DNA from: Porphyrobacter sp.
GTDB taxonomy: Bacteria; Pseudomonadota; Alphaproteobacteria; Sphingomonadales; Sphingomonadaceae
Length of the DNA stretch: 64,000 nt
Direction of reading: 5' to 3'
NCBI GenBank assembly: GCA_027533455.1
Contig: JAPZUC010000011.1
Location: 1 to 64,000, forward strand
In this document: positions 1 through 64,000 of the stretch, piece after piece
Position numbering within the stretch: position 1 is the first letter of the stretch
Layout: every line of letters begins with the position of its first letter
Notes under the pieces: generated by a model
What the model saw: the letters and a program-made list of their open reading frames with translations, nothing else
Database searches by the model: none
What the model was told of the DNA's origin: nothing
Position numbers and translations under genes: made by a program

Positions 1-194
1 TTCGGATACGATCCAAGGGGAGCGATAGAGGCGGGGGGGGGGGGGGGGGGGGCGGGCCGCGCGCCCCCCCCCCGCCCCCCCCGCCGAGACCGACCCACCC
101 CCCCCGCCCCACCCCCCCCCCCCCCGCGCGCGCCCCCCCCCCGCGCCCCCCCCCCCCCCCCCGCCTCTATCGCTCCCCTTGGATCGTATCCGAA
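1..194. repeat. Inverted repeat around poly-G/poly-C; probable contig-end artefact
   Basis: Bases 1-34 are the exact reverse complement of bases 161-194. Between them lie long G runs (from about 34) and C runs broken by occasional G, A or T. A perfect hairpin with homopolymer loops at the first base of a sequence is typical of an assembly artefact, such as poly-G read ends from two-colour sequencing folded back on the true contig end. I treat genuine sequence as starting near 161. Confidence 0.8.
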
Positions 195-205
195 GGGACA
201 CAGAA

Positions 206-532
206 ATGACCGACGCTTTCAAGGATCGCGAACGGGCCGAGGAAGCCAAGTTCGCGCTCGACAACGAAACCGCCTTCCGCATTGCCGCGCGCCGCAACCG
301 GCTGCTGGGCGAATGGGCCGCAGGGCTGATGAAGCTCACCCCGGAAGAGACCGACGCCTATCGCAAGGCGGTGGTGCAGGCTGATTTCGAGGAATCGGGT
401 GACGAGGACGTGGTGCGCAAGCTGCTGGGCGATCTCACCGCAGCCCAGACCGACGTCACCGAAGCCGACATCCGCGCCAAGCTCGAGGAAATGACCATCG
501 AGGCGCGCCGCCAATTGCTCGGCGGGGTGTGA
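206..532 (+). CDS. ATPase inhibitor subunit zeta (DUF1476 family)
   Basis: Small, charged, helical protein of 108 residues. The family's characterised member, from Paracoccus denitrificans, is the zeta subunit that binds F1 and blocks ATP hydrolysis by the F1Fo-ATPase. Visible signatures are the N-terminal FKDRE segment, the helix with AARRNRLLGEWAA (about residues 30-45) and the C-terminal ARRQLL. Length matches the family. The track begins at a TTG at 179, inside the suspicious C-rich hairpin; the ATG at 206 restores the usual MTDAFKDRE N-terminus. The stop is 4 bp before the bolA start, so the two are probably co-transcribed. The promoter would lie in the artefact region and cannot be judged. 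Confidence 0.88.
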   Translation: MTDAFKDRERAEEAKFALDNETAFRIAARRNRLLGEWAAGLMKLTPEETDAYRKAVVQADFEESGDEDVVRKLLGDLTAAQTDVTEADIRAKLEEMTIEARRQLLGGV

Positions 533-536
533 TCCC

Positions 537-770
537 ATGCCGATGAGCGCACGCGATATCGAGGATGCAATCCTTGCCGCCCTGCCCGGGGCCAAGGTCG
601 AACTGACCGACCTCGCGGGCGACGATGATCACTGGGCGGCAACCGTCACCGCACCGCAATTTGCCGGCCTCAGCCGTGTGGCCCAGCACAAGCTGGTCTA
701 CGGCGCGCTTGGCGGGCGGATGGGCGGTGTGCTGCACGCCTTGCAAGTCACCACAGTGGTCCCCAAGTAA
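537..770 (+). CDS. BolA family protein
   Basis: A 77-residue BolA/IbaG-like protein. Family features are an N-terminal helix for partner binding, a central strand with the tryptophan-containing segment DDHWAATV, and the segment LSRVAQHKLVYGAL (about residues 46-60) preceding the final helix. BolA proteins pair with CGFS monothiol glutaredoxins to handle [2Fe-2S] clusters and sense iron status in the cytoplasm. That partner is the next gene, which supports the assignment. It lies 4 bp after the zeta gene and 39 bp before the glutaredoxin start, consistent with one short operon. It is shorter than Escherichia coli BolA and closer in size to the IbaG subgroup. Confidence 0.9.
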   Translation: MPMSARDIEDAILAALPGAKVELTDLAGDDDHWAATVTAPQFAGLSRVAQHKLVYGALGGRMGGVLHALQVTTVVPK

Positions 771-809
771 CCTTTGACAACTCACAGCCAGCCAAGGGCG
801 CTACCCACC

Positions 810-1136
810 ATGTCCGACGTCAACGCGCGTATTTCCGATCTCGTCACCAGCAATGATGTGGTGCTGTTCATGAAGGGCACGCCTCTCTTCCCGCAATGCG
901 GCTTTTCCAGCCGTGCCATCGCGATCCTCGATCACTGCGGTGTCGCCTTCGAAAGCGTCGACGTGCTGCAGGACATGGAAATCCGACAGGGCATCAAGAA
1001 CTTCTCAGACTGGCCGACGATCCCCCAGCTTTACGTGAAGGGCGAATTCGTCGGCGGCAGCGATATCATGATGGAGATGTTCGAAGCGGGCGAGTTGCAG
1101 CAGCTGCTGGATCAGAGCGGCGTCGCGAAAGCCTGA
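810..1136 (+). CDS. grxD: Monothiol glutaredoxin (CGFS type)
   Basis: A 108-residue class II glutaredoxin. The active-site motif CGFS is near residue 30, preceded by VLFMKGTP, and the glutathione-binding [18 protein letters not shown] segment follows at about residues 65-82. These proteins ligate a [2Fe-2S] cluster with glutathione and transfer it to acceptors, commonly with BolA, whose gene is directly upstream. The track starts at a TTG at 774. I prefer the ATG at 810 because it gives the standard MSDVNARI start and normal length. A strong hairpin terminator lies about 230 bp downstream. Confidence 0.93.
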
Positions 1137-1648
1137 TGTTCCGCAGCCCCTGCGGGCTGCGAAATCCTCGCTCATGCGTCCTTCGGACGCGTCGCTGCGG
1201 GCGGCCGGTCGGCCTTGCGGTCGCTGACGCGACCGAGACCAGCACTACTTTTCAATTTAGCGCCAGTCGGCCCATAGGGCCGCAAGCGCGACTGCGCGCC
1301 GGCCGGTCAGGCCGGAAGCCAAGGCGGACGGACGTCCGCCGCCCGGCGTCTGAGGGCAAAAGCAAAAAAGCGCTCCGCAGGACCAGTGCGGAGCGCTTTT
1401 GTTTTTCGGGGAGGCGCAACCCGGAGACCAGGAAGGGTCACACCTCTTGTCGAAGACCATTGGGACCGCAGCGTATTATGCACACCCCGTGCCAAAACTG
1501 GAAAAGCACGGAATTCCGCCATTTTCTACGTCTTGGTTGATCGGCTTTAACTGCAGTTTGTAAAGCATCCCGACAGGTCCTCTTCAAACCGGCAGGCTTT
1601 CACCTTGCCCCTTGGCAAGCGCCTGCCCTGCGGCCATCCTTTGCCGCA
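1137..1648. other. 512-bp intergenic stretch with dyads and a terminator
   Basis: No gene seen. The left half (1142-1340) holds several short perfect dyads: CGCAGCCC/GGGCTGCG at 1142-1161, GCGTCC/GGACGC at 1176-1190, and GGTCGC/GCGACC near 1220. The same style of GC-rich palindromes recurs after the TonB gene near 33.2 kb. The right half holds the terminator at 1366-1400 and then about 250 bases that must contain the promoter of the Nudix gene. Confidence 0.6.
1366..1400. terminator. Rho-independent, probably bidirectional terminator
   Basis: A 14-bp perfect stem, aaaagcgctccgca and tgcggagcgctttt, closes a 7-base loop and is flanked by A and T runs. It can end transcription from the zeta-bolA-grxD operon; the symmetry would also allow function from the other side. 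Confidence 0.9.
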
Positions 1649-2431
1649 ATGAGCACCGATTCAACGCCCCTGGGCATTCCCGCCGCGACCATCATCATTT
1701 TCCGCCATGCGCCCGATCGCGGCGCACCCGAAGTGTTGATGACCGTGCGCTCGCGCAACATGACCTTCGCGGGGGGCATGGCGGTGTTCCCGGGCGGGCG
1801 GGTCGATCCCGAGGACTATGCTCTCGCCGAGGCAGTCGCGGCCGATCACGGTCTTGCGCATGATGAAGCCGCCCACCAGATCGCCGCCGTGCGCGAGACG
1901 CTGGAGGAGACCGGCCTTGCGCTCGGGCTGGCGGGCGAGATCAATGCTGCCAGCGCCGGGGAGGCGCGCCTGATGCTTGGTCAGACCGGCGCGCTGGCCC
2001 CCGTGCTCGACGCCTTCGGCTGGCGGCTCGATCTTGCACAGATTACCCCGTTTGCGCGGTGGTTTCCCAAGAACGAGGCGATCGCGCGGGTCTATGACAC
2101 CCGCTTCTACCTTGCCGATCTGGGCACGGGCGCGGTCGACGTGTCGATCGACCAGTCGGAAAACACCCACCTGTTCTGGACCACGGCGCAAGGTGCGCTC
2201 GATGCGGCGGAACGCGGCGAGATCAAGCTGATCTTCCCCACCCGCCGCAACCTCGAACGCCTCGCCCTGTTCGCCAGTTTCGCCGAAGCCAAGGCCCAGG
2301 CCGAAGCAATCCCGGTGCGCACAATCATGCCGCAGGTGGTAGAACAGGACGGCAAGCCGTGGCTGACGATCCTTGCCGACGCTGGCTATCCCGTCACCGG
2401 AGAACTGCTGGAGACGGTCGCCCGGGGCTGA
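1649..2431 (+). CDS. Nudix hydrolase (NUDT19-like)
   Basis: A 260-residue Nudix protein. The Nudix box is recognisable as FPGGRVDPED followed, after an insertion of about 20 residues, by AVRETLEETGLAL (about residues 78-90); the REtLEEtG core carries the Mg-binding glutamates. The long spacer between the glycine part and RExxEE, plus the arginine/phosphate strand VLMTVRS, resembles the NUDT19/RP2-type branch, often annotated as CoA or nucleoside diphosphate-X hydrolases. The substrate cannot be told from sequence. It stands alone between two long intergenic stretches. The ATG at 1649 gives the plausible start MSTDSTPLGIPAATIIIFR. Confidence 0.85.
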   Translation: MSTDSTPLGIPAATIIIFRHAPDRGAPEVLMTVRSRNMTFAGGMAVFPGGRVDPEDYALAEAVAADHGLAHDEAAHQIAAVRETLEETGLALGLAGEINAASAGEARLMLGQTGALAPVLDAFGWRLDLAQITPFARWFPKNEAIARVYDTRFYLADLGTGAVDVSIDQSENTHLFWTTAQGALDAAERGEIKLIFPTRRNLERLALFASFAEAKAQAEAIPVRTIMPQVVEQDGKPWLTILADAGYPVTGELLETVARG

Positions 2432-2907
2432 TCCAGCGGCAAAGCGGCGTGCGCCTGTGCCGTTGCATGATAGCGGCATCATGAAACGCCCGGCCATACT
2501 GCGCTCGGTGGAGTGGCAGTAAGCGTGGTGATGGGCCACGTCTTTGAGGCAGATGGGCTGCTCGGGAAGGAGTCCTTCAGTGTGGTAGAATCATTACAGC
2601 CCGCAATATGTGTGCGCGCCGCAAGTATTATTGCTTTTTTTCATTGACCCTCGCGCACCTCCCACGCAAGATTAGACCTCTCGGTTGGACGCGAAGGGTC
2701 GTGTCCTGCTGACGCTCGGATACTCTCGGATACGGGTGCCAACATCGCACCGGCTGCCGAGGGCATGATGTTATATCGACTCTTCAAAGCAGTAGCCTCG
2801 GAAAGGAGGCGGGCCGCGGTGAGATCGAAATCCATTTACCGGCGGGGCGAATGCACCCGGCGGAAAGGCCTATTCTGGTCGCAGAAAAATAGAAAAAAGG
2901 TTCAGCA
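2432..2907. other. 476-bp intergenic stretch
   Basis: No credible gene. The 64-aa minus ORF at 2641-2835 lacks family features. The last 80 bases are relatively A-rich (agaaaaatagaaaaaaggttcagca) and form the leader of the TonB receptor gene. I see no terminator or clear operator. Confidence 0.5.
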
Positions 2908-5646
2908 ATGCGAAAGATCAACACCGTGCTTCAGTCTGCATCGCCGTTCGCGCTCGGCGCAGCGCTGATGGCAATGGGCGCCGCGCCTGCCCATGCCGCC
3001 GAGGCTGCCGAAAGCGAGCAGCCCGCCATCGCCATCACCCAGGAAGCCGCGACCGAAGTCGCCGATGATGTTGTCGATAGCGGCCAGGTCCTGATCGTCA
3101 CCGGTACCCGGCGCGCCAATCGCACCGTTTCCGACAGCCCCGTGCCGATCGACGTGATCCCCGCCGAACAGCTCCAGCGTTCAGGCCTCGTGGAAACTGC
3201 GCGCGTGCTGCGCGATCTCGTGCCCTCGCTGAACTTCCCCCAGCCCTCGATCACCGATGGCACCGACGCGATCCGCCCGGCGACGCTGCGCGGCCTCGGG
3301 CCTGACCAGACGCTGGTGCTGATCAACGGCAAGCGCCGCCATGTCGCTGCCCTGCTCAACATCAACGGCTCGGTCGGACGCGGCTCGACCGCGGTCGACT
3401 TGAACCAGATCCCCTCGTCCTCCATCGGCCGCGTCGAAGTGCTGCGCGATGGCGCGGCAGCGCAGTATGGTTCGGACGCGATCGCCGGCGTGATCAACTT
3501 CCAGCTCAACGATGCGCGTAAGGGCGGACGGTTCTTCGTCAACTACGGCGGCTACAACACCCGCATCGAGGGCGTGAAGGAAGTCACTGGCGTCAATGGT
3601 ACCGCCGGCCAGACCCCGACATTGACCGCCGACGGCGTGCTCCAGCTCAACAACACCGGCAAGGACCTCAAGGTCACCGATGGCGAAGTGCTGACCGTGG
3701 GGGGCAATATCGGCCTGCCGCTCGGCGCTGAGGGCTTCATTAACATCACCGCCGAATATCGCGACCGCAACGACACCAACCGCACAGGCTATGATCCGCG
3801 GCGCAACTATTCGCAGAGCGGCGCTCTGGACGCCCGCGAGCTGACCCTCGACCGCCGCAACCACCGCTATGGCGACCCCAAGACCGAAGATCTCAACATC
3901 GTGGTCAACATGGGCATGCCGCTTGCTGAGCAGGTGAGCTTCTACGCCTTCGGCAGCTACGGCACCCGCGATGCGGAATCCGCCGGCTTCTACCGCCGCG
4001 CGGCCGACAACCGCAACGTGACCGCGATCTATCCCGACGGCTTCCTTCCGCTGATCAACACCGACACCACCGACTTCGGGATTGTCGGCGGGCTCGAGGG
4101 CGATTTCGGCGGCTGGAACTGGGACCTTTCGATGTCCTACGGCGAGAACGAGACCGATTTCCTCATCACCGAAACGCTCAACGCATCGCTCGGCGCGGCG
4201 AGCCAGACGGAATTCGAGGCGGGCGGGATCGCCTATAGCCAGCTGGTCTCCAACCTCGATATCAGCCGCGATATTGATGTCAGCGGGATCGAGGCGCTGA
4301 CTGTCTCCTTCGGTGCCGAATGGCGGCGCGAGGAATACCAGCTCACCGCGGGCGAGCTGAACAGCTACATCGCCGGACCGGTGCTCGTCGGGACCAACAA
4401 CCCCTTCATCACCGGCGCGGGCGCGACCGCCTTTGCCGCGCCCGGCAGCCAGGTGTTCCCCGGCTTCCAGCCGCGCATCGGCGGGGTCGACGTGACCACC
4501 CCCCACAGCCGCGAGAACGTTTCGCTCTATGCTGAAATCGATGCCGACATCAGCTCGGGCTGGAACATCCAGGCGGCGGGCCGCTTCGAGGATTACACCG
4601 ACTTCGGCTCGACCCTGAACGGCAAGCTGGCGACCCGGCTGGAAATCGTCGACGGCTTCGCTCTGCGCGGTGCGCTGTCGACCGGCTTCCGCGCCCCCTC
4701 GCTCCAGCAGCAGTTCTTCGCTGCGGCGGCGACCAACAACATCGGCGGCGTTCTCGTCGATGCGGTGACCCTGCCGGTCAGCAACCCTGTCGCCGTGGCG
4801 CTCGGCGCGACCCCGCTCAAGGCCGAGAAGTCGGTCTCGTGGTCGGCAGGCGCGGTGTTCGACATGGTCGACGGGCTCAACTTCACCTTCGATTACTACC
4901 AGATCGATATCGACGACCGGATCGTGCTGAGCGACAACCTGACCGCCAGCCGCGATGCGACAGGGGCGCCGACCGGCACCAACCCGGGCCGCGGAATTGC
5001 GCAGATCCTCAATGATGCCGGCTTCACCAGCATCTCGGCGGCGCGGTTCTTCTTCAACGGCATCGACACCCGCACCCGCGGCTTCGATGCCATTGCGACC
5101 TACCGCACCGGGCTCGGCGACTTCGGCTCGCTGTCACTGACCGCAGGCTACAACTGGAACGATATCGACATCACCGGACGCCGGACCAACCCGGGCAGCC
5201 TCGCGCAGGTGCCGGGGATCGACCTGTTCGGCCGACTTGAATCGCTCCGGATCGAGCGCGGCCAGCCCAAGGATCGCGTCAACCTCGGCGCGGACTGGGA
5301 GTGGAACTGGCTGAGCGCATCGCTGCGCACCAACCGCTTCGGTGAAGTGTTCTCGGCCGGTGCCTCGCCGATCAACGACGTGCTGCTTGAGCCGCGCTGG
5401 ATCACCGACCTCGAATTCCGCATCCGTCCGCAAGGCGGCATGGCAGAAGGTCTGGAACTGGCAGTCGGCGCGAACAACCTGTTCGACCAGTACCCGACAG
5501 TGAACCCCACCGGACGGGGCACCGATCCGGTCACCGGCAATCCGGGCAACCTGTCGGTGAACAACTACTTCCTGCCATTCTCGTCCTTCTCGCCTTTCGG
5601 CTTCAACGGACGGTTTCTCTATGCGCGTCTGAGCTACGCGTTCTGA
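2908..5646 (+). CDS. TonB-dependent outer-membrane receptor
   Basis: A 912-residue receptor. It starts with a signal peptide (about residues 1-30, ending AHA), then a TonB-box-like acidic stretch with ILIVTGTRR (the track shows VLIVTGTRRANRT). A plug domain follows, with the typical LRGLGPDQTLVLINGKRRH and VEVLRDGAAAQYGSDAIAGVINF segments (about residues 125-200), and then a 22-strand barrel ending in the aromatic terminus LSYAF. It imports a ligand across the outer membrane using TonB energy. In sphingomonads this size class often handles siderophores or plant-derived compounds; the substrate is not evident. No exbB, tonB or transporter gene is adjacent. A GC-rich hairpin follows the stop. 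Confidence 0.92.
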   Translation: MRKINTVLQSASPFALGAALMAMGAAPAHAAEAAESEQPAIAITQEAATEVADDVVDSGQVLIVTGTRRANRTVSDSPVPIDVIPAEQLQRSGLVETARVLRDLVPSLNFPQPSITDGTDAIRPATLRGLGPDQTLVLINGKRRHVAALLNINGSVGRGSTAVDLNQIPSSSIGRVEVLRDGAAAQYGSDAIAGVINFQLNDARKGGRFFVNYGGYNTRIEGVKEVTGVNGTAGQTPTLTADGVLQLNNTGKDLKVTDGEVLTVGGNIGLPLGAEGFINITAEYRDRNDTNRTGYDPRRNYSQSGALDARELTLDRRNHRYGDPKTEDLNIVVNMGMPLAEQVSFYAFGSYGTRDAESAGFYRRAADNRNVTAIYPDGFLPLINTDTTDFGIVGGLEGDFGGWNWDLSMSYGENETDFLITETLNASLGAASQTEFEAGGIAYSQLVSNLDISRDIDVSGIEALTVSFGAEWRREEYQLTAGELNSYIAGPVLVGTNNPFITGAGATAFAAPGSQVFPGFQPRIGGVDVTTPHSRENVSLYAEIDADISSGWNIQAAGRFEDYTDFGSTLNGKLATRLEIVDGFALRGALSTGFRAPSLQQQFFAAAATNNIGGVLVDAVTLPVSNPVAVALGATPLKAEKSVSWSAGAVFDMVDGLNFTFDYYQIDIDDRIVLSDNLTASRDATGAPTGTNPGRGIAQILNDAGFTSISAARFFFNGIDTRTRGFDAIATYRTGLGDFGSLSLTAGYNWNDIDITGRRTNPGSLAQVPGIDLFGRLESLRIERGQPKDRVNLGADWEWNWLSASLRTNRFGEVFSAGASPINDVLLEPRWITDLEFRIRPQGGMAEGLELAVGANNLFDQYPTVNPTGRGTDPVTGNPGNLSVNNYFLPFSSFSPFGFNGRFLYARLSYAF

Positions 5647-5658
5647 TAATGTGATGGC

Positions 5659-5698
5659 GGCGGCGGTGCGCGGGGACTTACCCCCGGGCACCGCCGCC
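5659..5698. terminator. GC-rich hairpin after TonB receptor gene
   Basis: An 11-bp stem GGCGGCGGTGC/GCACCGCCGCC with extra inner G/C pairing lies 12 bases after the TonB receptor stop. There is no T run, so termination efficiency is uncertain. Confidence 0.55.
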
Positions 5699-5862
5699 CT
5701 GTACTCGGCCTATTGGGCGAGCGAGATAAGCAGGTGACGCGCGGTCGGTACCACCCGGTGCCGCGGGCGCAGCTGAGGCAGCGGCGCACGGGATGGATCA
5801 AGCGCCCCACTCCTTCCGCTAAGATGACGCGCCCGGCCATCTCCCGGTGTGGGCGACGTGAC

Positions 5863-6281
5863 TCATGTCCCACGCCAGCCAAACCGCCAGGTCCAACCCA
5901 GCAGGAACAGCTGCAACGGCACGCGGATCAACAGATAGGCCGGACCCTGCGCGTGGCCGCCAAAATCTGCCGAGGTCAGCGCGCCATAGATATTGGCCGG
6001 GAAGAATAGCACCAGCACCACAAGTGCCGCCGCACCAGCGAGGCGGCGCGTGGCAGGCACCGCCAGCCCAAGCGCGATTCCGATCTCTGCGATGCCGGTC
6101 AGCCAGACCAGCTCACGGCGCAGCGGCACGAATTCGGGAAGCAGCCGGATCATTTCCTCGGTCTGGACGAAATGGCCCAGCGCGAAGAAGAGGAAAGCGA
6201 ACACCAACCCGGCCCGGACAGCCGCAGCAGGTGAGCCAGCAACCAAGGCAGTGTGACAATGGCGACAATGATCAGGACCAT
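5863..6281 (-). CDS. DoxX family membrane protein, probably frameshifted
   Basis: The body of a DoxX protein is clear in one frame from about 6230 down to 5863: AGLVFAFLFFALGHFVQTEEM, then an inner helix with ELVWLTGIAEIGIALGL, FFPANIYGAL, and the C-terminal LLIRVPLQLFLLGWTW. The open frame runs back to an ATG at 6366, but its first 50 residues do not resemble protein. In the neighbouring frame an ATG at 6281 encodes MVLIIVAIVTLPWLLAHLL, which is what the first helix of this family looks like. A small indel near 6225 would join the two. Either the gene is broken, or there is a sequence error, or translation begins at a TTG/GTG near 6207. DoxX proteins are four-helix membrane proteins of unclear role. 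Confidence 0.65.
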
Positions 6282-6631
6282 CAGCAAGGCAGACGTTTTG
6301 CAGAGGTAAGTTGCGAAATGCAACTGTACTGGTGCATTCCCGCGTCGGGATGGAGATATGGCGCACCCGACAGTATGAAGATGAGAACTGGGTTGTTACC
6401 CTCTAATCATTGTTTTCCATATCATACCGGTAAGTGAGCGGAAGCCTCAATCGGTAAAACCTGCTCGATCGACTCGTCTCAACTCCTCGATCAGCAGCAA
6501 CCGCCCGAAGCTGCCATATTGCTTTCGGATCGCGGCTCAACCGTGCTCATGGCGGGTGATGGGTTGGAAAGCAGATGGTCCGCTCTGACTTTTGCGGGGT
6601 GGTCTCAAAGCTATTGAATGACCGCGTCATA

Positions 6632-7279
6632 TCAAGGCTGGCCAGCCTGCCTGATCTGGGCCGCATGCGAGAGTTCTTGCGACTGTGCCGGAGGGGCGCC
6701 TAATCCGGTGAGGCCCATCAGCAGCATGTCGCCCAGCCGGTCTTCGGCCTGCTGGCGCGAAGGACGCGTGTCGATCAGGTGCATCATCAGCACCTGACAA
6801 AGGCCGAGCCAGTAAGGCACCCCCGAAAGACGCGCCTCCGGCCGGAGCAGGCCCTGTTCCAGCGCCGCTTCGATGTCGTCCTTAAGGCCACGGTTGAACG
6901 GATGGGACTGGCTGGTGGCGGGCATCTGACTGCGCAGCAGCACCATCGTCCGGCGCGGCTGTTCGGTCGCGAAGCGCGCGGCGACCGACATCCCTCCCGC
7001 TATGCGCGCGACAGGATCGCTCACTCCCGCGTTGGCGCGTGCCACCTCAGCCTCCACTTCCAGCCGCACCTCGGTGGCAACGGCGGCGGCGAAATCGTGC
7101 TTGTCCTTAAAGTGGTTGAAGAAACTGCCCTTGGCGACGCCTGCGCGGGCGACGAAATCGTCGATCGGAATCGCGTCGATCGGACGGTCGACCAATAGAT
7201 CCAACCCCGCCGCAATTAGCGCCATGCGGGTTCGTCCGCTGCGGGAAGGCTTGGTTTGCTGGAGCGCTTGAGTGGGCAT
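6632..7279 (-). CDS. TetR family transcriptional regulator
   Basis: A 215-residue repressor when started at the ATG at 7279 (MPTQALQQTKPSR). The track's 257-aa version runs into the operator region. The N-terminal helix-turn-helix is TetR type: GRTRMALIAAGLDLLVDRPIDAIPIDDFVARAGVAKGSFFNHFKDKHDF (about residues 15-65). The ligand-binding C-terminal half is divergent. It is transcribed away from the VOC-FAH-MBL-hydroxylase operon with 100 bp between start codons, and two copies of a TTGAC-6-GTCA element lie in that gap. The simplest reading is a local repressor of that operon and of itself, released by an aromatic pathway metabolite. Confidence 0.88.
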   Translation of the reverse strand: MPTQALQQTKPSRSGRTRMALIAAGLDLLVDRPIDAIPIDDFVARAGVAKGSFFNHFKDKHDFAAAVATEVRLEVEAEVARANAGVSDPVARIAGGMSVAARFATEQPRRTMVLLRSQMPATSQSHPFNRGLKDDIEAALEQGLLRPEARLSGVPYWLGLCQVLMMHLIDTRPSRQQAEDRLGDMLLMGLTGLGAPPAQSQELSHAAQIRQAGQP

Positions 7280-7292
7280 ACTGAAGCCATAC

Positions 7293-7334
7293 TTGACCAG
7301 ATAGTCAAATTCAACCAGATTGACCAAATAGTCA
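7293..7334. promoter_or_regulatory. Tandem operator-like inverted repeats (TetR)
   Basis: Two copies of the same dyad occur between the divergent genes: TTGACCAGATAGTCAA at 7293-7308 and TTGACCAAATAGTCA at 7320-7334, each with half-sites TTGAC/GTCA(A) and spaced 27 bp centre to centre. Position and symmetry fit binding sites for the adjacent TetR protein. Confidence 0.75.
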
Positions 7335-7379
7335 TAAACGATTCGGCGCATCACGCCGGACGGACGCGGGGAGGGGATC

Positions 7380-8390
7380 ATGGCCATCATCAAGGTCGAA
7401 GACATTGCGCACGTCCGCTTTGCAGCGCCCGACCTTGCGCTGATGCGCGGCTTCCTCGAAGATTTCGGCCTTGCCTGCTTCGAAGAGGGCGGGCGGCTCT
7501 ACGGCAAAGGCGGCGACGGGCGGCCTTTCGTCCATGTAACCGGGCCGGGGGCAGCAGAATTTCTCGCGGTCGGGCTACGCGCCGCCAGCATTGACGACCT
7601 GGAGACCCTCGCCGCCCATGAAGGCGTCGCGGTCCAGCCGCTGAACGAGCCCGGCGGCGGCATGGTCGTGCGCCTCACCGATCCGGACCGTTACTGCGTC
7701 GAGGTGGTCGCGGGTCAGCACTGCGAAGCTCCTGCCCCCTGCCCGCCCCCGCGCTTCAACTCCGCCGCCGACAAGCCTCGCCAGCGTGAAATGATCCGTC
7801 TGGAACCATCGCCCGCGCACGTGCGCCGCATCGGTCATGCGGTGCTGAAGGTGAGCGACTTCCGCGCCTCGGAACGGTGGTGGAAGGAGCGCTTCGGCTT
7901 GCTCACCTCCGACGAGATCGAGGCCGCGCCCAACGTGCCTCTAGGCGCCTTCATGCGCTGCGACCGCGGGGACGTGCCGTCCGATCACCACACCATCTTT
8001 CTTGCCCAGCTGCCGGGCGCGCTCGGGTTGCTCCACGCCGCCTTCGAAGTCGAAAGCCTCGATGACCTGATGCTCGGCCACGAATATCTCAAGGCCCGCG
8101 AGCGCGAAGCCGCCTGGGGCGTAGGGCGGCACATTATGGGCAGCCAGATCTTCGATTACTGGAAGGACCCCTTCGGCAACGAGCTGGAGCACTGGACCGA
8201 TGGCGATCTGTTCACCGCTGCCGATCCGCCTGCAAAGCAGACCATGCAGGCGCTGCTTGCGGTCCAGTGGGGCGCCCCGCACCCGATGTTTGCCGGCACA
8301 ATGGCCCCGCCGCCGGGTCTCGTCGCTTTCGTCACCGCTCTGCAATTGCGCGTGAAGCGCCTGTTTTCTCGCACACCCAAGGAAGCCTGA
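7380..8390 (+). CDS. VOC family protein, extradiol (catechol 2,3-) dioxygenase-like
   Basis: A 336-residue protein with two vicinal-oxygen-chelate modules. The first starts IAHVRFAAPDLALMRGFLEDFGL and ends DRYCVEVVAG (about residue 115). The second starts RRIGHAVLKVSDFRASERWW (about 140) and ends PFGNELEHWTDGD (about 275). Candidate iron ligands are visible in the C-terminal module, as in type I extradiol dioxygenases: His in GHAVL, His in DHHTIFL and Glu in NELEHW. It would cleave a catechol ring next to the hydroxyls. It is the first gene of an operon with an FAH-family hydrolase (3 bp gap) and a flavin hydroxylase, as in meta-cleavage pathways. The substrate is unknown. Confidence 0.85.
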   Translation: MAIIKVEDIAHVRFAAPDLALMRGFLEDFGLACFEEGGRLYGKGGDGRPFVHVTGPGAAEFLAVGLRAASIDDLETLAAHEGVAVQPLNEPGGGMVVRLTDPDRYCVEVVAGQHCEAPAPCPPPRFNSAADKPRQREMIRLEPSPAHVRRIGHAVLKVSDFRASERWWKERFGLLTSDEIEAAPNVPLGAFMRCDRGDVPSDHHTIFLAQLPGALGLLHAAFEVESLDDLMLGHEYLKAREREAAWGVGRHIMGSQIFDYWKDPFGNELEHWTDGDLFTAADPPAKQTMQALLAVQWGAPHPMFAGTMAPPPGLVAFVTALQLRVKRLFSRTPKEA

Positions 8391-8393
8391 CCG

Positions 8394-9233
8394 ATGAAAC
8401 TCTGCACCTTCACCCATGACGGCAAGACCCGCACCGGCATCGTCGTTGGCGATACCGTTATCGAAACCGGCGTGCCCGGGACGATGATCGACCTGATCCG
8501 CGCTTGGGACACGTTGAAACCCGGCTTCGAAGCGAAGGCGGCGGCCGGAACGGGGATCGCACTTTCAGAGGTCAGGCTAGAAGCGCCGGTGCTGCGCCCG
8601 GGAAAGATCTTCGCCATCGGCCTGAACTATGCCGATCACATCGCCGAAAGCGGCCTCGGCACGCCCGAACGGCAGGTGTGGTTCACCAAGGCGCAAACCA
8701 GCGTCAACGCGCCGTATGACCCGATCCTGATTGCGCGCGGCACCATGACGCCCGACTACGAGGCCGAACTGGTCGCGGTGATCGGCAAGGGCGGCAAGCA
8801 TATCACCGCCACCGACGCGCCCGCAGCGATCTTCGGCTATTGCGTCGGCAACGACATGACCGAGCGCATGTGGCAGCACGCCGTGCCGCAGTGGTCGCTG
8901 GGCAAAAGCTTCGACACCCACGCGCCTATGGGCCCGTGGATCGTCACCGCCGACGAGCTGGGCGACCCGCATGATCTCGGCATTCGCTGCTATGTGAACG
9001 GCGAGGAGCGGCAGAACTCGAACACGCAGCACCTTGTCTACAACGTCTGGAAGCAGGTCGAGCATCTCTCGGTCGGCATGACGCTGGAGCCGGGCGATTG
9101 CCTGTTCACAGGCACCCCCGGCGGGATCGGCGCGGCGATGGACCCGCGCCAGTTCCTGAAGGCAGGCGATGTGGTCCGCACCGAAATCGATCGCCTCGGC
9201 CATATCGAAGGCACGATGGTCGCGGAAGGCTGA
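8394..9233 (+). CDS. Fumarylacetoacetate hydrolase family protein
   Basis: A 279-residue FAH-fold enzyme. It has the short N-terminal domain and then the catalytic core beginning KIFAIGLNYADHIAESG (about residue 65), metal-ligand region TPDYEAELVAVIGKGG (about 117-132), GYCVGNDMTER, KSFDTHAPMGPWIVT and the C-terminal GDCLFTGTPGGIG signature. Such proteins hydrolyse or decarboxylate C-C bonds of ring-cleavage products (acylpyruvases, 2-hydroxyhepta-2,4-diene-1,7-dioate isomerases, fumarylpyruvate hydrolases). Between an extradiol-type dioxygenase and a hydroxylase it probably processes the cleaved ring. Start ATG is 3 bp after the previous stop. Confidence 0.92.
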   Translation: MKLCTFTHDGKTRTGIVVGDTVIETGVPGTMIDLIRAWDTLKPGFEAKAAAGTGIALSEVRLEAPVLRPGKIFAIGLNYADHIAESGLGTPERQVWFTKAQTSVNAPYDPILIARGTMTPDYEAELVAVIGKGGKHITATDAPAAIFGYCVGNDMTERMWQHAVPQWSLGKSFDTHAPMGPWIVTADELGDPHDLGIRCYVNGEERQNSNTQHLVYNVWKQVEHLSVGMTLEPGDCLFTGTPGGIGAAMDPRQFLKAGDVVRTEIDRLGHIEGTMVAEG

Positions 9234-9237
9234 GGCG

Positions 9238-10269
9238 ATGGTTCGCAAGCTCCTGTTCGGCCTCACGGTGCTGCTGGTGGCGGGGACGGCCCTTGCCTAT
9301 GCCCAGCGCGACGCGCTGCTCGGGATGGCGATCCGCCAGCGTGTACAACAAGGCCCGGACATGGGCTTCGCCAAGGACCATGATGGCATCAAGGTGCTGA
9401 TCTGCGGCACCGGATCGCCCGAGGTGAGCTCGGCCCGCGCGCAGGCCTGCACGCTGGTTGCGGCGGGCGGCAAGCTGTTCCTGTTCGACGTCGGCGACGG
9501 CAGCGTGCGCTCGCTCGCCGCCTCGCGCATTCCGGTCAATGATCTCGAGCGGGTGTTCGTTACCCATTTCCACTCCGACCATTTCGGCGATTTGGGCGTC
9601 CTGATCAACGCCGGGTGGATTTGGGGCCGCGAGACCCCGCTGGAAGTGCAGGGGCCGGTCGGCATGGCTGGCGTCATCGCGGGTTACGAACAGGCCTATG
9701 CGCTTGATGAAACCTATCGCAGCGCCAACATGCCCCACCTTGCAGAACGCCGCGCGGTGGCCCGGGCTGTGCCGCTGGAGATCGCCTTTGCCGAAGGTGC
9801 GCGCGTTGTGCGGGTCTACGATATGGACGGGGTGACGATCGATGCGGCCCCGGTCGCGCACGATCCGGTGCGCCCGGCGCTCGGCTATCTGCTGCAATAC
9901 AAGGGCCGCAAGCTGTTCATCAGCGGCGATACCGAAGTGAGCCCGGTTAACTTGCCCGCGATGCAGGGGGCCGACATGGTCGTCCACGAATCCTACGCAG
10001 GGCACATGGTGCGCCGCGCGATCCCAGAGATGCGGCAGCTCGGCATGGAGTTTCACGCCCGCGTGGCAGAGCGCACCATTCCCTACCACGCCGACAATAT
10101 CGCTTTGGCCAAGCAGGCACAGGCGGCAGGGGTGAAGCAGCTCGTCCTAACCCACCTCATCCCCTACCCTGAAAATGCAGTGGTCCGGGCGATGTACACA
10201 GATGGGATGGGCGATCACTTCAAAGGCGCGATCACCGTAGCCGAAGACGGCATGGTGCTGGCGTTCTGA
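9238..10269 (+). CDS. Exported MBL-fold metallo-hydrolase
   Basis: A 343-residue metallo-beta-lactamase-fold protein, starting at the ATG 4 bp after the FAH stop. The track's longer version reads through the FAH gene. The N-terminus VRKLLFGLTVLLVAGTALAYAQ is a signal peptide or membrane anchor. The metal site is HFHSDHFGDLG (about residues 110-120), with later ligands in SGDTEVS and the C-terminal LTHLIPYP. Family relatives are ribonuclease Z-like or arylsulfatase-like hydrolases that are often periplasmic. An exported hydrolase inside a ring-cleavage operon is unusual; it might release an aromatic alcohol from an ester or sulfate before uptake, but this is inference. Confidence 0.88.
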   Translation: MVRKLLFGLTVLLVAGTALAYAQRDALLGMAIRQRVQQGPDMGFAKDHDGIKVLICGTGSPEVSSARAQACTLVAAGGKLFLFDVGDGSVRSLAASRIPVNDLERVFVTHFHSDHFGDLGVLINAGWIWGRETPLEVQGPVGMAGVIAGYEQAYALDETYRSANMPHLAERRAVARAVPLEIAFAEGARVVRVYDMDGVTIDAAPVAHDPVRPALGYLLQYKGRKLFISGDTEVSPVNLPAMQGADMVVHESYAGHMVRRAIPEMRQLGMEFHARVAERTIPYHADNIALAKQAQAAGVKQLVLTHLIPYPENAVVRAMYTDGMGDHFKGAITVAEDGMVLAF

Positions 10270-10291
10270 TCTGGTGGTGATGGGGGCAACG

Positions 10292-11749
10292 ATGAATGGG
10301 TTTGATTGCGATGTCCTGATCATCGGCGGAGGGCCGACAGGGGTGACGCTGGCGAGCCTGCTGGCGAAACGCGGAGTCAGCGTCATCGTCGCGGAGAAAG
10401 AGGCAGGCATCTTCCCTCTCCCCCGTGCGGCGCATATCGACCACGAAGGAATGCGGATCCTGCAGGACGCGGGTGCGGCCAAGGCGGTGATATCGACCAG
10501 CCGCCGCGCTAATCGCTATGAGTTCCGCAACGCCAAGGGCAAAGTGCTGTTGTGTTTCGACGGGGCCGAAGGGATCGGCGCGGGCGGATGGCCGGTCGCC
10601 AACATGATCCACCAGCCTTCAGTTGAAGCCGCACTCAGGGCCTCGCTCGCCGAACGCGCGCCCGAAGCGCTTCGCGGCGGATGGGAGATGGTTGCCTTCA
10701 CACAGGACACCCGGGGCGTCACCGCCCGTTTCGCAACCCCGCAAGGCGAGCGCTCCCTTCGGGCCCGCTGGCTGGTCGGGGCAGACGGCGCCCGCAGTCC
10801 AGTCAGGAAGGCCAGCGCCATCACGTTCGAGGATCTCGGCTTCGAGGAGCCATGGCTCGTCGTTGACGTGCTGGTCGATGATCCAGCGCGCTTGCCCACC
10901 GCTAACCTGCAGATCTGCGACCCCGCGCGTCCCACCACCTGCGTCCTCATGGGCGAAGGCCGCCACCGCTGGGAGTTCATGATCCTGCCCGGCGAGACCC
11001 CCGAGGCCATCAGCGCTCCCTCCTCGATGGAGCGGCTGCTCGCGCCGTGGAACGTAACGGGCGCGGTCAGGATCGAGCGAACCGCCGTATATACCTTCCG
11101 CGCCTGCATCGCAGAGCAATGGCGCAAGGGGCGCGTGCTTCTAGCCGGAGACGCCGCGCACCAGACCCCGCCATTCGCGGGGCAAGGCCTGTGTTCGGGG
11201 CTGCGGGATGCAGCGAACCTTGCATGGAAGTTGGCCATGTCGGTCAAGGACGAGGCCGATGCCGCGCTGCTCGACACTTACCAACCCGAACGGGCGCCGA
11301 ACCTGCGCGCGACGATCGACATGGCGATCATGATGGGCCGCATGGTGTGCACGACCAGCAGGGTCGGCGCCGCGTTGCGTGATGCTAAACTCGGCCTTGC
11401 CCGGATGCTCGGCAAGCTCCCTGATGGCCCGCCCGCCTATCCGCCGCTGGCAACAGGGGTAATCATGGCCGGTTCACCAGCAGCGGGAAGCTATTTCCCG
11501 CAAGCGGTGGCAAGCAACGGCGCCCGCCTTGATGATGTTCTGGGCCCGGATATGTGGCTCATAAGCCGCAGCTCTCTGGACGAGCGCACGTTCGTGCCCT
11601 TTGCCGAATATTTGCGGCACTGGCTAGATCGCCATCAGGCAGAGGCGGTGCTGGTGCGACCGGACCGCTATGTCTTCGGAACAGGCGCAGCGAACGACCT
11701 GAGACAACAATGGTCCGCTGCCCTTGGAACAGGGTTGGTGAGCCGGTAG
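10292..11749 (+). CDS. FAD-dependent aromatic hydroxylase (MhpA-like)
   Basis: A 485-residue group A flavin monooxygenase. The FAD-binding Rossmann motif VLIIGGGPTGVTLASLLAKRG is at about residues 7-27, a DG-type motif RWLVGADGARSPVRK near 165, and the second FAD motif VLLAGDAAHQTPPFAGQGLCSGLRDAANLAWKL near 290. These are the signatures of 3-(3-hydroxyphenyl)propionate or phenol hydroxylases, which add a hydroxyl to a phenolic ring with NAD(P)H and oxygen. It would generate the catechol used by the VOC dioxygenase at the head of the operon. Start chosen at the ATG at 10292, 9 bp after a TGGGGG purine stretch; the GTG at 10274 is an alternative. Confidence 0.88.
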   Translation: MNGFDCDVLIIGGGPTGVTLASLLAKRGVSVIVAEKEAGIFPLPRAAHIDHEGMRILQDAGAAKAVISTSRRANRYEFRNAKGKVLLCFDGAEGIGAGGWPVANMIHQPSVEAALRASLAERAPEALRGGWEMVAFTQDTRGVTARFATPQGERSLRARWLVGADGARSPVRKASAITFEDLGFEEPWLVVDVLVDDPARLPTANLQICDPARPTTCVLMGEGRHRWEFMILPGETPEAISAPSSMERLLAPWNVTGAVRIERTAVYTFRACIAEQWRKGRVLLAGDAAHQTPPFAGQGLCSGLRDAANLAWKLAMSVKDEADAALLDTYQPERAPNLRATIDMAIMMGRMVCTTSRVGAALRDAKLGLARMLGKLPDGPPAYPPLATGVIMAGSPAAGSYFPQAVASNGARLDDVLGPDMWLISRSSLDERTFVPFAEYLRHWLDRHQAEAVLVRPDRYVFGTGAANDLRQQWSAALGTGLVSR

Positions 11750-12194
11750 AGCGCCGAAGCTAGCGAAAATCAGCTCCGGGGTCGCTTCCTGCATATCGGG
11801 TTGCAGGAAACGAGGTTTTCATAGCAGCCATAGACGACCCGACCATCGTAGCGTCGGATTCTGGTAAAACCGGTCCTTCGGCATGCCGTTTGGGAACGAC
11901 GGCTAAGTCCCAAACCCAGCCGTTCCGCGCCCTGTGAATGCGCGACCGCTTTCAGGATGTCACAGGTTGCAACAGAGCGTCTGACATGGGGTCCTTTGCT
12001 GAAAGGCAGCTTTTGGCGAGAAACCCGTTAAAGCTGTCCGGCAGGTTTCGGGGATGGGCGAGTTCACCGTGAATGACCGGCTCTGGGTCGAAAACGGACG
12101 AATGATGACGGGGAGTTACTAGCACCACCCGGTGAGCTGCAATATGATGCGCCCGGGGCAGACAAGAGATTGCATTCGGTTGGAACAAATTTTC
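11750..12194. other. 445-bp intergenic stretch with repeat element
   Basis: No gene seen. It contains the hairpin TTCCTGCA/TGCAGGAA at 11786-11809, a possible end of the catabolic operon. It also contains a degenerate dispersed element at about 12008-12089 that reappears near 13.6 kb. Confidence 0.5.
12008..12089. repeat. Degenerate dispersed intergenic repeat, copy A
   Basis: It contains AGCTTTTGGCGAGAAACCCG and GACCGGCTCTGGGTC. Related sequences, AGCTTTGGGGAGCAAACCCG (13618) and the exact inverse GACCCAGAGCCGGTC (13682-13696), form copy B beyond the next gene. Both copies are non-coding and look decayed. Confidence 0.45.
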
Positions 12195-12965
12195 ATGAAA
12201 CGTCGCTGTTTCGCTTCTTTCTCGCTAACCGTGCTGGCCACACTGGCGCTCGCCGGGTGCGGTGGGGACGATAACAAGGGGCCGTCCAACCCCAGCCCTT
12301 CGCCCACTGCCACTCCAACCCCTACGCCTACCCCCGCGACGCTGCGGTTCGACTTCGCCGCCGATGGCGCGAACTGGACCGCCGGGTTCGCGGACTATCT
12401 CCCAGCCCAGTCAGGGCTGATCAATTTTGCATCGGGGTTACGGCAACTGCCCGCGCCGCTGGCCGATCGCACCGGTTATTTCCTTGGCGGCGACAACCGC
12501 TCGGACGATCTGGCGATGTTCATCTATCGCCCCATCGAGGGGCTCGATCCGGCGCGGTCGTATCGCGTGGAATCGCGGGTGACGATAGCCTCCAACGTAC
12601 CTCCGGGCTGCGCCGGCATCGGCGGTTCGCCGGGCGAGAGCGTCTATATCAAGGCAGGAGCCGCTCCGCGCACGCCTGAGGTTGCGCTCAACCCCAGTGG
12701 GTTGTTCGAAGTCAACGTCAACAAGGGGCAGCAGGCGCAGAGCGGCAGCGAGGCTGTGGTGATCGGCGATTTCGCCGCGGCCGGCGCAGGTGACTGTTCG
12801 AATGGCACCTATGTCACCGAAGTCCTGGCACCCGCCGCCAATTCGCCGGTGGTGCAGCCCGACAGCGCGGGCCGACTGTGGCTGTTCCTGACGACCGATT
12901 CGGGGTTCGAGGGGCGGACCGAGATCTATTTTCTCGCCGCCGAATTCACGCTGGTACCGCAGTAG
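12195..12965 (+). CDS. Lipoprotein with PT-rich linker, unknown function
   Basis: A 256-residue secreted lipoprotein. The ATG at 12195 gives MKRRCFASFSL, a hydrophobic core and a lipobox LALAGC (Cys at about residue 21). A threonine/proline linker follows (repeated TPTP, about residues 34-48), then a single domain of about 200 residues beginning LRFDFAADGANWTAGFADY. The domain opens like bacterial beta-sandwich or carbohydrate-binding-like modules, but I do not recognise a family. The architecture (short lipoprotein signal, PTP linker, exported domain) is shared with the larger lipoprotein at 28757. It is monocistronic and flanked by decayed, repeat-containing DNA, so it may be a recent or mobile acquisition. 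Confidence 0.8.
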   Translation: MKRRCFASFSLTVLATLALAGCGGDDNKGPSNPSPSPTATPTPTPTPATLRFDFAADGANWTAGFADYLPAQSGLINFASGLRQLPAPLADRTGYFLGGDNRSDDLAMFIYRPIEGLDPARSYRVESRVTIASNVPPGCAGIGGSPGESVYIKAGAAPRTPEVALNPSGLFEVNVNKGQQAQSGSEAVVIGDFAAAGAGDCSNGTYVTEVLAPAANSPVVQPDSAGRLWLFLTTDSGFEGRTEIYFLAAEFTLVPQ

Positions 12966-13813
12966 CCACGCGGCTGAAGCTGAGCGAGGTTGCCGCCCTA
13001 CAGGGTGGCGAACACCGCAAGGATGCTCCATTCGACCTCGCGCCCATGTATCGCGTAGTGCGCTTCCACGCCCATCCCGCGCTGGCAGGACAGAACAAGG
13101 ACGTGTCCAGGCCGCCTCGCCCGAATATGCCACGCTGCGGGTTCGCTTCGACTATCGAGTGGACGAAGGGCGTGCGCGAAACAAGCCTGATGATTGCCGC
13201 CTTTGGGTTCGTAGCGGGAGCAATTGCCTTCACAGACATCGACTACTGGATCGACGAGAAATTGGGCGCGGAGAAGTGCGGGGGCTTGTTAGCGGCGATC
13301 ACGAAAGGACGCCGATCGGGTGCGCCAGTTCTGGCGGGCTTACATGCGGATGGTGGCTGCAGACCCAGGTCAGGATCCGCGCGGCGGACCGGACCTGCAG
13401 AACCTGTGGCACGTGCTCGACATGACGCCGGAGGTCGGGGTAGGGAATGGTAACCTAGGCGGCCTTAAAGTGGCAACCACTTTAGGTCTGATACGTTAGG
13501 CGCAGTAGTTTCAAATTGCGAAACGGAAGCGGCGTCTATGATGACCGACCTGCGGCGTTGATCTGAAGCTCTCGCGGCGTGGCCTATGTCCGGTAAGGGG
13601 TCGGTAGCTGAACAGTGAGCTTTGGGGAGCAAACCCGCAAAAGCCGCCATCCGCGGCCTGCATCGAGCAGCGTCAGATGCCGACCCAGAGCCGGTCGTTC
13701 AATGTCACCGCATCGAACGTCTGGTTCGGCCAAAAGCGGCCATTCCGCTTTCGAGGTTGGGCTTTGAAGGTGTTCATGACCGCTGATGGGTGGTTAGCGG
13801 ACGTGCATCCTTG
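12966..13813. other. 848-bp stretch of decayed coding fragments
   Basis: No intact gene. Short protein-like runs occur in different frames on the plus strand: ASPEYATLRVRFDYRVDEG near 13110-13170 and RVRQFWRAYMRMVAADPGQ near 13320-13380, the latter ending at a stop near 13500. The ORFs on the track here (12878-13453, 13159-13425) overlap each other and start inside the lipoprotein gene or mid-fragment. I read this as one or two genes inactivated by frameshifts. The right end carries repeat copy B. Confidence 0.45.
13618..13696. repeat. Degenerate dispersed intergenic repeat, copy B
   Basis: Related to copy A at 12008-12089: a similar AGCTTT-to-AACCCG block in direct orientation plus an exact 15-base inverted match GACCCAGAGCCGGTC. 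Confidence 0.45.
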
Positions 13814-14230
13814 TCAGCAGACGGATCTGCGAGATGTTGTTAGATCGACCGACTGAGTAACCACCTGGTGGAGGCGGCTGACCTCCCAATCTGTCGATGC
13901 GCCGTCCATTTTGATCTGGTTCTGGAGAGCATCCGCCAGTGCATGTAGGTTCAGGTCGCGGTCCAGTTCGACACCGAAGGACTCACCATAAACCCATCTG
14001 ACCAAGCCGGTGACTTCTTCATGATGAGGCAGCAGGATCGAGATTTTTTCGCCCTTCAGTGGCGGAAGTCCCCTTGATACGGCACCTATGCCATGGTCCG
14101 AAATATTCCGAATGATGATGCACACTCCGGGAATCCGGTCGTTAAACATCTGGGCACGGACCAACCTACGCTGCCGCAGCTGACGGGTCGAAGCATCTGC
14201 TGCAACAATCTTGTTATTCAGATACGACAT
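13814..14230 (-). CDS. PilZ domain protein
   Basis: A 138-residue protein whose central part (about residues 22-95) fits a PilZ domain. An RxxxR-like QLRQRRLVRAQ precedes the domain, then the D/NxSxxG signature NISDHGIGAV, a loop LPPLKGEKISILLP, and a strand VTGLVRWVYGESFGVELDR. PilZ domains bind cyclic di-GMP and switch motility, exopolysaccharide or other outputs. No output domain is fused and no motility gene is nearby. The C-terminal 40 residues are unassigned. It stands alone, divergent from the small gene at 14450. Confidence 0.82.
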   Translation of the reverse strand: MSYLNNKIVAADASTRQLRQRRLVRAQMFNDRIPGVCIIIRNISDHGIGAVSRGLPPLKGEKISILLPHHEEVTGLVRWVYGESFGVELDRDLNLHALADALQNQIKMDGASTDWEVSRLHQVVTQSVDLTTSRRSVC

Positions 14231-14449
14231 CTATCCAGATCGCCTCTCCGCTAACCAGTTTGAGCACGTTACCTTCTCTTTGCCCGCCCGAATATCCGAT
14301 CTTTCCGATTTCATATCCTGACGTTTACTGCTTTAGTCCGAGGAAATTAATTTTTCCTTACTTACTTACGCACTTAGGCTGGAAAAGGCTCCAGATCAGA
14401 TGTCCGCTTTGGGCTTGTCATTCTGTTCCGCTTCCGTTCTATCGGACAA

Positions 14450-14674
14450 GTGAGTAGCAAACGCCTAGAGACACAGGCCGACTTCGCGCGGCACAAATAC
14501 CTCTTGAGGATCGAATGCGAGTGCGGGCGGGTGACGCTGGCCGATCCGCACAAGCTTATCAAAGCCTGTCAGGAACGCCGCGTAAACTACAGAATAGAAG
14601 CGGTTGCCTCTCGCCTGCGCTGCGAGCGATACAGGCGCAGGCCTTGGCGCGTTGGGCCGGGGCTGGGGAGTTAA
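14450..14674 (+). CDS. Small conserved protein of a sphingomonad zinc-ribbon-like type
   Basis: A 74-residue protein from a GTG start (SSKRLETQADFARHKYLLRIECECGRVTLADPHKL). The layout resembles small sphingomonad proteins that I recall as KRL-TQADFARH followed by a CxxC pair, a middle helix, a second CxxC pair and a VGPG ending; I cannot search for them here. Here the first pair is ECEC and the C-terminal ending RRPWRVGPGLG is kept, but the second pair reads CERY, so one cysteine is missing. The middle Cys (KACQERR) is present. Function unknown. The loss suggests divergence or early decay. Its stop overlaps the end of the opposite-strand gene at 14671. Confidence 0.55.
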   Translation: MSSKRLETQADFARHKYLLRIECECGRVTLADPHKLIKACQERRVNYRIEAVASRLRCERYRRRPWRVGPGLGS

Positions 14675-14937
14675 ATAGACCTCAAATCCGGTGGACGGCG
14701 ACCGTCGTCAACTATCCAGCAATCGAGTTGCACCCTGTCTTGATCGAGACAGAATTGCCGATGCCGTACCTCAATAGCAACATGCCGATAAATGGGTCCA
14801 TGCTCGCCTTCAGATGCGAGCACCTTGATCCTGATCCAATCACCGGGGGCCGGAAGCACATCCATGTCAAACGTTGCCGGACTGTCAAAGTTAGGATCAG
14901 TGCTCCCATGCACGCAAACCATCACCTCGACTGACAT
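14671..14937 (-). CDS. Hypothetical protein
   Basis: An 88-residue protein if started at the ATG at 14937 (MSVEVMVCVHGSTDPNF), which is preceded by GGGAG nine bases upstream. Longer starts at 14970 or 15078 give N-termini of poor protein character. It contains DMDVLPAPGDWIRIKVLASEGEHGPIYRHVAIEVRHRQF, which looks like a small beta-rich domain, and ends DDGRRPPDL. No family recognised. It is convergent with the small gene at 14450, overlapping by 4 bases. Confidence 0.55.
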   Translation of the reverse strand: MSVEVMVCVHGSTDPNFDSPATFDMDVLPAPGDWIRIKVLASEGEHGPIYRHVAIEVRHRQFCLDQDRVQLDCWIVDDGRRPPDLRSI

Positions 14938-15149
14938 CTTCCTGAACTCCCGCTGTTTCTTATGAGGCATAAATGACAAGATACGGCAGCGCGGCAATGA
15001 CAGCCAACGAAGCAGGGATAAGCCGGCCTCGCTCTCAAAGCGGACGCGCCTCATCGGAGTCGACATTGTTGCGCACAAACACTCTCGTTACCTATGGGTT
15101 ACCTGGATCCCTAAGGTAACGGCGGAAATTCATATATCCTGTTGTGTTT

Positions 15150-15226
15150 TGGCGCGCCCGGCAGGACTCGAACCTGCTGCCTCAAGATTAGAAGTCTCGC
15201 GCTCTATCCAGATGAGCTACGGGCGC
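15150..15226 (-). tRNA. tRNA-Arg (anticodon TCT)
   Basis: Read on the minus strand, the acceptor GCGCCCG pairs with CGGGCGC. The D arm is GCTC..GAGC, the anticodon loop CTTCTAA gives TCT, and the T arm is GCAGG TTCGAGT CCTGC. The discriminator is G, and an encoded CCA occupies 15150-15152. The track ORF at 15149-15340 is a shadow of this gene. No integrase or repeated 3' end is seen nearby. Confidence 0.95.
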
Positions 15227-15287
15227 GCACGCCCAGCGCCAATAGCGCGCTTTGCGCCGCAAGGGAATCGCGCTAACCGTCCCGGCG

Positions 15288-16181
15288 ATGGAAAACACCG
15301 TTCCGGCCGACAACGCCCTCGACCCCGCCGCCGCTTTTGATCGCGATCCCACCGACGGGATCGTGTCGACCGCCCGTGCGCCGGCGACGTTCCGCTATTA
15401 CGACCTCGTGATGGCGGCGTTCGTGGCGATCCTGCTGCTTTCGAACATCATCGGCGCGGCAAAGCTGACTTTCGTGGACGTGCCCTTCTGGCCCGAAGGC
15501 TGGTGGCCCGCGCCCGACGGCACCTTCATCTACGGCGCGGGGATCCTGTTCTTCCCGCTGGGCTATGTGATCGGCGACGTGCTCACCGAAATCTACGGCT
15601 TTGCCAAAGCGCGCCGGGTGATCTGGGTTGGGACGGCGGCGATGCTGTTCCTGGCCTTCATGTCCTATGTCGTCACCGCTTTGCCCCCGTTTGGCGGGTG
15701 GGAATGCGCGGCGAGCGGCTTTGGCGGCCCCCGCCCGATTACCTCCACCGCCGATGCGGGCATCCCCGGCGGAGCAATCTGCCAGAGCACATACGAAAGC
15801 GTGTTCGGCAGCACCTGGCGCATCGTCGTCGCCTCGATCACCGCCTTCTGGGCGGGCGAGTTCGTCAACTCCTTCGTCATGGCCAAGATGAAGGTCTGGA
15901 CCAAGGGCCGGATGCTGTGGACCCGCACCATCGGATCGACATTCGTCGGACAGGGCGTGGACAGCCTGATCTTCTATCCTGTCGCTTTCTACGGCATCTG
16001 GACGACCGAGGCGGTGCTGACCGTGATGGTCACCAACTGGGCGCTGAAGGTAGTGTGGGAAGCGGTGTTGACGCCGGTGACCTATGTCGTGGTGAACCGA
16101 TTGAAGGCGGCAGAGGGCGTCGACCTGTTCGACATCGACACCGATTTCTCGCCCTTCGGGAGCGAGGAAAAGCGCGCCTAG
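15288..16181 (+). CDS. Queuosine precursor transporter (YhhQ/QPTR family)
   Basis: A 297-residue inner-membrane protein with about six hydrophobic segments. The family pattern is LSNIIGAAKLTFVDVPF, then GAGILFFPLGYVIGDVLTEIYGFAKARRVIW (about residues 85-115), and the C-terminal part with FWAGEFVNSFVMAKMKVWTKGRMLWTRTIGSTFVGQGVDSLIFYP. QPTR proteins take up preQ0/preQ1 for queuosine synthesis in tRNA. The loop between helices is longer than in E. coli YhhQ (the ECAASGF to CQST segment, which carries two cysteines). ATG at 15288 chosen over the upstream start, which overlaps the spacer after the tRNA. Its TAG stop overlaps the ppx stop on the other strand. Confidence 0.9.
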   Translation: MENTVPADNALDPAAAFDRDPTDGIVSTARAPATFRYYDLVMAAFVAILLLSNIIGAAKLTFVDVPFWPEGWWPAPDGTFIYGAGILFFPLGYVIGDVLTEIYGFAKARRVIWVGTAAMLFLAFMSYVVTALPPFGGWECAASGFGGPRPITSTADAGIPGGAICQSTYESVFGSTWRIVVASITAFWAGEFVNSFVMAKMKVWTKGRMLWTRTIGSTFVGQGVDSLIFYPVAFYGIWTTEAVLTVMVTNWALKVVWEAVLTPVTYVVVNRLKAAEGVDLFDIDTDFSPFGSEEKRA

Positions 16182-17728
16182 AGCACAATTTCCGGCACGA
16201 TATCGACCCGCCAGCCGAGGCCCAGTCGCCCGGCGAGCAGCTTCATGTCCTTTTCTGTTGGCGCGCCGAACAGCGCTTCGTGGCTCTTTGCCAGTTGCAG
16301 CACCAGCGCGCCGTCTTCGACCAGCAGGCGGCTTACCTCCAGCGAGCGGGGTGACTGCGCGCCGAGCCTGCGGGCAAGGCGCAGTGCAAGACCCCAGCGC
16401 ACTGCCTCCTCGATCGCCTCCTCGCTCGCCAGCGCGCGCACTGCGGATGGCAGGGAGAGCTGGTTGCCATTGGCCGCAATCGCCGCGGCGAGCATCGCCC
16501 GGCCCTTGCCGTCGATCCCGACCCAGCGCTTGTGCAGCGCCCAGTTGATCGCCTGCGGCAGGCGGATATTCGGTTCGATCTGCATCGCGGCGAGCGCGAG
16601 CATCGTCGCTGCCAGCCGCAGCCGTTCCGATCCATGCGCACGAGCGGGCGCGGCGTCGAGGGTCCAGGCCGCCATCCGTGTCGCGAGCGTCGGCGCTGTT
16701 CCGCGCCCGGAGGAAAACACCGCCACCCCCGCAAGCAGCGGGTCCTGCGCCCTGGTGTGATCCGGCAAGCGATCATAGAGCAGTCCCTCGCGCAGACCCC
16801 ATGACGAGAACACCACCTGCTGCGGTGCCAGCCGCGCCAGCAGCGCCTGCAACAGTACCGCGGCATCGGGCAGCTTTTCGGCGCGCATCGACGAAATCCG
16901 CTCGCGGCCCTTGAGGGCATCGCCCTCGCTCAGGGCCAGCGTGGCGGCCAGCGCCTGCGAGCCAGCCAGATCGAGCGTGAAGCCGTGCGGGTCGCTCAGC
17001 GGATAGGCCTGCGCGTTCATCGCATAGACCGCCATCGCACGCCACGTTCCTCCGACGAGATAGAGCGCGCCGTTCTCGTCCGGCGTGTTGCCCGAAAGGT
17101 CCCACCCGCCCTTGCGGATCACCTTGTCGAGGCTCTTGCGCATATCGCCCCCTCCCCCGTCGCCCTTGCGATTGGCAGGGCGATGATCGGGCAGGCGCAA
17201 GGTGCCAAGCGGCAGCGTGCTGGCACTGTCGGTGCGTCCGCCAGCGACGCGCACAAGCTCGAGGCTGCCGCCGCCAAGGTCGGCAACAATCCCGCGCGCA
17301 TCGGGAAAGGCGCCGATCACGCCGTGGGCGCTCAGCAACGCCTCTTCCTCGCCCGAGATCACCCGGGGGCTGAGGCCGATGGCACGGATCTGTTCGACGA
17401 ATTGCGCGCCGTTCGCCGCATCGCGCACCGCAGCAGTAGCGACCGTGTCGATGTCCGTGATTCCGAGGTCGCGAAGCACCAGCGCAAACCGCTTCAACCC
17501 GCGCAGCGCCAGCGCCATCGCCTCGTCCGCCAGCCTCCCGGTCGCAGCAATCTCGCGGCCCAGCTTGGCGGTGACCTTCTCGTTCACCACCACCGTGGGC
17601 GCGCGCATCGTGCCGCCATAGACGACAAGGCGCACCGTGTTCGAGCCGATGTCGATGATCGCGCGCTCGCCCGACGCGCCGCCCAGCGTGCCCTCGCGGC
17701 TTTCTCGCCGCCGACGTCCCCAGATCAT
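16178..17728 (-). CDS. ppx: Exopolyphosphatase / GppA family phosphatase
   Basis: A 516-residue Ppx/GppA protein starting at the ATG at 17728. The ASKHA-fold phosphate loops are visible: AIIDIGSNTVRLVVYGG near residue 24, TAAVRDAANG near 110, EALLSAHGVIGAF and VADLGGGSLELVRV near 160-170. A C-terminal HD-like helical region follows. It removes phosphate from polyphosphate ends or from pppGpp. The start codon overlaps the ppk stop as ATGA, so translation is probably coupled; a kinase/phosphatase pair in one operon is common in proteobacteria. The track's 570-aa version adds a tail that lies in ppk. Confidence 0.93.
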   Translation of the reverse strand: MIWGRRRRESREGTLGGASGERAIIDIGSNTVRLVVYGGTMRAPTVVVNEKVTAKLGREIAATGRLADEAMALALRGLKRFALVLRDLGITDIDTVATAAVRDAANGAQFVEQIRAIGLSPRVISGEEEALLSAHGVIGAFPDARGIVADLGGGSLELVRVAGGRTDSASTLPLGTLRLPDHRPANRKGDGGGGDMRKSLDKVIRKGGWDLSGNTPDENGALYLVGGTWRAMAVYAMNAQAYPLSDPHGFTLDLAGSQALAATLALSEGDALKGRERISSMRAEKLPDAAVLLQALLARLAPQQVVFSSWGLREGLLYDRLPDHTRAQDPLLAGVAVFSSGRGTAPTLATRMAAWTLDAAPARAHGSERLRLAATMLALAAMQIEPNIRLPQAINWALHKRWVGIDGKGRAMLAAAIAANGNQLSLPSAVRALASEEAIEEAVRWGLALRLARRLGAQSPRSLEVSRLLVEDGALVLQLAKSHEALFGAPTEKDMKLLAGRLGLGWRVDIVPEIVL

Positions 17729-19923
17729 CTGACCGCGCCCCGGCGCAGCGACAGCTTCGGGACGGCCCCGGCCTCCAGCGCGCCGCCGCGCCCCGAAAGG
17801 GAGGGGTTGGTCATGAAATAACGGTGGCAGTTGAAGGCCTTGCCCGCCTCCACCTCGACCCGCGAATAGCTGCCATCGGGGTGCAGCCACCAGCTCTGCT
17901 CGCTGTCGAGCATATTCGCGAGCAGCACCTGCTGGAGCACCTGATCGTGGACCGTGCGGTTGAGAATGGGGATCAAGGTCTCCACCCGGCGGTCAAGATT
18001 GCGGCTCATCATGTCAGCCGAGGCAATGAACACCGCCGCGTGCGCACTCGGCAAGGGGTGCCCGTTGGCAAAGGCATAGATGCGGCTGTGTTCGAGGAAG
18101 CGGCCGATCACCGATTTGACGCGGATGTTCTCCGAAAGGCCCGCGATGCCCGGCCTCAGACAGCAGATGCCGCGCACCACCAGTTCCACCTGTACCCCCG
18201 CCTGGCTTGCCGCATAGAGCCGGTCGATCACGCCTTCGTCGGTCAGCTGGTTGCACTTCATCCAGATCGCGGCGGGCTTGTCGGCCTGCGCATGGGCGAT
18301 CTCGGCATCGATACGGGCGTAGATTTCTTCGCGCAGGTCGATCGGCGCGATATGCAGCCGTTCAAGCGCGTGGGGTTCGACATAGCCGGTGACGAAATTG
18401 AACATTTTCGCCACGTCGCGCCCTAACTTGGGATCGGCGGTAAAGAAACTGAGGTCAGTGTAAACCCGCGCGGTGACGGGGTGGTAGTTGCCGGTGCCAA
18501 GGTGGCAATAAGTGCGGAAATTGTCGTTCTCGCGCCGCACCACCATCGCGACCTTGGCGTGGGTCTTCCAGTCGGTGAAGCCATAGATCACCTGCACGCC
18601 CGCCCGTTCGAGCTTGCTCGCCCACTGGAGATTCTGCTCCTCGTCGAATCGCGCCTTCAGTTCCACCACCGCGGTGACAGATTTGCCCGCTTCGGCCGCC
18701 TCGATCAGCGCGCCGATCACGGCCGATTGGGAGCCGGCACGATAGAGCATCTGCTTGATTGCGACCACATCGGGATCGGCGGCTGCCTGCCGCAGAAAAT
18801 CGACCACCACCTCGAAGCTTTCATAGGGGTGATGGACGATGATGTCCTTCTCGCGGATCGCCGAGAAGGCATCGCCGTCATGCTCGCGGATGCGTTCGGG
18901 AAAGCGCGGGGAATAGGCCTCGAACTTGAGATCGGGCCGGTCTTCGCGGACGATTTCGGCAAGGCCATCGACCCCGATCATCCCGTCGGTCTTGATCAGC
19001 GCCGCCTCGTTGATACCGAGCTGGTCGAGCAGAAGGGCTTCGGCAGCGGGATCGAAATCCTCATCGATTTCGAGCTGGATCACCTGGCCCCGGCGGCGGC
19101 GCTGGATCGCGCTGCGGAAGGTGCGCACCAGATCCTCGGCCTCTTCGGCAATTTCAAGGTCGCTGTCGCGCAGCACCCGGAACAACCCATCGCCCTGCAC
19201 CGTAAATCCCGGGAACAGCTCGCCGGCATAACGCTGGATGAGCCGCGCGATCGAGATATACAGCGCGCCATTCGCCCCCGTCACATCGTCAGGCACGCGC
19301 ACGAACCGGGGGAGCGCGCTGGGGATCAGCACCATCTCGATCAGCTGTTCACCAGTGGCATTGCGGGTCAGGGTGAAGAGCAGGCCGAGCCCCTCGTTCT
19401 GGACGAAGGGAAAGGGGTGCGCCGGGTCCAGCGCCTGCGGAGTGATGATCGGCAGGATCTCGTTGAGGAAATAACGCTTGAGCCACGTGTGCGCTTCCGG
19501 GCTGACGCGCTCCTCGTCGGCGACGTGGATGTTGGCTGCGGAAAGTCCGACGCGCAGCTCGCGCCAGATGTCCTGCTGCTGCTGGGACAGGTCGGCCAGT
19601 TTCTCGCGGATGGCGGCAAGCTGCTGGGTGGGGCTACGCCCGTCGATCGAGGGGGTATCGAATCCGCGCTGCACCTGCCCGACAAGTCCGGCGACGCGGA
19701 TCATCATGAACTCGTCGAGATTGCTGCCCGAAATCGACAGGAAGCGCAGACGCTCAAGCAGCGGATAGGCCGCATTGCAGGCCTCGGCCAGCACGCGCTG
19801 ATTGAACTGGAGCCAAGAGAGCTCGCGGTTGAAATAGGGCGATTCGTCAGGGGCAAGCTCGGCCATCTGCACGGCACCCGCCTGCGCGGACGCGTCTTCG
19901 CTCCCAGTCGGTGACGTGCTCAT
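17725..19923 (-). CDS. ppk1: Polyphosphate kinase 1
   Basis: A 732-residue PPK1. The N domain starts YFNRELSWLQFNQRVLAEA (about residues 30-48), with the LDEFMMIRVAGL helix. The catalytic half carries MLYRAGSQSAVIGALIEAA, the phospho-histidine block CHLGTGNYHPVTARVYTDLSFFT near residue 472, and the second active histidine region GRFLEHSRIYAF near 605. It reversibly makes polyphosphate from ATP. It is followed by ppx in an ATGA overlap and lies 103 bp downstream of virB11 on the same strand with no obvious terminator. Read-through from the PHO-box-preceded vir operon is therefore possible. Confidence 0.96.
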   Translation of the reverse strand: MSTSPTGSEDASAQAGAVQMAELAPDESPYFNRELSWLQFNQRVLAEACNAAYPLLERLRFLSISGSNLDEFMMIRVAGLVGQVQRGFDTPSIDGRSPTQQLAAIREKLADLSQQQQDIWRELRVGLSAANIHVADEERVSPEAHTWLKRYFLNEILPIITPQALDPAHPFPFVQNEGLGLLFTLTRNATGEQLIEMVLIPSALPRFVRVPDDVTGANGALYISIARLIQRYAGELFPGFTVQGDGLFRVLRDSDLEIAEEAEDLVRTFRSAIQRRRRGQVIQLEIDEDFDPAAEALLLDQLGINEAALIKTDGMIGVDGLAEIVREDRPDLKFEAYSPRFPERIREHDGDAFSAIREKDIIVHHPYESFEVVVDFLRQAAADPDVVAIKQMLYRAGSQSAVIGALIEAAEAGKSVTAVVELKARFDEEQNLQWASKLERAGVQVIYGFTDWKTHAKVAMVVRRENDNFRTYCHLGTGNYHPVTARVYTDLSFFTADPKLGRDVAKMFNFVTGYVEPHALERLHIAPIDLREEIYARIDAEIAHAQADKPAAIWMKCNQLTDEGVIDRLYAASQAGVQVELVVRGICCLRPGIAGLSENIRVKSVIGRFLEHSRIYAFANGHPLPSAHAAVFIASADMMSRNLDRRVETLIPILNRTVHDQVLQQVLLANMLDSEQSWWLHPDGSYSRVEVEAGKAFNCHRYFMTNPSLSGRGGALEAGAVPKLSLRRGAVR

Positions 19924-20026
19924 CGCTTTCCTGTTCCGGCCAGTTGATGTGCTGGGCCATGTTCGCTTGATCGCACGGTGTAAATCAGGAAGCTGGCCTT
20001 GTCACAACAATGTCGGTTGGAGCGCT

Positions 20027-21037
20027 TCACACCAGATCACGGCTCTCCGCGATGGCGGTGATCCCGCGCTTGCCATTCGCGTCGCGGCCCAGTTGGACGA
20101 TCACGTCGATCACGCTGGCGGCATAAGCGATGGTGTCCGCGCGGGTGAGGCCGATGCCGGTCTGCATCACCATCAGCGAAAGCTGTTCGAGCGCGCCGCG
20201 CAAGCTGTTGGCGTGGATGGTCGAGAAGCTGCCCGGATGCCCAGTGTTGATCGCGCGCAGGAAGCTGACGCTTTCCGCGCCGCGCAGCTCGCCCAGCACG
20301 ATGCGGTCGGGGCGCAAGCGCAGGGCGGCTTGCAGCAATTCGTTGGCGGTGACCTTGGCCTCGCCCAGCTCGCCCTTGACCGCGACCAGACCGACCGCGT
20401 TGGCGCCCGGGAATTTAAGTTCAGGCGTGTCTTCCACCAGCACCACACGCTCCTGCGGCGGGATTTCGCCGAGCATCGCGTTGAGGAAGGTCGTCTTGCC
20501 CGTACTGGTCCCGCCCGAGATCAGGATCGTGCGCCGTGCCCGGATCGCGGCGCGCAGATAGGCGATCGGCTCGCTTTGCGGATCGGGCAGATCGAACTGA
20601 GCCTCGCCCATGAGCGGCCCGCTGTCATAGGCATCGAGCGGCAGGTCGAGGCGGCGGTGGCGGCGGATCGCCATGACCCAGTGCTTGCGGCTTGCGGGCG
20701 GCCCGCAGAACTGCACGCGCGCGCCATCGGGCAGGGTCGCGCCGAGCAAGGGATGCTCGCGGTTGATGCCCTGATGCGAGACGCGGGCGACCTGCTCGGC
20801 GAGGCGCTGCACCAGCCGGTCGTCAATCTCTGGCGTCTCGATGCGCTGCATCCCGGGACGCGCGGCGTCCTCGATCCACACCTCGCCCGGGCGGTTGACC
20901 ATGATCTCGGTCACAGTGTCGCGGTCGAGCCAGCGGCGGAACGGGGCGAGGTAGGCGTCGAGATAGACGGAACGCTCCGCCGGGAGCGGCATGGCCGCGC
21001 CCTCCTCTGCCGCAAGCCGGTGGATATCCGCGCTCAT
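20027..21037 (-). CDS. virB11: VirB11-type secretion ATPase
   Basis: A 336-residue hexameric traffic ATPase. It has an N-terminal domain with VTEIMVNRPGEVWIED, Walker A GGTSTGKTTFLNAML (about residues 172-186), Asp box VLVEDTPELKFP, Walker B RPDRIVLGELRGAES and His box TGHPGSFSTIHANS. It powers pilus assembly and substrate transfer with VirB4 at the inner membrane. It is the last vir gene, 8 bp after virB10, and ppk follows after 103 bp. Motifs are complete, so the enzyme should be active. Confidence 0.95.
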   Translation of the reverse strand: MSADIHRLAAEEGAAMPLPAERSVYLDAYLAPFRRWLDRDTVTEIMVNRPGEVWIEDAARPGMQRIETPEIDDRLVQRLAEQVARVSHQGINREHPLLGATLPDGARVQFCGPPASRKHWVMAIRRHRRLDLPLDAYDSGPLMGEAQFDLPDPQSEPIAYLRAAIRARRTILISGGTSTGKTTFLNAMLGEIPPQERVVLVEDTPELKFPGANAVGLVAVKGELGEAKVTANELLQAALRLRPDRIVLGELRGAESVSFLRAINTGHPGSFSTIHANSLRGALEQLSLMVMQTGIGLTRADTIAYAASVIDVIVQLGRDANGKRGITAIAESRDLV

Positions 21038-21045
21038 CGCAAGCG

Positions 21046-22179
21046 TCAGCCGGCGGTGCTGAAGTCGAGATCGCGCGCGGTGAAGACGCGGATCGGCTCG
21101 CCCATGCGCACGCGGATCGTGGGGCTGATCGTCCCTTGCGATTGCACGGCAGAATTGGCCGCGCCCTGCGCGCCGCCTGCCACGATCACGCCGCCGATCC
21201 CGCCGGTCGCCACCGCCCCAAGGCCGCCCACCACCGACAGCAGCAGGCCCGATCCGAACCGCTGGAGGAAGTGGCTGTTGACGTCACCCTCCAGCCCCGT
21301 CGCCCCGTCAAAACCGACCGCAGGCGAGGCGAGGCTGACCGATACGCCATCCGGGCGGATCAGCCGCGTCCAGATCACGTAGGCGCGGCGCTGGCCCTGC
21401 TGCACACCCGCCTGATACTGGCCGATGAGGCGCGAGGAGCGCGGGATCAGGATGCGCTTGCCATCGAAACTGCGCACGTCGTGGCTGACGACGGCGCGGA
21501 CGTAGCCCGGGACATCAGTGTTGATCGCGGTTTCGAGGATCGCGGGGATCAGCGTGCCCTCGGTCACGGTGGTCGAGGGGTTCACCATCGCGCGGGCCTG
21601 CGCAGGCGCGCCGCCCACCCCGCCGACGCGGCTGGCAAAGTCCGCTGCGCCGCCCCCGCCCAGAGGCGCGCCGGGCGTGCCGGGAGGCACCGCGCCCGGC
21701 GTCTCGAGGCCCCGCACGCTGCGCGCGGTGCTGGAATCGAAGGTCAAGGTCGGGTTGGCATAGGGATTGGCCGCCTGGCCGGGCATTACGCCCGGGTTGT
21801 TGGCATAGACCGCTGCGGGCGCGGGGTCGGGCTGCGGCATCAGCGGCACCGCGCCGGGCGCAAGGCTCGGATCCGTCACCGGTTCCACGGGTATCGGCAC
21901 CGCGGCCACAGGCGGCGGCGCCACTGCGGGATTGCCGATCCCCTGCGGCTCGTCCGTGCGCGCGGCGTTCATTGCCCAGAAGGTCACCGCGCCGAGCAGT
22001 CCGACAACCGCGACCCCGGCAGCAAGCTGGAACCCTTCGCCCTTGGCCCTGCGATCAGTGACCCCCGGGAAAGTCGAACGGCTTGCAAGATCAATGATTT
22101 CCGCCGATTCCCGCTCACGCGGATCGCCGGCATCTCCGCCCTCGCCCTTCTTCGGCGGCAAACGCATGGCCAGTCGCAT
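21046..22179 (-). CDS. virB10: VirB10 family core-complex protein
   Basis: A 377-residue VirB10/TrbI protein starting at the ATG at 22179 (MRLAMRLPPKK). It has a cytoplasmic tail with acidic and basic patches, one transmembrane helix at about residues 52-70 (LAAGVAVVGLLGAVTFWAM), a long proline-rich periplasmic linker (about 80-185), and the conserved C-terminal barrel with ILETAINTDVPGYVRAVVSHDVRSFDGKRILIPRSSRLIGQY. It spans both membranes and couples ATPase state to the outer-membrane channel. Its start overlaps the virB9 stop as TGATG. The track's longer ORF extends into virB9 and is not real there. Confidence 0.94.
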   Translation of the reverse strand: MRLAMRLPPKKGEGGDAGDPRERESAEIIDLASRSTFPGVTDRRAKGEGFQLAAGVAVVGLLGAVTFWAMNAARTDEPQGIGNPAVAPPPVAAVPIPVEPVTDPSLAPGAVPLMPQPDPAPAAVYANNPGVMPGQAANPYANPTLTFDSSTARSVRGLETPGAVPPGTPGAPLGGGGAADFASRVGGVGGAPAQARAMVNPSTTVTEGTLIPAILETAINTDVPGYVRAVVSHDVRSFDGKRILIPRSSRLIGQYQAGVQQGQRRAYVIWTRLIRPDGVSVSLASPAVGFDGATGLEGDVNSHFLQRFGSGLLLSVVGGLGAVATGGIGGVIVAGGAQGAANSAVQSQGTISPTIRVRMGEPIRVFTARDLDFSTAG

Positions 22180-23003
22180 CAGTTGGATCCCTTCTGAGAT
22201 TTTGGCGTATCGAGCCCCGCCTGACGCGCAGTCGGGCGCATCGGGCCGGTGTTGGTCAGCGTCGCACTGTCGCGGCCCGAGCGCAGGATCACCTGCGGCG
22301 GAACCCCTTCGACCACCACGGTGTCGCCGCGCACGGTGTAGTTGACCGGGCCTTCGTCGCCGTCCGCATTGGTGATGAGAATGGCCGGAATTGCAATGCC
22401 TTGCGGCCAACTCAGGTAGAGCGTGTCGCCATCGTCGTAGGCGCGCGAGGGCAGCAATGCCGGTTTGCCCGCGCTGGCCCATGCAAAGTTCAGCTGTGCC
22501 GGATCGCTGACCACGTCAGTGCGGACTGCCCCGGCTGCGCCCTCCGGAGCGGTTTCCGCGCGCAGAGCCAGCGCCTCGGCCTCGGCAAGAGCGGCGAGGC
22601 GGGCTTCCTCGGCCTTCTTCTCAAGCTCCGGATAGCGGAATTGCATGACGTAAAGTGCTGAATTACGAGGAGAAGCGACCAAGTCAAAGAGATAGGTGCG
22701 CTTGTCGGTCACCACAGTCATGTTGGTCCGCGCGACCGGATCGAGCGGCTTCACGAACAGGATCGACTGCGCCTTGTTGGGCTGCACCTGCCAGGCAGCC
22801 GAATCCCCGATCGCGACATTCTCGATCACCTCGTCGGGGGCGAACTTGATGGTCGTCTGGACCTTGGCCATCCCGTCGATCCGCACCACGGCATTCTCAT
22901 TGAAAACCAGCGTTTTGAGGCGGTTATCCTGCGCGGCAAGGGGCATAGCCAAGCCGAGGGCACAGGCCAGCAGAGGCGCGGCGAAGAGCACGGCGCGGGT
23001 CAT
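22179..23003 (-). CDS. virB9: VirB9 family core-complex protein
   Basis: A 274-residue exported protein. Signal peptide ends near LAAQ (about residue 25). The N-terminal domain contains VVRIDGMAKVQTTIKFAPDEVIENVAIGDSAAWQV and the LFVKPLDPVARTNMTVVTDKRTYLFDL block (about residues 75-105). The C-terminal domain carries PSRAYDDGDTLYLSWPQGIAIPAILI. With VirB10 it forms the outer part of the secretion channel. A VirB7 lipoprotein normally bonds to it, but I find none in the operon. The ATG at 23003 overlaps the virB6 stop (ATGA), and the stop overlaps virB10. Confidence 0.93.
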   Translation of the reverse strand: MTRAVLFAAPLLACALGLAMPLAAQDNRLKTLVFNENAVVRIDGMAKVQTTIKFAPDEVIENVAIGDSAAWQVQPNKAQSILFVKPLDPVARTNMTVVTDKRTYLFDLVASPRNSALYVMQFRYPELEKKAEEARLAALAEAEALALRAETAPEGAAGAVRTDVVSDPAQLNFAWASAGKPALLPSRAYDDGDTLYLSWPQGIAIPAILITNADGDEGPVNYTVRGDTVVVEGVPPQVILRSGRDSATLTNTGPMRPTARQAGLDTPKSQKGSN

Positions 23004-24211
23004 TGGTAGGTCTCCGGAGGGGGGGATTTGGGGGCCGCGACGGGCTTTGCGGCAGAGGAGGAAGCGGCGGAGCGGAAGCGGTTGCCGATCCCGCGGGTAC
23101 GTGCGGTCGCCGGGGCCAGCGGCGCGATCTGGCCGCTATCCGAAACGCCGCCGACAATCCGCGTTTCACGTGAAACAGTGCCCGCAAGCCCCGTGTCATT
23201 GGCCGCGACGACGGCTTGAAGCGGGGCAAGCGGGGGTCTGGAGGGGGTCAAGGCCGGAGCAAGCGCGGCCATGCCGAGGTTGCGCGCGGCGGCCGGCGCG
23301 ACCTGCTGCACCACCGGCACAGGGCGCGGCGCATCGCCGCCCCGCTCGCGCGCCTTTTCGGGCACGAGGCCGAACACCTGCCAGCCAGCCACCATCGTGC
23401 CGGCAACCTTCAGCGAAAGCAGCATCAGCGCCATATGCACCGCACCCACAAGGAAGAACGCCATCGCCGCCTGCTGGTCGATCTGGCCGGGCACCTTCAC
23501 CAGCGCCGCCAGCACCGGTACCGCCATTTCGAGCATGATCGACCCGCCCAGCACCGCAAACAGCGGCGCCAGCGCCATCATCGTCAGCCCCTTCAGCCAG
23601 CCGGTGAACAGCCCGCGCGTGCCTTCGAACAGCGCCAGCACCACGAAAATCGGGCCGACCGCGAGCAGCAGCGCCAGCGCGATGCGCGATGTCACCAGCA
23701 GGCCCACCGTACCGAGCAGCAGCAGCATCGCCCCCATCCACATCATCCCGGGCGGAGAGAAGGCGCTGATATCTTTGGTGTCCCCGCTCGCCTGCTGGAT
23801 CGCGAGGAACACCACATCGAGCTTCTGCGCGAACACGCCCGTGGCGCTTTCGCCCTGGCTGCCGGTCAGGATGCCCGCGATCTGGTCCGGCCCGCCGATG
23901 AAGAAATTGTAGAACACGGTCGAGAAAGCGACGTAACTGGTCGCAAAGCCAACCACCAATCCCAGCGTGATCATCTTCGGGATCAGCGCGCGCACGCCGA
24001 GGTTCGAGCGGCCCAGCATCAGCGACATGCCGAAGCCCGCGACATAGAGCACCAGCACCAGTGTCAGCGTGAGGGTCAGCTGGCCCTCGGTGCCGAACAG
24101 GCGGTTGAAGGCCTGCTCGCTCATGCCGCTGGCGATGCAATCGACCGCGGTGAGCGCCGCCGAAACGCCGGTGCCCATCGACTGGGCGGCAGAATCGCAC
24201 ACCGCGCTCAT
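23000..24211 (-). CDS. virB6: VirB6/TrbL family inner-membrane protein
   Basis: A 403-residue polytopic protein starting at the ATG at 24211, which overlaps the virB4 stop (ATGA). An N-terminal periplasmic part carries several cysteines and SGMSEQAFNRLFG. Five or six hydrophobic helices follow (TLTLVLVLYVAGFGMSLML, ALIPKMITLGLVVGFATSYVAF, GAMLLLLGTVGLLVTSRIALALLLAVGPIFVVLALF and others up to about residue 270). A long disordered, alanine/proline-rich C-terminal tail of about 130 residues ends the protein. VirB6 lines the inner-membrane part of the channel. The family (TrbL/VirB6) is assigned from topology and the GPIFVVLALFEGTRGLFTGWLK motif. Confidence 0.9.
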   Translation of the reverse strand: MSAVCDSAAQSMGTGVSAALTAVDCIASGMSEQAFNRLFGTEGQLTLTLTLVLVLYVAGFGMSLMLGRSNLGVRALIPKMITLGLVVGFATSYVAFSTVFYNFFIGGPDQIAGILTGSQGESATGVFAQKLDVVFLAIQQASGDTKDISAFSPPGMMWMGAMLLLLGTVGLLVTSRIALALLLAVGPIFVVLALFEGTRGLFTGWLKGLTMMALAPLFAVLGGSIMLEMAVPVLAALVKVPGQIDQQAAMAFFLVGAVHMALMLLSLKVAGTMVAGWQVFGLVPEKARERGGDAPRPVPVVQQVAPAAARNLGMAALAPALTPSRPPLAPLQAVVAANDTGLAGTVSRETRIVGGVSDSGQIAPLAPATARTRGIGNRFRSAASSSAAKPVAAPKSPPPETYQ

Positions 24212-26634
24212 TCGGCCGCCTGCCACATCGTGTCATCATCCGCCTCGCCCGGACCGTCGGGCCAAGGCCTGCCGGTGAGCGCCGGATACCAGGCCGAAGG
24301 CGCATCGCCCACGGCCTCGCGCAGCAGATCGAGCCGCCGCACCGCGCTTTCGCGGCCCGAAAGGATCGTCAGCACTTCGGGCGCACCCGACAGGTCGAGC
24401 CGCACCACCACGCTGGCATCCGGCTGGCGCACAAGGAAGGCGCGGCTGTGCGCAGGCAGGCTGCGGATCAGCGTGAATTCGTGACTGGTGAGCCCGAAGC
24501 CGTCGCAATAATCCTCCGCCCGCGCGCGGCTGTTGGGCATGAACACCATCGTCGCGGTCTGTTCGACCAGCGCGGTCGAAATCTTGCTGTCGAGCGCGTC
24601 GCGCGCGGACTGCGTGGCAAAGCCCACCAGCGCATTGCGCTTGCGCAGGGTCTTGAGCCAGTCGCGGATGCGCGCGGCGAACACGTCGTCGTCCAGCGCC
24701 TTCCAGCCTTCATCGATCAGGATCATGGTCGGCTGCCCGTCCAGCCGCTCGTCGATGCGGTGGAACAGGTACATCATGGTCGGCGTGCGCAGGCGTGGGT
24801 TTTCGAGCAGCGCGGTCATGTCGAAGCCCAGCACGCGGGTGCCGAGATCCAGCCGGTCGACCGCATTGTCGAACAGCCAGGCGTGCTCGCCCTCCCCGAT
24901 CCACGCGCCCAGTCTGTCGGCAAGGTCGCCCGGCGTCGGGCGGCGGCTGCCCGAGAGCAGTTCCTTGAAATGCCGCATCCGCCGCAGGCTCGGGTCGTTG
25001 GCATAGGTCGCATCGACCGCTGCGGAGATGGTGCCAAATTCCTCCGGCCCGTCAGCCTTGAGCAGCACCGCGAGCCATTCGCGCAGGAAGGCGCGGTTGG
25101 CGGGGGTGTCGGGCAGCGACAGCGGGTTGAAGCCGGTCGGCTCGCCCGGATTGATCCGGTCGTAACGCCCGCCGATGCCGCGAATGAACAGCTCCGCGCC
25201 GCGATCCTTGTCGAATAGGATGGTGCGCGGTTTGAACTTCTGCGCCTGCGCGGCGAGGAAGTTCATGACCACGGTCTTCCCCGATCCGCTCGGCCCGATG
25301 ACGCTGAAGTTGCCGAGATCGCCATGGTGGAAGTTGAAGAAGAACGGCGTGGCGCTAGTGGTCTCCAGCAGGGTCACCGCATCGCCCCAGTGGTTGCCGC
25401 TCGCCTGCCCCAGCGCAAAGCCGTGGAACGATCCGAAGCCCGCCATGTTGGCAGACGAGATCATGGCGCGGCGAACGATATATTCCTCGTTGCCGGGGAA
25501 TTGCGCCCAGAAAGCGGGTTCGAGATTGGTATCCTCGCGCACCGCGATCGCGCCGGTATCGGCAAGGGTTGCGGCGCAGGCGGCCATCGCGTCGTCGAGA
25601 GCGGGAAGCGTGGCCGAGCGCACCAGCACGGTCAGATGATGGTCGCCAAAGCCGACCGCCCCATTGCCGAGGCTGTCACGCGCAGCGAGCATGTCGCCGC
25701 GTTCGGCAGCCGCTTCCTCGTCCACCGAGCGCGAGCGGCGCAGCGCGAGGTCGATGCGTTCCTTGGCGGTGGTGCGCTCGTTCGGGGCGTAACTTTCGGT
25801 GACCACCATCTCGAACGGCATGCGCAGCAGATTATCAAGCAGGCCGGGCGAGGTCGCCTCAGGGTAATCCTTGAGGCCGAGGATCGCGGCGAAATCCGGC
25901 GCAGCGCTGCCCCGCAGTTCCATCGCATCGAGCCCGAAAGAGGCGCGGCGATAGGGGAGCATGTGGCCGATGTCGGTGTCAGGCGAAGGGCGGCGCACGG
26001 GCCGCATCTCGCCATTGAACAGCGCTGAGAGCAGCTCCAGCATCTCCGAATTGGTGCCGCTGCCGCCTTGGACCTGATAATCCCCCAGCACCGCTGCGCC
26101 ATATTGCTGGAGCGAGGCGACGAGGCCGGTGATCGCAGCCTTGAGGCTGCGCAGGTCCTTGGGATCCGCCTCAAGCTCGTCCGCGCCCGCACGGCTGAAC
26201 ATCTTGGAGAGGCGCTCCGGCAGCCCCGTCTTGCCGCGCGCGGGGCGGCGGATGAGGGTGACGAACTGGTCGTTGATGAACAGCGATCCGCCTGCCAGCC
26301 GCTGTTTCCAGCGCGCATCAATGTGGCGCGACAGAGGATCGGGAAATTCGGCGTCGAGCTCCACTTCCACCCGGCGGCGGATAACGTGGTGATACATCAC
26401 GAACCGCGCGTCGAGCGTGCTGCGCAGCATCACCTCGCGCGTGGCGGCGTGGGCGTTGAGGGCGTCGCTGTCCTCGGTCTCGAACAAGAGGCCGGGCACC
26501 TGGATCGCGCCCATGACCGAGCCATCGCGCAGCAGCACGGTGTTCTCGTCGATCAGACGGGCATAAGGCAGCCGGTCGCCGACGCGGGCTTCCTTCGCGC
26601 TCCAGGCGGCGGCACCGATCCACTTACGGGGCAT
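24208..26634 (-). CDS. virB4: VirB4 family secretion ATPase
   Basis: An 808-residue VirB4/CagE ATPase. The N-terminal membrane-facing domain covers about residues 1-430. The C-terminal RecA-like domain has Walker A GPSGSGKTVVMNFL (about residue 448), a DxGxE-like block FDKDRGAELFIRGIGGRYDRINPG, Walker B MILIDEGWKAL (about 640) and the QSARDAL motif. It energises subunit and substrate movement and is the most conserved marker of type IV secretion. Its ATG lies 11 bases inside the virB3 end and its stop overlaps virB6. All motifs are intact. Confidence 0.96.
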   Translation of the reverse strand: MPRKWIGAAAWSAKEARVGDRLPYARLIDENTVLLRDGSVMGAIQVPGLLFETEDSDALNAHAATREVMLRSTLDARFVMYHHVIRRRVEVELDAEFPDPLSRHIDARWKQRLAGGSLFINDQFVTLIRRPARGKTGLPERLSKMFSRAGADELEADPKDLRSLKAAITGLVASLQQYGAAVLGDYQVQGGSGTNSEMLELLSALFNGEMRPVRRPSPDTDIGHMLPYRRASFGLDAMELRGSAAPDFAAILGLKDYPEATSPGLLDNLLRMPFEMVVTESYAPNERTTAKERIDLALRRSRSVDEEAAAERGDMLAARDSLGNGAVGFGDHHLTVLVRSATLPALDDAMAACAATLADTGAIAVREDTNLEPAFWAQFPGNEEYIVRRAMISSANMAGFGSFHGFALGQASGNHWGDAVTLLETTSATPFFFNFHHGDLGNFSVIGPSGSGKTVVMNFLAAQAQKFKPRTILFDKDRGAELFIRGIGGRYDRINPGEPTGFNPLSLPDTPANRAFLREWLAVLLKADGPEEFGTISAAVDATYANDPSLRRMRHFKELLSGSRRPTPGDLADRLGAWIGEGEHAWLFDNAVDRLDLGTRVLGFDMTALLENPRLRTPTMMYLFHRIDERLDGQPTMILIDEGWKALDDDVFAARIRDWLKTLRKRNALVGFATQSARDALDSKISTALVEQTATMVFMPNSRARAEDYCDGFGLTSHEFTLIRSLPAHSRAFLVRQPDASVVVRLDLSGAPEVLTILSGRESAVRRLDLLREAVGDAPSAWYPALTGRPWPDGPGEADDDTMWQAAE

Positions 26635-26908
26635 AGGAATTGCACCCCCAACGTTTGAAATTGGGAACGCGCGGGCACTTCGAAACCTTCGTGATCCACA
26701 GGTCGAAAATCCGCGGTTCGCGCAGGGAGGCGAAATAGCCGATCCCGTGCATCACCACCGGCACCGGAATGATCCAGAAGCTCTTGAGGATCAGGAAGGC
26801 GATCGTCGTCACCATCAGGTTGATGATGAAGAAGTTCATCGTCACCCCCGCGAACATTTGCGGGCGCGTGAGCGCGCGGTGGACGGGGTGGCGCAGCAGA
26901 TCGCTCAT
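26624..26908 (-). CDS. virB3: VirB3 family protein
   Basis: A 94-residue inner-membrane protein starting at the ATG at 26908. The family start HPVHRALTRPQMFAGVTMNFFIINLMVTT is clear: basic N-terminus, then a hydrophobic hairpin at about residues 20-60, and a C-terminal part ending RIFDLWITKVSKCPRV. VirB3 works with VirB4 in pilus assembly. The start overlaps the virB2 stop as TGATG and the end overlaps virB4 by 11 bp. The track's 156-aa version runs into virB2. Confidence 0.92.
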   Translation of the reverse strand: MSDLLRHPVHRALTRPQMFAGVTMNFFIINLMVTTIAFLILKSFWIIPVPVVMHGIGYFASLREPRIFDLWITKVSKCPRVPNFKRWGCNSYAP

Positions 26909-27219
26909 CAGCCGGCGACACTCCGGAGGCCGCTTACGAGCGCCGTCGCGCCGAAGATGATGAAGATCCCGATGATGACGGTTGCACCGAAGCGCCAGTT
27001 CATGCGTCCGGTGAGCATCCCGAAACCGATGCCAGCCACCGCCATAACCGCCACGGTGGTCGCGACGGTGCCCAGCAGGGTGCCCTGAAGCCACAGCAGC
27101 GCATTGTTGATCGGGCCGGAGCCCGCGGGATCAGCCCCTTGCGCCAGAGCCGCGCTATGGGCGCCCGCCAGCGCAAATAGAGCGGCGAGACGGGCGGGAA
27201 AACGGAATTGCGACATCAT
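26908..27219 (-). CDS. virB2: VirB2/TrbC family pilin
   Basis: A 103-residue pilin precursor. It has a long signal sequence cleaved near SAALAQG (about residue 27), then two hydrophobic helices, LLGTVATTVAVMAVAGIGFGML and GATVIIGIFIIFGATALVSGL, separated by a short polar loop TGRMNWRF. This is the standard VirB2/TrbC plan. It would form the pilus shaft or channel lining. Start could be the first or second Met (27219 or 27216). It lies 36 bp after virB1 and overlaps virB3. Confidence 0.92.
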   Translation of the reverse strand: MMSQFRFPARLAALFALAGAHSAALAQGADPAGSGPINNALLWLQGTLLGTVATTVAVMAVAGIGFGMLTGRMNWRFGATVIIGIFIIFGATALVSGLRSVAG

Positions 27220-27255
27220 TTCCTGATCAGTCTTTCTCGTAAAAAGCCGCGCCGG

Positions 27256-27894
27256 TCATTGCCCGGGCACGCGCGAATGGTGGGCGAGCCGGCCCATGAT
27301 GGCGGCAACATACTGCTGTGTCTCGCGGATATTGGGCACCCCGCCAGAACGTTCGACCCGGCCCGGACCTGCGTTGTAGGCGGCGAGCGCCTTTTCCAGA
27401 TCCCCGCCGAAGCGGTCGAGCTGTTCGCGCAGGTAACGCGCGCCGCCTTCAAGATTGGCGAAGGGATCGCGCGGGTCGACGCCCAGATAGCGTGCAGTGC
27501 CGGGCATCAGCTGGGCAAGACCCTGCGCGCCGACGGGCGAGCGCGCGTTCTCGTTCCAGCGGCTCTCCTGCCACACCACCGCTTCCATCAGCGCGGGCGA
27601 GAGGTCGAAGCGGGCGGACAGTTCGGCGATCTTGGCGGCGTAGCGCGGCGGGATAGCGGCGGCGTGTCGCGCGGGATCGGCAATGGCATAGTCGGGGAGC
27701 ACGGGCGCATCGGCCCATTCGGAACCGCTCGCGGTGGCTGCGGCAGGATCGGCCACGGCGAGCTGCCCTGCCCGCGGCCCGGTCACCCAGCGCGCACCAT
27801 CCGCGCCGAGCTCAAGCACATCGGCGCGGGCATCAGCGGCGACCCCGATCGCAGCGGCTACTATCATGACGCGGCACGCCGCGGCGAGAATCAT
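27256..27894 (-). CDS. virB1: VirB1-type lytic transglycosylase
   Basis: A 212-residue exported muramidase. Signal peptide about residues 1-24 (ending ADARAD), a linker, then an SLT domain. The catalytic Glu sits in VVWQESRWNENARSPVGAQGLAQLMPGTARYLGV (about residues 107-140), and the substrate-binding AYNAGPGRV block is near residue 178. It opens peptidoglycan for the secretion channel. It is the first vir gene, and a PHO-box-like sequence lies 40 bp upstream of its ATG, so the operon promoter is probably here. SD-like GGAGGG is about 11 bases before the ATG. Confidence 0.93.
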   Translation of the reverse strand: MILAAACRVMIVAAAIGVAADARADVLELGADGARWVTGPRAGQLAVADPAAATASGSEWADAPVLPDYAIADPARHAAAIPPRYAAKIAELSARFDLSPALMEAVVWQESRWNENARSPVGAQGLAQLMPGTARYLGVDPRDPFANLEGGARYLREQLDRFGGDLEKALAAYNAGPGRVERSGGVPNIRETQQYVAAIMGRLAHHSRVPGQ

Positions 27895-27933
27895 CTCTCG
27901 GCCCTCCAGAAGCTCCCGCTCTGTCTAACCTAA

Positions 27934-27951
27934 ATGACAGGACCGTGACAG
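27934..27951 (-). promoter_or_regulatory. PHO-box-like site upstream of the virB operon
   Basis: The minus strand reads CTGTCACGGTCCTGTCAT: two perfect CTGTCAY heptamers separated by 4 bases, the PhoB-binding layout (7-4-7, 11-bp period). It points toward virB1 and ends 40 bases before its ATG. A clean -10 is not obvious (TTAGAC follows at 5 bases). Confidence 0.7.
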
Positions 27952-28044
27952 CCTTGAGGATGCCTCAAATGCGGTACGCGCGCTCTATTATAGTTACCGG
28001 CACCTGCGAAGGCCCGCCAAGGGGGAGCAAGGAAGGAAAGCGCC

Positions 28045-28446
28045 TTAGTCCCGCCGGGTCAGCTGGGCCGAACGGGCGGCGTCAACGCGGAACTCCCCGC
28101 GCGCCAGCATCGCAAGCGCCTTGCGGGCCAGCCGTCGCGAATCCATGACGTTGCCATCAGCCGTGTCGAGATCGACCGCCTCGTGGCAGGCCATCGCGGC
28201 CTGGAACGCGGCGCGCGCCTTCGCCTCGTCACCCGTATAGGCATAGGCGATACCGAGGTTGATCAGCACCGCGGCATCATGCGGGTCAGCCGCACTCGAC
28301 TGCTCAAGCGTAGCGAGCGCCTGTTCGGCACGCCCGGCAGCAAGCGGCTGCACCGCCAGTTCGGGCGCGTCGGCCAGCATGGAGCCAGCGACCTGCGCCA
28401 CAGGCGTCGCGGAAATCAGGGCAAGTGCAAGAGCGGTAATCGACAT
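28045..28446 (-). CDS. Exported tetratricopeptide-repeat protein
   Basis: A 133-residue protein starting at the ATG at 28446, which has a strong GGAGGAGG Shine-Dalgarno about 7 bases upstream. Signal peptide MSITALALALISATPVAQVAG. One or two TPR-like helical pairs follow: AEQALATLEQSSAADPHDAAVLINLGIAYAYTGDEAKARAAFQAAM (about residues 48-93). The rest is a helix rich in Arg and Ala. TPRs mediate protein-protein contacts. It lies 150 bp upstream of virB1 in the same direction and divergent from the phosphate-type lipoprotein, so it may belong functionally with either. Exact role unknown. Confidence 0.8.
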   Translation of the reverse strand: MSITALALALISATPVAQVAGSMLADAPELAVQPLAAGRAEQALATLEQSSAADPHDAAVLINLGIAYAYTGDEAKARAAFQAAMACHEAVDLDTADGNVMDSRRLARKALAMLARGEFRVDAARSAQLTRRD

Positions 28447-28756
28447 GAGCAGGCCTCCTCCAGGAACAGAGCACATGATGACCCGTAGTCGCGCACGATG
28501 CAATAAAACTGCAACATTGTAATTTTTCTGTAATATCAAATTTCATCATGCTGATTTTAAGATGTAATAATGTGAAATTGCGCCGCACTTCGCCTTTGCG
28601 GCCTTGGTCATATCTGTCTTTCTTCGGTCATAATGCGGCAAGTGACACGCATCTGTCATGATGCAAGAATTCTGTCATGCCCCACCCCTAGCGAGCCCCC
28701 AGCGCATCAAACCACGCGCCTCAATCGATTCTCGGCTCAATAGGGGACCGCTCGCT
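28447..28756. promoter_or_regulatory. 310-bp AT-rich divergent promoter region
   Basis: An AT-rich island (about 28500-28570, e.g. ttgtaatttttctgtaata) lies between the TPR gene and the lipoprotein gene. It includes TTGTAAT-tttt-CTGTAAT at 28517-28534, a weak PHO-like 7-4-7 pair, followed by the stronger heptamer cluster at 28614-28678. The bases after 28680 form the lipoprotein leader. Confidence 0.6.
28614..28678 (+). promoter_or_regulatory. Cluster of PHO-box heptamers upstream of lipoprotein/TonB genes
   Basis: CTGTCTT-tctt-CGGTCAT at 28614-28631 is a 7-4-7 pair. Further exact CTGTCAT heptamers lie at 28653-28659 (11 bp after a GTGACAC) and 28672-28678. All face the lipoprotein gene, whose GTG start is 79 bp beyond the last heptamer. 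Confidence 0.6.
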
Positions 28757-30319
28757 GTGAAAAACATTCAACGCACTATGATTCTGGGATGCAGCCTGGT
28801 CGCTCTGGCCGGTTGCGGCGCGGATGAAATCGTCTCGCCCGGCACCGGCGGCAACATCATCATCAACAACCCGGCCCCCACACCGACCCCGACGCCGACC
28901 CCGACGCCATCCCAGACGCTCGTGACCCCGGCTGCTGGCTGCCCGACCATCAGCACGGCCGCCGGCCTGACCGATGCCGGGACGCTGACCGGTCCGACCG
29001 GCACTTACCGCGTGTGCCGCCTACCCGCGACTTTCACGTCCAACGACACCCTGCGCTACATCCCCGGCCTGCTCTACGAGATCCGCGACCGCGTGAACGT
29101 CGGGACCGACCAGGGCTTCGCCAGCACCAACACCGCCGTAACTCTGACGGTCGAACCGGGCGTGATCACTTACGCCAGCGGGTCGAGCTTCCTCGTCGTC
29201 AACCGCGGCAACCGCATCGCCGCCAACGGCACCTCTGAGCGGCCGATCATCTGGACCAGCCGCGACAATGTGCTCGGCCTCGCCAACGACAACAGCGACC
29301 AGCAGTGGGGCGGCATCGTGCTGCTCGGCCGCGCGCCGGTTTCGGATTGCCGCACCGGTGTGTTCAACACCGCAGCCAACCCCACCGCCAACCCGACCTG
29401 CGAAGGTCAGCTTGAGGGCGCAGCAGTGGCAACCCCGTTCGGCGGCGCCAATGCCGCCGACAATTCGGGCTCGATGCGGTTCAACCAGATCCGTTTCTCG
29501 GGCTTCGAACTGGCGCCGAACAACGAACTTCAGTCGCTCACCACGGGCGGCGTCGGTTCGGGGACGGTGCTCGAAAACATCATGAGCTTCAACAGCTCGG
29601 ACGACGGGCTCGAATTCTTCGGCGGCGGTTTCAACACCCGCAATTGGGCAATCATTGGCGCATCGGACGACTCGATTGATGTCGACACCGGCGCGATCGT
29701 CAACATGGACACCGTTATCGCGGTGCAGCGTTCGACCACGGGTGACCGCCTCATCGAACTCGACTCGCCCAACGTGGCCGACCGCACCCCGTCGAACGCA
29801 ATCCCCCAGACCCGCTTCCAGCTGAACAACTTCACCTTCGTTGCTCGTGCGGGCTCTCCGCAGGTGGTCCAGGCCCGCGGCGGTGCGGCGATCGGCCTCA
29901 CCAACGGCGTGATCCGGGCTGGCACCAACCACTGCTTCCAGATCGACGAGCCGACCACGCTGGCGGCGATCATCGGGGTTGATTCTGTGGTGGGCAACTG
30001 TCCAGCGACCGATCCGGTCCGCGGCGGCGGCGGCGTCACCAACGCCGAAGCTGCAGCGCGCATCAACGCAGGCACCAACAATAACCTCGCCTTCACGATC
30101 ACGTTGACGAACAATGTCGTGAACGGCGCGAACGAAACGGCTGCGACTGCGTTCAACGCCAACACCCGCTCGACCTACTTCCCGACCCGCACCTACATCG
30201 GCGCGCTTCCGGATGCGGCCACGTTCACCTCGCTGTTCCAGAGCTGGACCTGCAACTCGGCGACCCAGAACTTCAACAGTCCGCTGGGTGCCTGCACCTC
30301 GCTGCCTGTCTTCAGCTGA
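28757..30319 (+). CDS. Large surface lipoprotein paired with TonB receptor
   Basis: A 520-residue protein from a GTG start that gives MKNIQRTMILGCSLVALAGC, with the lipobox LAGC at about residue 20. A PT-rich linker (TPTPTPTPTP, about 39-53) follows, then a Gly/Asn-rich domain of about 460 residues with runs such as VTLTVEPGVITYASGSSFLVVNRGNRI and SSDDGLEFFGGGFNTRNWAIIGASDDSID, suggesting a right-handed beta-helix. From memory, homologues of this type in sphingomonads and caulobacters are usually encoded beside a TonB receptor, as here. Function unproven; a phosphate-related role is suggested only by the PHO-like heptamers upstream. The track's start at 28658 lies within the promoter. Confidence 0.75.
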   Translation: MKNIQRTMILGCSLVALAGCGADEIVSPGTGGNIIINNPAPTPTPTPTPTPSQTLVTPAAGCPTISTAAGLTDAGTLTGPTGTYRVCRLPATFTSNDTLRYIPGLLYEIRDRVNVGTDQGFASTNTAVTLTVEPGVITYASGSSFLVVNRGNRIAANGTSERPIIWTSRDNVLGLANDNSDQQWGGIVLLGRAPVSDCRTGVFNTAANPTANPTCEGQLEGAAVATPFGGANAADNSGSMRFNQIRFSGFELAPNNELQSLTTGGVGSGTVLENIMSFNSSDDGLEFFGGGFNTRNWAIIGASDDSIDVDTGAIVNMDTVIAVQRSTTGDRLIELDSPNVADRTPSNAIPQTRFQLNNFTFVARAGSPQVVQARGGAAIGLTNGVIRAGTNHCFQIDEPTTLAAIIGVDSVVGNCPATDPVRGGGGVTNAEAAARINAGTNNNLAFTITLTNNVVNGANETAATAFNANTRSTYFPTRTYIGALPDAATFTSLFQSWTCNSATQNFNSPLGACTSLPVFS

Positions 30320-30335
30320 TTGCAGCCAATCGATC

Positions 30336-30365
30336 CCGGGAGGCGCCCTGCGGGGCGTCTCCCGG
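30336..30365 (+). terminator. Hairpin between lipoprotein and TonB receptor genes
   Basis: The stem CCGGGAGGCGCCC/GGGGCGTCTCCCGG with a 3-base loop lies in the 110-bp gap. No long T run follows directly, so it may attenuate or protect the upstream message rather than stop all transcription. Confidence 0.6.
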
Positions 30366-30429
30366 TTGCTGTTTGCGGGCCACGGGCGCCCGCGGTGTTT
30401 CAGAAGACATTCAAGAAGGTTCTTTTTCC

Positions 30430-33186
30430 ATGTCGAAGGTTTCGCGCCTGCCGGGCTTGCTGCTGCTGACCACGTCGCTGTGCTGGCCGGCACTCGTCCA
30501 TGCTCAGGTTTTGGACAATCCCGAGAACCCTGAGGTCCAGGTGGCGGAACCTGTCGATACGGCGGAAGACCCCCAGGTTACGGAGCCCGTCGAGACGCCG
30601 GAAGAGTCTTATGTCGAGCCGGACGTTTCGCTCCCCGGCGGCGGGATCATCGTCACCGGGCGGCGCAACCGCAATCCCGAACGTTCTTCGGGCCAGGTGC
30701 TGAGCGTGCTGTCGGAAGCGGACATCGCCCGCACCGGCGAAGGGGACATCGCAGGCGCCCTCGGGCGGGTCAGCGGGCTTTCGCTCGTCGGTGACGGCCG
30801 GGTGTTCGTGCGCGGTCTGGGTGATCGCTACTCGCTGGCATTGCTAAACGGCCTGCCGCTGCCAAGCCCCGAGCCGCTGAGCCGGGTGGTACCACTGAAT
30901 ATCTTCCCGACCAGCGTGATTTCCTCCGGCCTGGTGCAGAAGACCTATTCGGCCAACTTCCCCGGGGAGTTTGGCGGCGGCGTGATCAACCTGACGACCA
31001 AGGCGATCCCGCAAGACGATTTTCTCGAAGTGAGCATCGGGGCAGGTGGCGACACGCTCACCACCTTCCAGAACGGCCTGACCTATTTCGGTTCGCAGCT
31101 GGACACTTTCGGTTTCGACAATGGCAATCGCGATTTCCCCACTGCTCTGCAGGGCCTGATCGCAAGCGGGACCCGCGTCAACGACGCGCCCGCTGCCGTG
31201 CAGCGCGAATTGGTCGGCCAGATCATGCCGACCAACCTTGTCACGCTGCAGAAGAACAACGTGCTGCCGGCCAACTTCTCCGGCAACATCAGCGGCGGCG
31301 CATCCATCGAAGTCGGGGACGGCAATTACCTGGGCCTGATCGCCACAGCGGGGATCACCAACAGCTGGCGCAACCGTTCGGTCGTCAGCCAGCAGTTCGG
31401 TGATGCCGAGGCCGGTCAGATCATTTTCGATTCGAACACCTTCATCACCGACAACAAGGTGCTGATGAACGGGCTCATCGGGCTCGGGCTCGACATCGGC
31501 GAGCACACCATCCGCTGGACCAATCTCTACATCCGCGACACCCTCAAGACCGCTCGTCTTGCCCGCGGGACCGATGCCTTCACCGATGTCACCCGGCCGT
31601 TCGATTTCCAGACCCAGCAGACCGGCTGGTTCGAACGTCAGCTGATGGACACGCAGCTAGTCGCCGAGTTCGAATTCGACAGGTTCGAGATCGACGTGCG
31701 CGGCGGCTATGCCCGCACGGACCGTGAGGCGCCCTACAACGCTATCGTGCCCTATATCCGCACCAACTTCCCCGTCGAAAGCGATCCCTTCGGCGACAAG
31801 TTCGCGGTCGATGTCGGTGCAGTGGTCGGCGGAACCGAGCGGATTCAGGTCGGGTTCGAAGACCTGACCGAGGAGCTATGGTTCGGCGGCCTGGACGCGA
31901 CCTACGAGCTTACCAGCGACCTCTCGCTGACCGCAGGCTATGCCTATTCGGACACCGCCCGCCGCTCGCTGTCCTTCATCATCCGTCCGCTGCTCCAGTC
32001 CAGCGCAGAGCGGAACACGATCCTGCGCGCCGTCGGCCTGCGGCGTCCCGGAGACATCTTCAACGGTTCGACCCTTGCCACCGACGCCAACGGAGTGGGC
32101 TTCTTCAGTGTCACCGCCTCGGACCCGACCCCTTTCCCCGTCTTCGACGCGGCGTTGACGGTGCATGCCGGCTACGGTCTGGTCCGCTATCGTGCGACCG
32201 ACCGGCTGAATATCGAGGGCGGCCTGCGCCTTGAGGACGGAATTCAGACAGCTGCACCCGATGCCGTGTTCGGTGCGGGTTTCCAACCCAACCCCACACG
32301 CATCGCCAACCAGTATCTGCTGCCCTCGGCCACAGTGACCTGGGAGGTGACCGACGATCTGCAATTGCGCCTCGCCGCATCGCAGACAATCGCCCGCCCG
32401 CAATTCCGCGAGCTGGTCGAGCAGACCTATTTCGATCCGGAATCCAACCGCCGCTTCCGCGGCAACCCGTTCCTGATCGACAGTGAACTGATCAACCTCG
32501 AAGCGCGCGCCGAGTATTACCTCGGAGGTCGGCGCAAGGTGAGCCTTGCCGGCTTCTACAAGGAAATCGACAACCCGATCGAAAACTTCCTGATCACCGC
32601 GCCGGGGATCATCGAGAACAGCTTCGCCAATGCGCCAAGCGCCGAACTCTACGGAGCCGAACTCGATTTCGGCTACAGTTTCGATCTTGCGGACTGGGGC
32701 GGCAGCTTCTTTGAGGCCAAGCAGATTCTAGTGCTGCTGAACTACACCTACGCCAAGTCGAGCATCTCGGTTGGACCTGATGATCTGTCGCCCATTCCGG
32801 GGACTCCGACCCAGCTCGCCAGCCAGCTCTTCGATCAGGGAGCGCCGCTGGTGGGTCAGTCAGATCATGTCGCGAACCTCTCGCTGGGGATCGAGGACAA
32901 AGACAAGGTCCAGCAGGCCACGATCCTGCTGAACTATGCGAGCAAGCGCGTTACCGCGCGCGGCGGTGCGCTGCCCGATGTGGTCGAAGACCCGGGCCTT
33001 ACGGTCGATGTTGTGGCGCGCTCTGAAATCAAGCTGGGCAAGCTGCCGCTCGAGCTGAGTCTGGAGGCGCGCAACATCTTTGGGCGCGACAACTTCGAGT
33101 TCCAGCAGATCAACGGCAACCGCGCGGAGATCAACACCTTCGACGTAGGAACGATCTTCTCGATCGGGCTGAAGGCGAGCTTCTGA
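30430..33186 (+). CDS. TonB-dependent outer-membrane receptor
   Basis: A 918-residue receptor. ATG at 30430 gives a signal peptide ending VHAQ (about residue 25), then an acidic repeat-rich stretch with EPVDTAEDPQVTEPVETPEE. TonB-box-like IIVTGRRNRNPE is followed by the plug (VFVRGLGDRYSLALLNGLPLPSPEPLSRVVPLNIFPTSVISSGLVQKTYSANFPGEFGGGVINLTTK, about residues 135-200), then the barrel ending FSIGLKASF. The plug sequence places it in the sphingomonad/caulobacter group with the GLGDRYS signature. It follows the lipoprotein gene and probably shares its promoter with the PHO-like heptamers. The substrate is not known; a phosphorus-containing compound is a reasonable guess. Confidence 0.9.
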   Translation: MSKVSRLPGLLLLTTSLCWPALVHAQVLDNPENPEVQVAEPVDTAEDPQVTEPVETPEESYVEPDVSLPGGGIIVTGRRNRNPERSSGQVLSVLSEADIARTGEGDIAGALGRVSGLSLVGDGRVFVRGLGDRYSLALLNGLPLPSPEPLSRVVPLNIFPTSVISSGLVQKTYSANFPGEFGGGVINLTTKAIPQDDFLEVSIGAGGDTLTTFQNGLTYFGSQLDTFGFDNGNRDFPTALQGLIASGTRVNDAPAAVQRELVGQIMPTNLVTLQKNNVLPANFSGNISGGASIEVGDGNYLGLIATAGITNSWRNRSVVSQQFGDAEAGQIIFDSNTFITDNKVLMNGLIGLGLDIGEHTIRWTNLYIRDTLKTARLARGTDAFTDVTRPFDFQTQQTGWFERQLMDTQLVAEFEFDRFEIDVRGGYARTDREAPYNAIVPYIRTNFPVESDPFGDKFAVDVGAVVGGTERIQVGFEDLTEELWFGGLDATYELTSDLSLTAGYAYSDTARRSLSFIIRPLLQSSAERNTILRAVGLRRPGDIFNGSTLATDANGVGFFSVTASDPTPFPVFDAALTVHAGYGLVRYRATDRLNIEGGLRLEDGIQTAAPDAVFGAGFQPNPTRIANQYLLPSATVTWEVTDDLQLRLAASQTIARPQFRELVEQTYFDPESNRRFRGNPFLIDSELINLEARAEYYLGGRRKVSLAGFYKEIDNPIENFLITAPGIIENSFANAPSAELYGAELDFGYSFDLADWGGSFFEAKQILVLLNYTYAKSSISVGPDDLSPIPGTPTQLASQLFDQGAPLVGQSDHVANLSLGIEDKDKVQQATILLNYASKRVTARGGALPDVVEDPGLTVDVVARSEIKLGKLPLELSLEARNIFGRDNFEFQQINGNRAEINTFDVGTIFSIGLKASF

Positions 33187-33207
33187 GGTTTGGTTTTTCT
33201 GAGGTTT

Positions 33208-33306
33208 CGCTCGCCCGTCCGGGCGAGCGTCCTCGGCGCAATTCCCTCCGCTTCGCTGCGGGGCGCTTGCGGGCGAGCGGTCGCGCTTACGGACCCTGCG
33301 GGTCCG
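33208..33306. repeat. Palindrome cluster downstream of TonB receptor; possible terminator
   Basis: CGCTCGCCCG/CGGGCGAGCG at 33208-33229 forms a strong hairpin 22 bases after the stop. CGGACCC/GGGTCCG at 33290-33306 is a second perfect dyad, with a partial CCGC/GCGG between. Same style as the dyads after grxD (1142-1235). Confidence 0.6.
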
Positions 33307-33353
33307 ATCCGGCGCTCGCCTGACGGGAAAGGAGGTTCTTCTCCTCCCTCACC

Positions 33354-34028
33354 TCACCCCAAGTCGAAGACATATCCAAGCGAGCGCACCGTGCGCAGCG
33401 GGTTGCCACCGCCCGCGGCTTTGATCGCGCGGCGCAGGCGGCCGATCCACACGTCCACCGTGCGCTCGTCGATTGCCGGTTCGCGCTTGCCGAGGCCCGC
33501 GATCAGATCCTCGCGAGTCAGCACCCGGTTGGGGTTTTCGGCGAGGAAACGCAGCAGGCGGAATTCGTTGGGGCGCAACACGATCGGCGTCTCGTTCCAG
33601 CGTGCCTGAAGCGAACTCATATCGATAGTGAGCGCGCCCAGTTCATAGCGCCGCGTGGCCTGACGCTCGCTGGTGCGCGATTGCAGCGCCAGCACCCGGT
33701 CGAGCACCGCCGTGCGGGTGAGCGGTCCGACCACATAGTCATCCGCCCCGGCCCTGAGCGCGCGGCGGCGATCCTCGGGGTTGTCCTCTTCCAGCACCAT
33801 CGTGACATGCGCATCAATCGTGCGCGGATCGGCGCGCAAGCGGCGGCACAGTTCCAGTCCGGCCAGTTCGGGCATCACCCAGTCGACAAAGGCCCACATC
33901 GGCCCCTCGACCAGCCGCTTCGGCCCTTCAGGCCCCATCTGGTCGAAGGTGAAACGCCGCTGATCGTGAACGAAATCCTCAAGGCTTTCGCCAAGGTCGC
34001 TCGTCAGGAAGATGTTGATGACGTCCAT
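33354..34028 (-). CDS. OmpR/PhoB-family response regulator with atypical receiver
   Basis: A 224-residue regulator. The receiver (about 1-120) keeps a candidate phospho-acceptor Asp49 in AFVDWVMPELAGLELC. However, the usual acidic pair near residue 10 is only LTSD, the switch Thr region reads TMVLEED, and the invariant Lys of the KPF motif is replaced (ADDYVVGPLTR). The DNA-binding winged helix (about 128-224) is normal: VLRPNEFRLLRFLAENPNRVLTREDLI, then DERTVDVWIGRLRRAIKAAG and RTVRSLGYVF, the PhoB-like form. No histidine kinase gene is adjacent. An 11-bp-periodic PHO-like sequence lies 33 bp before its ATG. It may be a phosphorylation-independent regulator of PHO-type sites, but that is inference. 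Confidence 0.85.
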   Translation of the reverse strand: MDVINIFLTSDLGESLEDFVHDQRRFTFDQMGPEGPKRLVEGPMWAFVDWVMPELAGLELCRRLRADPRTIDAHVTMVLEEDNPEDRRRALRAGADDYVVGPLTRTAVLDRVLALQSRTSERQATRRYELGALTIDMSSLQARWNETPIVLRPNEFRLLRFLAENPNRVLTREDLIAGLGKREPAIDERTVDVWIGRLRRAIKAAGGGNPLRTVRSLGYVFDLG

Positions 34029-34060
34029 TGTGCTGAATGCCCCGCGTTTCCCACCGGCGT

Positions 34061-34089
34061 GGCACAGGCTTGTGACGCGATTGTGACTG
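34061..34089 (-). promoter_or_regulatory. PHO-like triple repeat upstream of the response regulator
   Basis: On the minus strand CAGTCAC, GCGTCAC and CTGTGCC occur with exact 11-bp spacing (34089-34083, 34078-34072, 34067-34061), running toward the regulator's ATG 33 bases on. Each differs from CTGTCAY at one or two positions. This would fit autoregulation. Confidence 0.5.
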
Positions 34090-34125
34090 GATTTCAGTTG
34101 TGTGTCACATTGCGGTCGGATTCAC

Positions 34126-35148
34126 TCACGCGATGACGCTTACCTTGTCCATCATCGGCATCGGCATCCCCATACCGGTCGGGAACTTGGCGCGGTAGGG
34201 CGCTTCGAGCGGCGCAATTTCCTCGGGCGTCAGTGTGATGTCGAGCGCCTTGACGGCATCGGCAATATGCTCGGGCCGGGTCGCGCCGATGATCGGGGCG
34301 GTGACTTCAGGCTTGGCGAAGTGCCAGGCGAGGCCAATGGTCGCCATCGCTGCGCCGCGCTTTGCAGCGAGCGCCTGCACCGCGCTCACCACTGCCCGGT
34401 CGGCCTCGTCCTCGGACTTGTAGAGCGCCTTGCCGACCCCGTCGGTTTCGCTGCGGACAGTGCTTTCGCCCCACGGACGGGTGAGGCGTCCGCGCGCGAG
34501 CGGGCTCCACGGGATCACACCGACGCCCTGATCAGCGCACAATGGGAGCATCTCGCGCTCCTCCTCGCGGTAGAGCAAATTGAGCTGGTTCTGCATGGAA
34601 ATGAACCGCGTCCAGCCATTGGCCCGCGCCGTCTCCTGCGCCTTGGCAAACTGCCACGCGTACATTGAGGACGCGCCGATATAGCGCGCCTTGCCCGCCT
34701 TCACGATGTCGTGCAGGGCCTCCATCGTTTCCTCGATCGGGGTCACATCGTCCCAGCGGTGGATCTGGAACAGGTCGACATGATCCATGCCGAGCCGCGC
34801 AAGACTGTCATCGATTGCTGCGAACAGCGCCTTGCGCGACAGCCCGCCGCAATTGGGCGCGTTGCGCCACACGCCGAAGGCCTTGGTGGCGACCACGATC
34901 TCGTCGCGGCGAGCCATTTCCTTGAGGAGCTTGCCGGTGATCTCCTCCGAGGTGCCGCCCGAGTAAATGTTGGCGGTGTCGAAGAAGTTGATCCCCGCCT
35001 CCAGCGCCTCGCGGAAAAACGGTCGCGCGGCCTCTTCGTTCAGCAGCCAGTCGCCGTGCCAGCCCTTGGAAGTATCACCATAGCTCATGCAGCCGAGGCA
35101 CAGGCGCGAAACGGTAAGGCCGGAGCGGCCGAGACGGGTGAATTGCAT
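34126..35148 (-). CDS. Aldo/keto reductase
   Basis: A 340-residue NADPH-dependent AKR of the YajO/potassium-channel-beta-like type. The TIM-barrel catalytic set is visible: Asp and Tyr in FFDTANIYSGGTSEE (about residues 54-68), Lys in VVATKAFG (about 90) and His in LFQIHRWDD (about 125). NADPH-binding IPWSPLARGRLTRPW and the C-terminal IIGATRPEHI follow. It reduces aldehydes or ketones in the cytosol; substrate unknown. It is the last of three minus-strand genes (acyl-CoA dehydrogenase, SDR, AKR) with 12-13 bp gaps, so probably one operon for a small lipid or ketone pathway. Confidence 0.92.
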   Translation of the reverse strand: MQFTRLGRSGLTVSRLCLGCMSYGDTSKGWHGDWLLNEEAARPFFREALEAGINFFDTANIYSGGTSEEITGKLLKEMARRDEIVVATKAFGVWRNAPNCGGLSRKALFAAIDDSLARLGMDHVDLFQIHRWDDVTPIEETMEALHDIVKAGKARYIGASSMYAWQFAKAQETARANGWTRFISMQNQLNLLYREEEREMLPLCADQGVGVIPWSPLARGRLTRPWGESTVRSETDGVGKALYKSEDEADRAVVSAVQALAAKRGAAMATIGLAWHFAKPEVTAPIIGATRPEHIADAVKALDITLTPEEIAPLEAPYRAKFPTGMGMPMPMMDKVSVIA

Positions 35149-35160
35149 CGCGGTTCTTCT

Positions 35161-35901
35161 TCAGGAGAGGGTGAGGCCGCCGTCGACCACCAGCGTCTGG
35201 CCGGTGATGTAGGCGGAGAGCGGCGAGGCGAGGAACAGCGCCGCGCCCGCCATATCCTCGGGCGTGCCCATGCGGCGCAGGGGGATGGATCTCAGGCTCG
35301 CTTCGAGGCGCTCGGGGTGATCGGTGGTGACGCTAGTAAGCTTGGTCGGCACCAGCCCCGGCGCGATGCCGTTGACCCGGATGCCATCGCGCGCCCAGGC
35401 CTCGCCCAGCGTCTTGGTGAGGCTCGCCGCGCCTGCCTTGGATGCGGCATAGGCGGGCGTGCCGATGGTCGATTTGAACGCGGCGACAGAGGAGACGATG
35501 ATGATCGCGCCCTTGCTTGCCGCAAGCGCGGGGTGGAAGGCGCGCGCGGCGTCCATCACCGAATTGAGGTTGATGTCGACCACCGCGTCCCACCCCTCAC
35601 GGGTGAACTCCTGCCGCCCGTAGCGGACCGTGCCTTGGGAGAGGACGAGGACATCGAGCGGGCCGAGGCCACCCGCCAGCCGGTCAGCAGCGTCGCGATC
35701 GGTCAGATCAATCTGGCGGTAGTCGAGGCCGGTGAAATCGCTGTCCTCCGCCTCAAGGTAATCGCCGAAATCAGGCCGGGTGCCAGTGACAGTGACCTGC
35801 GCCCCGCGATGGCGGAAACCGTGGGCGATGCCGTTCCCGATACCGCTCGACCCGCCGATGACGAGCACATGCTTTCCGGTGAAGTCGAGCGGTTCGGTCA
35901 T
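35161..35901 (-). CDS. Short-chain dehydrogenase/reductase
   Basis: A 246-residue classical SDR. Cofactor motif LVIGGSSGIGNGIAHGF (about residues 14-30), the segment VLSQGTVRYG in place of the usual NNAG, catalytic Ser in IIIVSSVAAF (about 140), YAASKAG (about 153-159) and the C-terminal ITGQTLVVDGGLTLS. The motif order indicates an active oxidoreductase on a hydroxy or keto group. It is 12 bp after the AKR in map order and 13 bp from the acyl-CoA dehydrogenase, consistent with an operon. Substrate not recognisable. Confidence 0.93.
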   Translation of the reverse strand: MTEPLDFTGKHVLVIGGSSGIGNGIAHGFRHRGAQVTVTGTRPDFGDYLEAEDSDFTGLDYRQIDLTDRDAADRLAGGLGPLDVLVLSQGTVRYGRQEFTREGWDAVVDINLNSVMDAARAFHPALAASKGAIIIVSSVAAFKSTIGTPAYAASKAGAASLTKTLGEAWARDGIRVNGIAPGLVPTKLTSVTTDHPERLEASLRSIPLRRMGTPEDMAGAALFLASPLSAYITGQTLVVDGGLTLS

Positions 35902-35914
35902 GTCAGATGCTTCC

Positions 35915-37057
35915 TCAGATCGAGCGCGAGATCACTTCCTTCATGATCTCGTTCGTGCCGCCGAAAATGCGGGTGACACGCGCGTCGCGCCACAGGCGGG
36001 CGATGGCGTATTCGTTCATGTAACCCGCCCCGCCGTGGAGTTGCAGCGACGCATCGCACAGCTCCCATTGGAGGTCTGTGTGCCACAGCTTGGCCGCGGA
36101 GGCCTCGGAGGTGGTGAGTTCGCCGGCGAGGTGCTTGCGGATCGCCCAGTCGAGGTGCGCCCAGCCCACTTGCAGCTTGGCCTTCAAGTCCGCGAGCGTG
36201 AACTTGGTGTTCTGGAACTCGAACACGGTCTTGCCGAAGGCCTTGCGGTCCTTGGTGAACTTGACCGCTTCGTCAAACGCCCGCTGCGCCGCGGCCTGCG
36301 CGCCGACCGCAATGCCGAGGCGTTCCTGCGGCAGCTCCTCCATCAGGTGCACGAAGCCCATGCCTTCCGCGCCGAGGATGTTGGTCATCGGCACGCGGCA
36401 ATCGTTGAAGAACAGTTCCGAAGTGTCAGCGGCGTGCTGACCGATCTTGTCGAGATTGCGCCCCCGCTCGAACCCGGGGGTGTCGGCGTCGACCAGAACG
36501 AGGCTGATGCCCTTGGAGCCCAGTTCGGGATCGGTCTTGGCGACCACGATCACGCAATCGGCGTTCTGGCCATTGGTGATGTAGGTTTTCGAGCCATTGA
36601 TGACGAGGTGGTTGCCGTCCTTCTTAGCCGTGGTGCGGATGCCCTGAAGGTCGGAGCCTGCGCCCGGTTCGGTCATGGCGATCGCGGTGATGATGTCGCC
36701 GCTGACCATGCCGGGCAGGTACTTGGCGCGCTGCTCGGGGTTGCCGAGCCGCTCGAAATAGTTCGCCGTAATGTCGTTCTGGAGCGTGAAACCGGCGGAG
36801 GATCCGAGGTAGGACAGTTCCTCGGTCAGCACGCAGTTGAAGCCGAAATCGAGGCCGAGCCCGCCGTTTTCTTCCTTTACCGTCATGCACAACATCCCGG
36901 CGTCGCCCATCTTTTTCCACACATCGCGCGGCACGATGCCGTTGGCCTCATGCTCGTCCATGTGCGGGGTGAGGTGTTCGGCGAAGACCTTGCGGACGGT
37001 GTCGCGGAAGGCCTCGTGGTCTTCATTATAGGCGGTGCGATAGGAGGTCGCGAGCAT
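35915..37057 (-). CDS. Acyl-CoA dehydrogenase
   Basis: A 380-residue flavin enzyme that introduces a 2,3-double bond in an acyl-CoA. The start at the ATG at 37057 (MLATSYRTAYNEDHEAFRDTVRKV) is standard; the track's 414-aa version adds an unlikely leader. Visible motifs are AITEPGAGSDLQGI-type (IAMTEPGAGSDLQGI, about residues 125-140), the Thr/Ser substrate loop NGSKTYITNGQ, and the C-terminal LHGGAGYMNEYAIARLWRDARVTRIFGGTNEIMKEVI. The usual catalytic Glu of YEGT is FGGT here, as in long-chain-type members that place the base elsewhere. First gene of the ACAD-SDR-AKR operon. Confidence 0.94.
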   Translation of the reverse strand: MLATSYRTAYNEDHEAFRDTVRKVFAEHLTPHMDEHEANGIVPRDVWKKMGDAGMLCMTVKEENGGLGLDFGFNCVLTEELSYLGSSAGFTLQNDITANYFERLGNPEQRAKYLPGMVSGDIITAIAMTEPGAGSDLQGIRTTAKKDGNHLVINGSKTYITNGQNADCVIVVAKTDPELGSKGISLVLVDADTPGFERGRNLDKIGQHAADTSELFFNDCRVPMTNILGAEGMGFVHLMEELPQERLGIAVGAQAAAQRAFDEAVKFTKDRKAFGKTVFEFQNTKFTLADLKAKLQVGWAHLDWAIRKHLAGELTTSEASAAKLWHTDLQWELCDASLQLHGGAGYMNEYAIARLWRDARVTRIFGGTNEIMKEVISRSI

Positions 37058-37266
37058 GGGGGGTTCTCTCCGGGCAGATGGGTTTTGATTTGCCATGAGT
37101 GAACAGCGCGGGGGCGCGGGGGTCAAGGGTGAAAAGTGGGGGTGGAGGGACGGGGTCATAAGTATCGCGACACGGCCTGGAAGCGTCTTGCGGCCCCACC
37201 CTTTGCTATGCGATCAACTTCTTCGGAGGGTTCGCGACGATTGAAGCTGACGATGGCGAGCATCCG

Positions 37267-37602
37267 GTGCCCGAGCTATGGCGTGGCAAGTTCAGCGAGA
37301 TCGCTGCTGGATTGGCAATCGGGGACTATCAACTGGAAACTTCGCCCATCGATGGCTTGGAACCGATCGATGCCATCACCGCCGCTAGCATAGCGGAGAA
37401 CGTGGTGGCGTATGGCGATCGGTTGACTGCGCTTTCGGACGCCACATGGAGCAGGTCCGTCTGTCGCTGGATGGGGGACTATTGGCAAGTACTTGTGGAC
37501 CTATCGACAACAAGTGAGCAGGCCAGCGATCTCACCCTTCATGCAAAGGTCTTCGACGCGGACTGTTCGAGGTTTGGTATCGTCTCGGTTCACGTACCGT
37601 GA
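37267..37602 (+). CDS. Small uncharacterised protein (DUF7668-like)
   Basis: A 111-residue protein from a GTG start (MPELWRGKFSEIAAGLAIGDYQLE), preceded by GATGGCGAG. The frame stays open upstream for about 60 codons with no ATG. The protein is well formed: TAASIAENVVAYGDRLTALSDATWSRSVCRWMGDYWQVLVDLSTTSEQASDL, and a VSVHVP end, which matches a small family I recall as DUF7668, found next to stress or immunity-like genes. Function unknown. It is isolated between two minus-strand operons, and a pair of hairpin repeats follows immediately. Confidence 0.65.
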   Translation: MPELWRGKFSEIAAGLAIGDYQLETSPIDGLEPIDAITAASIAENVVAYGDRLTALSDATWSRSVCRWMGDYWQVLVDLSTTSEQASDLTLHAKVFDADCSRFGIVSVHVP

Positions 37603-37632
37603 GCGCAAACCCACGCCGCAAATGCGCAATTA

Positions 37633-37716
37633 CCGTCATCCCAGCGAAAGCTGGGACCTAGTGCGGCAAGCGCTGCACCTAGAGGCTCTAGCCCCCAGCT
37701 TGCGCTGGGGTGACGG
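37633..37716. repeat. Dispersed hairpin repeat element 1
   Basis: The outer arms 37633-37655 (CCGTCATCCCAGCGAAAGCT...) and 37692-37716 are inverted copies with about two mismatches. An inner dyad GTGCGGC/GCTGCAC lies at 37661-37677. It looks like a non-autonomous REP/MITE-like element of the sphingomonad CATCCCAGC type. Confidence 0.65.
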
Positions 37717-37738
37717 GGAGGGTTGACGCGGTAATCTC

Positions 37739-37827
37739 TCGTCTTCCCGGGCTTGACCCGGGATCCCGCTTCTTCTGAGCGGCAGAGCGAAAGGCAGCGG
37801 GGCCCCGGATCAAGTTCGGGGAGACGA
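37739..37827. repeat. Dispersed hairpin repeat element 2
   Basis: Arms 37739-37770 (TCGTCTTCCCGGGCTTGACC...) and 37796-37827 are imperfect inverted copies of about 32 bases. It is adjacent to element 1 in the gap between the small protein gene and fpr; together they fill most of the 238-bp gap. Confidence 0.65.
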
Positions 37828-37840
37828 TTAGGCTAAAGCC

Positions 37841-38656
37841 TTACCCCACAAACGCCCGTTCGATCACGAACTGGCCGGGCTTGTTATTCGCGCCTTCTTC
37901 AAAGCCGCGGCGTTCCAGATCGGCGGCGTGGTCCTTGATCATTGCCATCGAGCCACACAGCATCACGCGGTCCTCGTCCGGCACGAAGCGCTGCGGGCCC
38001 TTGGACTGTTCGAACAGGCGGCCATCGTCGATCAGCGCCTGGATGCGGCCCTGCGTGCGGAAGGGCTCGCGGGTCACGGTGGGGACGTAGATCATCTTCG
38101 CGCGGTCTTCGTCCTCGAGCAGCGGGTCACCTTCGAGCTTGCTTTCCAGCAACTCGCGGTAGGCCAGCTCGTTCACGTTGCGCACCGAGTGGACGACAAT
38201 CACCTCCTCGAACATCCCGTAGACCTCGGGATCGCGCACGAGGCTCATGAACGGCGCAAGGCCGGTGCCGGTCGACAGCATAAACAGCCGCTTGCCCGGC
38301 AGCAGCGCGTCGGTCACCAGCGTGCCGGTCGGCTTCTTGCCGAGGTAGATCGGATCACCGACCTGAATGTGCTGGAGCCGCGAGGTCAGCGGGCCGTCCT
38401 GCACCTTGATCGAGAGGAACTCCAGTTCCTCCTCATAGGAAGGCGAGGCGACCGAGTAGGCGCGCAGCAGCGGCTTGCCGTTGTCGCCCGGCAGCCCGAT
38501 CATCACGAACTCGCCCGAACGGAAGCGGAAGCTTGCCGGACGCGTCATCTTGAGCGTGAACAGCCCTTCGCACCAGTGGTGGACATAGGTGATGGTCTCG
38601 ACAGAGAGCGCCGCGCTTTCGGTGAACTGGTCGCGGGTCAGAGCGGTTTGGGTCAA
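37841..38656 (-). CDS. fpr: Ferredoxin-NADP+ reductase
   Basis: A 271-residue FNR of the bacterial subclass I type when started at the TTG at 38656 (TQTALTRDQFTESAALSVETITYVHHW), which has GAGG six bases upstream. The track's ATG start adds about 24 unlikely residues. FAD motif RAYSVASPSYEEELEFLSIK (about residues 65-84), pyrophosphate loop GTLVTDALLPGKRLFMLSTGTGLAPFMSLVRD (NADP-binding, about 110-140), CGSMAMIKD, and the diagnostic C-terminal aromatic end FVIERAFVG. It transfers electrons between NADPH and ferredoxin or flavodoxin and supports oxidative-stress defence or iron release. Located next to an iron transport locus. Confidence 0.9.
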   Translation of the reverse strand: MTQTALTRDQFTESAALSVETITYVHHWCEGLFTLKMTRPASFRFRSGEFVMIGLPGDNGKPLLRAYSVASPSYEEELEFLSIKVQDGPLTSRLQHIQVGDPIYLGKKPTGTLVTDALLPGKRLFMLSTGTGLAPFMSLVRDPEVYGMFEEVIVVHSVRNVNELAYRELLESKLEGDPLLEDEDRAKMIYVPTVTREPFRTQGRIQALIDDGRLFEQSKGPQRFVPDEDRVMLCGSMAMIKDHAADLERRGFEEGANNKPGQFVIERAFVG

Positions 38657-38801
38657 GACGAGCCTCGGATGCAATGATGGGGCCGCCCAAATGGGGCAGC
38701 GGAATGGGCGCGCAAATGGACTAGGCAAGCGCCCGCTTCAAGACAGATTAGCGATAGGGCGTGAAAGCGGGCCTTGATCAGGTGGAAATCCGGCTGATCG
38801 C

Positions 38802-39845
38802 TCAGTTCCAGCGCGCGGCGTTGTAAAGCTCGACCGCGCGGGCCTCATGCTTGCCGATCTCGGCTGCGGGCAGCGTATCCGCCTTGAACGTGCCGAGCGC
38901 TTCCACGGCAGAGGTCGGCGCGACGCCCTTGGCCGCCGGATATTCGTTGTTGTCGCCCGCGAGATACTTCTGCGCGCTTTCCGACGACAGGTATTCGAGG
39001 AACTTCACCGCATTGGCGCGGTTGGGCGCGGTCTTCACCACGCCTGCGCCGCTCATGTTGACATGCGTGCCGGTGGTCGCCTGATTGGGGAAGATGATGC
39101 CGATGGCGTCCAGAACCTTGCGCTTTTCCGGCGTGTCGAAGCGGGCGAGGTAATAGGTGTTGACCAGCGAGATGTCGCACTCGCCCGCCGCAACCGCCTC
39201 GATGTTCGACATGTCGTTGCCCTGCGGCGCGCGGGCGAAGTTTGCGACGACGCCCTTGGCCCAGGCGCCCGCCGCAGCCTCGCCATCATGCGCGATCATG
39301 CTCGCGAGCAGCGCGATGTTGTAGACGCTGGAGGACGAGCGCATGCAGATGCGGCCCTTGAATTCGGGCTTGGCGAGATCCTGATAGGTTGCCAGCCCGG
39401 CGGGCTTGCCCTTGGCCTTGTTGTAGATGACGATCCGCGCCCGGGTAGTGAGCGCGATCCAGCGGTTCTGGGGATCGCGCAGATTCTCGGGGATGCGTTC
39501 CGACAGGATTTTCGATTCGACCGGCGCGAGGATGCCCGCCTCCTCGGCACGCCACAGGCGGCCCGCGTCCACGGTAATGAACAGGTCTGCGGGGCTGTAT
39601 TCGCCCTCGGCCGCGATCCGCTCGATCAGGGCGTCGGCATCGGCCTCGATGCGGTTGACCTTGACGCCGGTTTCGCGGGTGAAATCCTCGTAGAGCGCCA
39701 GATCGGTGTCGTAGTGGCGCGCGGAATAGACGTTGATCTCACCGGTGACAGGAACGGCCTCGCGCTTGCTGTCGTCCGTCTGGGTGCAGGCGGCAAGCAT
39801 GCCGAGGCTGACGCTGGCGAGGGCGGCGAGGAACAGTTTCTTCAT
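38802..39845 (-). CDS. fbpA: Iron(III) ABC transporter substrate-binding lipoprotein
   Basis: A 347-residue periplasmic binding protein of the FbpA/AfuA family. ATG at 39845 gives MKKLFLAALASVSLGMLAAC, a lipobox with Cys at residue 20. The mature part starts INVYSARHYDTDLALYEDF, with the Fe-ligand style Tyr pair VNTYYLARFD (about residue 225) and the SGAGVVKTAPN segment. It binds ferric iron and delivers it to the permease. A Fur-box-like palindrome lies about 25 bp upstream of the ATG. The ATP-binding gene is 73 bp upstream in the same direction; the permease is on the other strand. Confidence 0.92.
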   Translation of the reverse strand: MKKLFLAALASVSLGMLAACTQTDDSKREAVPVTGEINVYSARHYDTDLALYEDFTRETGVKVNRIEADADALIERIAAEGEYSPADLFITVDAGRLWRAEEAGILAPVESKILSERIPENLRDPQNRWIALTTRARIVIYNKAKGKPAGLATYQDLAKPEFKGRICMRSSSSVYNIALLASMIAHDGEAAAGAWAKGVVANFARAPQGNDMSNIEAVAAGECDISLVNTYYLARFDTPEKRKVLDAIGIIFPNQATTGTHVNMSGAGVVKTAPNRANAVKFLEYLSSESAQKYLAGDNNEYPAAKGVAPTSAVEALGTFKADTLPAAEIGKHEARAVELYNAARWN

Positions 39846-39869
39846 GGGGAGAGGCTTTCGCATGGGTAA

Positions 39870-39886
39870 TTGCGAATGACTTGCAA
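39870..39886 (-). promoter_or_regulatory. Fur-box-like palindrome upstream of fbpA
   Basis: TTGCGAATGACTTGCAA is an imperfect dyad with perfect TTGC/GCAA ends, resembling the alphaproteobacterial iron-responsive site (TGCnAAT...TTGCA). It sits about 25 bases before the fbpA ATG, in the gap between fbpC and fbpA. Confidence 0.55.
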
Positions 39887-39918
39887 TATTATCGCGGTCT
39901 GCGCAAGGTCTAACTGCG

Positions 39919-40944
39919 TCAGGTCTGGAACCGCGGAAAGGCGCGCACGCTCTCGGAATCGGGAAGGACGCTGTAATGCTTGTCGGGATCGACACTGAAC
40001 GCCGTCTCGACCGTGATCGCCGCACCGTCCGCCCCATCGAGCAGCACGCGGCTCCTCGCGCCCAGCGGGTGCACATCGCGCACCCGCCCGCCGCGCATGT
40101 TGGGCACTGGGACCAGCCGGTCGGCCTGCACCAGCAGGTCGAGCAGCGGGGCATCGGGCAGTTCCCCGCCGACACTCGCCAGCGGCCACAGGCCGAAGGG
40201 GGTGTCGAGCCCCTCCTCCACCCGCCGCCCCGCGATCACCTGCGCGCCGCTGAAGATCGCGCCCACTGCGGCGGTGGCAGGGGCCTCGTGGAGTTCCTCA
40301 GGCGTGCCGAACTGGATGATGCGGCCTGCCTCCATCACCGCGATCCGGTCGGCGATATCGAGCGCTTCGGCAGGGTCGTGGGTAACCAGCACGACGGTCG
40401 CCCCTGCCTCGCGCAGCAGGATGCGACATTCGCGGCGCAAGCGGCGGCGCAGCACGATATCTACACTGGCGAACGGCTCGTCCATCAGCAGCACCTGCGG
40501 TTCAGGCGCCATCGCCCGGGCAAGCGCGGCGCGCTGCTGCTGGCCGCCCGAAAGCTCGTGCGGAAAGCGTGCGCCCATGTCTGCAAGGCCTACCTTGGCG
40601 AGCCACGCATCAGCCTCGCCGCGGCGCTCCTTCGGCAGGCCGAAAGCCACGTTTGCCGCCAGCGTCATATGCGGGAACAGCGCGCCATCCTGAAACACCA
40701 GCCCCACGGGCCGCGCTTCGGGAGGGGGGTTGTGCGCAGGCCCGGCCAACACCTCGCCGCTCAACACGATCTCGCCCTGCTGCACACGGAGCAGACCCGC
40801 CGCTAGGCCGAGCAGTGTTGACTTCCCGCAGCCCGACGCGCCAAGCAGGCAGGTGATCTCCCCTGTCGGTGCGCTAAAGGAAATGTCCTCCAGCGCCCGC
40901 ACCGCACCGTAAGCATGGGCAATATGACGAAATTCGAGGCTCAA
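39919..40944 (-). CDS. fbpC: Iron(III) ABC transporter ATP-binding protein
   Basis: A 341-residue FbpC/PotA-like ATPase. It starts at a TTG at 40944 (SLEFRHIAHAYGAVRALEDISF), which is where family similarity begins. Walker A LLGASGCGKSTLL (about residues 32-44), Q-loop LVFQDGALFPHM, signature LSGGQQQRAALARA (about 130-143), Walker B VLLMDEPFASVD and the switch His VTHDPAEAL. A TOBE-like C-terminal domain follows from about 235. It powers ferric iron import with the divergent permease gene. Its first base is shared with the permease ATG on the other strand, so both promoters must lie within coding DNA of the partner. Confidence 0.93.
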   Translation of the reverse strand: MSLEFRHIAHAYGAVRALEDISFSAPTGEITCLLGASGCGKSTLLGLAAGLLRVQQGEIVLSGEVLAGPAHNPPPEARPVGLVFQDGALFPHMTLAANVAFGLPKERRGEADAWLAKVGLADMGARFPHELSGGQQQRAALARAMAPEPQVLLMDEPFASVDIVLRRRLRRECRILLREAGATVVLVTHDPAEALDIADRIAVMEAGRIIQFGTPEELHEAPATAAVGAIFSGAQVIAGRRVEEGLDTPFGLWPLASVGGELPDAPLLDLLVQADRLVPVPNMRGGRVRDVHPLGARSRVLLDGADGAAITVETAFSVDPDKHYSVLPDSESVRAFPRFQT

Positions 40945-42641
40945 TGGCGCTGTCCGCAGATTTACCGGTGAGACGCCTTAGGCAAATTGCAGGGCGAACT
41001 GCAAGCGACGCGTCGGGCAGCGTAGGCGCCTGGACGCTCGCCGCACTGGCGATTGCCGCGCTGGTGGGCCTGCCGATTGCCGCGATCGCCTGGGCCGCAG
41101 TGTACGGCGGCGGGAGTGGCGAGACGCTGGGTGCCCTGGCTGACACGGTGCTCCCCACCTACATCGCCAACACGGGTCTGCTGATGCTGTGCGCGGGGAG
41201 CATTGCGGCCATCACGGGAACGGGCTGCGCATGGCTGGTCGCCGCCACGCGCTTTCCGGGCCGCCGTCTGCTGAGCTGGGCTCTGGTGCTGCCGCTGGCG
41301 CTGCCCGCCTATCTTGCCGCCTATATCTATGCCGCCATGCTGGACTTTGCAGGGCCGGTGCAGAGTGCCCTGCGCGCCGCGACGGGTTGGAGCGCGGGGG
41401 AATACTGGTTTCCCGACATCCGCTCGCTCGGCGGAGGGGCACTGGTGTTGGGCCTCGTGCTCTACCCCTATGTCTATCTGCTCGCTCGCACCGCCTTTGC
41501 TACCCAGAGCCTGACCCAGTTCCGCGCTGCCCGCAGTCTTGGCGCGGCCCCGGCGCGGGCGTTCTGGCGCGTTGCCCTGCCCGCCGCGCGCCCTGCGATC
41601 GCAGGCGGCCTCGCGCTGGTGCTGATGGAGGTGCTCGCCGATTTCGGCGTGGCCGAGTATTTCGCCATCCCCACCTTTTCGACCGGCATCTTCCGCAGCT
41701 GGCTGGCGATGGGCGACAAGGCAACCGCGCTGAAGCTCGCGGGCGTGATGCTGGTCTTCGTCATCGCGCTGGTCGCGTGGGAGGCGCAGACCCGTCGCGG
41801 GCGGAGTGACAGCCGCGACGGTCTGGCGAACCGGCGTGAGGAAGAGCCGCTGGTGCAGCTTTCCGCGTGGGGCAAGGCGCTGGCCTTGATCGCCTGCCTC
41901 GCGCCGGTGCTGCTCGGCTTCGTGATCCCCGCAGGCTATCTCGCATCCCTCGCCCTTACGCCGACCGCGCAAGGCGGAGCGGGAGATCTGGCAACCTATC
42001 TGCGCGGTAGCCTGTGGCTGGGGGCGGCCGCCGCGCTGGTGTGCCTTGCCGCCGCGCTGCTGCTGGCCTTTGCCCGCGCGCGTTCAGGCTCGCGCATCAC
42101 CGCCAGCGCGATCCGGCTGGCAACGCTGGGCTATGCCCTGCCCGGCGCGCTGCTGGCGGTGGGCCTGCTGGCGCCGCTCGGCCTGCTCGACCGGAGCCTC
42201 ACCGGCTTTGCCCGTGACAATCTCGGCTGGAGCGGCGGGCTGCTGCTTACAGGCACCAGCGCGGTGCTGGTCTATGCGCTGTCTGTGCGGTTCATGACGG
42301 TCGCCTACAACACTGTCAGCGGGGGCCATGCACGCATCCCGCCCGGCCTCGATGCCGCCGCGCGCAGCCTTGGCGCGGGGCCGGCGCGGGTGCTGGCCCG
42401 GATCTACGCCCCGCTGCTCGCCCCAAGCCTAGGCGGAGCAGCGGCGCTGGTATTCATCGACACTTTGCGCGAATTGCCCGCCACCCTGATCCTGCGCCCC
42501 TTCAACCTCGAAACGCTCGCCACCCGCACCTACCGTCTCGCCGGTGACGAGCGGCTGGTGGAGGCCGCGATCCCCGCGCTGATCCTGCTCGCGGCGGGCC
42601 TGCTGCCGGTGCTGGTGCTGAACCGTGTAGGCAAGCGCTAG
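40944..42641 (+). CDS. fbpB: Iron(III) ABC transporter permease
   Basis: A 565-residue permease with two fused 6-helix halves, as in FbpB/SfuB. Each half carries the EAA coupling loop: FRAARSLGAAPARAFWRVALPAARPAI (about residues 190-216) and LDAAARSLGAGPARVLARIYAPLLAPSL (about 468-495). The first half also has LLSWALVLPLALPAYLAAYIY and the FGVAEYFAIPTFSTGIFRSW segment, typical for iron permeases. It forms the inner-membrane path for ferric iron with FbpC and FbpA. The start ATG overlaps the fbpC start. It ends 70 bp before bchI and marks the left border of the photosynthesis cluster. Confidence 0.94.
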   Translation: MALSADLPVRRLRQIAGRTASDASGSVGAWTLAALAIAALVGLPIAAIAWAAVYGGGSGETLGALADTVLPTYIANTGLLMLCAGSIAAITGTGCAWLVAATRFPGRRLLSWALVLPLALPAYLAAYIYAAMLDFAGPVQSALRAATGWSAGEYWFPDIRSLGGGALVLGLVLYPYVYLLARTAFATQSLTQFRAARSLGAAPARAFWRVALPAARPAIAGGLALVLMEVLADFGVAEYFAIPTFSTGIFRSWLAMGDKATALKLAGVMLVFVIALVAWEAQTRRGRSDSRDGLANRREEEPLVQLSAWGKALALIACLAPVLLGFVIPAGYLASLALTPTAQGGAGDLATYLRGSLWLGAAAALVCLAAALLLAFARARSGSRITASAIRLATLGYALPGALLAVGLLAPLGLLDRSLTGFARDNLGWSGGLLLTGTSAVLVYALSVRFMTVAYNTVSGGHARIPPGLDAAARSLGAGPARVLARIYAPLLAPSLGGAAALVFIDTLRELPATLILRPFNLETLATRTYRLAGDERLVEAAIPALILLAAGLLPVLVLNRVGKR

Positions 42642-42711
42642 AAAAAACTGTCAGGCCACCTTGTCACTTAGCCTTGTCCAAACGCGCCCAAGCGTTCACA
42701 AGGTGCGCCAC

Positions 42712-43713
42712 ATGGCACGCTTCCCTTTCTCCGCAATCGTCGCTCAGGACGAGATGAAACTGGCCCTGCTGATAGCGGCGGTGGATCCGAGCATCGGCGG
42801 GGTCATGGTCTTCGGCGACCGCGGCACCGGCAAGAGCACCGCCGCGCGCGCGCTCGCCGGGCTGTTGCCGCCGATCATGGCCGCCGAGGGATGCCCTTAC
42901 GGCTGCTCCAAGGACGATCAGGCCCGCTACCCCGACGTTTGCGGCACCGGCAAAATGGTGAAACGCGCGGTGCCCTTCGTCGATATGCCGCTGGGCGCGA
43001 CCGAAGACCGCGTGATCGGAAGCCTCGATCTGGAACGCGCGCTGCGATCGGGCGAGAAGGCGTTTGAACCCGGCCTGCTTGCCAAGGCCCACCGTGGCTT
43101 CCTGTATATCGACGAGATCAACCTACTCGAAGACCATCTGGTCGACCTGCTGCTGGATGTGGCAGCTTCGGGCGAGAACGTGGTCGAGCGCGAGGGCCTC
43201 TCGGTCCGCCACCCGGCCAAATTCGTGCTGATCGGCAGCGGCAATCCCGAAGAGGGCGAGTTGCGCCCGCAATTGCTCGACCGCTTCGGGCTTTCCGTGG
43301 AAGTGCGCACGCCCAAGGATATCGAGGTGCGGATCGAGATCATGCGCCTCGTCGCCGCGAACGAGGCTGACCCGCAAGGCTTTGCCGCGCGCTGGGCCGA
43401 GGCGGACGAGACGATCCTGAAACGCGTCGCCAAGGGCAAGGCGCGCCTCGCCAAGCTGGCGCCGGGCGAGGATGTGCTGCGCGATGCCGCCGAGCTGTGC
43501 CTTGCGGTCGGCGCGGACGGGTTGCGCGGCGAACTGACCCTGATGCGCGCCGCCCGCGCGCTGGCGGCGCTGGACGGCGCAAAGAAGGTCACCCGCAAGC
43601 ATCTCATCGCCATCGCCCCTTCGGCACTGCGCCACCGGCTGCGGCGCGACGTGCTCGACGAGACGGGCTCCACCGTGCGTATCACCCGGGCGATTGCCGA
43701 GCTGTTCGGATGA
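42712..43713 (+). CDS. bchI: Magnesium chelatase subunit BchI
   Basis: A 333-residue AAA+ ATPase. Start at the ATG at 42712 (MARFPFSAIVAQDEMKLALLIAAV), the family N-terminus; the track's TTG start is too long. Walker A FGDRGTGKSTAARALAG (residues 34-50), Walker B FLYIDEINLLEDHLVDLLLD (about 129-148), sensor GSGNPEEGELRPQLLDRFGL. Subunit I hexamers with BchD drive Mg insertion into protoporphyrin IX, the first committed step of bacteriochlorophyll synthesis. It overlaps bchD as ATGA. First gene of the photosynthesis cluster here. Confidence 0.97.
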   Translation: MARFPFSAIVAQDEMKLALLIAAVDPSIGGVMVFGDRGTGKSTAARALAGLLPPIMAAEGCPYGCSKDDQARYPDVCGTGKMVKRAVPFVDMPLGATEDRVIGSLDLERALRSGEKAFEPGLLAKAHRGFLYIDEINLLEDHLVDLLLDVAASGENVVEREGLSVRHPAKFVLIGSGNPEEGELRPQLLDRFGLSVEVRTPKDIEVRIEIMRLVAANEADPQGFAARWAEADETILKRVAKGKARLAKLAPGEDVLRDAAELCLAVGADGLRGELTLMRAARALAALDGAKKVTRKHLIAIAPSALRHRLRRDVLDETGSTVRITRAIAELFG

Positions 43714-45395
43714 TCGCCGAGCCCGCCGACCCGCTGGAAGATGCGGTGCTGGCGGCGCGGCTGTTCGCTCTGGCGCCTGCCACCTTCAAGGGACTGACCC
43801 TGCGTGGGAACAGCCCCGCGCGCGAGGCGCTGGTCGCGGGTTTGCGCGAGATCCTTCCCCTGCGCCGCCTGCCCGGCCATGTCGATGACGAGCGCCTGCT
43901 GGGCGGGATCGATCTTGCCGCCAGCCTCTCTGCCGGTAAGCCTATCCGCCAGTCCGGCCTTATCGAGGAGGCGCGCGGCGGCGCACTGATCGCAGGGATG
44001 GCCGAAAGGATCGACGGCAGCATCGCCGGGCGGCTGGCGCAAGCGCTTGATGATGGTCAGACAGCACTCGTCCTGCTCGACGATGCGACCGAAACGGAAG
44101 AAGTCCCGCCCGCCAGCCTGACCGAACGCCTTGCCTTCGCCTGCGATCTGGCGGCTTCGCGGCGCTGGCAGCGAGTGGAACTGGCTCCGGCGGCAGGGGC
44201 GCTGGCAAACGTGACTCCGCTGGACGATGCAGCCCTGCGCGCACTCGCCGCCACGGCCGAGGCGCTCGGCGTCGATTCCTTGCGCGCATTGATCTTTGCA
44301 GGTGAGACTGCACTCGGGTTGGCGGCGCTAAGCGGGCGTCAGGCCGCCGACAAATCCGACCTATCCGGTGCCGTCCGCCTTGTGCTCGCTCCGCGCGCGA
44401 CACGCTTGCCACCGCAGGAACAGGAAGCCCTGCCGGAGGATCAGCCACCACCCCCCGAAGGTCAGCAGGACAATTCCGAGGACGCCGACCGCGATCAGCG
44501 GGAACCCGATCTCTCCGACATGATGATCGAGGCGGCCAAGGCGGCGATCCCGGCAGGGCTTCTCGAAAGCCTCGCCCAAGGCAAGGCCCCGTGCCGGTCG
44601 TCCAGCAGCGGCACCGGACAGAAGCGCAAGGCGGCAATGCGCGGCAAACCGCTGGGCGCACGGCCGGGGATGCCGCGCGGCGGGGCGAAGCTGGCCCTGA
44701 TCGACAGCTTGCGCGCCGCTGTGCCGTGGCAGGCGGTACGGCGCAGAGAGGCAGGCGCGGACCCCGACGCCCCGCTCATCATGCGCAAGGAAGACCTGCG
44801 CATCCGCCGCTTTGAAGAACGCGCTGCGCGGGTCACGATCTTTGCGGTCGACGCATCGGGATCGGCGGCGGCGGCGCGTCTGGCCGAGGCCAAGGGCGCG
44901 GTCGAGCTGATGCTGGGACAGGCCTATGTGACCCGATCAGAAGTCGCTCTGGTCGCATTCCGCGGCACGTCGGCCGAACTGCTGCTGCCCCCCACCCGCT
45001 CGCTCACCCGCGCACGGCGCACGCTGGCGGAACTGCCCGGCGGCGGGGGGACACCGCTCGCTCTCGGCCTCAACGCCGCGCGCGAGGTCGCCGAGGCGGT
45101 GATCGCGCGCGGACGTAGTGCCGCGCTCGTCATCCTGACCGATGGCCGCGCCAATATCGCAGCCGACGGCTCGCCCGGACGCCCGCAGGCCGCCGCCGAT
45201 GCCGAGGCTTCCGCCAAAGCCATCGCCGCACGCGGGATCGATGCGCTGGTGGTCGATATCTCCGCCCGCCCCGGCCCCGAGGGTGCAGCGCTGGCGAATG
45301 CCTTGGGCGGCCGCTTCCTTGCCCTCCCCCGCGCCGATGCGCGAATGCTGCAAGCCGCGATCAACGCTGTCCAGCCCACCGGCAAAGCGGCATGA
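43710..45395 (+). CDS. bchD: Magnesium chelatase subunit BchD
   Basis: A 561-residue subunit starting at the ATG overlapping the bchI stop. The N-terminal AAA-like half lacks intact Walker motifs, as usual for BchD. A central acidic/proline-rich hinge follows (EQEALPEDQPPPPEGQQDNSEDADRDQREPDLSDM, about residues 235-270). The C-terminal von Willebrand A integrin-I domain carries the MIDAS motif AVDASGSAAAARL (about 385-397) and LILTDGRANIA near 475. It bridges BchI and BchH in the chelatase. The track's 632-aa version extends into bchI. Confidence 0.96.
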   Translation: MIAEPADPLEDAVLAARLFALAPATFKGLTLRGNSPAREALVAGLREILPLRRLPGHVDDERLLGGIDLAASLSAGKPIRQSGLIEEARGGALIAGMAERIDGSIAGRLAQALDDGQTALVLLDDATETEEVPPASLTERLAFACDLAASRRWQRVELAPAAGALANVTPLDDAALRALAATAEALGVDSLRALIFAGETALGLAALSGRQAADKSDLSGAVRLVLAPRATRLPPQEQEALPEDQPPPPEGQQDNSEDADRDQREPDLSDMMIEAAKAAIPAGLLESLAQGKAPCRSSSSGTGQKRKAAMRGKPLGARPGMPRGGAKLALIDSLRAAVPWQAVRRREAGADPDAPLIMRKEDLRIRRFEERAARVTIFAVDASGSAAAARLAEAKGAVELMLGQAYVTRSEVALVAFRGTSAELLLPPTRSLTRARRTLAELPGGGGTPLALGLNAAREVAEAVIARGRSAALVILTDGRANIAADGSPGRPQAAADAEASAKAIAARGIDALVVDISARPGPEGAALANALGGRFLALPRADARMLQAAINAVQPTGKAA

Positions 45396-46273
45396 GCACG
45401 CTTGATTGGGGCCGCGAGGGGCTGATCTGGCCGCACCGAGAGGTGAGCGACTTCATCCAGACCGGCCGCGCCCGCTGGCACGTGCAGCGCATGGGTTCCG
45501 GCCCGCCGCTGTTGCTGCTCCATGGCACTGGCGCCTCGGTCCATTCGTGGCGCGGGTTGATGCCACTGCTGGCGCAAAGCCACGATGTGATCGCCTTCGA
45601 TCTTCCCCGCCACGCCTTCACCACTGGCCATGATGCCTATGCCATGAGCCTGCCTGCCATGGCGCGCGAGGTGGCCGCGCTGCTTAAGGTGCTTGAGGTG
45701 CAGCCCGCCGCCATTGTCGGCCACTCGGCGGGCGCGGCGATTGCGCTGCAACTGGCGCTCGATCACGCATACACCGGGCCGATCGTGGGCCTCAGCGCGG
45801 CGCTGCGTCCCTTTCCGGGCGCGATGGCGCAGATATTTCCCGCCATTGCCAAGTCACTCTTCGCGAACCCGCTGGTGCCCCGCCTTTTCACTGGCAGCAT
45901 CGACCTCGTCGGCGGAGCCGAGCGGTTCATGTGGCGATCGACCCATTCGCGGATCGAGCCTGCCGGCCTTGCCTGTTACCGCACCCTGCTGAAGCACCCC
46001 GGCCATGCGGGCGGCGCGCTGGCGATGATGGCGAACTGGGACTTGCCCGGCCTACGCGCGCGGATGAGCGAGGTTCGCAATCCCGTGCTGCTGCTCCACG
46101 GGCAGAACGACCCCGCCATTCCGCTCGACTGGGCGCGGGATGCGCAAGGCTGGCTTGCGTATGCGCGGCTGGACGTGCTGCCCGGTCTGGGCCATCTTGC
46201 CCACGAGGAAGCGCCCGAAATCGCCGCAACGCGGATCGCCGCCTTCCTCGAACACGCGCGTCAGGAGAGCTAG
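45392..46273 (+). CDS. bchO: Alpha/beta hydrolase BchO
   Basis: A 293-residue alpha/beta-fold hydrolase in its standard place after bchD (ATGA overlap). Oxyanion region LLLLHGTGASVHSWRGLMPLL (about residues 38-58), nucleophile elbow VGHSAGAAIALQLAL (Ser about 115), late Asp in LLHGQNDPAIPL and His in GLGHLAHEEAPE. BchO is conserved in phototroph clusters and is thought to assist Mg-chelatase or porphyrin handling, but its reaction is not proven. The start MSTLDWGREGLIWPHREVS is the family form. Confidence 0.94.
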   Translation: MSTLDWGREGLIWPHREVSDFIQTGRARWHVQRMGSGPPLLLLHGTGASVHSWRGLMPLLAQSHDVIAFDLPRHAFTTGHDAYAMSLPAMAREVAALLKVLEVQPAAIVGHSAGAAIALQLALDHAYTGPIVGLSAALRPFPGAMAQIFPAIAKSLFANPLVPRLFTGSIDLVGGAERFMWRSTHSRIEPAGLACYRTLLKHPGHAGGALAMMANWDLPGLRARMSEVRNPVLLLHGQNDPAIPLDWARDAQGWLAYARLDVLPGLGHLAHEEAPEIAATRIAAFLEHARQES

Positions 46274-46277
46274 CGGC

Positions 46278-46436
46278 ATGAACTACGGCTGGATCGAGAT
46301 CGTGCTGTTCTATGGCGGTGCGATCAGCTTCGGCCTGTGGCAGTTCTGGAAGATGGACAGGATGCTGAAAAAGACGCGCGCCGAGAAGGCGGCGAAGGAC
46401 GCAACGGAGCGGGAAGATAACCCGCCTGCCGCCTAA
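46278..46436 (+). CDS. Small single-helix membrane protein downstream of bchO
   Basis: A 52-residue ORF starting 4 bp after bchO (MNYGWIEIVLFYGGAISFGLWQFWKMDRM). One transmembrane helix (about residues 6-24) is followed by a lysine/glutamate-rich cytoplasmic tail. Tight spacing and clean N-out/C-in charge layout argue that it is real. I believe short proteins of this type occur after bchO in related phototrophs but cannot check. Function unknown. Its TAA stop overlaps the TAG stop of the convergent tetR gene. Confidence 0.65.
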   Translation: MNYGWIEIVLFYGGAISFGLWQFWKMDRMLKKTRAEKAAKDATEREDNPPAA

Positions 46437-47023
46437 AGCCGCGCCGTGAACCGCCCCAGCAGCCGCAGCGTCTCGTAGGCGGAACCGGGCGGCGTGGTGC
46501 CTGCAAGTTCCAGCGACACTGCGCCATGGAGCGCCGACCAGATCAGCCCTTCCATCGCCCGCGCCTCGGCCTCGGCCATGCCAGCGCGGACAAGCCCGTC
46601 GCCATAAGCCGACAGCGTCGCCCGCGCGCGCGCCACCGCCCGGCCCAGCGGGATGTCGCCGCCATCCTCGTGCTGGTGGAGGTCGAACATGAGGCGGTAG
46701 GTGTTGGCGTTGGCGAGGGCGAAATCGATATAGGCGCGCCCCGCCGCCCCTGCCTTCGCGTCAGCGTCACCCGGGGTCGTCGCGTAGGCGTCTTCAAGCA
46801 GTACGGCGAAGCGTTCGAACCCCCGGATACGCACCGCGACAAGGATATCCTCACGGCTTGCGAAATAGCGATAGGGGGTCATCGGGCTCACACCGAGCGC
46901 GGCGGCGATCTGGCGCATCGAGACATTGTCCGCGCCGTTGCGGGCGAACAGCTCCGCCGCGACGTCGCACACCTTCGCCTTGAAGGCGCCAAGATCATCT
47001 TCGGTGAGCGGGCGAGACATCAA
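46433..47023 (-). CDS. TetR family transcriptional regulator
   Basis: A 196-residue TetR protein. Helix-turn-helix region VCDVAAELFARNGADNVSMRQIAAALGVSPMTPYRYFASREDILVAVR (about residues 17-65), then a C-terminal domain of the WHG type (YIDFALANANTYRLMFDLHQHED). It is divergent from the flavoprotein gene at 47160 with tandem TTACAGTGTAA sites between them, so it probably represses that gene and itself. Placed between bchO and crtC, but nothing shows it regulates photosynthesis genes. Start may be the first (47023) or second (47020) Met. Confidence 0.88.
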   Translation of the reverse strand: MMSRPLTEDDLGAFKAKVCDVAAELFARNGADNVSMRQIAAALGVSPMTPYRYFASREDILVAVRIRGFERFAVLLEDAYATTPGDADAKAGAAGRAYIDFALANANTYRLMFDLHQHEDGGDIPLGRAVARARATLSAYGDGLVRAGMAEAEARAMEGLIWSALHGAVSLELAGTTPPGSAYETLRLLGRFTARL

Positions 47024-47057
47024 GCAAGCCTATCCCTTCTCGCTTGACCTCGCAATC

Positions 47058-47081
47058 TTACAGTGTAAATTTACAGTGTAA
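47058..47081. promoter_or_regulatory. Tandem operator TTACAGTGTAA x2
   Basis: Two exact copies of the near-palindrome TTACAGTGTAA (47058-47068 and 47071-47081) sit 13 bp apart in the tetR/flavoprotein divergent gap, 35 bases upstream of tetR and 79 upstream of the flavoprotein ATG. Confidence 0.75.
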
Positions 47082-47159
47082 GCAACTATTCGATCCATTC
47101 TCTTGCGCGAGATGACGCAAGGGGCGAGGGAATGGCTTCACCGAATTGCGGGGAACTCC

Positions 47160-48557
47160 ATGCGCACGATCGAAACCGACTACCTGATCATAGGCGCAGG
47201 CGCCGTTGGCATGGCCTTTGCCGACACGATCCTCGCCGAAACTGACGCCCACGTGACTATCGTCGATAGGCAGGCGCGGCCCGGCGGGCATTGGAACGAT
47301 GCCTATGGCTTCGTCGCGCTGCACCAGCCCTCGGCCTTCTATGGGGTCAATTCGCTGAGCCTCGGCGAAAATCGCAAGGACGCCCACGGGGTGAACGAGG
47401 GGCTCTATGAACTGGCCTCGGGCGCAGAAGTCTCGGGCTACTATGACAAGGTTATGCGCCAGAGCCTGCTGGCAAGCGGGCGGGTCACCTATCTGCCGAT
47501 GACCGAACACCGCGGCGCGGGCCGGGTAGTGTCGCTGATGTCGGGCGAGCAGACCTCTGTAACGGTGCGCCGCAAGACGGTCGAGAGCGCTTACAGCAGC
47601 CCGGTCATTCCGGCCAACCACACCCCGCGCTTCAGCGTGAGCGAAGGCGTTCGGCTGGTGCCCCCGGGCGCGCTGCCGCGCCTGTGGCTGGAGCCCGCCC
47701 GGCCAGAGCGTTTCGTGATTCTCGGCGGCGGCAAGACCGCGATGGATGCGGTCGGTTGGCTCTTGGCGATGGGCGCGCCCCCGCAAGCGATCCAGTGGGT
47801 GCGCCCGCGCGACAGCTGGCTGATCGACCGTAGCGGCACCCAGCCCGGCGCAGAGTTCTTCGATGAAGTCTTCGGCCGCCAGCTCGCCCAGATGCGCGCG
47901 TTTGCCGAAGGCACCTCGCCTGAGGATATTTTCAGCAGGCTCGAAGCATCAGGCGTGATGCTGCGGATCGACCCGTCCGTGACGCCGACCATGTTCCACT
48001 ACGCCACGATCTCGCAAGGCGAGGTTGCGGCGCTGCGGCAGGTGACAAACGTGGTGCGCAAGGGCCGGGTCACTGCCCTGACCAGCGAGGCGATCGTTCT
48101 CGAGCACGGCACCGAACCCGCGGTGCCGGGGGCGCTTTACATCGATTGCACCGCATCGGCAGTCGAACCGCGCGCGCCCCAGCCGATCTTTGAAGGCGAT
48201 CGCATCGTTCCTCAGTTGGTGCGCGTGCCCCAACCGTGCTTCTCGGCCGCGCTGGTCGCCTTTGTTGAGGCCCATTACGAAGGCGATGACGCCAAGAATG
48301 CACTGTGCCGCACTGTGCCCTTCCCGCATTCGCTGAAGGATTACCTCACCACCAACATCGTCAACATCATGAACCAGGGCGCGTGGTTCGGGGACGAGCG
48401 GCTGGGTGCATGGATCCGCCAGAGCCGGCTCGACGGGTTCGGCAAGATCGCTGCCGGGGTCGACCGCAGCGATACGGCGCGGGTGGCGATGCTGCAGGAG
48501 CTACGCGCGACCGGCCCCGCGGCAGTTGCCAACCTGATGCGAGTGGCGGCCGCTTGA
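47160..48557 (+). CDS. FAD/NAD(P)-binding oxidoreductase, unknown substrate
   Basis: A 465-residue flavoprotein starting at the ATG at 47160 (MRTIETDYLIIGAGAVGMAFAD). The N-terminal Rossmann motif GAGAVGMAFAD (about residues 12-22), ARPGGHWNDAYGFVALHQPSAFYGV, and a second dinucleotide motif VILGGGKTAMDAVGWLL (about 185-201) suggest binding of both FAD and NAD(P)H, as in flavin monooxygenase-like families. No carotenoid-desaturase signature. It is controlled, on position, by the divergent TetR. It converges on crtC with a 10-bp gap. In this cluster it is out of place; it may oxidise a lipid, quinone or xenobiotic. I cannot assign a pathway. Confidence 0.8.
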   Translation: MRTIETDYLIIGAGAVGMAFADTILAETDAHVTIVDRQARPGGHWNDAYGFVALHQPSAFYGVNSLSLGENRKDAHGVNEGLYELASGAEVSGYYDKVMRQSLLASGRVTYLPMTEHRGAGRVVSLMSGEQTSVTVRRKTVESAYSSPVIPANHTPRFSVSEGVRLVPPGALPRLWLEPARPERFVILGGGKTAMDAVGWLLAMGAPPQAIQWVRPRDSWLIDRSGTQPGAEFFDEVFGRQLAQMRAFAEGTSPEDIFSRLEASGVMLRIDPSVTPTMFHYATISQGEVAALRQVTNVVRKGRVTALTSEAIVLEHGTEPAVPGALYIDCTASAVEPRAPQPIFEGDRIVPQLVRVPQPCFSAALVAFVEAHYEGDDAKNALCRTVPFPHSLKDYLTTNIVNIMNQGAWFGDERLGAWIRQSRLDGFGKIAAGVDRSDTARVAMLQELRATGPAAVANLMRVAAA

Positions 48558-48567
48558 TCCTCGGGTC

Positions 48568-49578
48568 TCACCCCTTCTTGCGCGGCATCCGGTAGGGCAG
48601 CATGAACTGCACCAGCCTCGAGGAGAAGCGCCGCATGTCGAGGCTTTCCTGCACCGCCACCACCTCCTCACCGAGGAAGCGCGAGGCAAGCTCGCTGCGG
48701 GCGTAGAAAGGCGTGTCCTCCCATGTCCGGCGCACTTCGGCGACGCCGATATCGGAACGGGTGCGGCGGGTGATCCCCCACTTGCTATCGGGCAGCGCGG
48801 CGATGGGGGGCAGATCGACCGGCTCGGGCACGCCCTTCGCGTCAAACCTCAAGGCGCTGGCGAACAGCGAGCCGTCCCCGCGCTCGCCCTCGTAGCATAC
48901 CAGTGCGCCTTCCTTCAGATGCGCGCGCGACCAGTGCCAGGTGTTGAAGCCGGTCTCCAGCGGCTCGGCCCCGCGATTGTGATCGAGATAAGCCTTGCCG
49001 CTCCAGCTGATGCCGGGCGAGGTCATCTCCACCTCGATCCGCGCGCAAGGCGCAAGACAATGCCAGATGTGGTTTTCCTGCGCATCGAGCGCGAAGGCGG
49101 TGCGGTTGAGCATCTCGGGAAACACCCGCACCCGACCACGCACCGGGCGCTGCCACGGCACGAACAGGCGCTTGTCGCCCTCCACGATATCGATGGTGAG
49201 CGCCCCGTCCTCCCAGCGGACATTGCTAGGTCCGATGGCGAGGTTTGACGCCTCGCGCTCCACGGCGCTCGACCCGCGCTCGGTCATCGCCCAGCGCGCC
49301 TGTGGCCCGTAGAGCGCGACGTTGAGCGAACAATGGTTCAGCGGATCGCCCCGCCCGCTCTTCTTATAATAGGGCGAAAACACAGAGCCCAGAAAGGCGA
49401 TGATCGTCAGCCCGTGCTGCCCGTCGTCGCTGATCGCGTCGACATACCACCAGGTGTAGCCGCCGGGCGGGATGTCTTCATCGAAGCGAGGTCCTTCGCG
49501 ATCACCCGCGCGGCCAGCTGCCCGGATAAGGCTGCCATGGGCACCCCAGCCGCCGGATGGGTCGCCCCGCCCGTGCAA
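48568..49578 (-). CDS. crtC: Carotenoid 1,2-hydratase (hydroxyneurosporene synthase)
   Basis: The recognisable protein starts at about FDEDIPPGGYTWWYVDAISDDGQHGLTIIAFLGSVFSPYY and runs to PYRMPRKKG, with the CrtC blocks NVALYGPQARWAMTERG, LDHNRGAEPLETGFNTWHWSRA and the tail RRTWEDTPFYARS. It adds water to the C-1,2 double bond of acyclic carotenoids. The true start is unclear: the first legal codon upstream is a TTG at 49578, which would overlap crtD by 172 bases, and no ATG or GTG is closer. crtC follows crtD in the usual order. The long track ORF upstream is crtD read in another frame. Confidence 0.88.
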   Translation of the reverse strand: MHGRGDPSGGWGAHGSLIRAAGRAGDREGPRFDEDIPPGGYTWWYVDAISDDGQHGLTIIAFLGSVFSPYYKKSGRGDPLNHCSLNVALYGPQARWAMTERGSSAVEREASNLAIGPSNVRWEDGALTIDIVEGDKRLFVPWQRPVRGRVRVFPEMLNRTAFALDAQENHIWHCLAPCARIEVEMTSPGISWSGKAYLDHNRGAEPLETGFNTWHWSRAHLKEGALVCYEGERGDGSLFASALRFDAKGVPEPVDLPPIAALPDSKWGITRRTRSDIGVAEVRRTWEDTPFYARSELASRFLGEEVVAVQESLDMRRFSSRLVQFMLPYRMPRKKG

Positions 49579-50969
49579 TAGAGACCTGCCAGCCGCGTTT
49601 TCGGCCCCTGCCGCTGGAAGGAGGCCGCCCAACCGTGCGACGCTCTGCCATAAAGGGCGCCGCCCGTGGCCGGGAACAGGGCTTCCCAATCCTCTGGGGT
49701 CATGAGCTGATGCGGGAAGGGCTGTTCCAGTGTCAGGCCGCAGCGTTCCAGCGTCGCCATCATGGCTTGCGTGCATCGGGCTCTCTCCTCGGGTGTGTAA
49801 GTGTGAACGTCTCCATCAGCGGGGGCGTTGACGATGATCTGGAGGCGCTCGCGGCCTTCCGGCGGCGGCGCGTGATGGTCCGCACCGCGATCGATGGCGC
49901 AGACATAGACGGTGGGCTCTGACGGGGTGGAGCCGCTGGCGATCTCGCGGAATTCAGCCGCGTAATCGCGCGAGAAAAAGACGTTGTGATGCGTCAGCGC
50001 GAAGCCCTTGGTCCGGGCGTGGGCATACCATACCAGCGCCGAGAGCGAACGTTTGCCGCGCGGGATCGCGGGGACGGCGCGGCTGGCCGCCTCGCCGAAA
50101 CGCCCGGTGGCAAGCGCCGAAGGATCGCCGTTGCAAATCACGATATCGGCGGGGAACACCTCACCATTGGCAAGCCGCACGCCGCTTGTCCGGCCCTTGG
50201 CGGTAAGGATTTCTTTCACCCCTGCTCCCGTGCGGATCCGCGCGCCCTGCCGTTCGGCCAGCCCGGCCAGCGCCTTGGCCAGCGCGTGGATCCCGCCTTC
50301 GATCAGCCAGACGCCGCGCGCCTCGACATGGGCGATGAGCATGAGCGTGGCGGGCGCGGCAAAGGGCGATGATCCGCAATAGGTCGCATAGCGGCCAAAA
50401 AGTTGCTGGAGTCGCGGATCGGCGAAATGCTGGCCGAGCGCCCGCCACATCCCGTCGAAGGGGCGCATCGCCATCATTTCGGGCAGTTTGGTCAGGCCCA
50501 TGCGCCACATCATCGGCAGCGGGGTTGATGCCTTGTCACCGCGCAGGAAGGGATCTTCAAGGACATTGAAGATGCGCGCCGCCTCGGCCGTGAAGGCGCG
50601 GTATCCGCGCGCGGCCTGCGCCCCGGCAAAACGGCCGACGGCATCGGCACTGGCCTCGGGATCAGCGAAAAGATCAAGCGTGCCGGTGTCGTCCCAGGCA
50701 TGGCGTGCGAGGACATCGGCCTTGCGGACGGTCACATGATCATCGAGCTGTGCTCCGCAAGCCGCGAAGACCTCGTCGAAAACCGTCCGATAGGTGAAGA
50801 CCGTGGGGCCGCCGTCGATCGCCGCGCCGTCGACCTGGACCCGGCGCGCCTTGCCTCCAACCCAGGCCTCTTTCTCGAACACGGTGACGTCCGCGCCACG
50901 CGCGGCCAACAGGGCGGCGCTGGTGAGGCCGCCAATACCTGCTCCGATCACGGCGACTCGCGCGTTCAC
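49407..50969 (-). CDS. crtD: Methoxyneurosporene/hydroxyneurosporene dehydrogenase CrtD
   Basis: A 520-residue FAD-dependent desaturase of the CrtI/CrtD family, starting at a GTG at 50969 (NARVAVIGAGIGGLTSAALLAARG). FAD motif at residues 4-30, then VFEKEAWVGGKARR and FGRYATYCGSSPFAAPATLMLIAHVEARGVWLIEGGIHALAKAL, with the C-terminal LYCTGGATHPAAGVPMAALSGQLAA signature (about 475-500). It inserts the C-3,4 double bond after CrtC hydration or CrtF methylation. The final 25 residues overlap crtC and are probably poorly constrained. Divergent from crtF with an exact TGT-N12-ACA site in the gap. Confidence 0.95.
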   Translation of the reverse strand: MNARVAVIGAGIGGLTSAALLAARGADVTVFEKEAWVGGKARRVQVDGAAIDGGPTVFTYRTVFDEVFAACGAQLDDHVTVRKADVLARHAWDDTGTLDLFADPEASADAVGRFAGAQAARGYRAFTAEAARIFNVLEDPFLRGDKASTPLPMMWRMGLTKLPEMMAMRPFDGMWRALGQHFADPRLQQLFGRYATYCGSSPFAAPATLMLIAHVEARGVWLIEGGIHALAKALAGLAERQGARIRTGAGVKEILTAKGRTSGVRLANGEVFPADIVICNGDPSALATGRFGEAASRAVPAIPRGKRSLSALVWYAHARTKGFALTHHNVFFSRDYAAEFREIASGSTPSEPTVYVCAIDRGADHHAPPPEGRERLQIIVNAPADGDVHTYTPEERARCTQAMMATLERCGLTLEQPFPHQLMTPEDWEALFPATGGALYGRASHGWAASFQRQGPKTRLAGLYCTGGATHPAAGVPMAALSGQLAARVIAKDLASMKTSRPAATPGGMSTRSATTGSTG

Positions 50970-51022
50970 TGGTCCCTCGCTCCCGTCGATCCCGCGATTA
51001 TCATTGACCTTACGCGCCCGTC

Positions 51023-51040
51023 TGTCCAATTAATTAGACA
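51023..51040. promoter_or_regulatory. PpsR/CrtJ-type site between crtD and crtF
   Basis: TGTCCAATTAATTAGACA matches the TGT-N12-ACA consensus exactly. It is 25 bp before the crtF start and 54 bp before the crtD start. A second near-match (TGT-N11-ACA) follows about 24 bases on. Redox/light repression by PpsR of both genes is likely. Confidence 0.8.
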
Positions 51041-51064
51041 TATGGTCTGTAAAGCAACCTCACA

Positions 51065-52189
51065 GTGAGCCTCTGGGCCGAATTCAGACTGAGTTATGTC
51101 GCAAGACGCAACCGCGTCTTTTCCTCACCAAAATTCCAGCATTGGGCAGCGCGCTTGCCCCTGATCCGTTGGATTGCAAGGAGCCGCGCGAACGGGGCCT
51201 TCGATCTGCTGGCGGGCTTTGCCTATTCGCAGGTCCTGCGCGCCTACGTGGAATCCGGGCTGTTCGATATTCTGCAGGACGGACCGCTGTCCGCCGCAGC
51301 GATTGCGCCGCGCCTCGGGTCGTCGGAAGCCGCAACGCTCACCCTGCTGCGAGCCGGTCGCCCGCTGATGCTGTCGGAAGAGCCCGCCCCCGATCACTGG
51401 ATGCTGGGCGAACAAGGCGCTGTCTTTGCTACCAATCCCGGCGTGCAAGCGATGGTGCGCCACCACCGCCTGCTCTATGCCGACCTCGCCGATCCCCTCG
51501 CCCTGTTGCGCGCAGACCGCGCCGAGCCCTCGTCCCTGTCGCGCTTCTGGACCTATGCAGGCGCGCTCCAAGGGGCGACCGAAAGGGGTGAGGATACGGC
51601 CGAATACTCGCAGCTGATGGCCACCTCGCAACACTTTGTGGCGGACGAGGTTCTGGCGACGGTGGCGTTCCGTGATGTCGAGCGGCTGCTTGACGTGGGC
51701 GGCGGGCACGGCGCCTTCCTGCGGCATATCGGCACGGCCTGGCCGCACCTGAAGCTCGGCCTGTTCGACCTCCCCGAAGTGGTGGAGGCCGGCGCGCGGA
51801 TGCTGGGAGAAGCCGTGGGCATCGGCCGCGTGACCCCCCATCCCGGCAATTTCTTCAGCGATTCCATGCCGAAAGGCTACGACATGGTGTCGCTGATCCG
51901 GATCCTCCACGATCACGATGATGCGCCCGCGCAGAGCCTCCTCACCAATATCCACAAGAGTCTTGCCCCCGGGGCTCGGCTGCTGATCGCCGAACCGATG
52001 GCGCGCATCCCTGGAGCGGAGGCAATGGGGGAAGCGTTTTTCGGCCTCTACCTGTGGGCGATGGGATCGGGCCGCCCCCGCAGTCCTGCCGAAATCATCG
52101 CCATGACCCGCGCGGCAGGCTTCACGAGTGCTCGTCTCGTCGCAACCGCGCAACCGGTCAACGCAAGCGTCATCATCGCCACTGCCTGA
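51065..52189 (+). CDS. crtF: Demethylspheroidene O-methyltransferase CrtF
   Basis: A 374-residue SAM-dependent methyltransferase starting at a GTG. A dimerisation/winged-helix N-terminal half (FAYSQVLRAYVESGLFDILQDGPLSAAAIAPRLG, about residues 52-88) is followed by the SAM domain with LLDVGGGHGAFLRHIG (about 205-220), DLPEVVEAG and SLIRILHDHDD (about 278-288). CrtF methylates the 1-hydroxyl introduced by CrtC, giving methoxy carotenoids. It opens the plus-strand run crtF-bchCXYZ-puf, 123 bp before bchC. Confidence 0.95.
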   Translation: MSLWAEFRLSYVARRNRVFSSPKFQHWAARLPLIRWIARSRANGAFDLLAGFAYSQVLRAYVESGLFDILQDGPLSAAAIAPRLGSSEAATLTLLRAGRPLMLSEEPAPDHWMLGEQGAVFATNPGVQAMVRHHRLLYADLADPLALLRADRAEPSSLSRFWTYAGALQGATERGEDTAEYSQLMATSQHFVADEVLATVAFRDVERLLDVGGGHGAFLRHIGTAWPHLKLGLFDLPEVVEAGARMLGEAVGIGRVTPHPGNFFSDSMPKGYDMVSLIRILHDHDDAPAQSLLTNIHKSLAPGARLLIAEPMARIPGAEAMGEAFFGLYLWAMGSGRPRSPAEIIAMTRAAGFTSARLVATAQPVNASVIIATA

Positions 52190-52197
52190 GGGAAACT

Positions 52198-52215
52198 TGT
52201 CCAATAAGTTTGACA
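52198..52215. promoter_or_regulatory. PpsR/CrtJ-type site upstream of bchC
   Basis: TGTCCAATAAGTTTGACA is an exact TGT-N12-ACA match, 98 bases before the bchC ATG and 9 bases after the crtF stop. It has the same left half (TGTCCAAT) as the crtD/crtF site. Confidence 0.8.
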
Positions 52216-52312
52216 GTGCAAAGCGTAAGGCGTAGCAAACACTCGGCAGAACGCAGCAGCTGAGTTTCCGACTCGGTATCGCTCTTGCGAATTGCTCGGA
52301 GAGAACAAGAAC

Positions 52313-53260
52313 ATGAACACCTTGGCTGTCATCCTAGAAGCACCGGAGCGCCTCGCTCTCCGCGCGCTTGAGATGAAGCCAGTCGAAGCTTCGGATGTTC
52401 TCGTCGAAATCGCCTGGAGCGGAATCAGCACTGGCACCGAAAAACTCCTCTTTACCGGACGCATGCCGCCCTTCCCTGGCCTCGGCTATCCGCTGGTGCC
52501 GGGTTACGAATCGGTTGGCCGCATCGTGGACGCCGGGCCTGAAGTCCGCGCGCGGATCGGCGACTGGGTCTTCGTTCCGGGTGCAAACTGTTACACCGAT
52601 GCGCGCGGCCTGTTCGGCGGCACAGCGCAACGGGTCATTGTTCCGTCGGCGCGGGCGCTGCCGATCCCCGAGCACCTGGGCGAATCCGGGGTGCTCTGCG
52701 CGCTCGCGGCGACGGCACTCCACGCAATCAAGGGTGGCTTCGCCAAATCGGCAGCTCTGCCTGACCTCATCGTCGGCCACGGCGTTCTTGGCCGCCTGCT
52801 CGCCCGGCTGACGCTGGCGCTGGGCGGCGCAGCGCCAACCGTGTGGGAAACCAACGCCGCGCGCCGCCTCGGCGCAACCGCTTACAACGTCATCGACCCT
52901 GCCACAGATGATCGCCGCGACTACCGCGCGATCTACGACGCCAGCGGCGATGCCCGCCTGATCGACGATCTCGTCATGCGCCTGTCCAAAGGCGGCGAGA
53001 TCGTGCTCGCGGGCTTCTATTCCGAGCGGGTCAGCTTCGCCTTCCCGGCGGCCTTCATGCGCGAGGCGCATTTCCGCGTCGCTGCGGAATGGCAGCCCGG
53101 CGATCTCGCGGAAACGCGTTCGCTGATCGAATGCGGGCGACTCGATCTCACGGGTCTTGTCACCAACCGGCGTCCCGCCGGAGAGGCGCTCGACGCCTAC
53201 CCCCAAGCCTTCAGCGATCCCGATTGCCTGAAGATGGTTCTCGATTGGAGCGAATGCTGA
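52313..53260 (+). CDS. bchC: Chlorophyllide oxidoreductase-linked dehydrogenase BchC
   Basis: A 315-residue zinc-free alcohol-dehydrogenase-like protein. ATG at 52313 is preceded by CGGAGAGAAC. Family blocks: VEIAWSGISTGTEKLLFTGRMPPFPGLGYPLVPGYESVGRIV (about residues 30-71), LFGGTAQRVIVP, then the NAD-binding half with LIVGHGVLGRLLARLTL (about 148-164). BchC oxidises the 3-hydroxyethyl group to the 3-acetyl of bacteriochlorophyllide a. It overlaps bchX by one base (TGATG). Confidence 0.96.
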   Translation: MNTLAVILEAPERLALRALEMKPVEASDVLVEIAWSGISTGTEKLLFTGRMPPFPGLGYPLVPGYESVGRIVDAGPEVRARIGDWVFVPGANCYTDARGLFGGTAQRVIVPSARALPIPEHLGESGVLCALAATALHAIKGGFAKSAALPDLIVGHGVLGRLLARLTLALGGAAPTVWETNAARRLGATAYNVIDPATDDRRDYRAIYDASGDARLIDDLVMRLSKGGEIVLAGFYSERVSFAFPAAFMREAHFRVAAEWQPGDLAETRSLIECGRLDLTGLVTNRRPAGEALDAYPQAFSDPDCLKMVLDWSEC

Positions 53261-54249
53261 TGTCCGTGCTTGATACCCAGGCGGCCGACCTTCGCGAAGA
53301 AGCAAGCCACGAACCCGATCCGGTCCACACCGGCGAGGTGAAGAGCGAGACGCAGGTCATCGCGATCTATGGCAAAGGCGGGAGCGGCAAGAGCTTCGCG
53401 CTCTCCAACCTCAGCTACATGATGGCTCAGCAGGGCAAGCGCGTGCTTCTGATCGGCTGCGATCCCAAGAGCGACACGACGTCGCTCCTGTTCGGCGGCA
53501 AGTCCTGCCCGACGATCATCGAAACCTCGTCGCGCAAGAAGCTCGCCGGGGAAGAGGTGAAGATCGAGGACGTGTGCTTCCAGCGTGACGGCGTCTTCGC
53601 GATGGAGCTCGGCGGCCCTGAAGTCGGTCGCGGTTGCGGCGGGCGCGGGATCATCCACGGCTTCGAACTGCTCGAGAAGCTCGGCTTCCACGACTGGGGC
53701 TTCGATTACGTCCTGCTTGATTTCCTCGGCGACGTGGTGTGCGGCGGCTTCGGCCTGCCGATCGCCCGCGACATGTGCCAGAAGGTGATCGTGGTCGGCT
53801 CGAACGACCTGCAATCGCTCTACGTGGCGAACAATGTCTGCCAAGCGGTCGAATACTTCCGCAAGATGGGCGGCAATGTCGGTGTGGCCGGCATGATCGT
53901 CAACAAGGATGACGGCACCGGCGAAGCGCACGCCTTCGCTGAGGCGGTCGGCATTCCGGTGCTCACCGCGATCCCCGCGAACGAGGATATCCGTCGCAAG
54001 AGCGCCAATTACCAGATCATCGGCATTCCCGGCGGCGAATGGGCGAGCCTGTTCGAAGAGCTGGCGATCAACGTCGCCGAAGCCCCGCCCCTGCGCCCCA
54101 CCCCGCTCGATCAGGACGGATTGCTCGGCCTGTTCAGCGCCGATGTGACCGGCGCCAATGTCGAACTCATCCCCGCCACTCAGGCGGACATGCGCGGCGG
54201 CGTCTTCGAAGTCCGTCCGACCCTCGAAGTGATCTACGACGAGGCATGA
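53260..54249 (+). CDS. bchX: Chlorophyllide a reductase iron protein BchX
   Basis: A 329-residue nitrogenase-iron-protein homologue starting at MSVLDTQ (an ATG six bases earlier is possible). P-loop AIYGKGGSGKSFALSNLS (about residues 38-55), switch CDPKSDTTSLL, and the 4Fe-4S ligands in VGRGCGGRGIIHGFE (about 128-142) and FLGDVVCGGFGLPI (about 163-176). It delivers electrons with ATP hydrolysis to BchYZ, reducing ring B of chlorophyllide. The track's longer ORF runs into bchC. It overlaps bchY as ATGA. Confidence 0.97.
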   Translation: MSVLDTQAADLREEASHEPDPVHTGEVKSETQVIAIYGKGGSGKSFALSNLSYMMAQQGKRVLLIGCDPKSDTTSLLFGGKSCPTIIETSSRKKLAGEEVKIEDVCFQRDGVFAMELGGPEVGRGCGGRGIIHGFELLEKLGFHDWGFDYVLLDFLGDVVCGGFGLPIARDMCQKVIVVGSNDLQSLYVANNVCQAVEYFRKMGGNVGVAGMIVNKDDGTGEAHAFAEAVGIPVLTAIPANEDIRRKSANYQIIGIPGGEWASLFEELAINVAEAPPLRPTPLDQDGLLGLFSADVTGANVELIPATQADMRGGVFEVRPTLEVIYDEA

Positions 54250-55778
54250 GCGACCATAACGCCTTTGACGCCGTCCCACGCGCTGCTGACCGGATCGATC
54301 TCGATCCTCCGGCAGCAGGGGGCTGCACATCGAAGGACACCATGAACGAGGCCGCCCGCGCCGCAGGCAAGAGCGAGATCCTCGATCAATATGCCGCCGA
54401 TTATCCCGTCGGCCCCCACGATCAACCCCAATCCATGTGCCCCGCGTTCGGGTCACTCCGGGTGGGCCTGAGAATGCGGCGCACTGCGACCGTGCTCTCG
54501 GGCTCGGCCTGCTGTGTCTATGGCCTGACCTTCACCTCGCACTTCTACGGCGCGCGGCGGACGGTAGGCTATGTGCCCTTCTCTTCGGAAACGTTGGTGA
54601 CGGGCAAGCTGTTCGAAGACATCAAGGAAGCGGTTGAAGGCCTCGCCGATCCTGAGAATTACGATGCGATCGTGGTCACCAACCTGTGCGTCCCGACCGC
54701 AAGCGGCGTGCCGCTGCGTCTGCTGGGCAAGGCGATCAACGGCGTGCGGATCATCGGCATCGACGTGCCGGGCTTCGGCATTCCGACCCACGCCGAAGCC
54801 AAGGACGTACTGGCGGGCGCGATGCTCAACTACGCCCGCGAAGAAGTGGCCGCCGGCCCTGTCGCGGCTCCGCGTGAACGGTCTGACCTGCCGACTGTGG
54901 CCCTGCTGGGCGAGATGTTCCCGGCCGATCCGGTCGTCATCGGCCAGATGCTCGCCCCTCTCGGGCTGGCTGCTGGCCCTGTGGTGCCGACCCGCGAATG
55001 GCGCGAGCTCTATGCCGCGCTCGATTGCTCGGTCGTCGCTGCGATCCACCCGTTCTACACCGCCTCTATCCGCGAATTCGAAGCCGCGGGCCGCCCGGTG
55101 ATCGGTTCGGCTCCCGTCGGTGCGGATGGCACCGCCGCGTGGCTGCAAGCCATCGGTGACACGATGGGCCTTCCGCAAGCCAAAGTCGATGCCGTCAAGG
55201 ACGCGATGATCGCTGCCTGCCGCGGTGCTATCGAAAAGATGCCGATCAAGGGCAGGATCACGGTCTCGGGCTATGAAGGTTCCGAACTTCTGGTTGCCCG
55301 CCTGCTGATCGAAAGCGGTGCCGAAGTGCCTTACGTCGGCTCTGCCTGCCCGCGCACCAAGTGGTCGGATACCGACCGCGAATGGCTCGAAGCGCGCGGC
55401 GTGCAGGTCCAGTTCCGCGCGAGCCTTGAGCAGGATATCGCTGCGGTCGAGGAATACCGCCCCGATCTCGCCATCGGCACCACACCGGTGGTGCAGCACG
55501 CTAAGGCGAAGGCGATCCCGTCGCTCTACTTCACCAACCTCATCTCGGCCCGTCCGCTGATGGGTCCTGCAGGGGCTGGCAGCCTCGCCACCGTGATCAA
55601 CGCCGCGATGGGCAACAAGGCGCGCTTCGATGCGATGCGCGACTTCTTCGAAGGTGTCGGGACAGAACACGCTGCTGGCGTATGGGAAGAGCTCCCAGTC
55701 GACCGGCCCAAGTTCCGCAAGAAGTACGCAGCCCTGAATGAAGCGGCGCGCAAGGCATCGGAGGCGATCGGATCATGA
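54246..55778 (+). CDS. bchY: Chlorophyllide a reductase subunit BchY
   Basis: A 510-residue NifD-like catalytic subunit. ATG at 54246 overlaps the bchX stop. Fe-S cluster cysteines appear in [11 protein letters not shown] (about residue 64), [16 protein letters not shown] (about 88-93) and [15 protein letters not shown] (about 150). The C-terminal half carries [30 protein letters not shown] and [29 protein letters not shown]. With BchZ it forms the heterotetramer that reduces the C7-C8 double bond. It overlaps bchZ (ATGA). Confidence 0.97.
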
Positions 55779-57220
55779 CCCTCGTCCTCGACCATGATCG
55801 CGCCGGCGGATATTGGGGCGCCACTTACGTCTTCACCGCGGTGAAAGGCCTGCAAGTCATCATCGACGGCCCGGTGGGCTGCGAGAACCTGCCCGTCACC
55901 AGCGTCCTGCATTACACCGACGCCCTGCCCCCGCACGAACTCCCCATCGTCGTCACCGGCCTAGGTGAGGAAGAGCTGGGCAAGACCGGCACCGAAGGCG
56001 CGATGAAGCGCGCATGGAAGACGCTCGATCCCGAACTGCCCGCGGTGGTGGTGACCGGCTCGATCGCCGAAATGATCGGCGGCGGCGTCACGCCCGAAGG
56101 CACCAACATCAAGCGCTTCCTGCCGCGCACCATCGATGAGGATCAATGGCAGTCGGCTGACCGCGCGCTGACCTGGCTGTGGACCGAATTCGGCCCCAAG
56201 AAGATGCCCGCCCCGCGCGAGCGCCGCGAAGACGAAAAGCCGCGCGTCAACATCATCGGCCCGAGCTACGGCATGTTCAACATGCCATCGGATCTGGCCG
56301 AGATCCGCCGGTTGATCGAAGGCATCGGCGCGGAAGTCGGCGTGGTCTTTCCGCTCGGCACGCACCTTGCCGACATTTCCAAGCTCGCCTCGGCCGATGC
56401 GAATGTATGCCTTTACCGCGAGTTCGGCCGCAACTTGTGCGAGACGCTTGAGCGGCCCTATTTCCAGGCGCCGGTCGGCCTGTCGCAGACCACCAAGTTC
56501 CTGCGCGCGCTGGCGGCAGAGCTCGGCCTTGATCCCGAGCCCTTCATCGAGCGCGAGAAGCACACCACCATCAAGCCGCTTTGGGATCTGTGGCGTTCGG
56601 TCACGCAGGATTTCTTCGGCACGGCGAGCTTCGGCATCGTCGCCAATGAAACCTATGCACGCGGCATCCGCCACTTCCTTGAAGACGACATGGGCCTGCC
56701 CTGTTCCTTCGCTTTCTCGCGCTGCGCCGGTGTGAAGCCGGTCAACGAACAGGTGCGCGAAGCCATCCGCGCCAACCCGCCGCTGGTGGTGTTCGGCAGC
56801 TATAACGAGCGCATGTACATGGCCGAGTGCGGCGCGCGCGGGATGTATATCCCCGCCAGCTTCCCCGGCGCTGCGATCCGGCGCCATACCGGCACACCCT
56901 TCATGGGCTATTCGGGCGCGACCTATCTCGTCCAGGAAGTGTGCAATGCGCTGTTCGATGCGCTGTTCCACATCCTCCCGCTCGGCACCGAGATGGACAA
57001 GGTCGAGGCGACGCCGGCGCGCAATGAAGCGCAATTGATCTGGGACCATGACGCCAAGGCGAAGCTCGACCAGTTGGTCGAAGCCCAGCCGGTGCTGATC
57101 CGCATCTCCGCCGCCAAGCGACTGCGCGACGCGGCCGAACGGACCGCGCGCAGCCGCGGCGAAACCACAGTTACTGCAGATTGCCTCGCCGAGGCACTGC
57201 TCGAAGGAACGGGAGCATGA
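55775..57220 (+). CDS. bchZ: Chlorophyllide a reductase subunit BchZ
   Basis: A 481-residue NifK-like subunit. The N-terminus [52 protein letters not shown] (about residues 10-60) includes the Fe-S cysteine in [26 protein letters not shown]-like and [21 protein letters not shown]-like segments follow (seen as [12 protein letters not shown] and [14 protein letters not shown]). The C-terminal PCP_red-like helical domain is [21 protein letters not shown] (about 440-460). Last enzyme gene before the puf genes; 174 bp separate it from pufB. Confidence 0.97.
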
Positions 57221-57394
57221 ACATGACCCCCGCCCTTCACACCAGTTTGTCGCTGCTGCGGATAGCATCCGCATCGGCACAATCCCATGCCCCCACCCAA
57301 AAGGGGGCTCTCCAATCCACGTGGGGGATCACGCGGGGATGCCGACGGGGGCCATTCGGCTCCCAATCACACCCAACTGAACGGAGACAACCCG
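57221..57394 (+). promoter_or_regulatory. bchZ-pufB leader with hairpins; no pufQ
   Basis: This 174-bp gap has hairpins TGCGGAT/ATCCGCA (57257-57273) and GCCCCC/GGGGGC (57289-57308). No PufQ-like ORF is visible; the short frames here lack a membrane helix. The segment probably contains the puf promoter or an mRNA-processing site in addition to read-through from bchCXYZ. Confidence 0.55.
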
Positions 57395-57541
57395 ATGAAC
57401 GAACGTATCGGAACTCATCTGACGCCTGAAGAGGCTCAGGAAATCCACAAGGGCTTCATGGGCACCTTCACCATCTACGTGGTGATCGCGCTTGTCGCCC
57501 ACGCGCTGTTGTGGGCCAACAAGCCCTGGCTGCCGCTCTGA
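57395..57541 (+). CDS. pufB: Light-harvesting 1 beta subunit
   Basis: A 48-residue LH1 beta polypeptide with SD GGAG about 9 bases upstream. A polar N-terminus, MNERIGTHLTPEEAQEIHKGF, precedes the single membrane helix TFTIYVVIALVAHALLWANKPWL. His36, in the A-x3-H motif, binds bacteriochlorophyll, and the C-terminal WANKPWLPL is the conserved aromatic end. It forms the ring around the reaction centre with PufA. It is followed by pufA after an unusually long 94-bp spacer. Confidence 0.96.
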   Translation: MNERIGTHLTPEEAQEIHKGFMGTFTIYVVIALVAHALLWANKPWLPL

Positions 57542-57635
57542 TCGAAGGCCGGATTTCGGCTGACCGACGCAGGCAAGCCCTGCGGCCCTAGGCCGACTAC
57601 CTGTCATTCACGCATAATATTCGAAGGAATTCCCT

Positions 57636-57821
57636 ATGTGGAGACTTTGGTTCTATTTTGACATCCGCCGCACCCTCGTGGCGCTGCATGTTGGTCTCGC
57701 CGTTCTGGCGTTCACCATCCACTTCATCCTGCTCAGCACCACCAACTATAACTGGTTGGAAGATGGCGCTGCGCCGGCTGCAGCTGCTGTCACCTCGCCG
57801 GAAGCCCCGGCGCAGGGATAG
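57636..57821 (+). CDS. pufA: Light-harvesting 1 alpha subunit
   Basis: A 61-residue LH1 alpha polypeptide. The N-terminal MWRLWFYFDIRRTLVALHVGL is typical. The membrane helix is LAVLAFTIHFILLST, with the bacteriochlorophyll-ligand His29 in A-x3-H, and then NYNWLEDG and an Ala/Pro tail of about 18 residues. Partner of PufB. A stable hairpin (57839-57864) follows directly, as in other puf operons where it protects the BA message from decay. Confidence 0.96.
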   Translation: MWRLWFYFDIRRTLVALHVGLAVLAFTIHFILLSTTNYNWLEDGAAPAAAAVTSPEAPAQG

Positions 57822-57838
57822 AAGCCCGCGAAATGTGA

Positions 57839-57864
57839 GGGGGCAGGTTCGCCTGCCTGCCTCC
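57839..57864 (+). promoter_or_regulatory. puf intercistronic mRNA-stability hairpin
   Basis: The stem GGGGGCAGG/CCTGCCTCC with an 8-base loop lies 18 bases after the pufA stop, before pufL. In characterised puf operons such a hairpin stabilises the light-harvesting segment over the reaction-centre segment. Confidence 0.7.
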
Positions 57865-57919
57865 TAACACTCGTCGAACAACCTATAGCACCCGCCCTTG
57901 CGGCGGGGAGGATGGACCT

Positions 57920-58744
57920 ATGGCGCTCCTTAGTTTCGAGCGGAAATACCGCGTCCGCGGTGGCACATTAATCGGCGGCGACCTTTTCGACTTCTGGGTC
58001 GGGCCGTTTTATGTCGGATTCTTTGGAGTAACGACGGCGATCAGCGCCCTTCTGGGCACCATGCTGATCTTCGCCGCCGCTACACAGGGTCCGACCCTCA
58101 ACCCCTGGCTCATTTCGATCAACCCACCGCCGGTCGAATATGGCCTCAGCCTCGCTCCGCTCGCCAAGGGCGGATACTGGCAGATCATCACCTGCTGCGC
58201 CGTCATTGCCTTCGGGTCGTGGGTGCTCAGGCAAGCGGAAATCTCGCGCAAGCTCGGCATGAGTTATCACGTGCCGATCGCATTCAGCGTCGCGGTTTTC
58301 GCCTATGTCACGCTCAACGTCATCCGTCCCTTGTGGATGGGCGCGTGGGGCAATGGCTTCCCCTACGGTATCTGGACGCACCTCGAGTGGGTCTCGAACG
58401 TCGGCTACGCCTTCGGCAACTTCCACTATAACCCCGTGCACATGCTCGCGATCTCGTTCTTCTTCACGAACGCACTCGCACTGGCACTGCATGGCGGCCT
58501 GGTGCTGTCGGCGGTCAATCCGAGCGGGGGCACCGACGTCAAGACGCCCGAATACGAAGACACCTATTTCCGTGACTTCATCGGTTATTCGGTCGGCACG
58601 CTCGGCATCCACCGGGTGGGTCTCTTCCTCGCGCTTTCTGCCGCGTTCTGGAGCGCCATCTGCATCGTCATCTCCGGCACTCTGTATGTCGGCAGCTGGA
58701 TCGAATTCTGGGATTTCTGGAAGAAGATCCCGATCTGGTCGTAA
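57920..58744 (+). CDS. pufL: Reaction centre L subunit
   Basis: A 274-residue photosynthetic reaction-centre protein with five membrane helices. N-terminus [36 protein letters not shown] is the PufL form. The helix D/E region includes [45 protein letters not shown], with the special-pair and non-haem iron histidines. It ends [10 protein letters not shown]. It holds the electron-transfer branch with PufM. SD GGGGAGG is 7 bases before the ATG. 14 bp separate it from pufM. Confidence 0.98.
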
Positions 58745-58758
58745 GGAGCACCTGAACC

Positions 58759-59730
58759 ATGGCGACTTATCAGAACATCTTCACGCAGGTGCAGGTCAAG
58801 GGACCACCCGAAATGGGTGTGCCGCTGGCACCGGAAGAAGATACCCGCATCCCTACCACGGGATACAACTACTGGATGGGCAAGATCGGGCAGGCCCAGT
58901 TCGGCCCGATCTATCTCGGCACCACAGGCGTGATCAGTCTCGCCTTCGGTACTTTGGCCATCATGATCATCGGGCTCAATTTCTGGGCCCAGGCCGGATG
59001 GAGCCCGCAAACCTTCATGCGCGAGTTCTTCTGGCTTTATCTGGCACCTCCGGGGCCGGAATATGGCTTCAGCCCCTTCGTCCCGCTGGACAAGGGTGGC
59101 TGGTGGATCCTCGCCGGCTTCAGTCTGACGGTCTCGATCCTGCTGTGGTGGGTTCGCACCTACCGCCGCGCCAAGGCGCTGGGCATGGGGATGCACATTC
59201 CCTGGGCCTTCGCCTCTGCCATCTGGCTCTATCTGGTGCTGGGCTTCATCCGCCCGATGCTGCTGGGCCAGTGGTCGGAAGCTGTGCCTTTCGGCATCTT
59301 CGAGCACCTCAACTGGACCAACAACTTCTCGCTGGTATACGGGAACCTGTTCTACAATCCGTTCCACGCGCTCTCGATCGTCTTCCTTTACGGGTCGGCT
59401 GTCCTGTTCGCGATGCACGGTGCGACCATTCTGGCACTCGGCCGCTACGGCGGGGAGCGCGAGATTGAACAGATCACCGATCGCGGCACGGCAGCCGAAC
59501 GCGGCGCGCTGTTCTGGCGCTGGGTGATGGGGTTCAATGCGACCTTCGAATCCATCCACCGCTGGGCCTGGTGGTTCGCAGTGCTGACGACGCTCACGGG
59601 CGGCATCGGCATCCTGCTGACCGGCACCGTGGTCGATAACTGGTACCTGTGGGCGCAGGAACATCACTACGCCCCTGACACGATCAACTACAACCCGACC
59701 GGGGCCGCACAGGCCGCCGCGGGCAACTGA
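58759..59730 (+). CDS. pufM: Reaction centre M subunit
   Basis: A 323-residue PufM. N-terminus [21 protein letters not shown], then helices with LPGPPG-type loop (APPGPEYGF), and [49 protein letters not shown], with the bacteriochlorophyll and iron ligands. [23 protein letters not shown] follows and carries the quinone/iron site. The gene is intact. No pufC (tetrahaem cytochrome) follows; a strong terminator ends the operon about 60 bp downstream. Confidence 0.98.
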
Positions 59731-59790
59731 TCTGGCGCGAGGCCGGGACGGCGCAAGCCGCTCCGGCTTGGAGCTACAGGCAACAGGATA

Positions 59791-59823
59791 GACCCGGTCG
59801 GACCACTACGGTCCGGCCGGGTC
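59791..59823. terminator. Rho-independent terminator of the puf operon
   Basis: A 14-bp stem, GACCCGGTCGGACC and GGTCCGGCCGGGTC (one G-U pair), closes a 5-base loop actac and is followed by TTGCTTTT. Located 60 bases after pufM. Confidence 0.9.
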
Positions 59824-59907
59824 TTGCTTTTGGGGTCATGTAGAATTCGTGGTGAGGGGTGGCATTGGCTCTGCCGCTTGGGCAAGGGCGTCGCAGCAGA
59901 TATGCCC

Positions 59908-60165
59908 TCAACGTGCGTCCAGCCGCCCGCGCAGATCCATCAGGTGGAGCGGCAAGGATGCGGCCAGCGGCAGGGCGATCCACCACCAGTCCGCCCCCGT
60001 CAGCGCCGCGCGGAGGCCCAGCACGATCAGTGCGGCAGGACCAAGCAGCCCCGCGATCGCGCCCCAGTTCCAGCCCTTTGCCGCGCGCAGCCAAGCGCAC
60101 TCGATCAGCAACACGCCAAGGATCACATCAGCCGCATGACCGCTGGAGAAGAGCTGTTCGATCAC
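59908..60165 (-). CDS. Small hypothetical membrane protein in photosynthesis cluster
   Basis: An 85-residue protein with two or three hydrophobic segments: HAADVILGVLLIECAWLRA (about residues 10-28), NWGAIAGLLGPAALIVLGLRAALTG (33-57) and WWWIALPLAASLPLHLMDLRGR (60-81). No family recognised. It lies 36 bp downstream of tspO in the same direction and so belongs with tspO-bchP-permease-bchG. It is convergent with the puf operon. A role in pigment assembly or transport is possible only by association. Confidence 0.7.
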   Translation of the reverse strand: MIEQLFSSGHAADVILGVLLIECAWLRAAKGWNWGAIAGLLGPAALIVLGLRAALTGADWWWIALPLAASLPLHLMDLRGRLDAR

Positions 60166-60201
60166 GGAATGTGCCCTTCCCTCGTCCCGCTCCGCCCGGC
60201 C

Positions 60202-60684
60202 TCAACCGAAGGGCGCGTTAAGCTGGACGACCGCCCAATTGAGCGCCGCGGCAAAGCTGACCCACACGAGATAGGGCACCAGCAGCAGCGCCGCGCTTTT
60301 CGAGAAGCGAACGACGTAGATGATGATCGCGAGGATCGAGAGCCACAGCAGCGTCACTTCCCAGAACGCCCAGTCCGGGCGCTGGAAGCGGAAGAACAGG
60401 ATCGACCAGGTGATGTTGAGGAAGCCGTTCAAGGCAAACAGGCCCAGCACCCACTCCGCCTGCGCCGTGGTGCGCGCGGCGCGCCAAGCCGTGATGCCGG
60501 AAACAGTGATGAGCGCATAGATCACCGTCCAGCCCATCGGGAAGACGATATCGGGCGGGTTCCACGCGGGCTTGGCGAGAGCCTGATACCAAGGGCCAAG
60601 GTCGGTCACCGTCGCACCCAGCGCTGCCACGCAAAGCGCGGCCACGGTTGCGACGGTCACCGGAATGATCATCATCCGGTTCAT
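60202..60684 (-). CDS. tspO: TspO/MBR family tryptophan-rich sensory protein
   Basis: A 160-residue five-helix membrane protein starting at the ATG at 60684 (MNRMMIIPVTVATVAALC). Family marks: WYQALAKPAWNPPDIVFPMGWTVIYALITVSGITAWR (about residues 33-70), ALNGFLNITWSILFFRFQRPDWAFWEV (about 88-114) and the C-terminal PYLVWVSFAAALNWAVVQLN. In Rhodobacter, TspO acts as an outer-membrane oxygen-linked regulator of photosynthesis gene expression and binds porphyrins. Its place beside bchP supports a tetrapyrrole role here. The track's earlier start lies upstream without a good leader. Confidence 0.93.
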   Translation of the reverse strand: MNRMMIIPVTVATVAALCVAALGATVTDLGPWYQALAKPAWNPPDIVFPMGWTVIYALITVSGITAWRAARTTAQAEWVLGLFALNGFLNITWSILFFRFQRPDWAFWEVTLLWLSILAIIIYVVRFSKSAALLLVPYLVWVSFAAALNWAVVQLNAPFG

Positions 60685-60752
60685 GAACCAGAGTCTAGGA
60701 TTGATGGCCCTCACCTGCAATGGCCTTGCACGTCCGTCTTCAGTAGGCTGGC

Positions 60753-61946
60753 TCAGGTCGCCGGGCGCAGGCCCAGAAGGTGCGCTGTATCTTTGAGGAA
60801 GATCTTCACGTGCGCCAGCGGCTTCGCGCGCACCAGCCGCTTGTGCATATAGGCCTGCCAGGTCAGCTCCTGCACGTCCTTGTCATCGCACATGGTTACG
60901 AACCGTTCGCGGCGCTTGTCGGAGGAATACCAGAAATACTGCATCACCCCGAGGACCCAGAAGATCTTGCCGTGCTCCTTCATGAAGGCCTTGCGTGCGG
61001 TGCGCAGCTGCTTGGCCTCGCCGGTCTTGAGGAAGGCCGCGCAGGCCTCACCCACCAACCGTCCGCCGACCATGGCGTAATAGATTCCCTCGCCTGAAGC
61101 GGGAGCCACGATCCCGGCGGCATCGCCGGCGACGATCACGTCAGCGCCATTGTCCCAGCGCTTGAGCGGCTTCAAGGGGATCGGAGCGCCTTCACGGCGC
61201 AGGGTTTCGCAGCGTTCAAGGCCGAGGTCGTCGCGGATCGTGGCAATCGCGCCGCGCAGGCTGAAGCCCTTGTTCGCGCTGCCCACCCCGATGCTCGCCG
61301 TGTCGCCATGCGGAAAGACCCAGGCGTAGAAATCGGGCGAGAGGCGGCCCTGGTAATAGACATCGCAGCGCGAGGCATCGAACTGGTCGGTGTTGCGCGG
61401 CGGGGACTTGATGATTTCGTGATAGGCGAAGACACATGGGATGCGCTCGGCGCCCGGCAGGCATTGCTTGGCCACAGCCGAGCGTGCGCCGTCAGCGCCA
61501 ATCACCACGCGGGCGCGAACGCTCTCGATCGGCCCGCCGCGACTGCGGCGGAAGGTGACAAGCGGGTGCCGCTCGCCATCGCGCTCGATCTTCTCGAAGG
61601 TGGCGGTGAGGCGTTCAGCGCCGGAATGGCGGGCACGCTCGCGCAGCCATTCGTCGAACTCGTCACGGTCGACCATGCCGACATAGCCGATCTCGCCCAC
61701 CGGCATATCGACCGCGCGGCCCGAAGGGGCGATCATCCGGGCCGAGCGCGCCTTGGCGACCAGCAGCGATTGCGGAATGTCGAAATCGGCTAGCAGCCGG
61801 GGCGGGATCGCGCCGCCGCAGGGCTTTATGCGCCCTCCGCGCTCGATCAGCAGCACGGAATGGCCGGCCAGCGCAAGGTCGGTCGCGGCGGTAGCTCCCG
61901 AGGGACCTCCGCCGATCACCACGGCATCATAGATCATCTGGTTCAT
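60753..61946 (-). CDS. bchP: Geranylgeranyl reductase BchP
   Basis: A 397-residue FAD-dependent reductase. FAD motif DAVVIGGGPSGATAATDLALAGHSVLLIERGGRIKPCGGAIPPRLL (about residues 6-51), VIGADGARSAVAKQCLPG near 148, YAWVFPHGDTASIGVG near 205-220, and DVIVAGDAAGIVAPASGEGIYYAMVGGRL near 270-298. It hydrogenates the geranylgeranyl tail to phytyl on bacteriochlorophyll or on the free pyrophosphate. It overlaps the permease stop (ATGA), showing it is translated after bchG and the permease. All motifs intact. Confidence 0.97.
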   Translation of the reverse strand: MNQMIYDAVVIGGGPSGATAATDLALAGHSVLLIERGGRIKPCGGAIPPRLLADFDIPQSLLVAKARSARMIAPSGRAVDMPVGEIGYVGMVDRDEFDEWLRERARHSGAERLTATFEKIERDGERHPLVTFRRSRGGPIESVRARVVIGADGARSAVAKQCLPGAERIPCVFAYHEIIKSPPRNTDQFDASRCDVYYQGRLSPDFYAWVFPHGDTASIGVGSANKGFSLRGAIATIRDDLGLERCETLRREGAPIPLKPLKRWDNGADVIVAGDAAGIVAPASGEGIYYAMVGGRLVGEACAAFLKTGEAKQLRTARKAFMKEHGKIFWVLGVMQYFWYSSDKRRERFVTMCDDKDVQELTWQAYMHKRLVRAKPLAHVKIFLKDTAHLLGLRPAT

Positions 61947-63301
61947 GCGAACTGCTCCCTCTTACCTTGTACGGCGCTGTCCCTGATCGCCTCAGCCCCG
62001 GTCGCCTTGACCGCAAGCAACGCCGCCAGCACGAAGGCCCCAGCCTCCACCGCGAATACCAACTGGAACGCCGGCCCGACCTCGCCCAGCAAAAGCCGCG
62101 CGAGATCAAGCCCGACCGCGCCGAGCAAGCCGCCCAATCCGAAAGCGATGGCCTGCGAAGCGCCCCAGACGCCCATGCGCACGCCTTCGCGCGTTGTTTC
62201 TCCGGCGCCGGCCAGACCCATCATCGATCCGATCGCGGCGACCGCGAAGACCCCGTTGCCGAAGCCGAGCACGAGCAGGTTCGCCTCAAGCGGCCACGGC
62301 GGGCCGTTGACCGCGGCGAGGCCGAGCGCACCCAGCCCCAGCCCCGAGGCAAGGCAGCCGCCCACCACCCACGGGCGAAGACCCGCAGCGGACTTCCCCG
62401 AAAATGCGCTCCCGCCGATCCCGGCAACGATCATGCCGATCAGGATGCCGCCCTGATGGAACTGGCCCACTGTTTTGGTGGAATCGCCCGGCGCCATGTG
62501 GAAGATCAGCCCGGCAAAGGGCTCGAGGATCAGATCCTGCATCGAAAAGGCGATCATCGAAACGAAGATGAAGATGGTGAAGCGCCGTGCGGCCGGCTCG
62601 TGCCAGATCTCGGCCAACGCGGCGCGAAACTCGGGGGCAGGCGCATCGTCGGCGGCATCGCGGAAATGGCCCGCCTGCCGTTCCAGCCGCCAGGTTGCCA
62701 GCACCGTCAGCGCCACCATCACAGCGGCAAGGCCCTGCGCCACCTCGACCAACCGCTCCGGCGAGTAGGGCTTCAAGAGTATGCCGACCGTGATCGCCGA
62801 GGCAACGATGCCGCCGACCATCATGATCCATGTCACCGCCGCTGCTGCCGCGCGCCGCTCGGGCGCTACGCCGCTCGCCAGCAGCGCCAGCGCCGAGGTA
62901 CCGCCCGCGCCCACGCCCGCACCGATCAGCATATAGGCCAGCACCGCCAGCGCAAAACCGGGGGCAAAGGCCGTGGCCATCAGGATCGTCGCCTGCGTCG
63001 CCAGCAATCCGCCAGCCGCCAGCACGGCCAAGCCGCCGATAATCCACAATGTGCGCGTGTTGCCCTTGTCCGAGGCATGGCCCCACAGCGGCCGGCCAAG
63101 CTGGACGGCATAATGCCACGCCACCAACCCGGCAGGGATCGCGGCGAGCAGCTTCAGCTCGACCACCATGATGCGGTTGAGCACGGTCGTCGCCAGCATC
63201 ACCAGCGCGCCGATCGCGGCCTGCACCAGTCCGATGCGAACAATCCCGAGCCAGCCGAAGCCCTGCGCGCGCGTGACCGGGGAGGCAATCGGGGCGTGCA
63301 T
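61943..63301 (-). CDS. PucC/BCD-family MFS permease
   Basis: A 452-residue twelve-helix protein of the bacteriochlorophyll-delivery (PucC, LhaA, Bch2) group, starting at the ATG at 63301 (MHAPIASPVTRAQGFGWLGIVRIGLVQAA). Family blocks: LNRIMVVELKLLAAIPAGLVAWHYAVQLGRPLWGHASDKGNTRTLWI (about 42-90), GAGVGAGGTSALALLA, and SMQDLILEPFAGLIFHM (about 263-280). Such proteins are needed for light-harvesting complex assembly, perhaps handling pigment. Its start overlaps the bchG stop (TGATG) and its stop overlaps bchP. Often called bch2 or orf428 in this position. Track starts further upstream lie inside bchG. Confidence 0.93.
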   Translation of the reverse strand: MHAPIASPVTRAQGFGWLGIVRIGLVQAAIGALVMLATTVLNRIMVVELKLLAAIPAGLVAWHYAVQLGRPLWGHASDKGNTRTLWIIGGLAVLAAGGLLATQATILMATAFAPGFALAVLAYMLIGAGVGAGGTSALALLASGVAPERRAAAAAVTWIMMVGGIVASAITVGILLKPYSPERLVEVAQGLAAVMVALTVLATWRLERQAGHFRDAADDAPAPEFRAALAEIWHEPAARRFTIFIFVSMIAFSMQDLILEPFAGLIFHMAPGDSTKTVGQFHQGGILIGMIVAGIGGSAFSGKSAAGLRPWVVGGCLASGLGLGALGLAAVNGPPWPLEANLLVLGFGNGVFAVAAIGSMMGLAGAGETTREGVRMGVWGASQAIAFGLGGLLGAVGLDLARLLLGEVGPAFQLVFAVEAGAFVLAALLAVKATGAEAIRDSAVQGKREQFA

Positions 63302-64000
63302 CAGATATAGCCCCCGAGGCCGAGCGCCGCGGCCAGCATCCCCAGCACATAAAGCGTCACGCCCACGCCATTGTACCAGGGCGCATATTTGGCCGGGTCG
63401 CGCAGCAATTTGGGCATCGCGGCAATCTGCGCGACCAACACACCGGCCACGATCGCCGCCGAGAGTGCATATCCCCACACCAGAAGCAGCGCGATCACCA
63501 CGACCTGCGCACCTGCCATGGTGAGGCACGCGAGCCTTGCAGCGGAACTCACGCCCAGCACCACGGGAAGCGAAGTCATTCCTGTCTGGCGGTCACCCTC
63601 CACCGCTTTGAAGTCGTTCAGCACCATGATCCCGTGCGCGCCGAGCGAATAGAGAACCAGCACCGCGATCACCTGGGGCGATGGCATCGCGCCCAGCATC
63701 ACGGTCGCGCCGGTGAACCAGCTCAGGCCCTCATAGGTGAGCCCGCACACCAGCGGGCCGAGCCAGCCATTGGCCTTGAAACGCAGCGGCGGCGCGGAAT
63801 AGGCCCAGGCAAAGGCGAGGCCGACCAGACCGGCGATGAACACCAGCGGGCCAAGCAGCCAGCCGATGCTGGCCGAGACGAGACTGGCGAAAATGGCGAT
63901 ATAGAGGCCCCAGTGGCCCGGAATGCGGCCCGAGGGGATCGGGCGGTGGGGTTCGTTGATGGCATCGACGTGGCGGTCGAACCAGTCGTTCACCGCCTGG
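63301..64000 (-). CDS. bchG: Bacteriochlorophyll synthase BchG (5' truncated by window end)
   Basis: Partial UbiA-type prenyltransferase of at least 233 residues; the reading frame is open beyond base 64000, so the N-terminus is missing. The first Asp-rich prenyl-pyrophosphate motif is NDWFDRHVDAINEPHRPIPSGRI; the second region is MVLNDFKAVEGDRQTGMTSLPV. Membrane helices between and after fit a nine-helix fold, and the protein ends GLGGYI. It esterifies bacteriochlorophyllide with geranylgeranyl or phytyl pyrophosphate. Upstream gene of a tightly overlapping bchG-permease-bchP run. Confidence 0.96.
   Translation of the reverse strand, partial: QAVNDWFDRHVDAINEPHRPIPSGRIPGHWGLYIAIFASLVSASIGWLLGPLVFIAGLVGLAFAWAYSAPPLRFKANGWLGPLVCGLTYEGLSWFTGATVMLGAMPSPQVIAVLVLYSLGAHGIMVLNDFKAVEGDRQTGMTSLPVVLGVSSAARLACLTMAGAQVVVIALLLVWGYALSAAIVAGVLVAQIAAMPKLLRDPAKYAPWYNGVGVTLYVLGMLAAALGLGGYI

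Follow-up and report, generated by a model that had tools for sequence, protein, structure and literature searches.

The window analyzed here, 64,000 nucleotides from contig JAPZUC010000011.1 of Porphyrobacter sp. (assembly GCA_027533455.1), carries a compact virB operon on its minus strand, with homologs of the type IVA (VirB) secretion proteins VirB2, 3, 4, 6, 9, 10, and 11 encoded behind virB1. The operon is part of a conserved gene order consisting of a regulator, a TonB-dependent receptor (TBDR) and a lipoprotein (the latter two divergent), a TPR protein, and virB1-2-3-4-6-9-10-11 (Table 1).

Table 1. Genes and promoter elements of the virB operon and the adjoining module, with positions in the window.
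Feature	Position	Strand	Remarks
virB11 ATPase	20027..21037	-	TIGR02788, above cut-off
virB10	21046..22182	-	
virB9	22179..23003	-	Overlaps end of virB6
virB6 (TrbL)	23000..24226	-	
virB4 ATPase	24208..26634	-	TIGR00929, 721 bits
virB3	26624..26908	-	Pfam VirB3
virB2 (TrbC/VirB2 pilin)	26908..27219	-	
virB1 (SLT lytic transglycosylase)	27256..27894	-	Pfam SLT, 1e-24
Shine-Dalgarno GGAGG of virB1	27903..27907	-	Conserved (footprint)
virB1 promoter core	27918..27933	-	10-nt spacer TTAGGTTAGA, then -10-like CAGAGC
PHO box of virB1	27934..27951	-	CTGTCAC-GGTC-CTGTCAT, 11-bp period
TPR protein	28045..28446	-	Between virB1 and lipoprotein gene; conserved in module
Distal heptamer pair	28517..28534	+	TTGTAAT-tttt-CTGTAAT
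PHO box and -10 of lipoprotein operon	28661..28694	+	ATGCAAG-aatt-CTGTCAT-gccccacccc-TAGCGA; same layout in relatives
ElpS-like lipoprotein	28766..30319	+	Beta-helix model, pLDDT 88; synteny
TonB-dependent receptor	30373..33186	+	Paired with lipoprotein; start approximate
PhoB-like response regulator	33354..34028	-	TIGR02154, 146 bits, below 296 cut-off
PHO-like box of PhoB-like regulator	34056..34089	-	CAGTCAC-aatc-GCGTCAC-N10-CACGCC

Composition of the virB operon and the phosphate module

The operon resembles the VirB/D4 type IV secretion systems (T4SSs) of Agrobacterium and Brucella in that homologous VirB1, 2, 3, 4, 6, 9, 10, and 11 are encoded in the usual order, but differs from them in the absence of VirB5, VirB8, and VirD4, in the PHO box located directly at virB1, and in being a chromosomal core trait of an aquatic bacterial family. 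No gene for VirB5 is present between virB4 and virB6. The overlap of virB9 with the end of virB6 leaves no room for virB8, and the VirB8 family PF04335 found no match in the whole genome; as a positive control, PF04335 detected VirB8 between virB6 and virB9 in virB loci of 54% identity. Genome-wide searches for VirD4 returned only weak partial matches inside 883–887-aa frames located elsewhere than virB, which were taken as FtsK-like. The designation of these genes as a VirB secretion operon in the first-pass annotation is confirmed with respect to the VirB homologs, and is amended in that the system is a non-standard T4SS, missing these three components, within an ElpS-like phosphate module.

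The virB6-virB9 gaps are short too in virB loci with 63–67% VirB4 identity (L036–L043), from which the loss of VirB8 may predate the Erythrobacteraceae group. One of these gaps (L041) contains an ORF that matches no Pfam family, and the C-terminal 139 aa encoded by virB6 in the window match none either. An incomplete virB set has been described earlier from Citromicrobium, for which DNA import was suggested (PMC3338782), and the Erythrobacter T4SS has been described as part of the core, having coevolved with the genomes, and as adjoining a TonB transporter in one group (PMC4919336); phosphate control goes unmentioned for either set in the available sections of these two reports.

The ORF listed for the ElpS-like lipoprotein starts at 28658, but the true start of this protein lies downstream of that position. 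Its structural model is a confident right-handed beta-helix; fold searches gave weak beta-helix matches only (best E 3e-3), and no PDB sequence match was found. Its putative homology to Caulobacter ElpS (Cc0170) comes solely from shared synteny, namely the adjoining TonB receptor and the T2SS genes in relatives. Versions of ∼950 aa in which the unit is repeated occur in other Sphingomonadales. In addition to the PHO box of the lipoprotein operon, a distal heptamer pair is present, which recurs as nTGTCAY-N4-yTGTAAY in many relatives. The PhoB-like regulator at the far end of the module has a comparable PHO-like site in front of it in 28/28 relatives, in most cases 58–83 nt upstream. Its receiver domain is degenerate and only partly recognized, the usual lysine before proline seems to be missing, and some relatives lack the regulator genome-wide.

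Downstream of virB11, ppk and ppx (window 16178–19923, minus strand) are codirectional with virB, both in this genome and in many relatives; the pair is convergent with or upstream of virB in L034, L035, L071, and L072. Inclusion of ppk-ppx under the same Pho promoter was considered and rejected: none of 37 loci has a box at ppk, the position of the pair relative to virB varies, and the pair is not counted in the system.

The PHO box upstream of virB1 and its conservation

The virB1 box is formed on the minus strand by CTGTCAC (27951–27945), GGTC, and CTGTCAT (27940–27934), and the virB1 ATG (27894–27892) lies 39 bases downstream of it. Two CTGTCAY-like heptamers with an 11-bp period thus point at virB1, the arrangement that characterizes sites of the PhoB regulon. 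The double heptamer had been reported in the first-pass annotation, and its strand, coordinates, and period proved exact on re-reading. Scanning of the window returned the virB1 box as the sole match with fewer than two mismatches, and it is also the only exact match to CTGTCAY-N4-CTGTCAY in the 2.88-Mb genome, where the reversed control pattern gave none. The low chance probability previously assigned to the element has to be read together with the number of matches expected per genome, ∼0.09 by the same formula, which considers composition alone; uniqueness in the genome is therefore modest evidence by itself, and the strong evidence is conservation.

VirB4 orthologs of ∼73% identity or more are present in roughly one third of 301 family genomes, the named virB loci belonging to Erythrobacter, Porphyrobacter, Qipengyuania, Tsuneonella, Citromicrobium, Altererythrobacter, and others. 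Restricting the set to VirB4 identities below 93% left 56 non-redundant virB1 upstream regions. Matches of at least 12 of 14 bases were found in 49 of them, compared to 0.12 expected from dinucleotide shuffles, so that the box is indeed kept upstream of orthologous virB1 genes across Erythrobacteraceae, the check that had been proposed together with the original observation. The footprint of the 56 aligned regions reads yTGTCAC-N4-nTGTCAT with a near-invariant TGTCAC-N4-TGTCAT core, followed by T, A, and T at columns 20, 21, and 25, C and A at columns 29 and 30, and then GGAGG and ATGATTCT. The 40 bases 5′ of the box contain almost no information, and the box is the sole conserved block 5′ of the promoter core, Shine-Dalgarno sequence, and start codon. 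Among 26 genus genomes, 13 exact matches were found; 12 are located at virB1 and the 13th upstream of pstS, and the reversed control pattern was absent from all 26.

Control regions from the same loci were scanned in the same manner. No match of at least 12 was obtained at ppk (0/37), vut (0/31), the TBDR gene (0/40), virB4 (0/58), or virB11 (0/54), whereas the scan scored the 49 of 56 regions at virB1 and 22/40 at the lipoprotein gene. The ∼0.09 exact matches expected per genome from composition would leave some room for a coincidental match, or for a functionless sequence passed on among close relatives and shaped by mutation. However, the non-redundant loci keep the box while their flanks are randomized, and all five control regions are without a match; we regard this explanation as vanishingly improbable, and a chance match as such is ruled out by the footprint, the shuffles, and the control regions.

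For more distant virB homologs (54–67% VirB4 identity), scans in the gene's own orientation gave no box at virB1 or virB2, the best score being 11/14 at most, and these homologs are without a lipoprotein module alongside. The trait is therefore specific to the present ortholog group. On the opposite strand, two matches of 12/14 occur in this distant set (L038 and L039).

Within the ortholog group, presence of the box is associated with presence of the module. The box is present at 76/77 loci with an adjacent lipoprotein-TBDR pair and at 11/19 without it (Fisher 4.6e-6); the corresponding numbers for non-redundant loci are 39/40 and 6/12 (Fisher 2.8e-4). The relatedness of the loci reduces the weight of this association: about nine losses of the box were counted, eight of them on module-less rows. 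Almost all informative independent pairs point in the same direction, and co-evolution of box and module is suggested by these data, with a phylogenetic pair test that does not reach significance (p = 0.125). Joint loss of box and module could also come about by physical deletion of neighboring DNA.

Predicted PhoB control and its direction

The genome encodes a PhoB equivalog that scores above the curated cut-off (340 bits, cut-off 296), as do 29/30 genomes of the genus. The pstS promoters of the genus have the form nnGTCAy-N4-nTGTCAy, with a TAG-type -10 after a further 10 nt; the box is found at pstS in most of 28 genus genomes, including the present one, whose pstS promoter reads CCGTCAT-tttc-TTGTCAT-gaaacggtta-TAACAC. 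The single pstS with an exact match is located downstream of a phosphate-selective porin gene. The proposal that the element responds to PhoB and phosphate thus gains support from its conservation among orthologs, from identical heptamers and spacing at pstS within the genus, and from the encoded PhoB. Predicted phosphate (PhoB) control of virB is well supported at the sequence level: with a probability of about 0.8, the 18-bp element is a true PHO box, bound by PhoB, that drives virB1-2-3-4-6-9-10-11 as part of the phosphate-starvation regulon of Erythrobacteraceae. Binding by PhoB and the direction of regulation are what we infer here from an observed site, its observed conservation, and its observed geometry. 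When phosphate is scarce, PhoR would phosphorylate PhoB, two PhoB units would bind the two heptamers, and RNA polymerase would be recruited to the -10 located 10 nt downstream of the box.

The PhoB-like response regulator encoded in the module is another candidate for the protein that binds the box, in which case virB would follow a module-specific signal. In favor of this regulator are its synteny with the module, PhoB as its top match among curated families, and a similar box at its own promoter. However, the complete genomes G324, G043, and G123 yielded no ortholog of this regulator, yet they keep the virB1 box with scores of 14/14 in L162, 13/14 in L056, and 12/14 in L058, and the same box is present at pstS, which is a classical target of PhoB. 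Binding by the local regulator is accordingly disfavored, and we consider it very unlikely.

The geometry downstream of the box bears on the direction of regulation. At virB1 the second heptamer is followed by N10-CAnnGG, and the pstS, lipoprotein, and PhoB-like regulator promoters likewise have 10 nt between the second heptamer and the -10. The virB1 -10 itself is unusual, CAnnGG as compared to TAG at pstS, and an alternative -10 reading, TAGGTT, lies within the spacer. Because of this unusual -10 and of a second TAnnnT directly after the box, repression was retained as a rival: PhoB would bind but repress virB in phosphate starvation, the TAnnnT abutting the second heptamer being the true -10. 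The footprint offers T20 (51/56), A21 (38/56), and T25 (47/56) in favor of such an element. On the other hand, C29 (54/56) and A30 (53/56), within the -10-like element, occupy the positions where the pstS, lipoprotein, and regulator promoters have TA or CA, and this distance of 10 nt from the second heptamer is the one usually seen in activation. Repression by PhoB is thus improbable, and activation is the preferred reading.

In the first-pass annotation, phosphate control of a type IV secretion operon was not known as described. There is, however, some precedent for a VirB system that receives a phosphate input, since the virG P1 promoter of Agrobacterium responds to phosphate starvation (PMC4285021). 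That input is indirect and passes through the VirG regulator, whereas here the PHO box is on virB. Literature searches retrieved no report of a PHO box or of PhoB control on a virB operon. PHO-box promoters and VirB T4SSs are each of a known kind; their combination was not found described.

Relation to type II secretion and possible roles of the virB system

Homologs of the lipoprotein gene in other Sphingomonadales are arranged in the order lipoprotein-TBDR-gspC-D-E-F, and the same arrangement beside gsp is seen for one homolog from another order of the class (L259). The same kind of arrangement is known from Caulobacter crescentus, where elpS (cc0170), the TonB receptor gene cc0171, and gsp adjoin one another, as they also do in Sphingomonas alaskensis (PMC2996285). 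Production of ElpS is restricted to phosphate starvation (PMC2996285), and the Caulobacter type II secretion system (T2SS) is a member of the PhoB regulon (PMC11208175). The module described here shares with the Caulobacter locus a lipoprotein and TBDR next to a secretion system and, as predicted here, phosphate-starvation control, but the secretion genes alongside encode a VirB T4SS and have a PHO box of their own.

Genomes of the family tend to have one machine or the other. Among the 301 genomes, 104 contain the virB ortholog group and 148 contain GspD, and both are found in only two (G081 and G228), compared to 51 expected without correction for phylogeny; about 50 genomes have neither. 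GspD is absent from the present genome by genome search. The exclusivity is largely clade-structured, with within-genus contrasts limited to g31 (two virB, two gspD) and g39 (one virB, five gspD), inside each of which the two remain exclusive. In a genomic survey, T2SS and T4SS were both overrepresented in Qipengyuania (PMC9241875), a result that is not reconciled with the present GspD search.

The best reading of these observations is that a PhoB-induced, reduced T4SS replaced, or works instead of, an ancestral Pho-regulated T2SS. The virB operon is one arm of a conserved phosphate module that also comprises the PhoB-like regulator, the TonB-dependent receptor, the ElpS-like lipoprotein, and the TPR protein. 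The lipoprotein-receptor pair beside the T2SS in sister lineages, together with the T2SS-or-virB pattern, points to a T2SS-like role for virB: the system may export phosphate-scavenging proteins across the outer membrane or display them there, or it may remodel the surface, thereby doing the job of the T2SS in relatives, although we place this role somewhat short of even odds. Since VirD4 is missing, substrates would have to come from the periplasm, in the manner of Ptl, and not by one-step injection of DNA or protein. In its full form, in which a VirB T4SS shed of VirB8, VirB5, and VirD4 functionally replaced the T2SS in a PhoB-controlled ElpS module and exports from the periplasm, the proposal is put forward tentatively.

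Bordetella Ptl, a T4SS without VirD4 and VirB5, exports its substrate from the periplasm in two steps (PMC12857230). The virB system likewise has no coupling protein and no VirB5, and Ptl provides a precedent for Sec-exported substrates. Unlike the present system, Ptl keeps a VirB8 homolog (PtlE), and it is not known to be phosphate controlled.

The main functional rival to export is DNA import, either for competence or for use of DNA as a phosphorus source, with which phosphate control would fit. VirD4 and VirB5 are also missing from the Helicobacter ComB DNA uptake T4SS, and import is the role proposed for the incomplete Citromicrobium set (PMC3338782). However, ComB keeps VirB8 and is without VirB11 (PMC12857230), the reverse of the present set; competence genes were not seen in the module; and the partner in the swap is a protein secretion system. 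We consider import unlikely and favor export.

Most work on T4SSs concerns their part in conjugation and infection. In free-living aquatic bacteria, a T4SS that is conserved, inherited vertically, and apparently coupled in its expression to phosphate starvation suggests a nutritional role for a simplified machine. If the replacement is true, one secretion machine gave way to an unrelated one while the nutrient switch stayed the same. The T2SS-or-virB pattern makes the role of a widespread orphan virB operon directly testable.

Elsewhere in the genome, two single-mismatch matches to the box pattern represent one overlapping triple-heptamer site on contig 15 (G000 193890–193918; L002 1501–1529), which counts in favor of the PhoB reading. 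The triple heptamer is located between a TonB-dependent receptor gene and a metallophosphoesterase-glycosyltransferase gene pair. This pair resembles the PlcP/Agt lipid-remodeling pair, which replaces phospholipids and is phosphate regulated.

Follow-up and report, generated by a model that had tools for sequence, protein, structure and literature searches.

Sequence comparison suggests, with a probability of about 75%, that the TetR-family repressor and the FMO-like flavoprotein encoded between bchIDO and crtC of Porphyrobacter sp. form a self-contained TetR/oxidoreductase accessory pair, which comes from an Erythrobacter/Porphyrobacter pool and occupies a variable junction, and which is not a part of the photosynthesis cluster. 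Since relatives keep the pair elsewhere and carry unrelated genes in this spot, it is most likely passenger cargo in a variable gap. This reading is carried by the architecture of the pair, the conservation of its putative operator and the decay of that operator where TetR is missing, the near-exclusive location of the operator motif, the several genomic sites of the pair, and the variability of the junction, all of which are seen directly in the sequences compared.

The features of the locus are listed in Table 1, in positions of the window, i.e. the whole stretch of 64,000 nucleotides that was analysed. The upstream neighbours encode BchI, BchD, and BchO (TIGR03056), and the downstream neighbours encode CrtC, CrtD, and then BchX, so that the ORFs, the Pfam matches, and the neighbouring genes agree with the preliminary description of a divergent TetR and a 465-aa flavoprotein between bchIDO and crtCDF. 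The small ORF and the TetR gene have overlapping stop codons, and the stop codons of the flavoprotein gene and crtC are convergent and 10 bp apart, indicating that the pair is tightly fitted between two convergent operon ends. The GC contents of the TetR and flavoprotein genes (0.68 and 0.66, respectively) are the same as those of bchO and crtC, and the composition therefore shows no sign of recent foreign origin. No recombinase-like ORF was seen between bchO and crtC in an ORF reading of the window, and the pair was presumably moved by ordinary recombination.

Table 1. Features of the TetR/flavoprotein locus
Feature	Position	Strand	Remarks
TetR-family repressor gene	46433..47020	-	195 aa from ATG; Pfam TetR_N + TetR_C_33
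FMO-like flavoprotein gene	47160..48557	+	465 aa; two dinucleotide-binding motifs
Candidate composite operator, TTACAGTGTAA-AT-TTACAGTGTAA	47058..47081	.	two 11-bp palindromes, 13 bp apart
Promoter-like sequence of the flavoprotein gene	47044..47071	+	TTGACC - 16 - TAAATT; consensus scan; overlapped by the operator
Small ORF 3' of bchO, outside the pair (left flank)	46278..46436	+	52 aa

The small ORF on the left flank begins MNYGWIEIVLFYGG..., and similar DNA follows bchO in two other genomes (G029 and G025). It has no Pfam or NCBIfam match, and may encode a small protein of the photosynthesis cluster that has escaped annotation.

The repressor carries both domains of its family according to Pfam: the N-terminal helix-turn-helix, TetR_N (PF00440, E = 1.7e-13, above the curated cut-off), and the ligand-binding C-terminal domain, TetR_C_33 (PF13305, E = 4.2e-15). 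In addition, many TetR structures were matched weakly, the best being 3on2 (E = 6e-10).

In the gap between the two genes, TTACAGTGTAA occurs exactly at 47058-47068 and 47071-47081, as the preliminary description had stated, and these two sites are also the only TTACANTGTAA sites in the 2.88-Mb genome. With one mismatch allowed, four matches to TTACAGTGTAA were found on both strands of the window, compared to 0.06 expected by chance. The two sites form a single 24-bp composite operator, TTACnnnGTAAATTTACnnnGTAA, directly after a conserved CTTGAC. When nine TetR-bearing species were aligned, CTTGAC followed by TTACnnnGTAAATTTACnnnGTAA proved common to all of them, with CTTGAC, TTAC, GTAAATTTAC, and GTAA as invariant blocks and with the variation confined to the three-base spacers and the sequence outside. 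In G017, which retains the flavoprotein (82% identity), the place of TetR is empty and the operator sites are degenerate. These comparisons provide good evidence that the conserved composite site would be the TetR operator.

The location of the motif points in the same direction. Across ten pair-bearing genomes, 13 of the 14 TTACANTGTAA sites lie in the gap between tetR and the flavoprotein gene. The remaining site, with part of the same composite form (GTAAACTTTACAGTGTAA), precedes a TetR paralogue of 33% identity by 40 bp, and this paralogue is divergently oriented to an SDR-like gene. The conservation of the operator, the loss of the sites without TetR in G017, and the same motif at the TetR paralogue suggest a local, autoregulated repressor-enzyme pair, and the TTACANTGTAA motif may mark a TetR subfamily that controls redox enzymes. 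The paralogue and its SDR-like partner lie at L092:1227-2785 of G066. A wider TTACANTGTAA regulon was considered and rejected: among the outside sites that were read, one adjoins this TetR paralogue, and the three in L096-L098, near which no recognisable TetR was found among ORFs of at least 150 aa, were taken as chance. In L006, the gap between the TetR and a distant flavoprotein copy contains another tandem motif, consisting of ATAACACnGTTAT-like palindromes, indicating that TTACANTGTAA does not hold for every copy.

The promoter-like sequence of the flavoprotein gene is weak evidence when taken alone, as the consensus scan found one such sequence compared to 0.5 expected. The operator starts 8 bp past TTGACC and spans the spacer and the -10 position, an arrangement that fits repression by blocking RNA polymerase. 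TetR dimers would most likely bind the 24-bp composite operator, just upstream of tetR and over the flavoprotein promoter, and this binding would silence both tetR and the flavoprotein gene. A small ligand would free TetR from the operator, and the FMO-like flavoprotein would then oxidise the ligand or a relative of it. In this scheme, we infer TetR binding and repression, the ligand, the use of NAD(P)H, and the reaction type. The arrangement resembles other divergent TetR/oxidoreductase pairs with TetR_N and TetR_C_33 domains in its divergent layout, its palindromic operator over a shared promoter region, its single enzyme target, and its likely autoregulation. Its double-palindrome operator TTACnnnGTAAATTTACnnnGTAA sets it apart: the literature searched yielded no description of this operator for a TetR, nor of a TetR operator given as TTACANTGTAA or either of its two variants.

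For the flavoprotein, Pfam identified an N-terminal dinucleotide-binding fold (NAD_binding_8, E = 9.6e-7). GAGAVG at residue 12 and GGGKTAMD at residue 189 indicate two dinucleotide-binding domains, as in class B monooxygenases (FMO and BVMO), and a GGxW motif is likewise shared with these enzymes. The AlphaFold2 model (pLDDT 88, pTM 0.88; residues 44-53 and 148-152 poorly predicted) was compared with the PDB using Foldseek, and the top matches were DiatB, cyclohexanone monooxygenases, and FMOs, with TM scores of about 0.4-0.55 and identities of 10-16%; the match to the FMO/BVMO fold is partial, with a TM score of about 0.5 and a high rmsd. Whereas the motifs GxGxx(G), GGHWN(D/A), GxGKTxxD, and DCTA are conserved in 25 of 25 homologues, the FxGxxxHxxx[FYW] fingerprint of FMOs and BVMOs is absent from the window protein and from all 24 other homologues, which makes monooxygenation uncertain. 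A redox-active cysteine pair (CxxC or CxxxxC) as in pyridine nucleotide-disulfide oxidoreductases is also absent from the window protein, and was seen in one of the 25 homologues. The modelled fold thus resembles that of a class B flavoprotein monooxygenase, and we do not file the protein as one. Foldseek against viral structures yielded two matches at E <= 0.001, with TM scores below 0.45, and a viral origin was rejected.

Distant flavoprotein homologues adjoin a TetR and a DUF2855 gene (L006), a DUF2855 gene (L042), or an ADH-type reductase gene (L044), and these neighbours suggest that a small organic molecule is metabolised by redox reactions. The flavoprotein family may have DUF2855 as a functional partner; in the genome-wide search, the two are adjacent in only a part of the genomes covered, and here DUF2855 is encoded on a different contig. 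In L006, TetR, flavoprotein, and DUF2855 form one unit (815-3994) in a more distant genome. The literature searched contained no mention of DUF2855. The substrate class of the flavoprotein is a guess from its fold and context.

TetR orthologs, with 67-79% identity, were found in 12 other genomes of the genus, i.e. in 13 of 114 with this one, and only in this genome does the pair lie beside bchO. Of the earlier suggestion of an inserted detoxification module, the insertion is supported, as relatives have other genes or nothing at the junction; detoxification or catabolism of a small ligand would be the most likely role of the pair. The preliminary description had also proposed checking whether other clusters carry the pair at the same place, and they do not, although the pair itself exists in relatives. 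Seven pair loci were read, revealing six flanking contexts, one of which is shared, by L038 and L004 (G017) only. TonB-receptor-like genes adjoin the pair in L089 and L090, and an AraC-type regulator flanks it in L031. Most of these names come from ORF translations read by eye from the ORF lists, and the AraC-type regulator is confirmed by Pfam. The LOG-like gene flanking the pair in L038 and G017 was considered as an alternative home, and was rejected because it lies here on contig C15 without the pair.

Erythrobacter/Porphyrobacter genomes contain flavoprotein relatives with 79-87% identity, and those with about 44-61% occur in other members of the group, other alphaproteobacteria, and some betaproteobacterial records. 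A homologue from a betaproteobacterial MAG (L057:9949-11364) looks frameshifted. The best flavoprotein relative is that of E. colymbi (87%), which is also the closest species for bchO (85%) and crtC (93%). Because the divergence of the flavoprotein is about that of the core cluster genes, these comparisons suggest that a gene long present in the accessory pool of the genus was relocated, and not that it was acquired recently. The closest TetR is that of L038 (79%), whereas the identity to the E. colymbi TetR is only 69%, and this mismatch between the two genes may reflect uneven rates or recombination between them.

The junction itself is convergent in relatives, with bchO and the small ORF on one strand and crtC on the other. 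Where one contig carries both genes, they are about 0.2 kb apart in six genomes, and in eleven others the distance from bchO to crtC ranges from 1.3 to 6.4 kb. The cargo is a PhyH-type dioxygenase in G029, and, as read by eye, a PAP2-like membrane protein in G001, a 533-aa membrane protein in E. colymbi (G025), an aminotransferase-like and a GNAT-like ORF with another ORF in G061, an aromatic-catabolism-like set in G066 and G017, and a P450-like ORF in G062, giving at least six different cargo types. The bchO-crtC junction is thus variable, a statement that covers this junction alone and implies no ranking against the cluster's other junctions. PhyH was rejected as an ancestral occupant, since among the genomes searched it lies at the junction in G029 only and elsewhere in the others.

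In the window, the ORFs at 7380 and 10274 (7380-11749, forward strand) resemble the aromatic-catabolism-like genes of the G066 and G017 junction, and they are located about 34 kb before bchO. According to the available text of PMC4919336, Erythrobacter photosynthesis clusters have a near-identical gene order with isolated inserted genes. The present case is similar in that non-photosynthesis genes lie within an otherwise conserved cluster, and differs in its position, as the convergent bchO-crtC junction, with at least six cargo types here, is not among the insertions named in that text.

The position between bchO and crtC raises the question of whether the flavoprotein is an unrecognised pigment-modifying enzyme, acting in a carotenoid or bacteriochlorophyll side branch under ligand control and recruited into the photosynthesis cluster. 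The preliminary description had offered this possibility while stating that neither gene belongs to the known bacteriochlorophyll or carotenoid pathways, and the latter statement stands: no pigment-enzyme family is matched, the flavoprotein matching only generic Rossmann families and, very weakly, an ArsO-like N-terminal region. bchO is present in all 13 genomes with a TetR ortholog, leaving a small opening for a link to phototrophy. However, bchO is present in 85 of the 114 genomes of the genus, 72 of which have no TetR ortholog, and given this frequency and shared ancestry, the co-occurrence is little evidence for such a link. Furthermore, in the 12 other carriers bchO is on a different contig or separated from the pair by about 198 kb or more (nearest in G107), and flavoprotein homologues of about 46-58% identity occur in genomes without a bchO match at E <= 1e-35. 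The gene downstream of the pair in E. ramosus (L037:11398-12465, reverse strand) reads by eye like a BLUF/B12-binding photoreceptor; this neighbourhood would fit a pigment enzyme and is possibly a coincidence. A pigment role of the flavoprotein is thus unlikely, and its recruitment as a side-branch enzyme very much so, as the pair has no positional tie to photosynthesis genes elsewhere. A broader proposal, in which the junction would be a safe harbour for repeatedly exchanged cargoes and the fingerprint-less FMO-like subfamily would act on a TetR-sensed, pigment- or light-derived oxidised lipid, is a long shot.

It is also hardly likely that the effect is positional, with the derepressed flavoprotein transcript running antisense into crtC and modulating carotenoid synthesis without the enzyme acting on pigments. 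The close convergence of the two genes would allow such read-through, and the scan found no terminator-like element between them, but the scan yields no more terminator-like sites than it does in shuffled sequences and is blind to Rho-dependent ends, and the coupling is not conserved, since other species have other genes or nothing at the junction. The least probable explanation is a misjoining of the pair into the cluster during assembly, for although the arrangement is confined to this genome, a 17-contig draft, both flanks run on within one 140-kb contig, no repeat was noted at the joins in the ORF and sequence reading, and the same junction holds other genes in other genomes.

Overall, the reading of an accessory pair in a variable junction weakens a candidate "missing pigment gene", as the pair is positionally independent of the photosynthesis genes. 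Because the bchIDO-crtC junction holds different accessory genes in different species, neighbourhood there is no guide to photosynthetic function. The conserved operator and the natural loss of TetR in G017 make this a convenient system for testing an uncharacterised pair of regulator and flavoenzyme.
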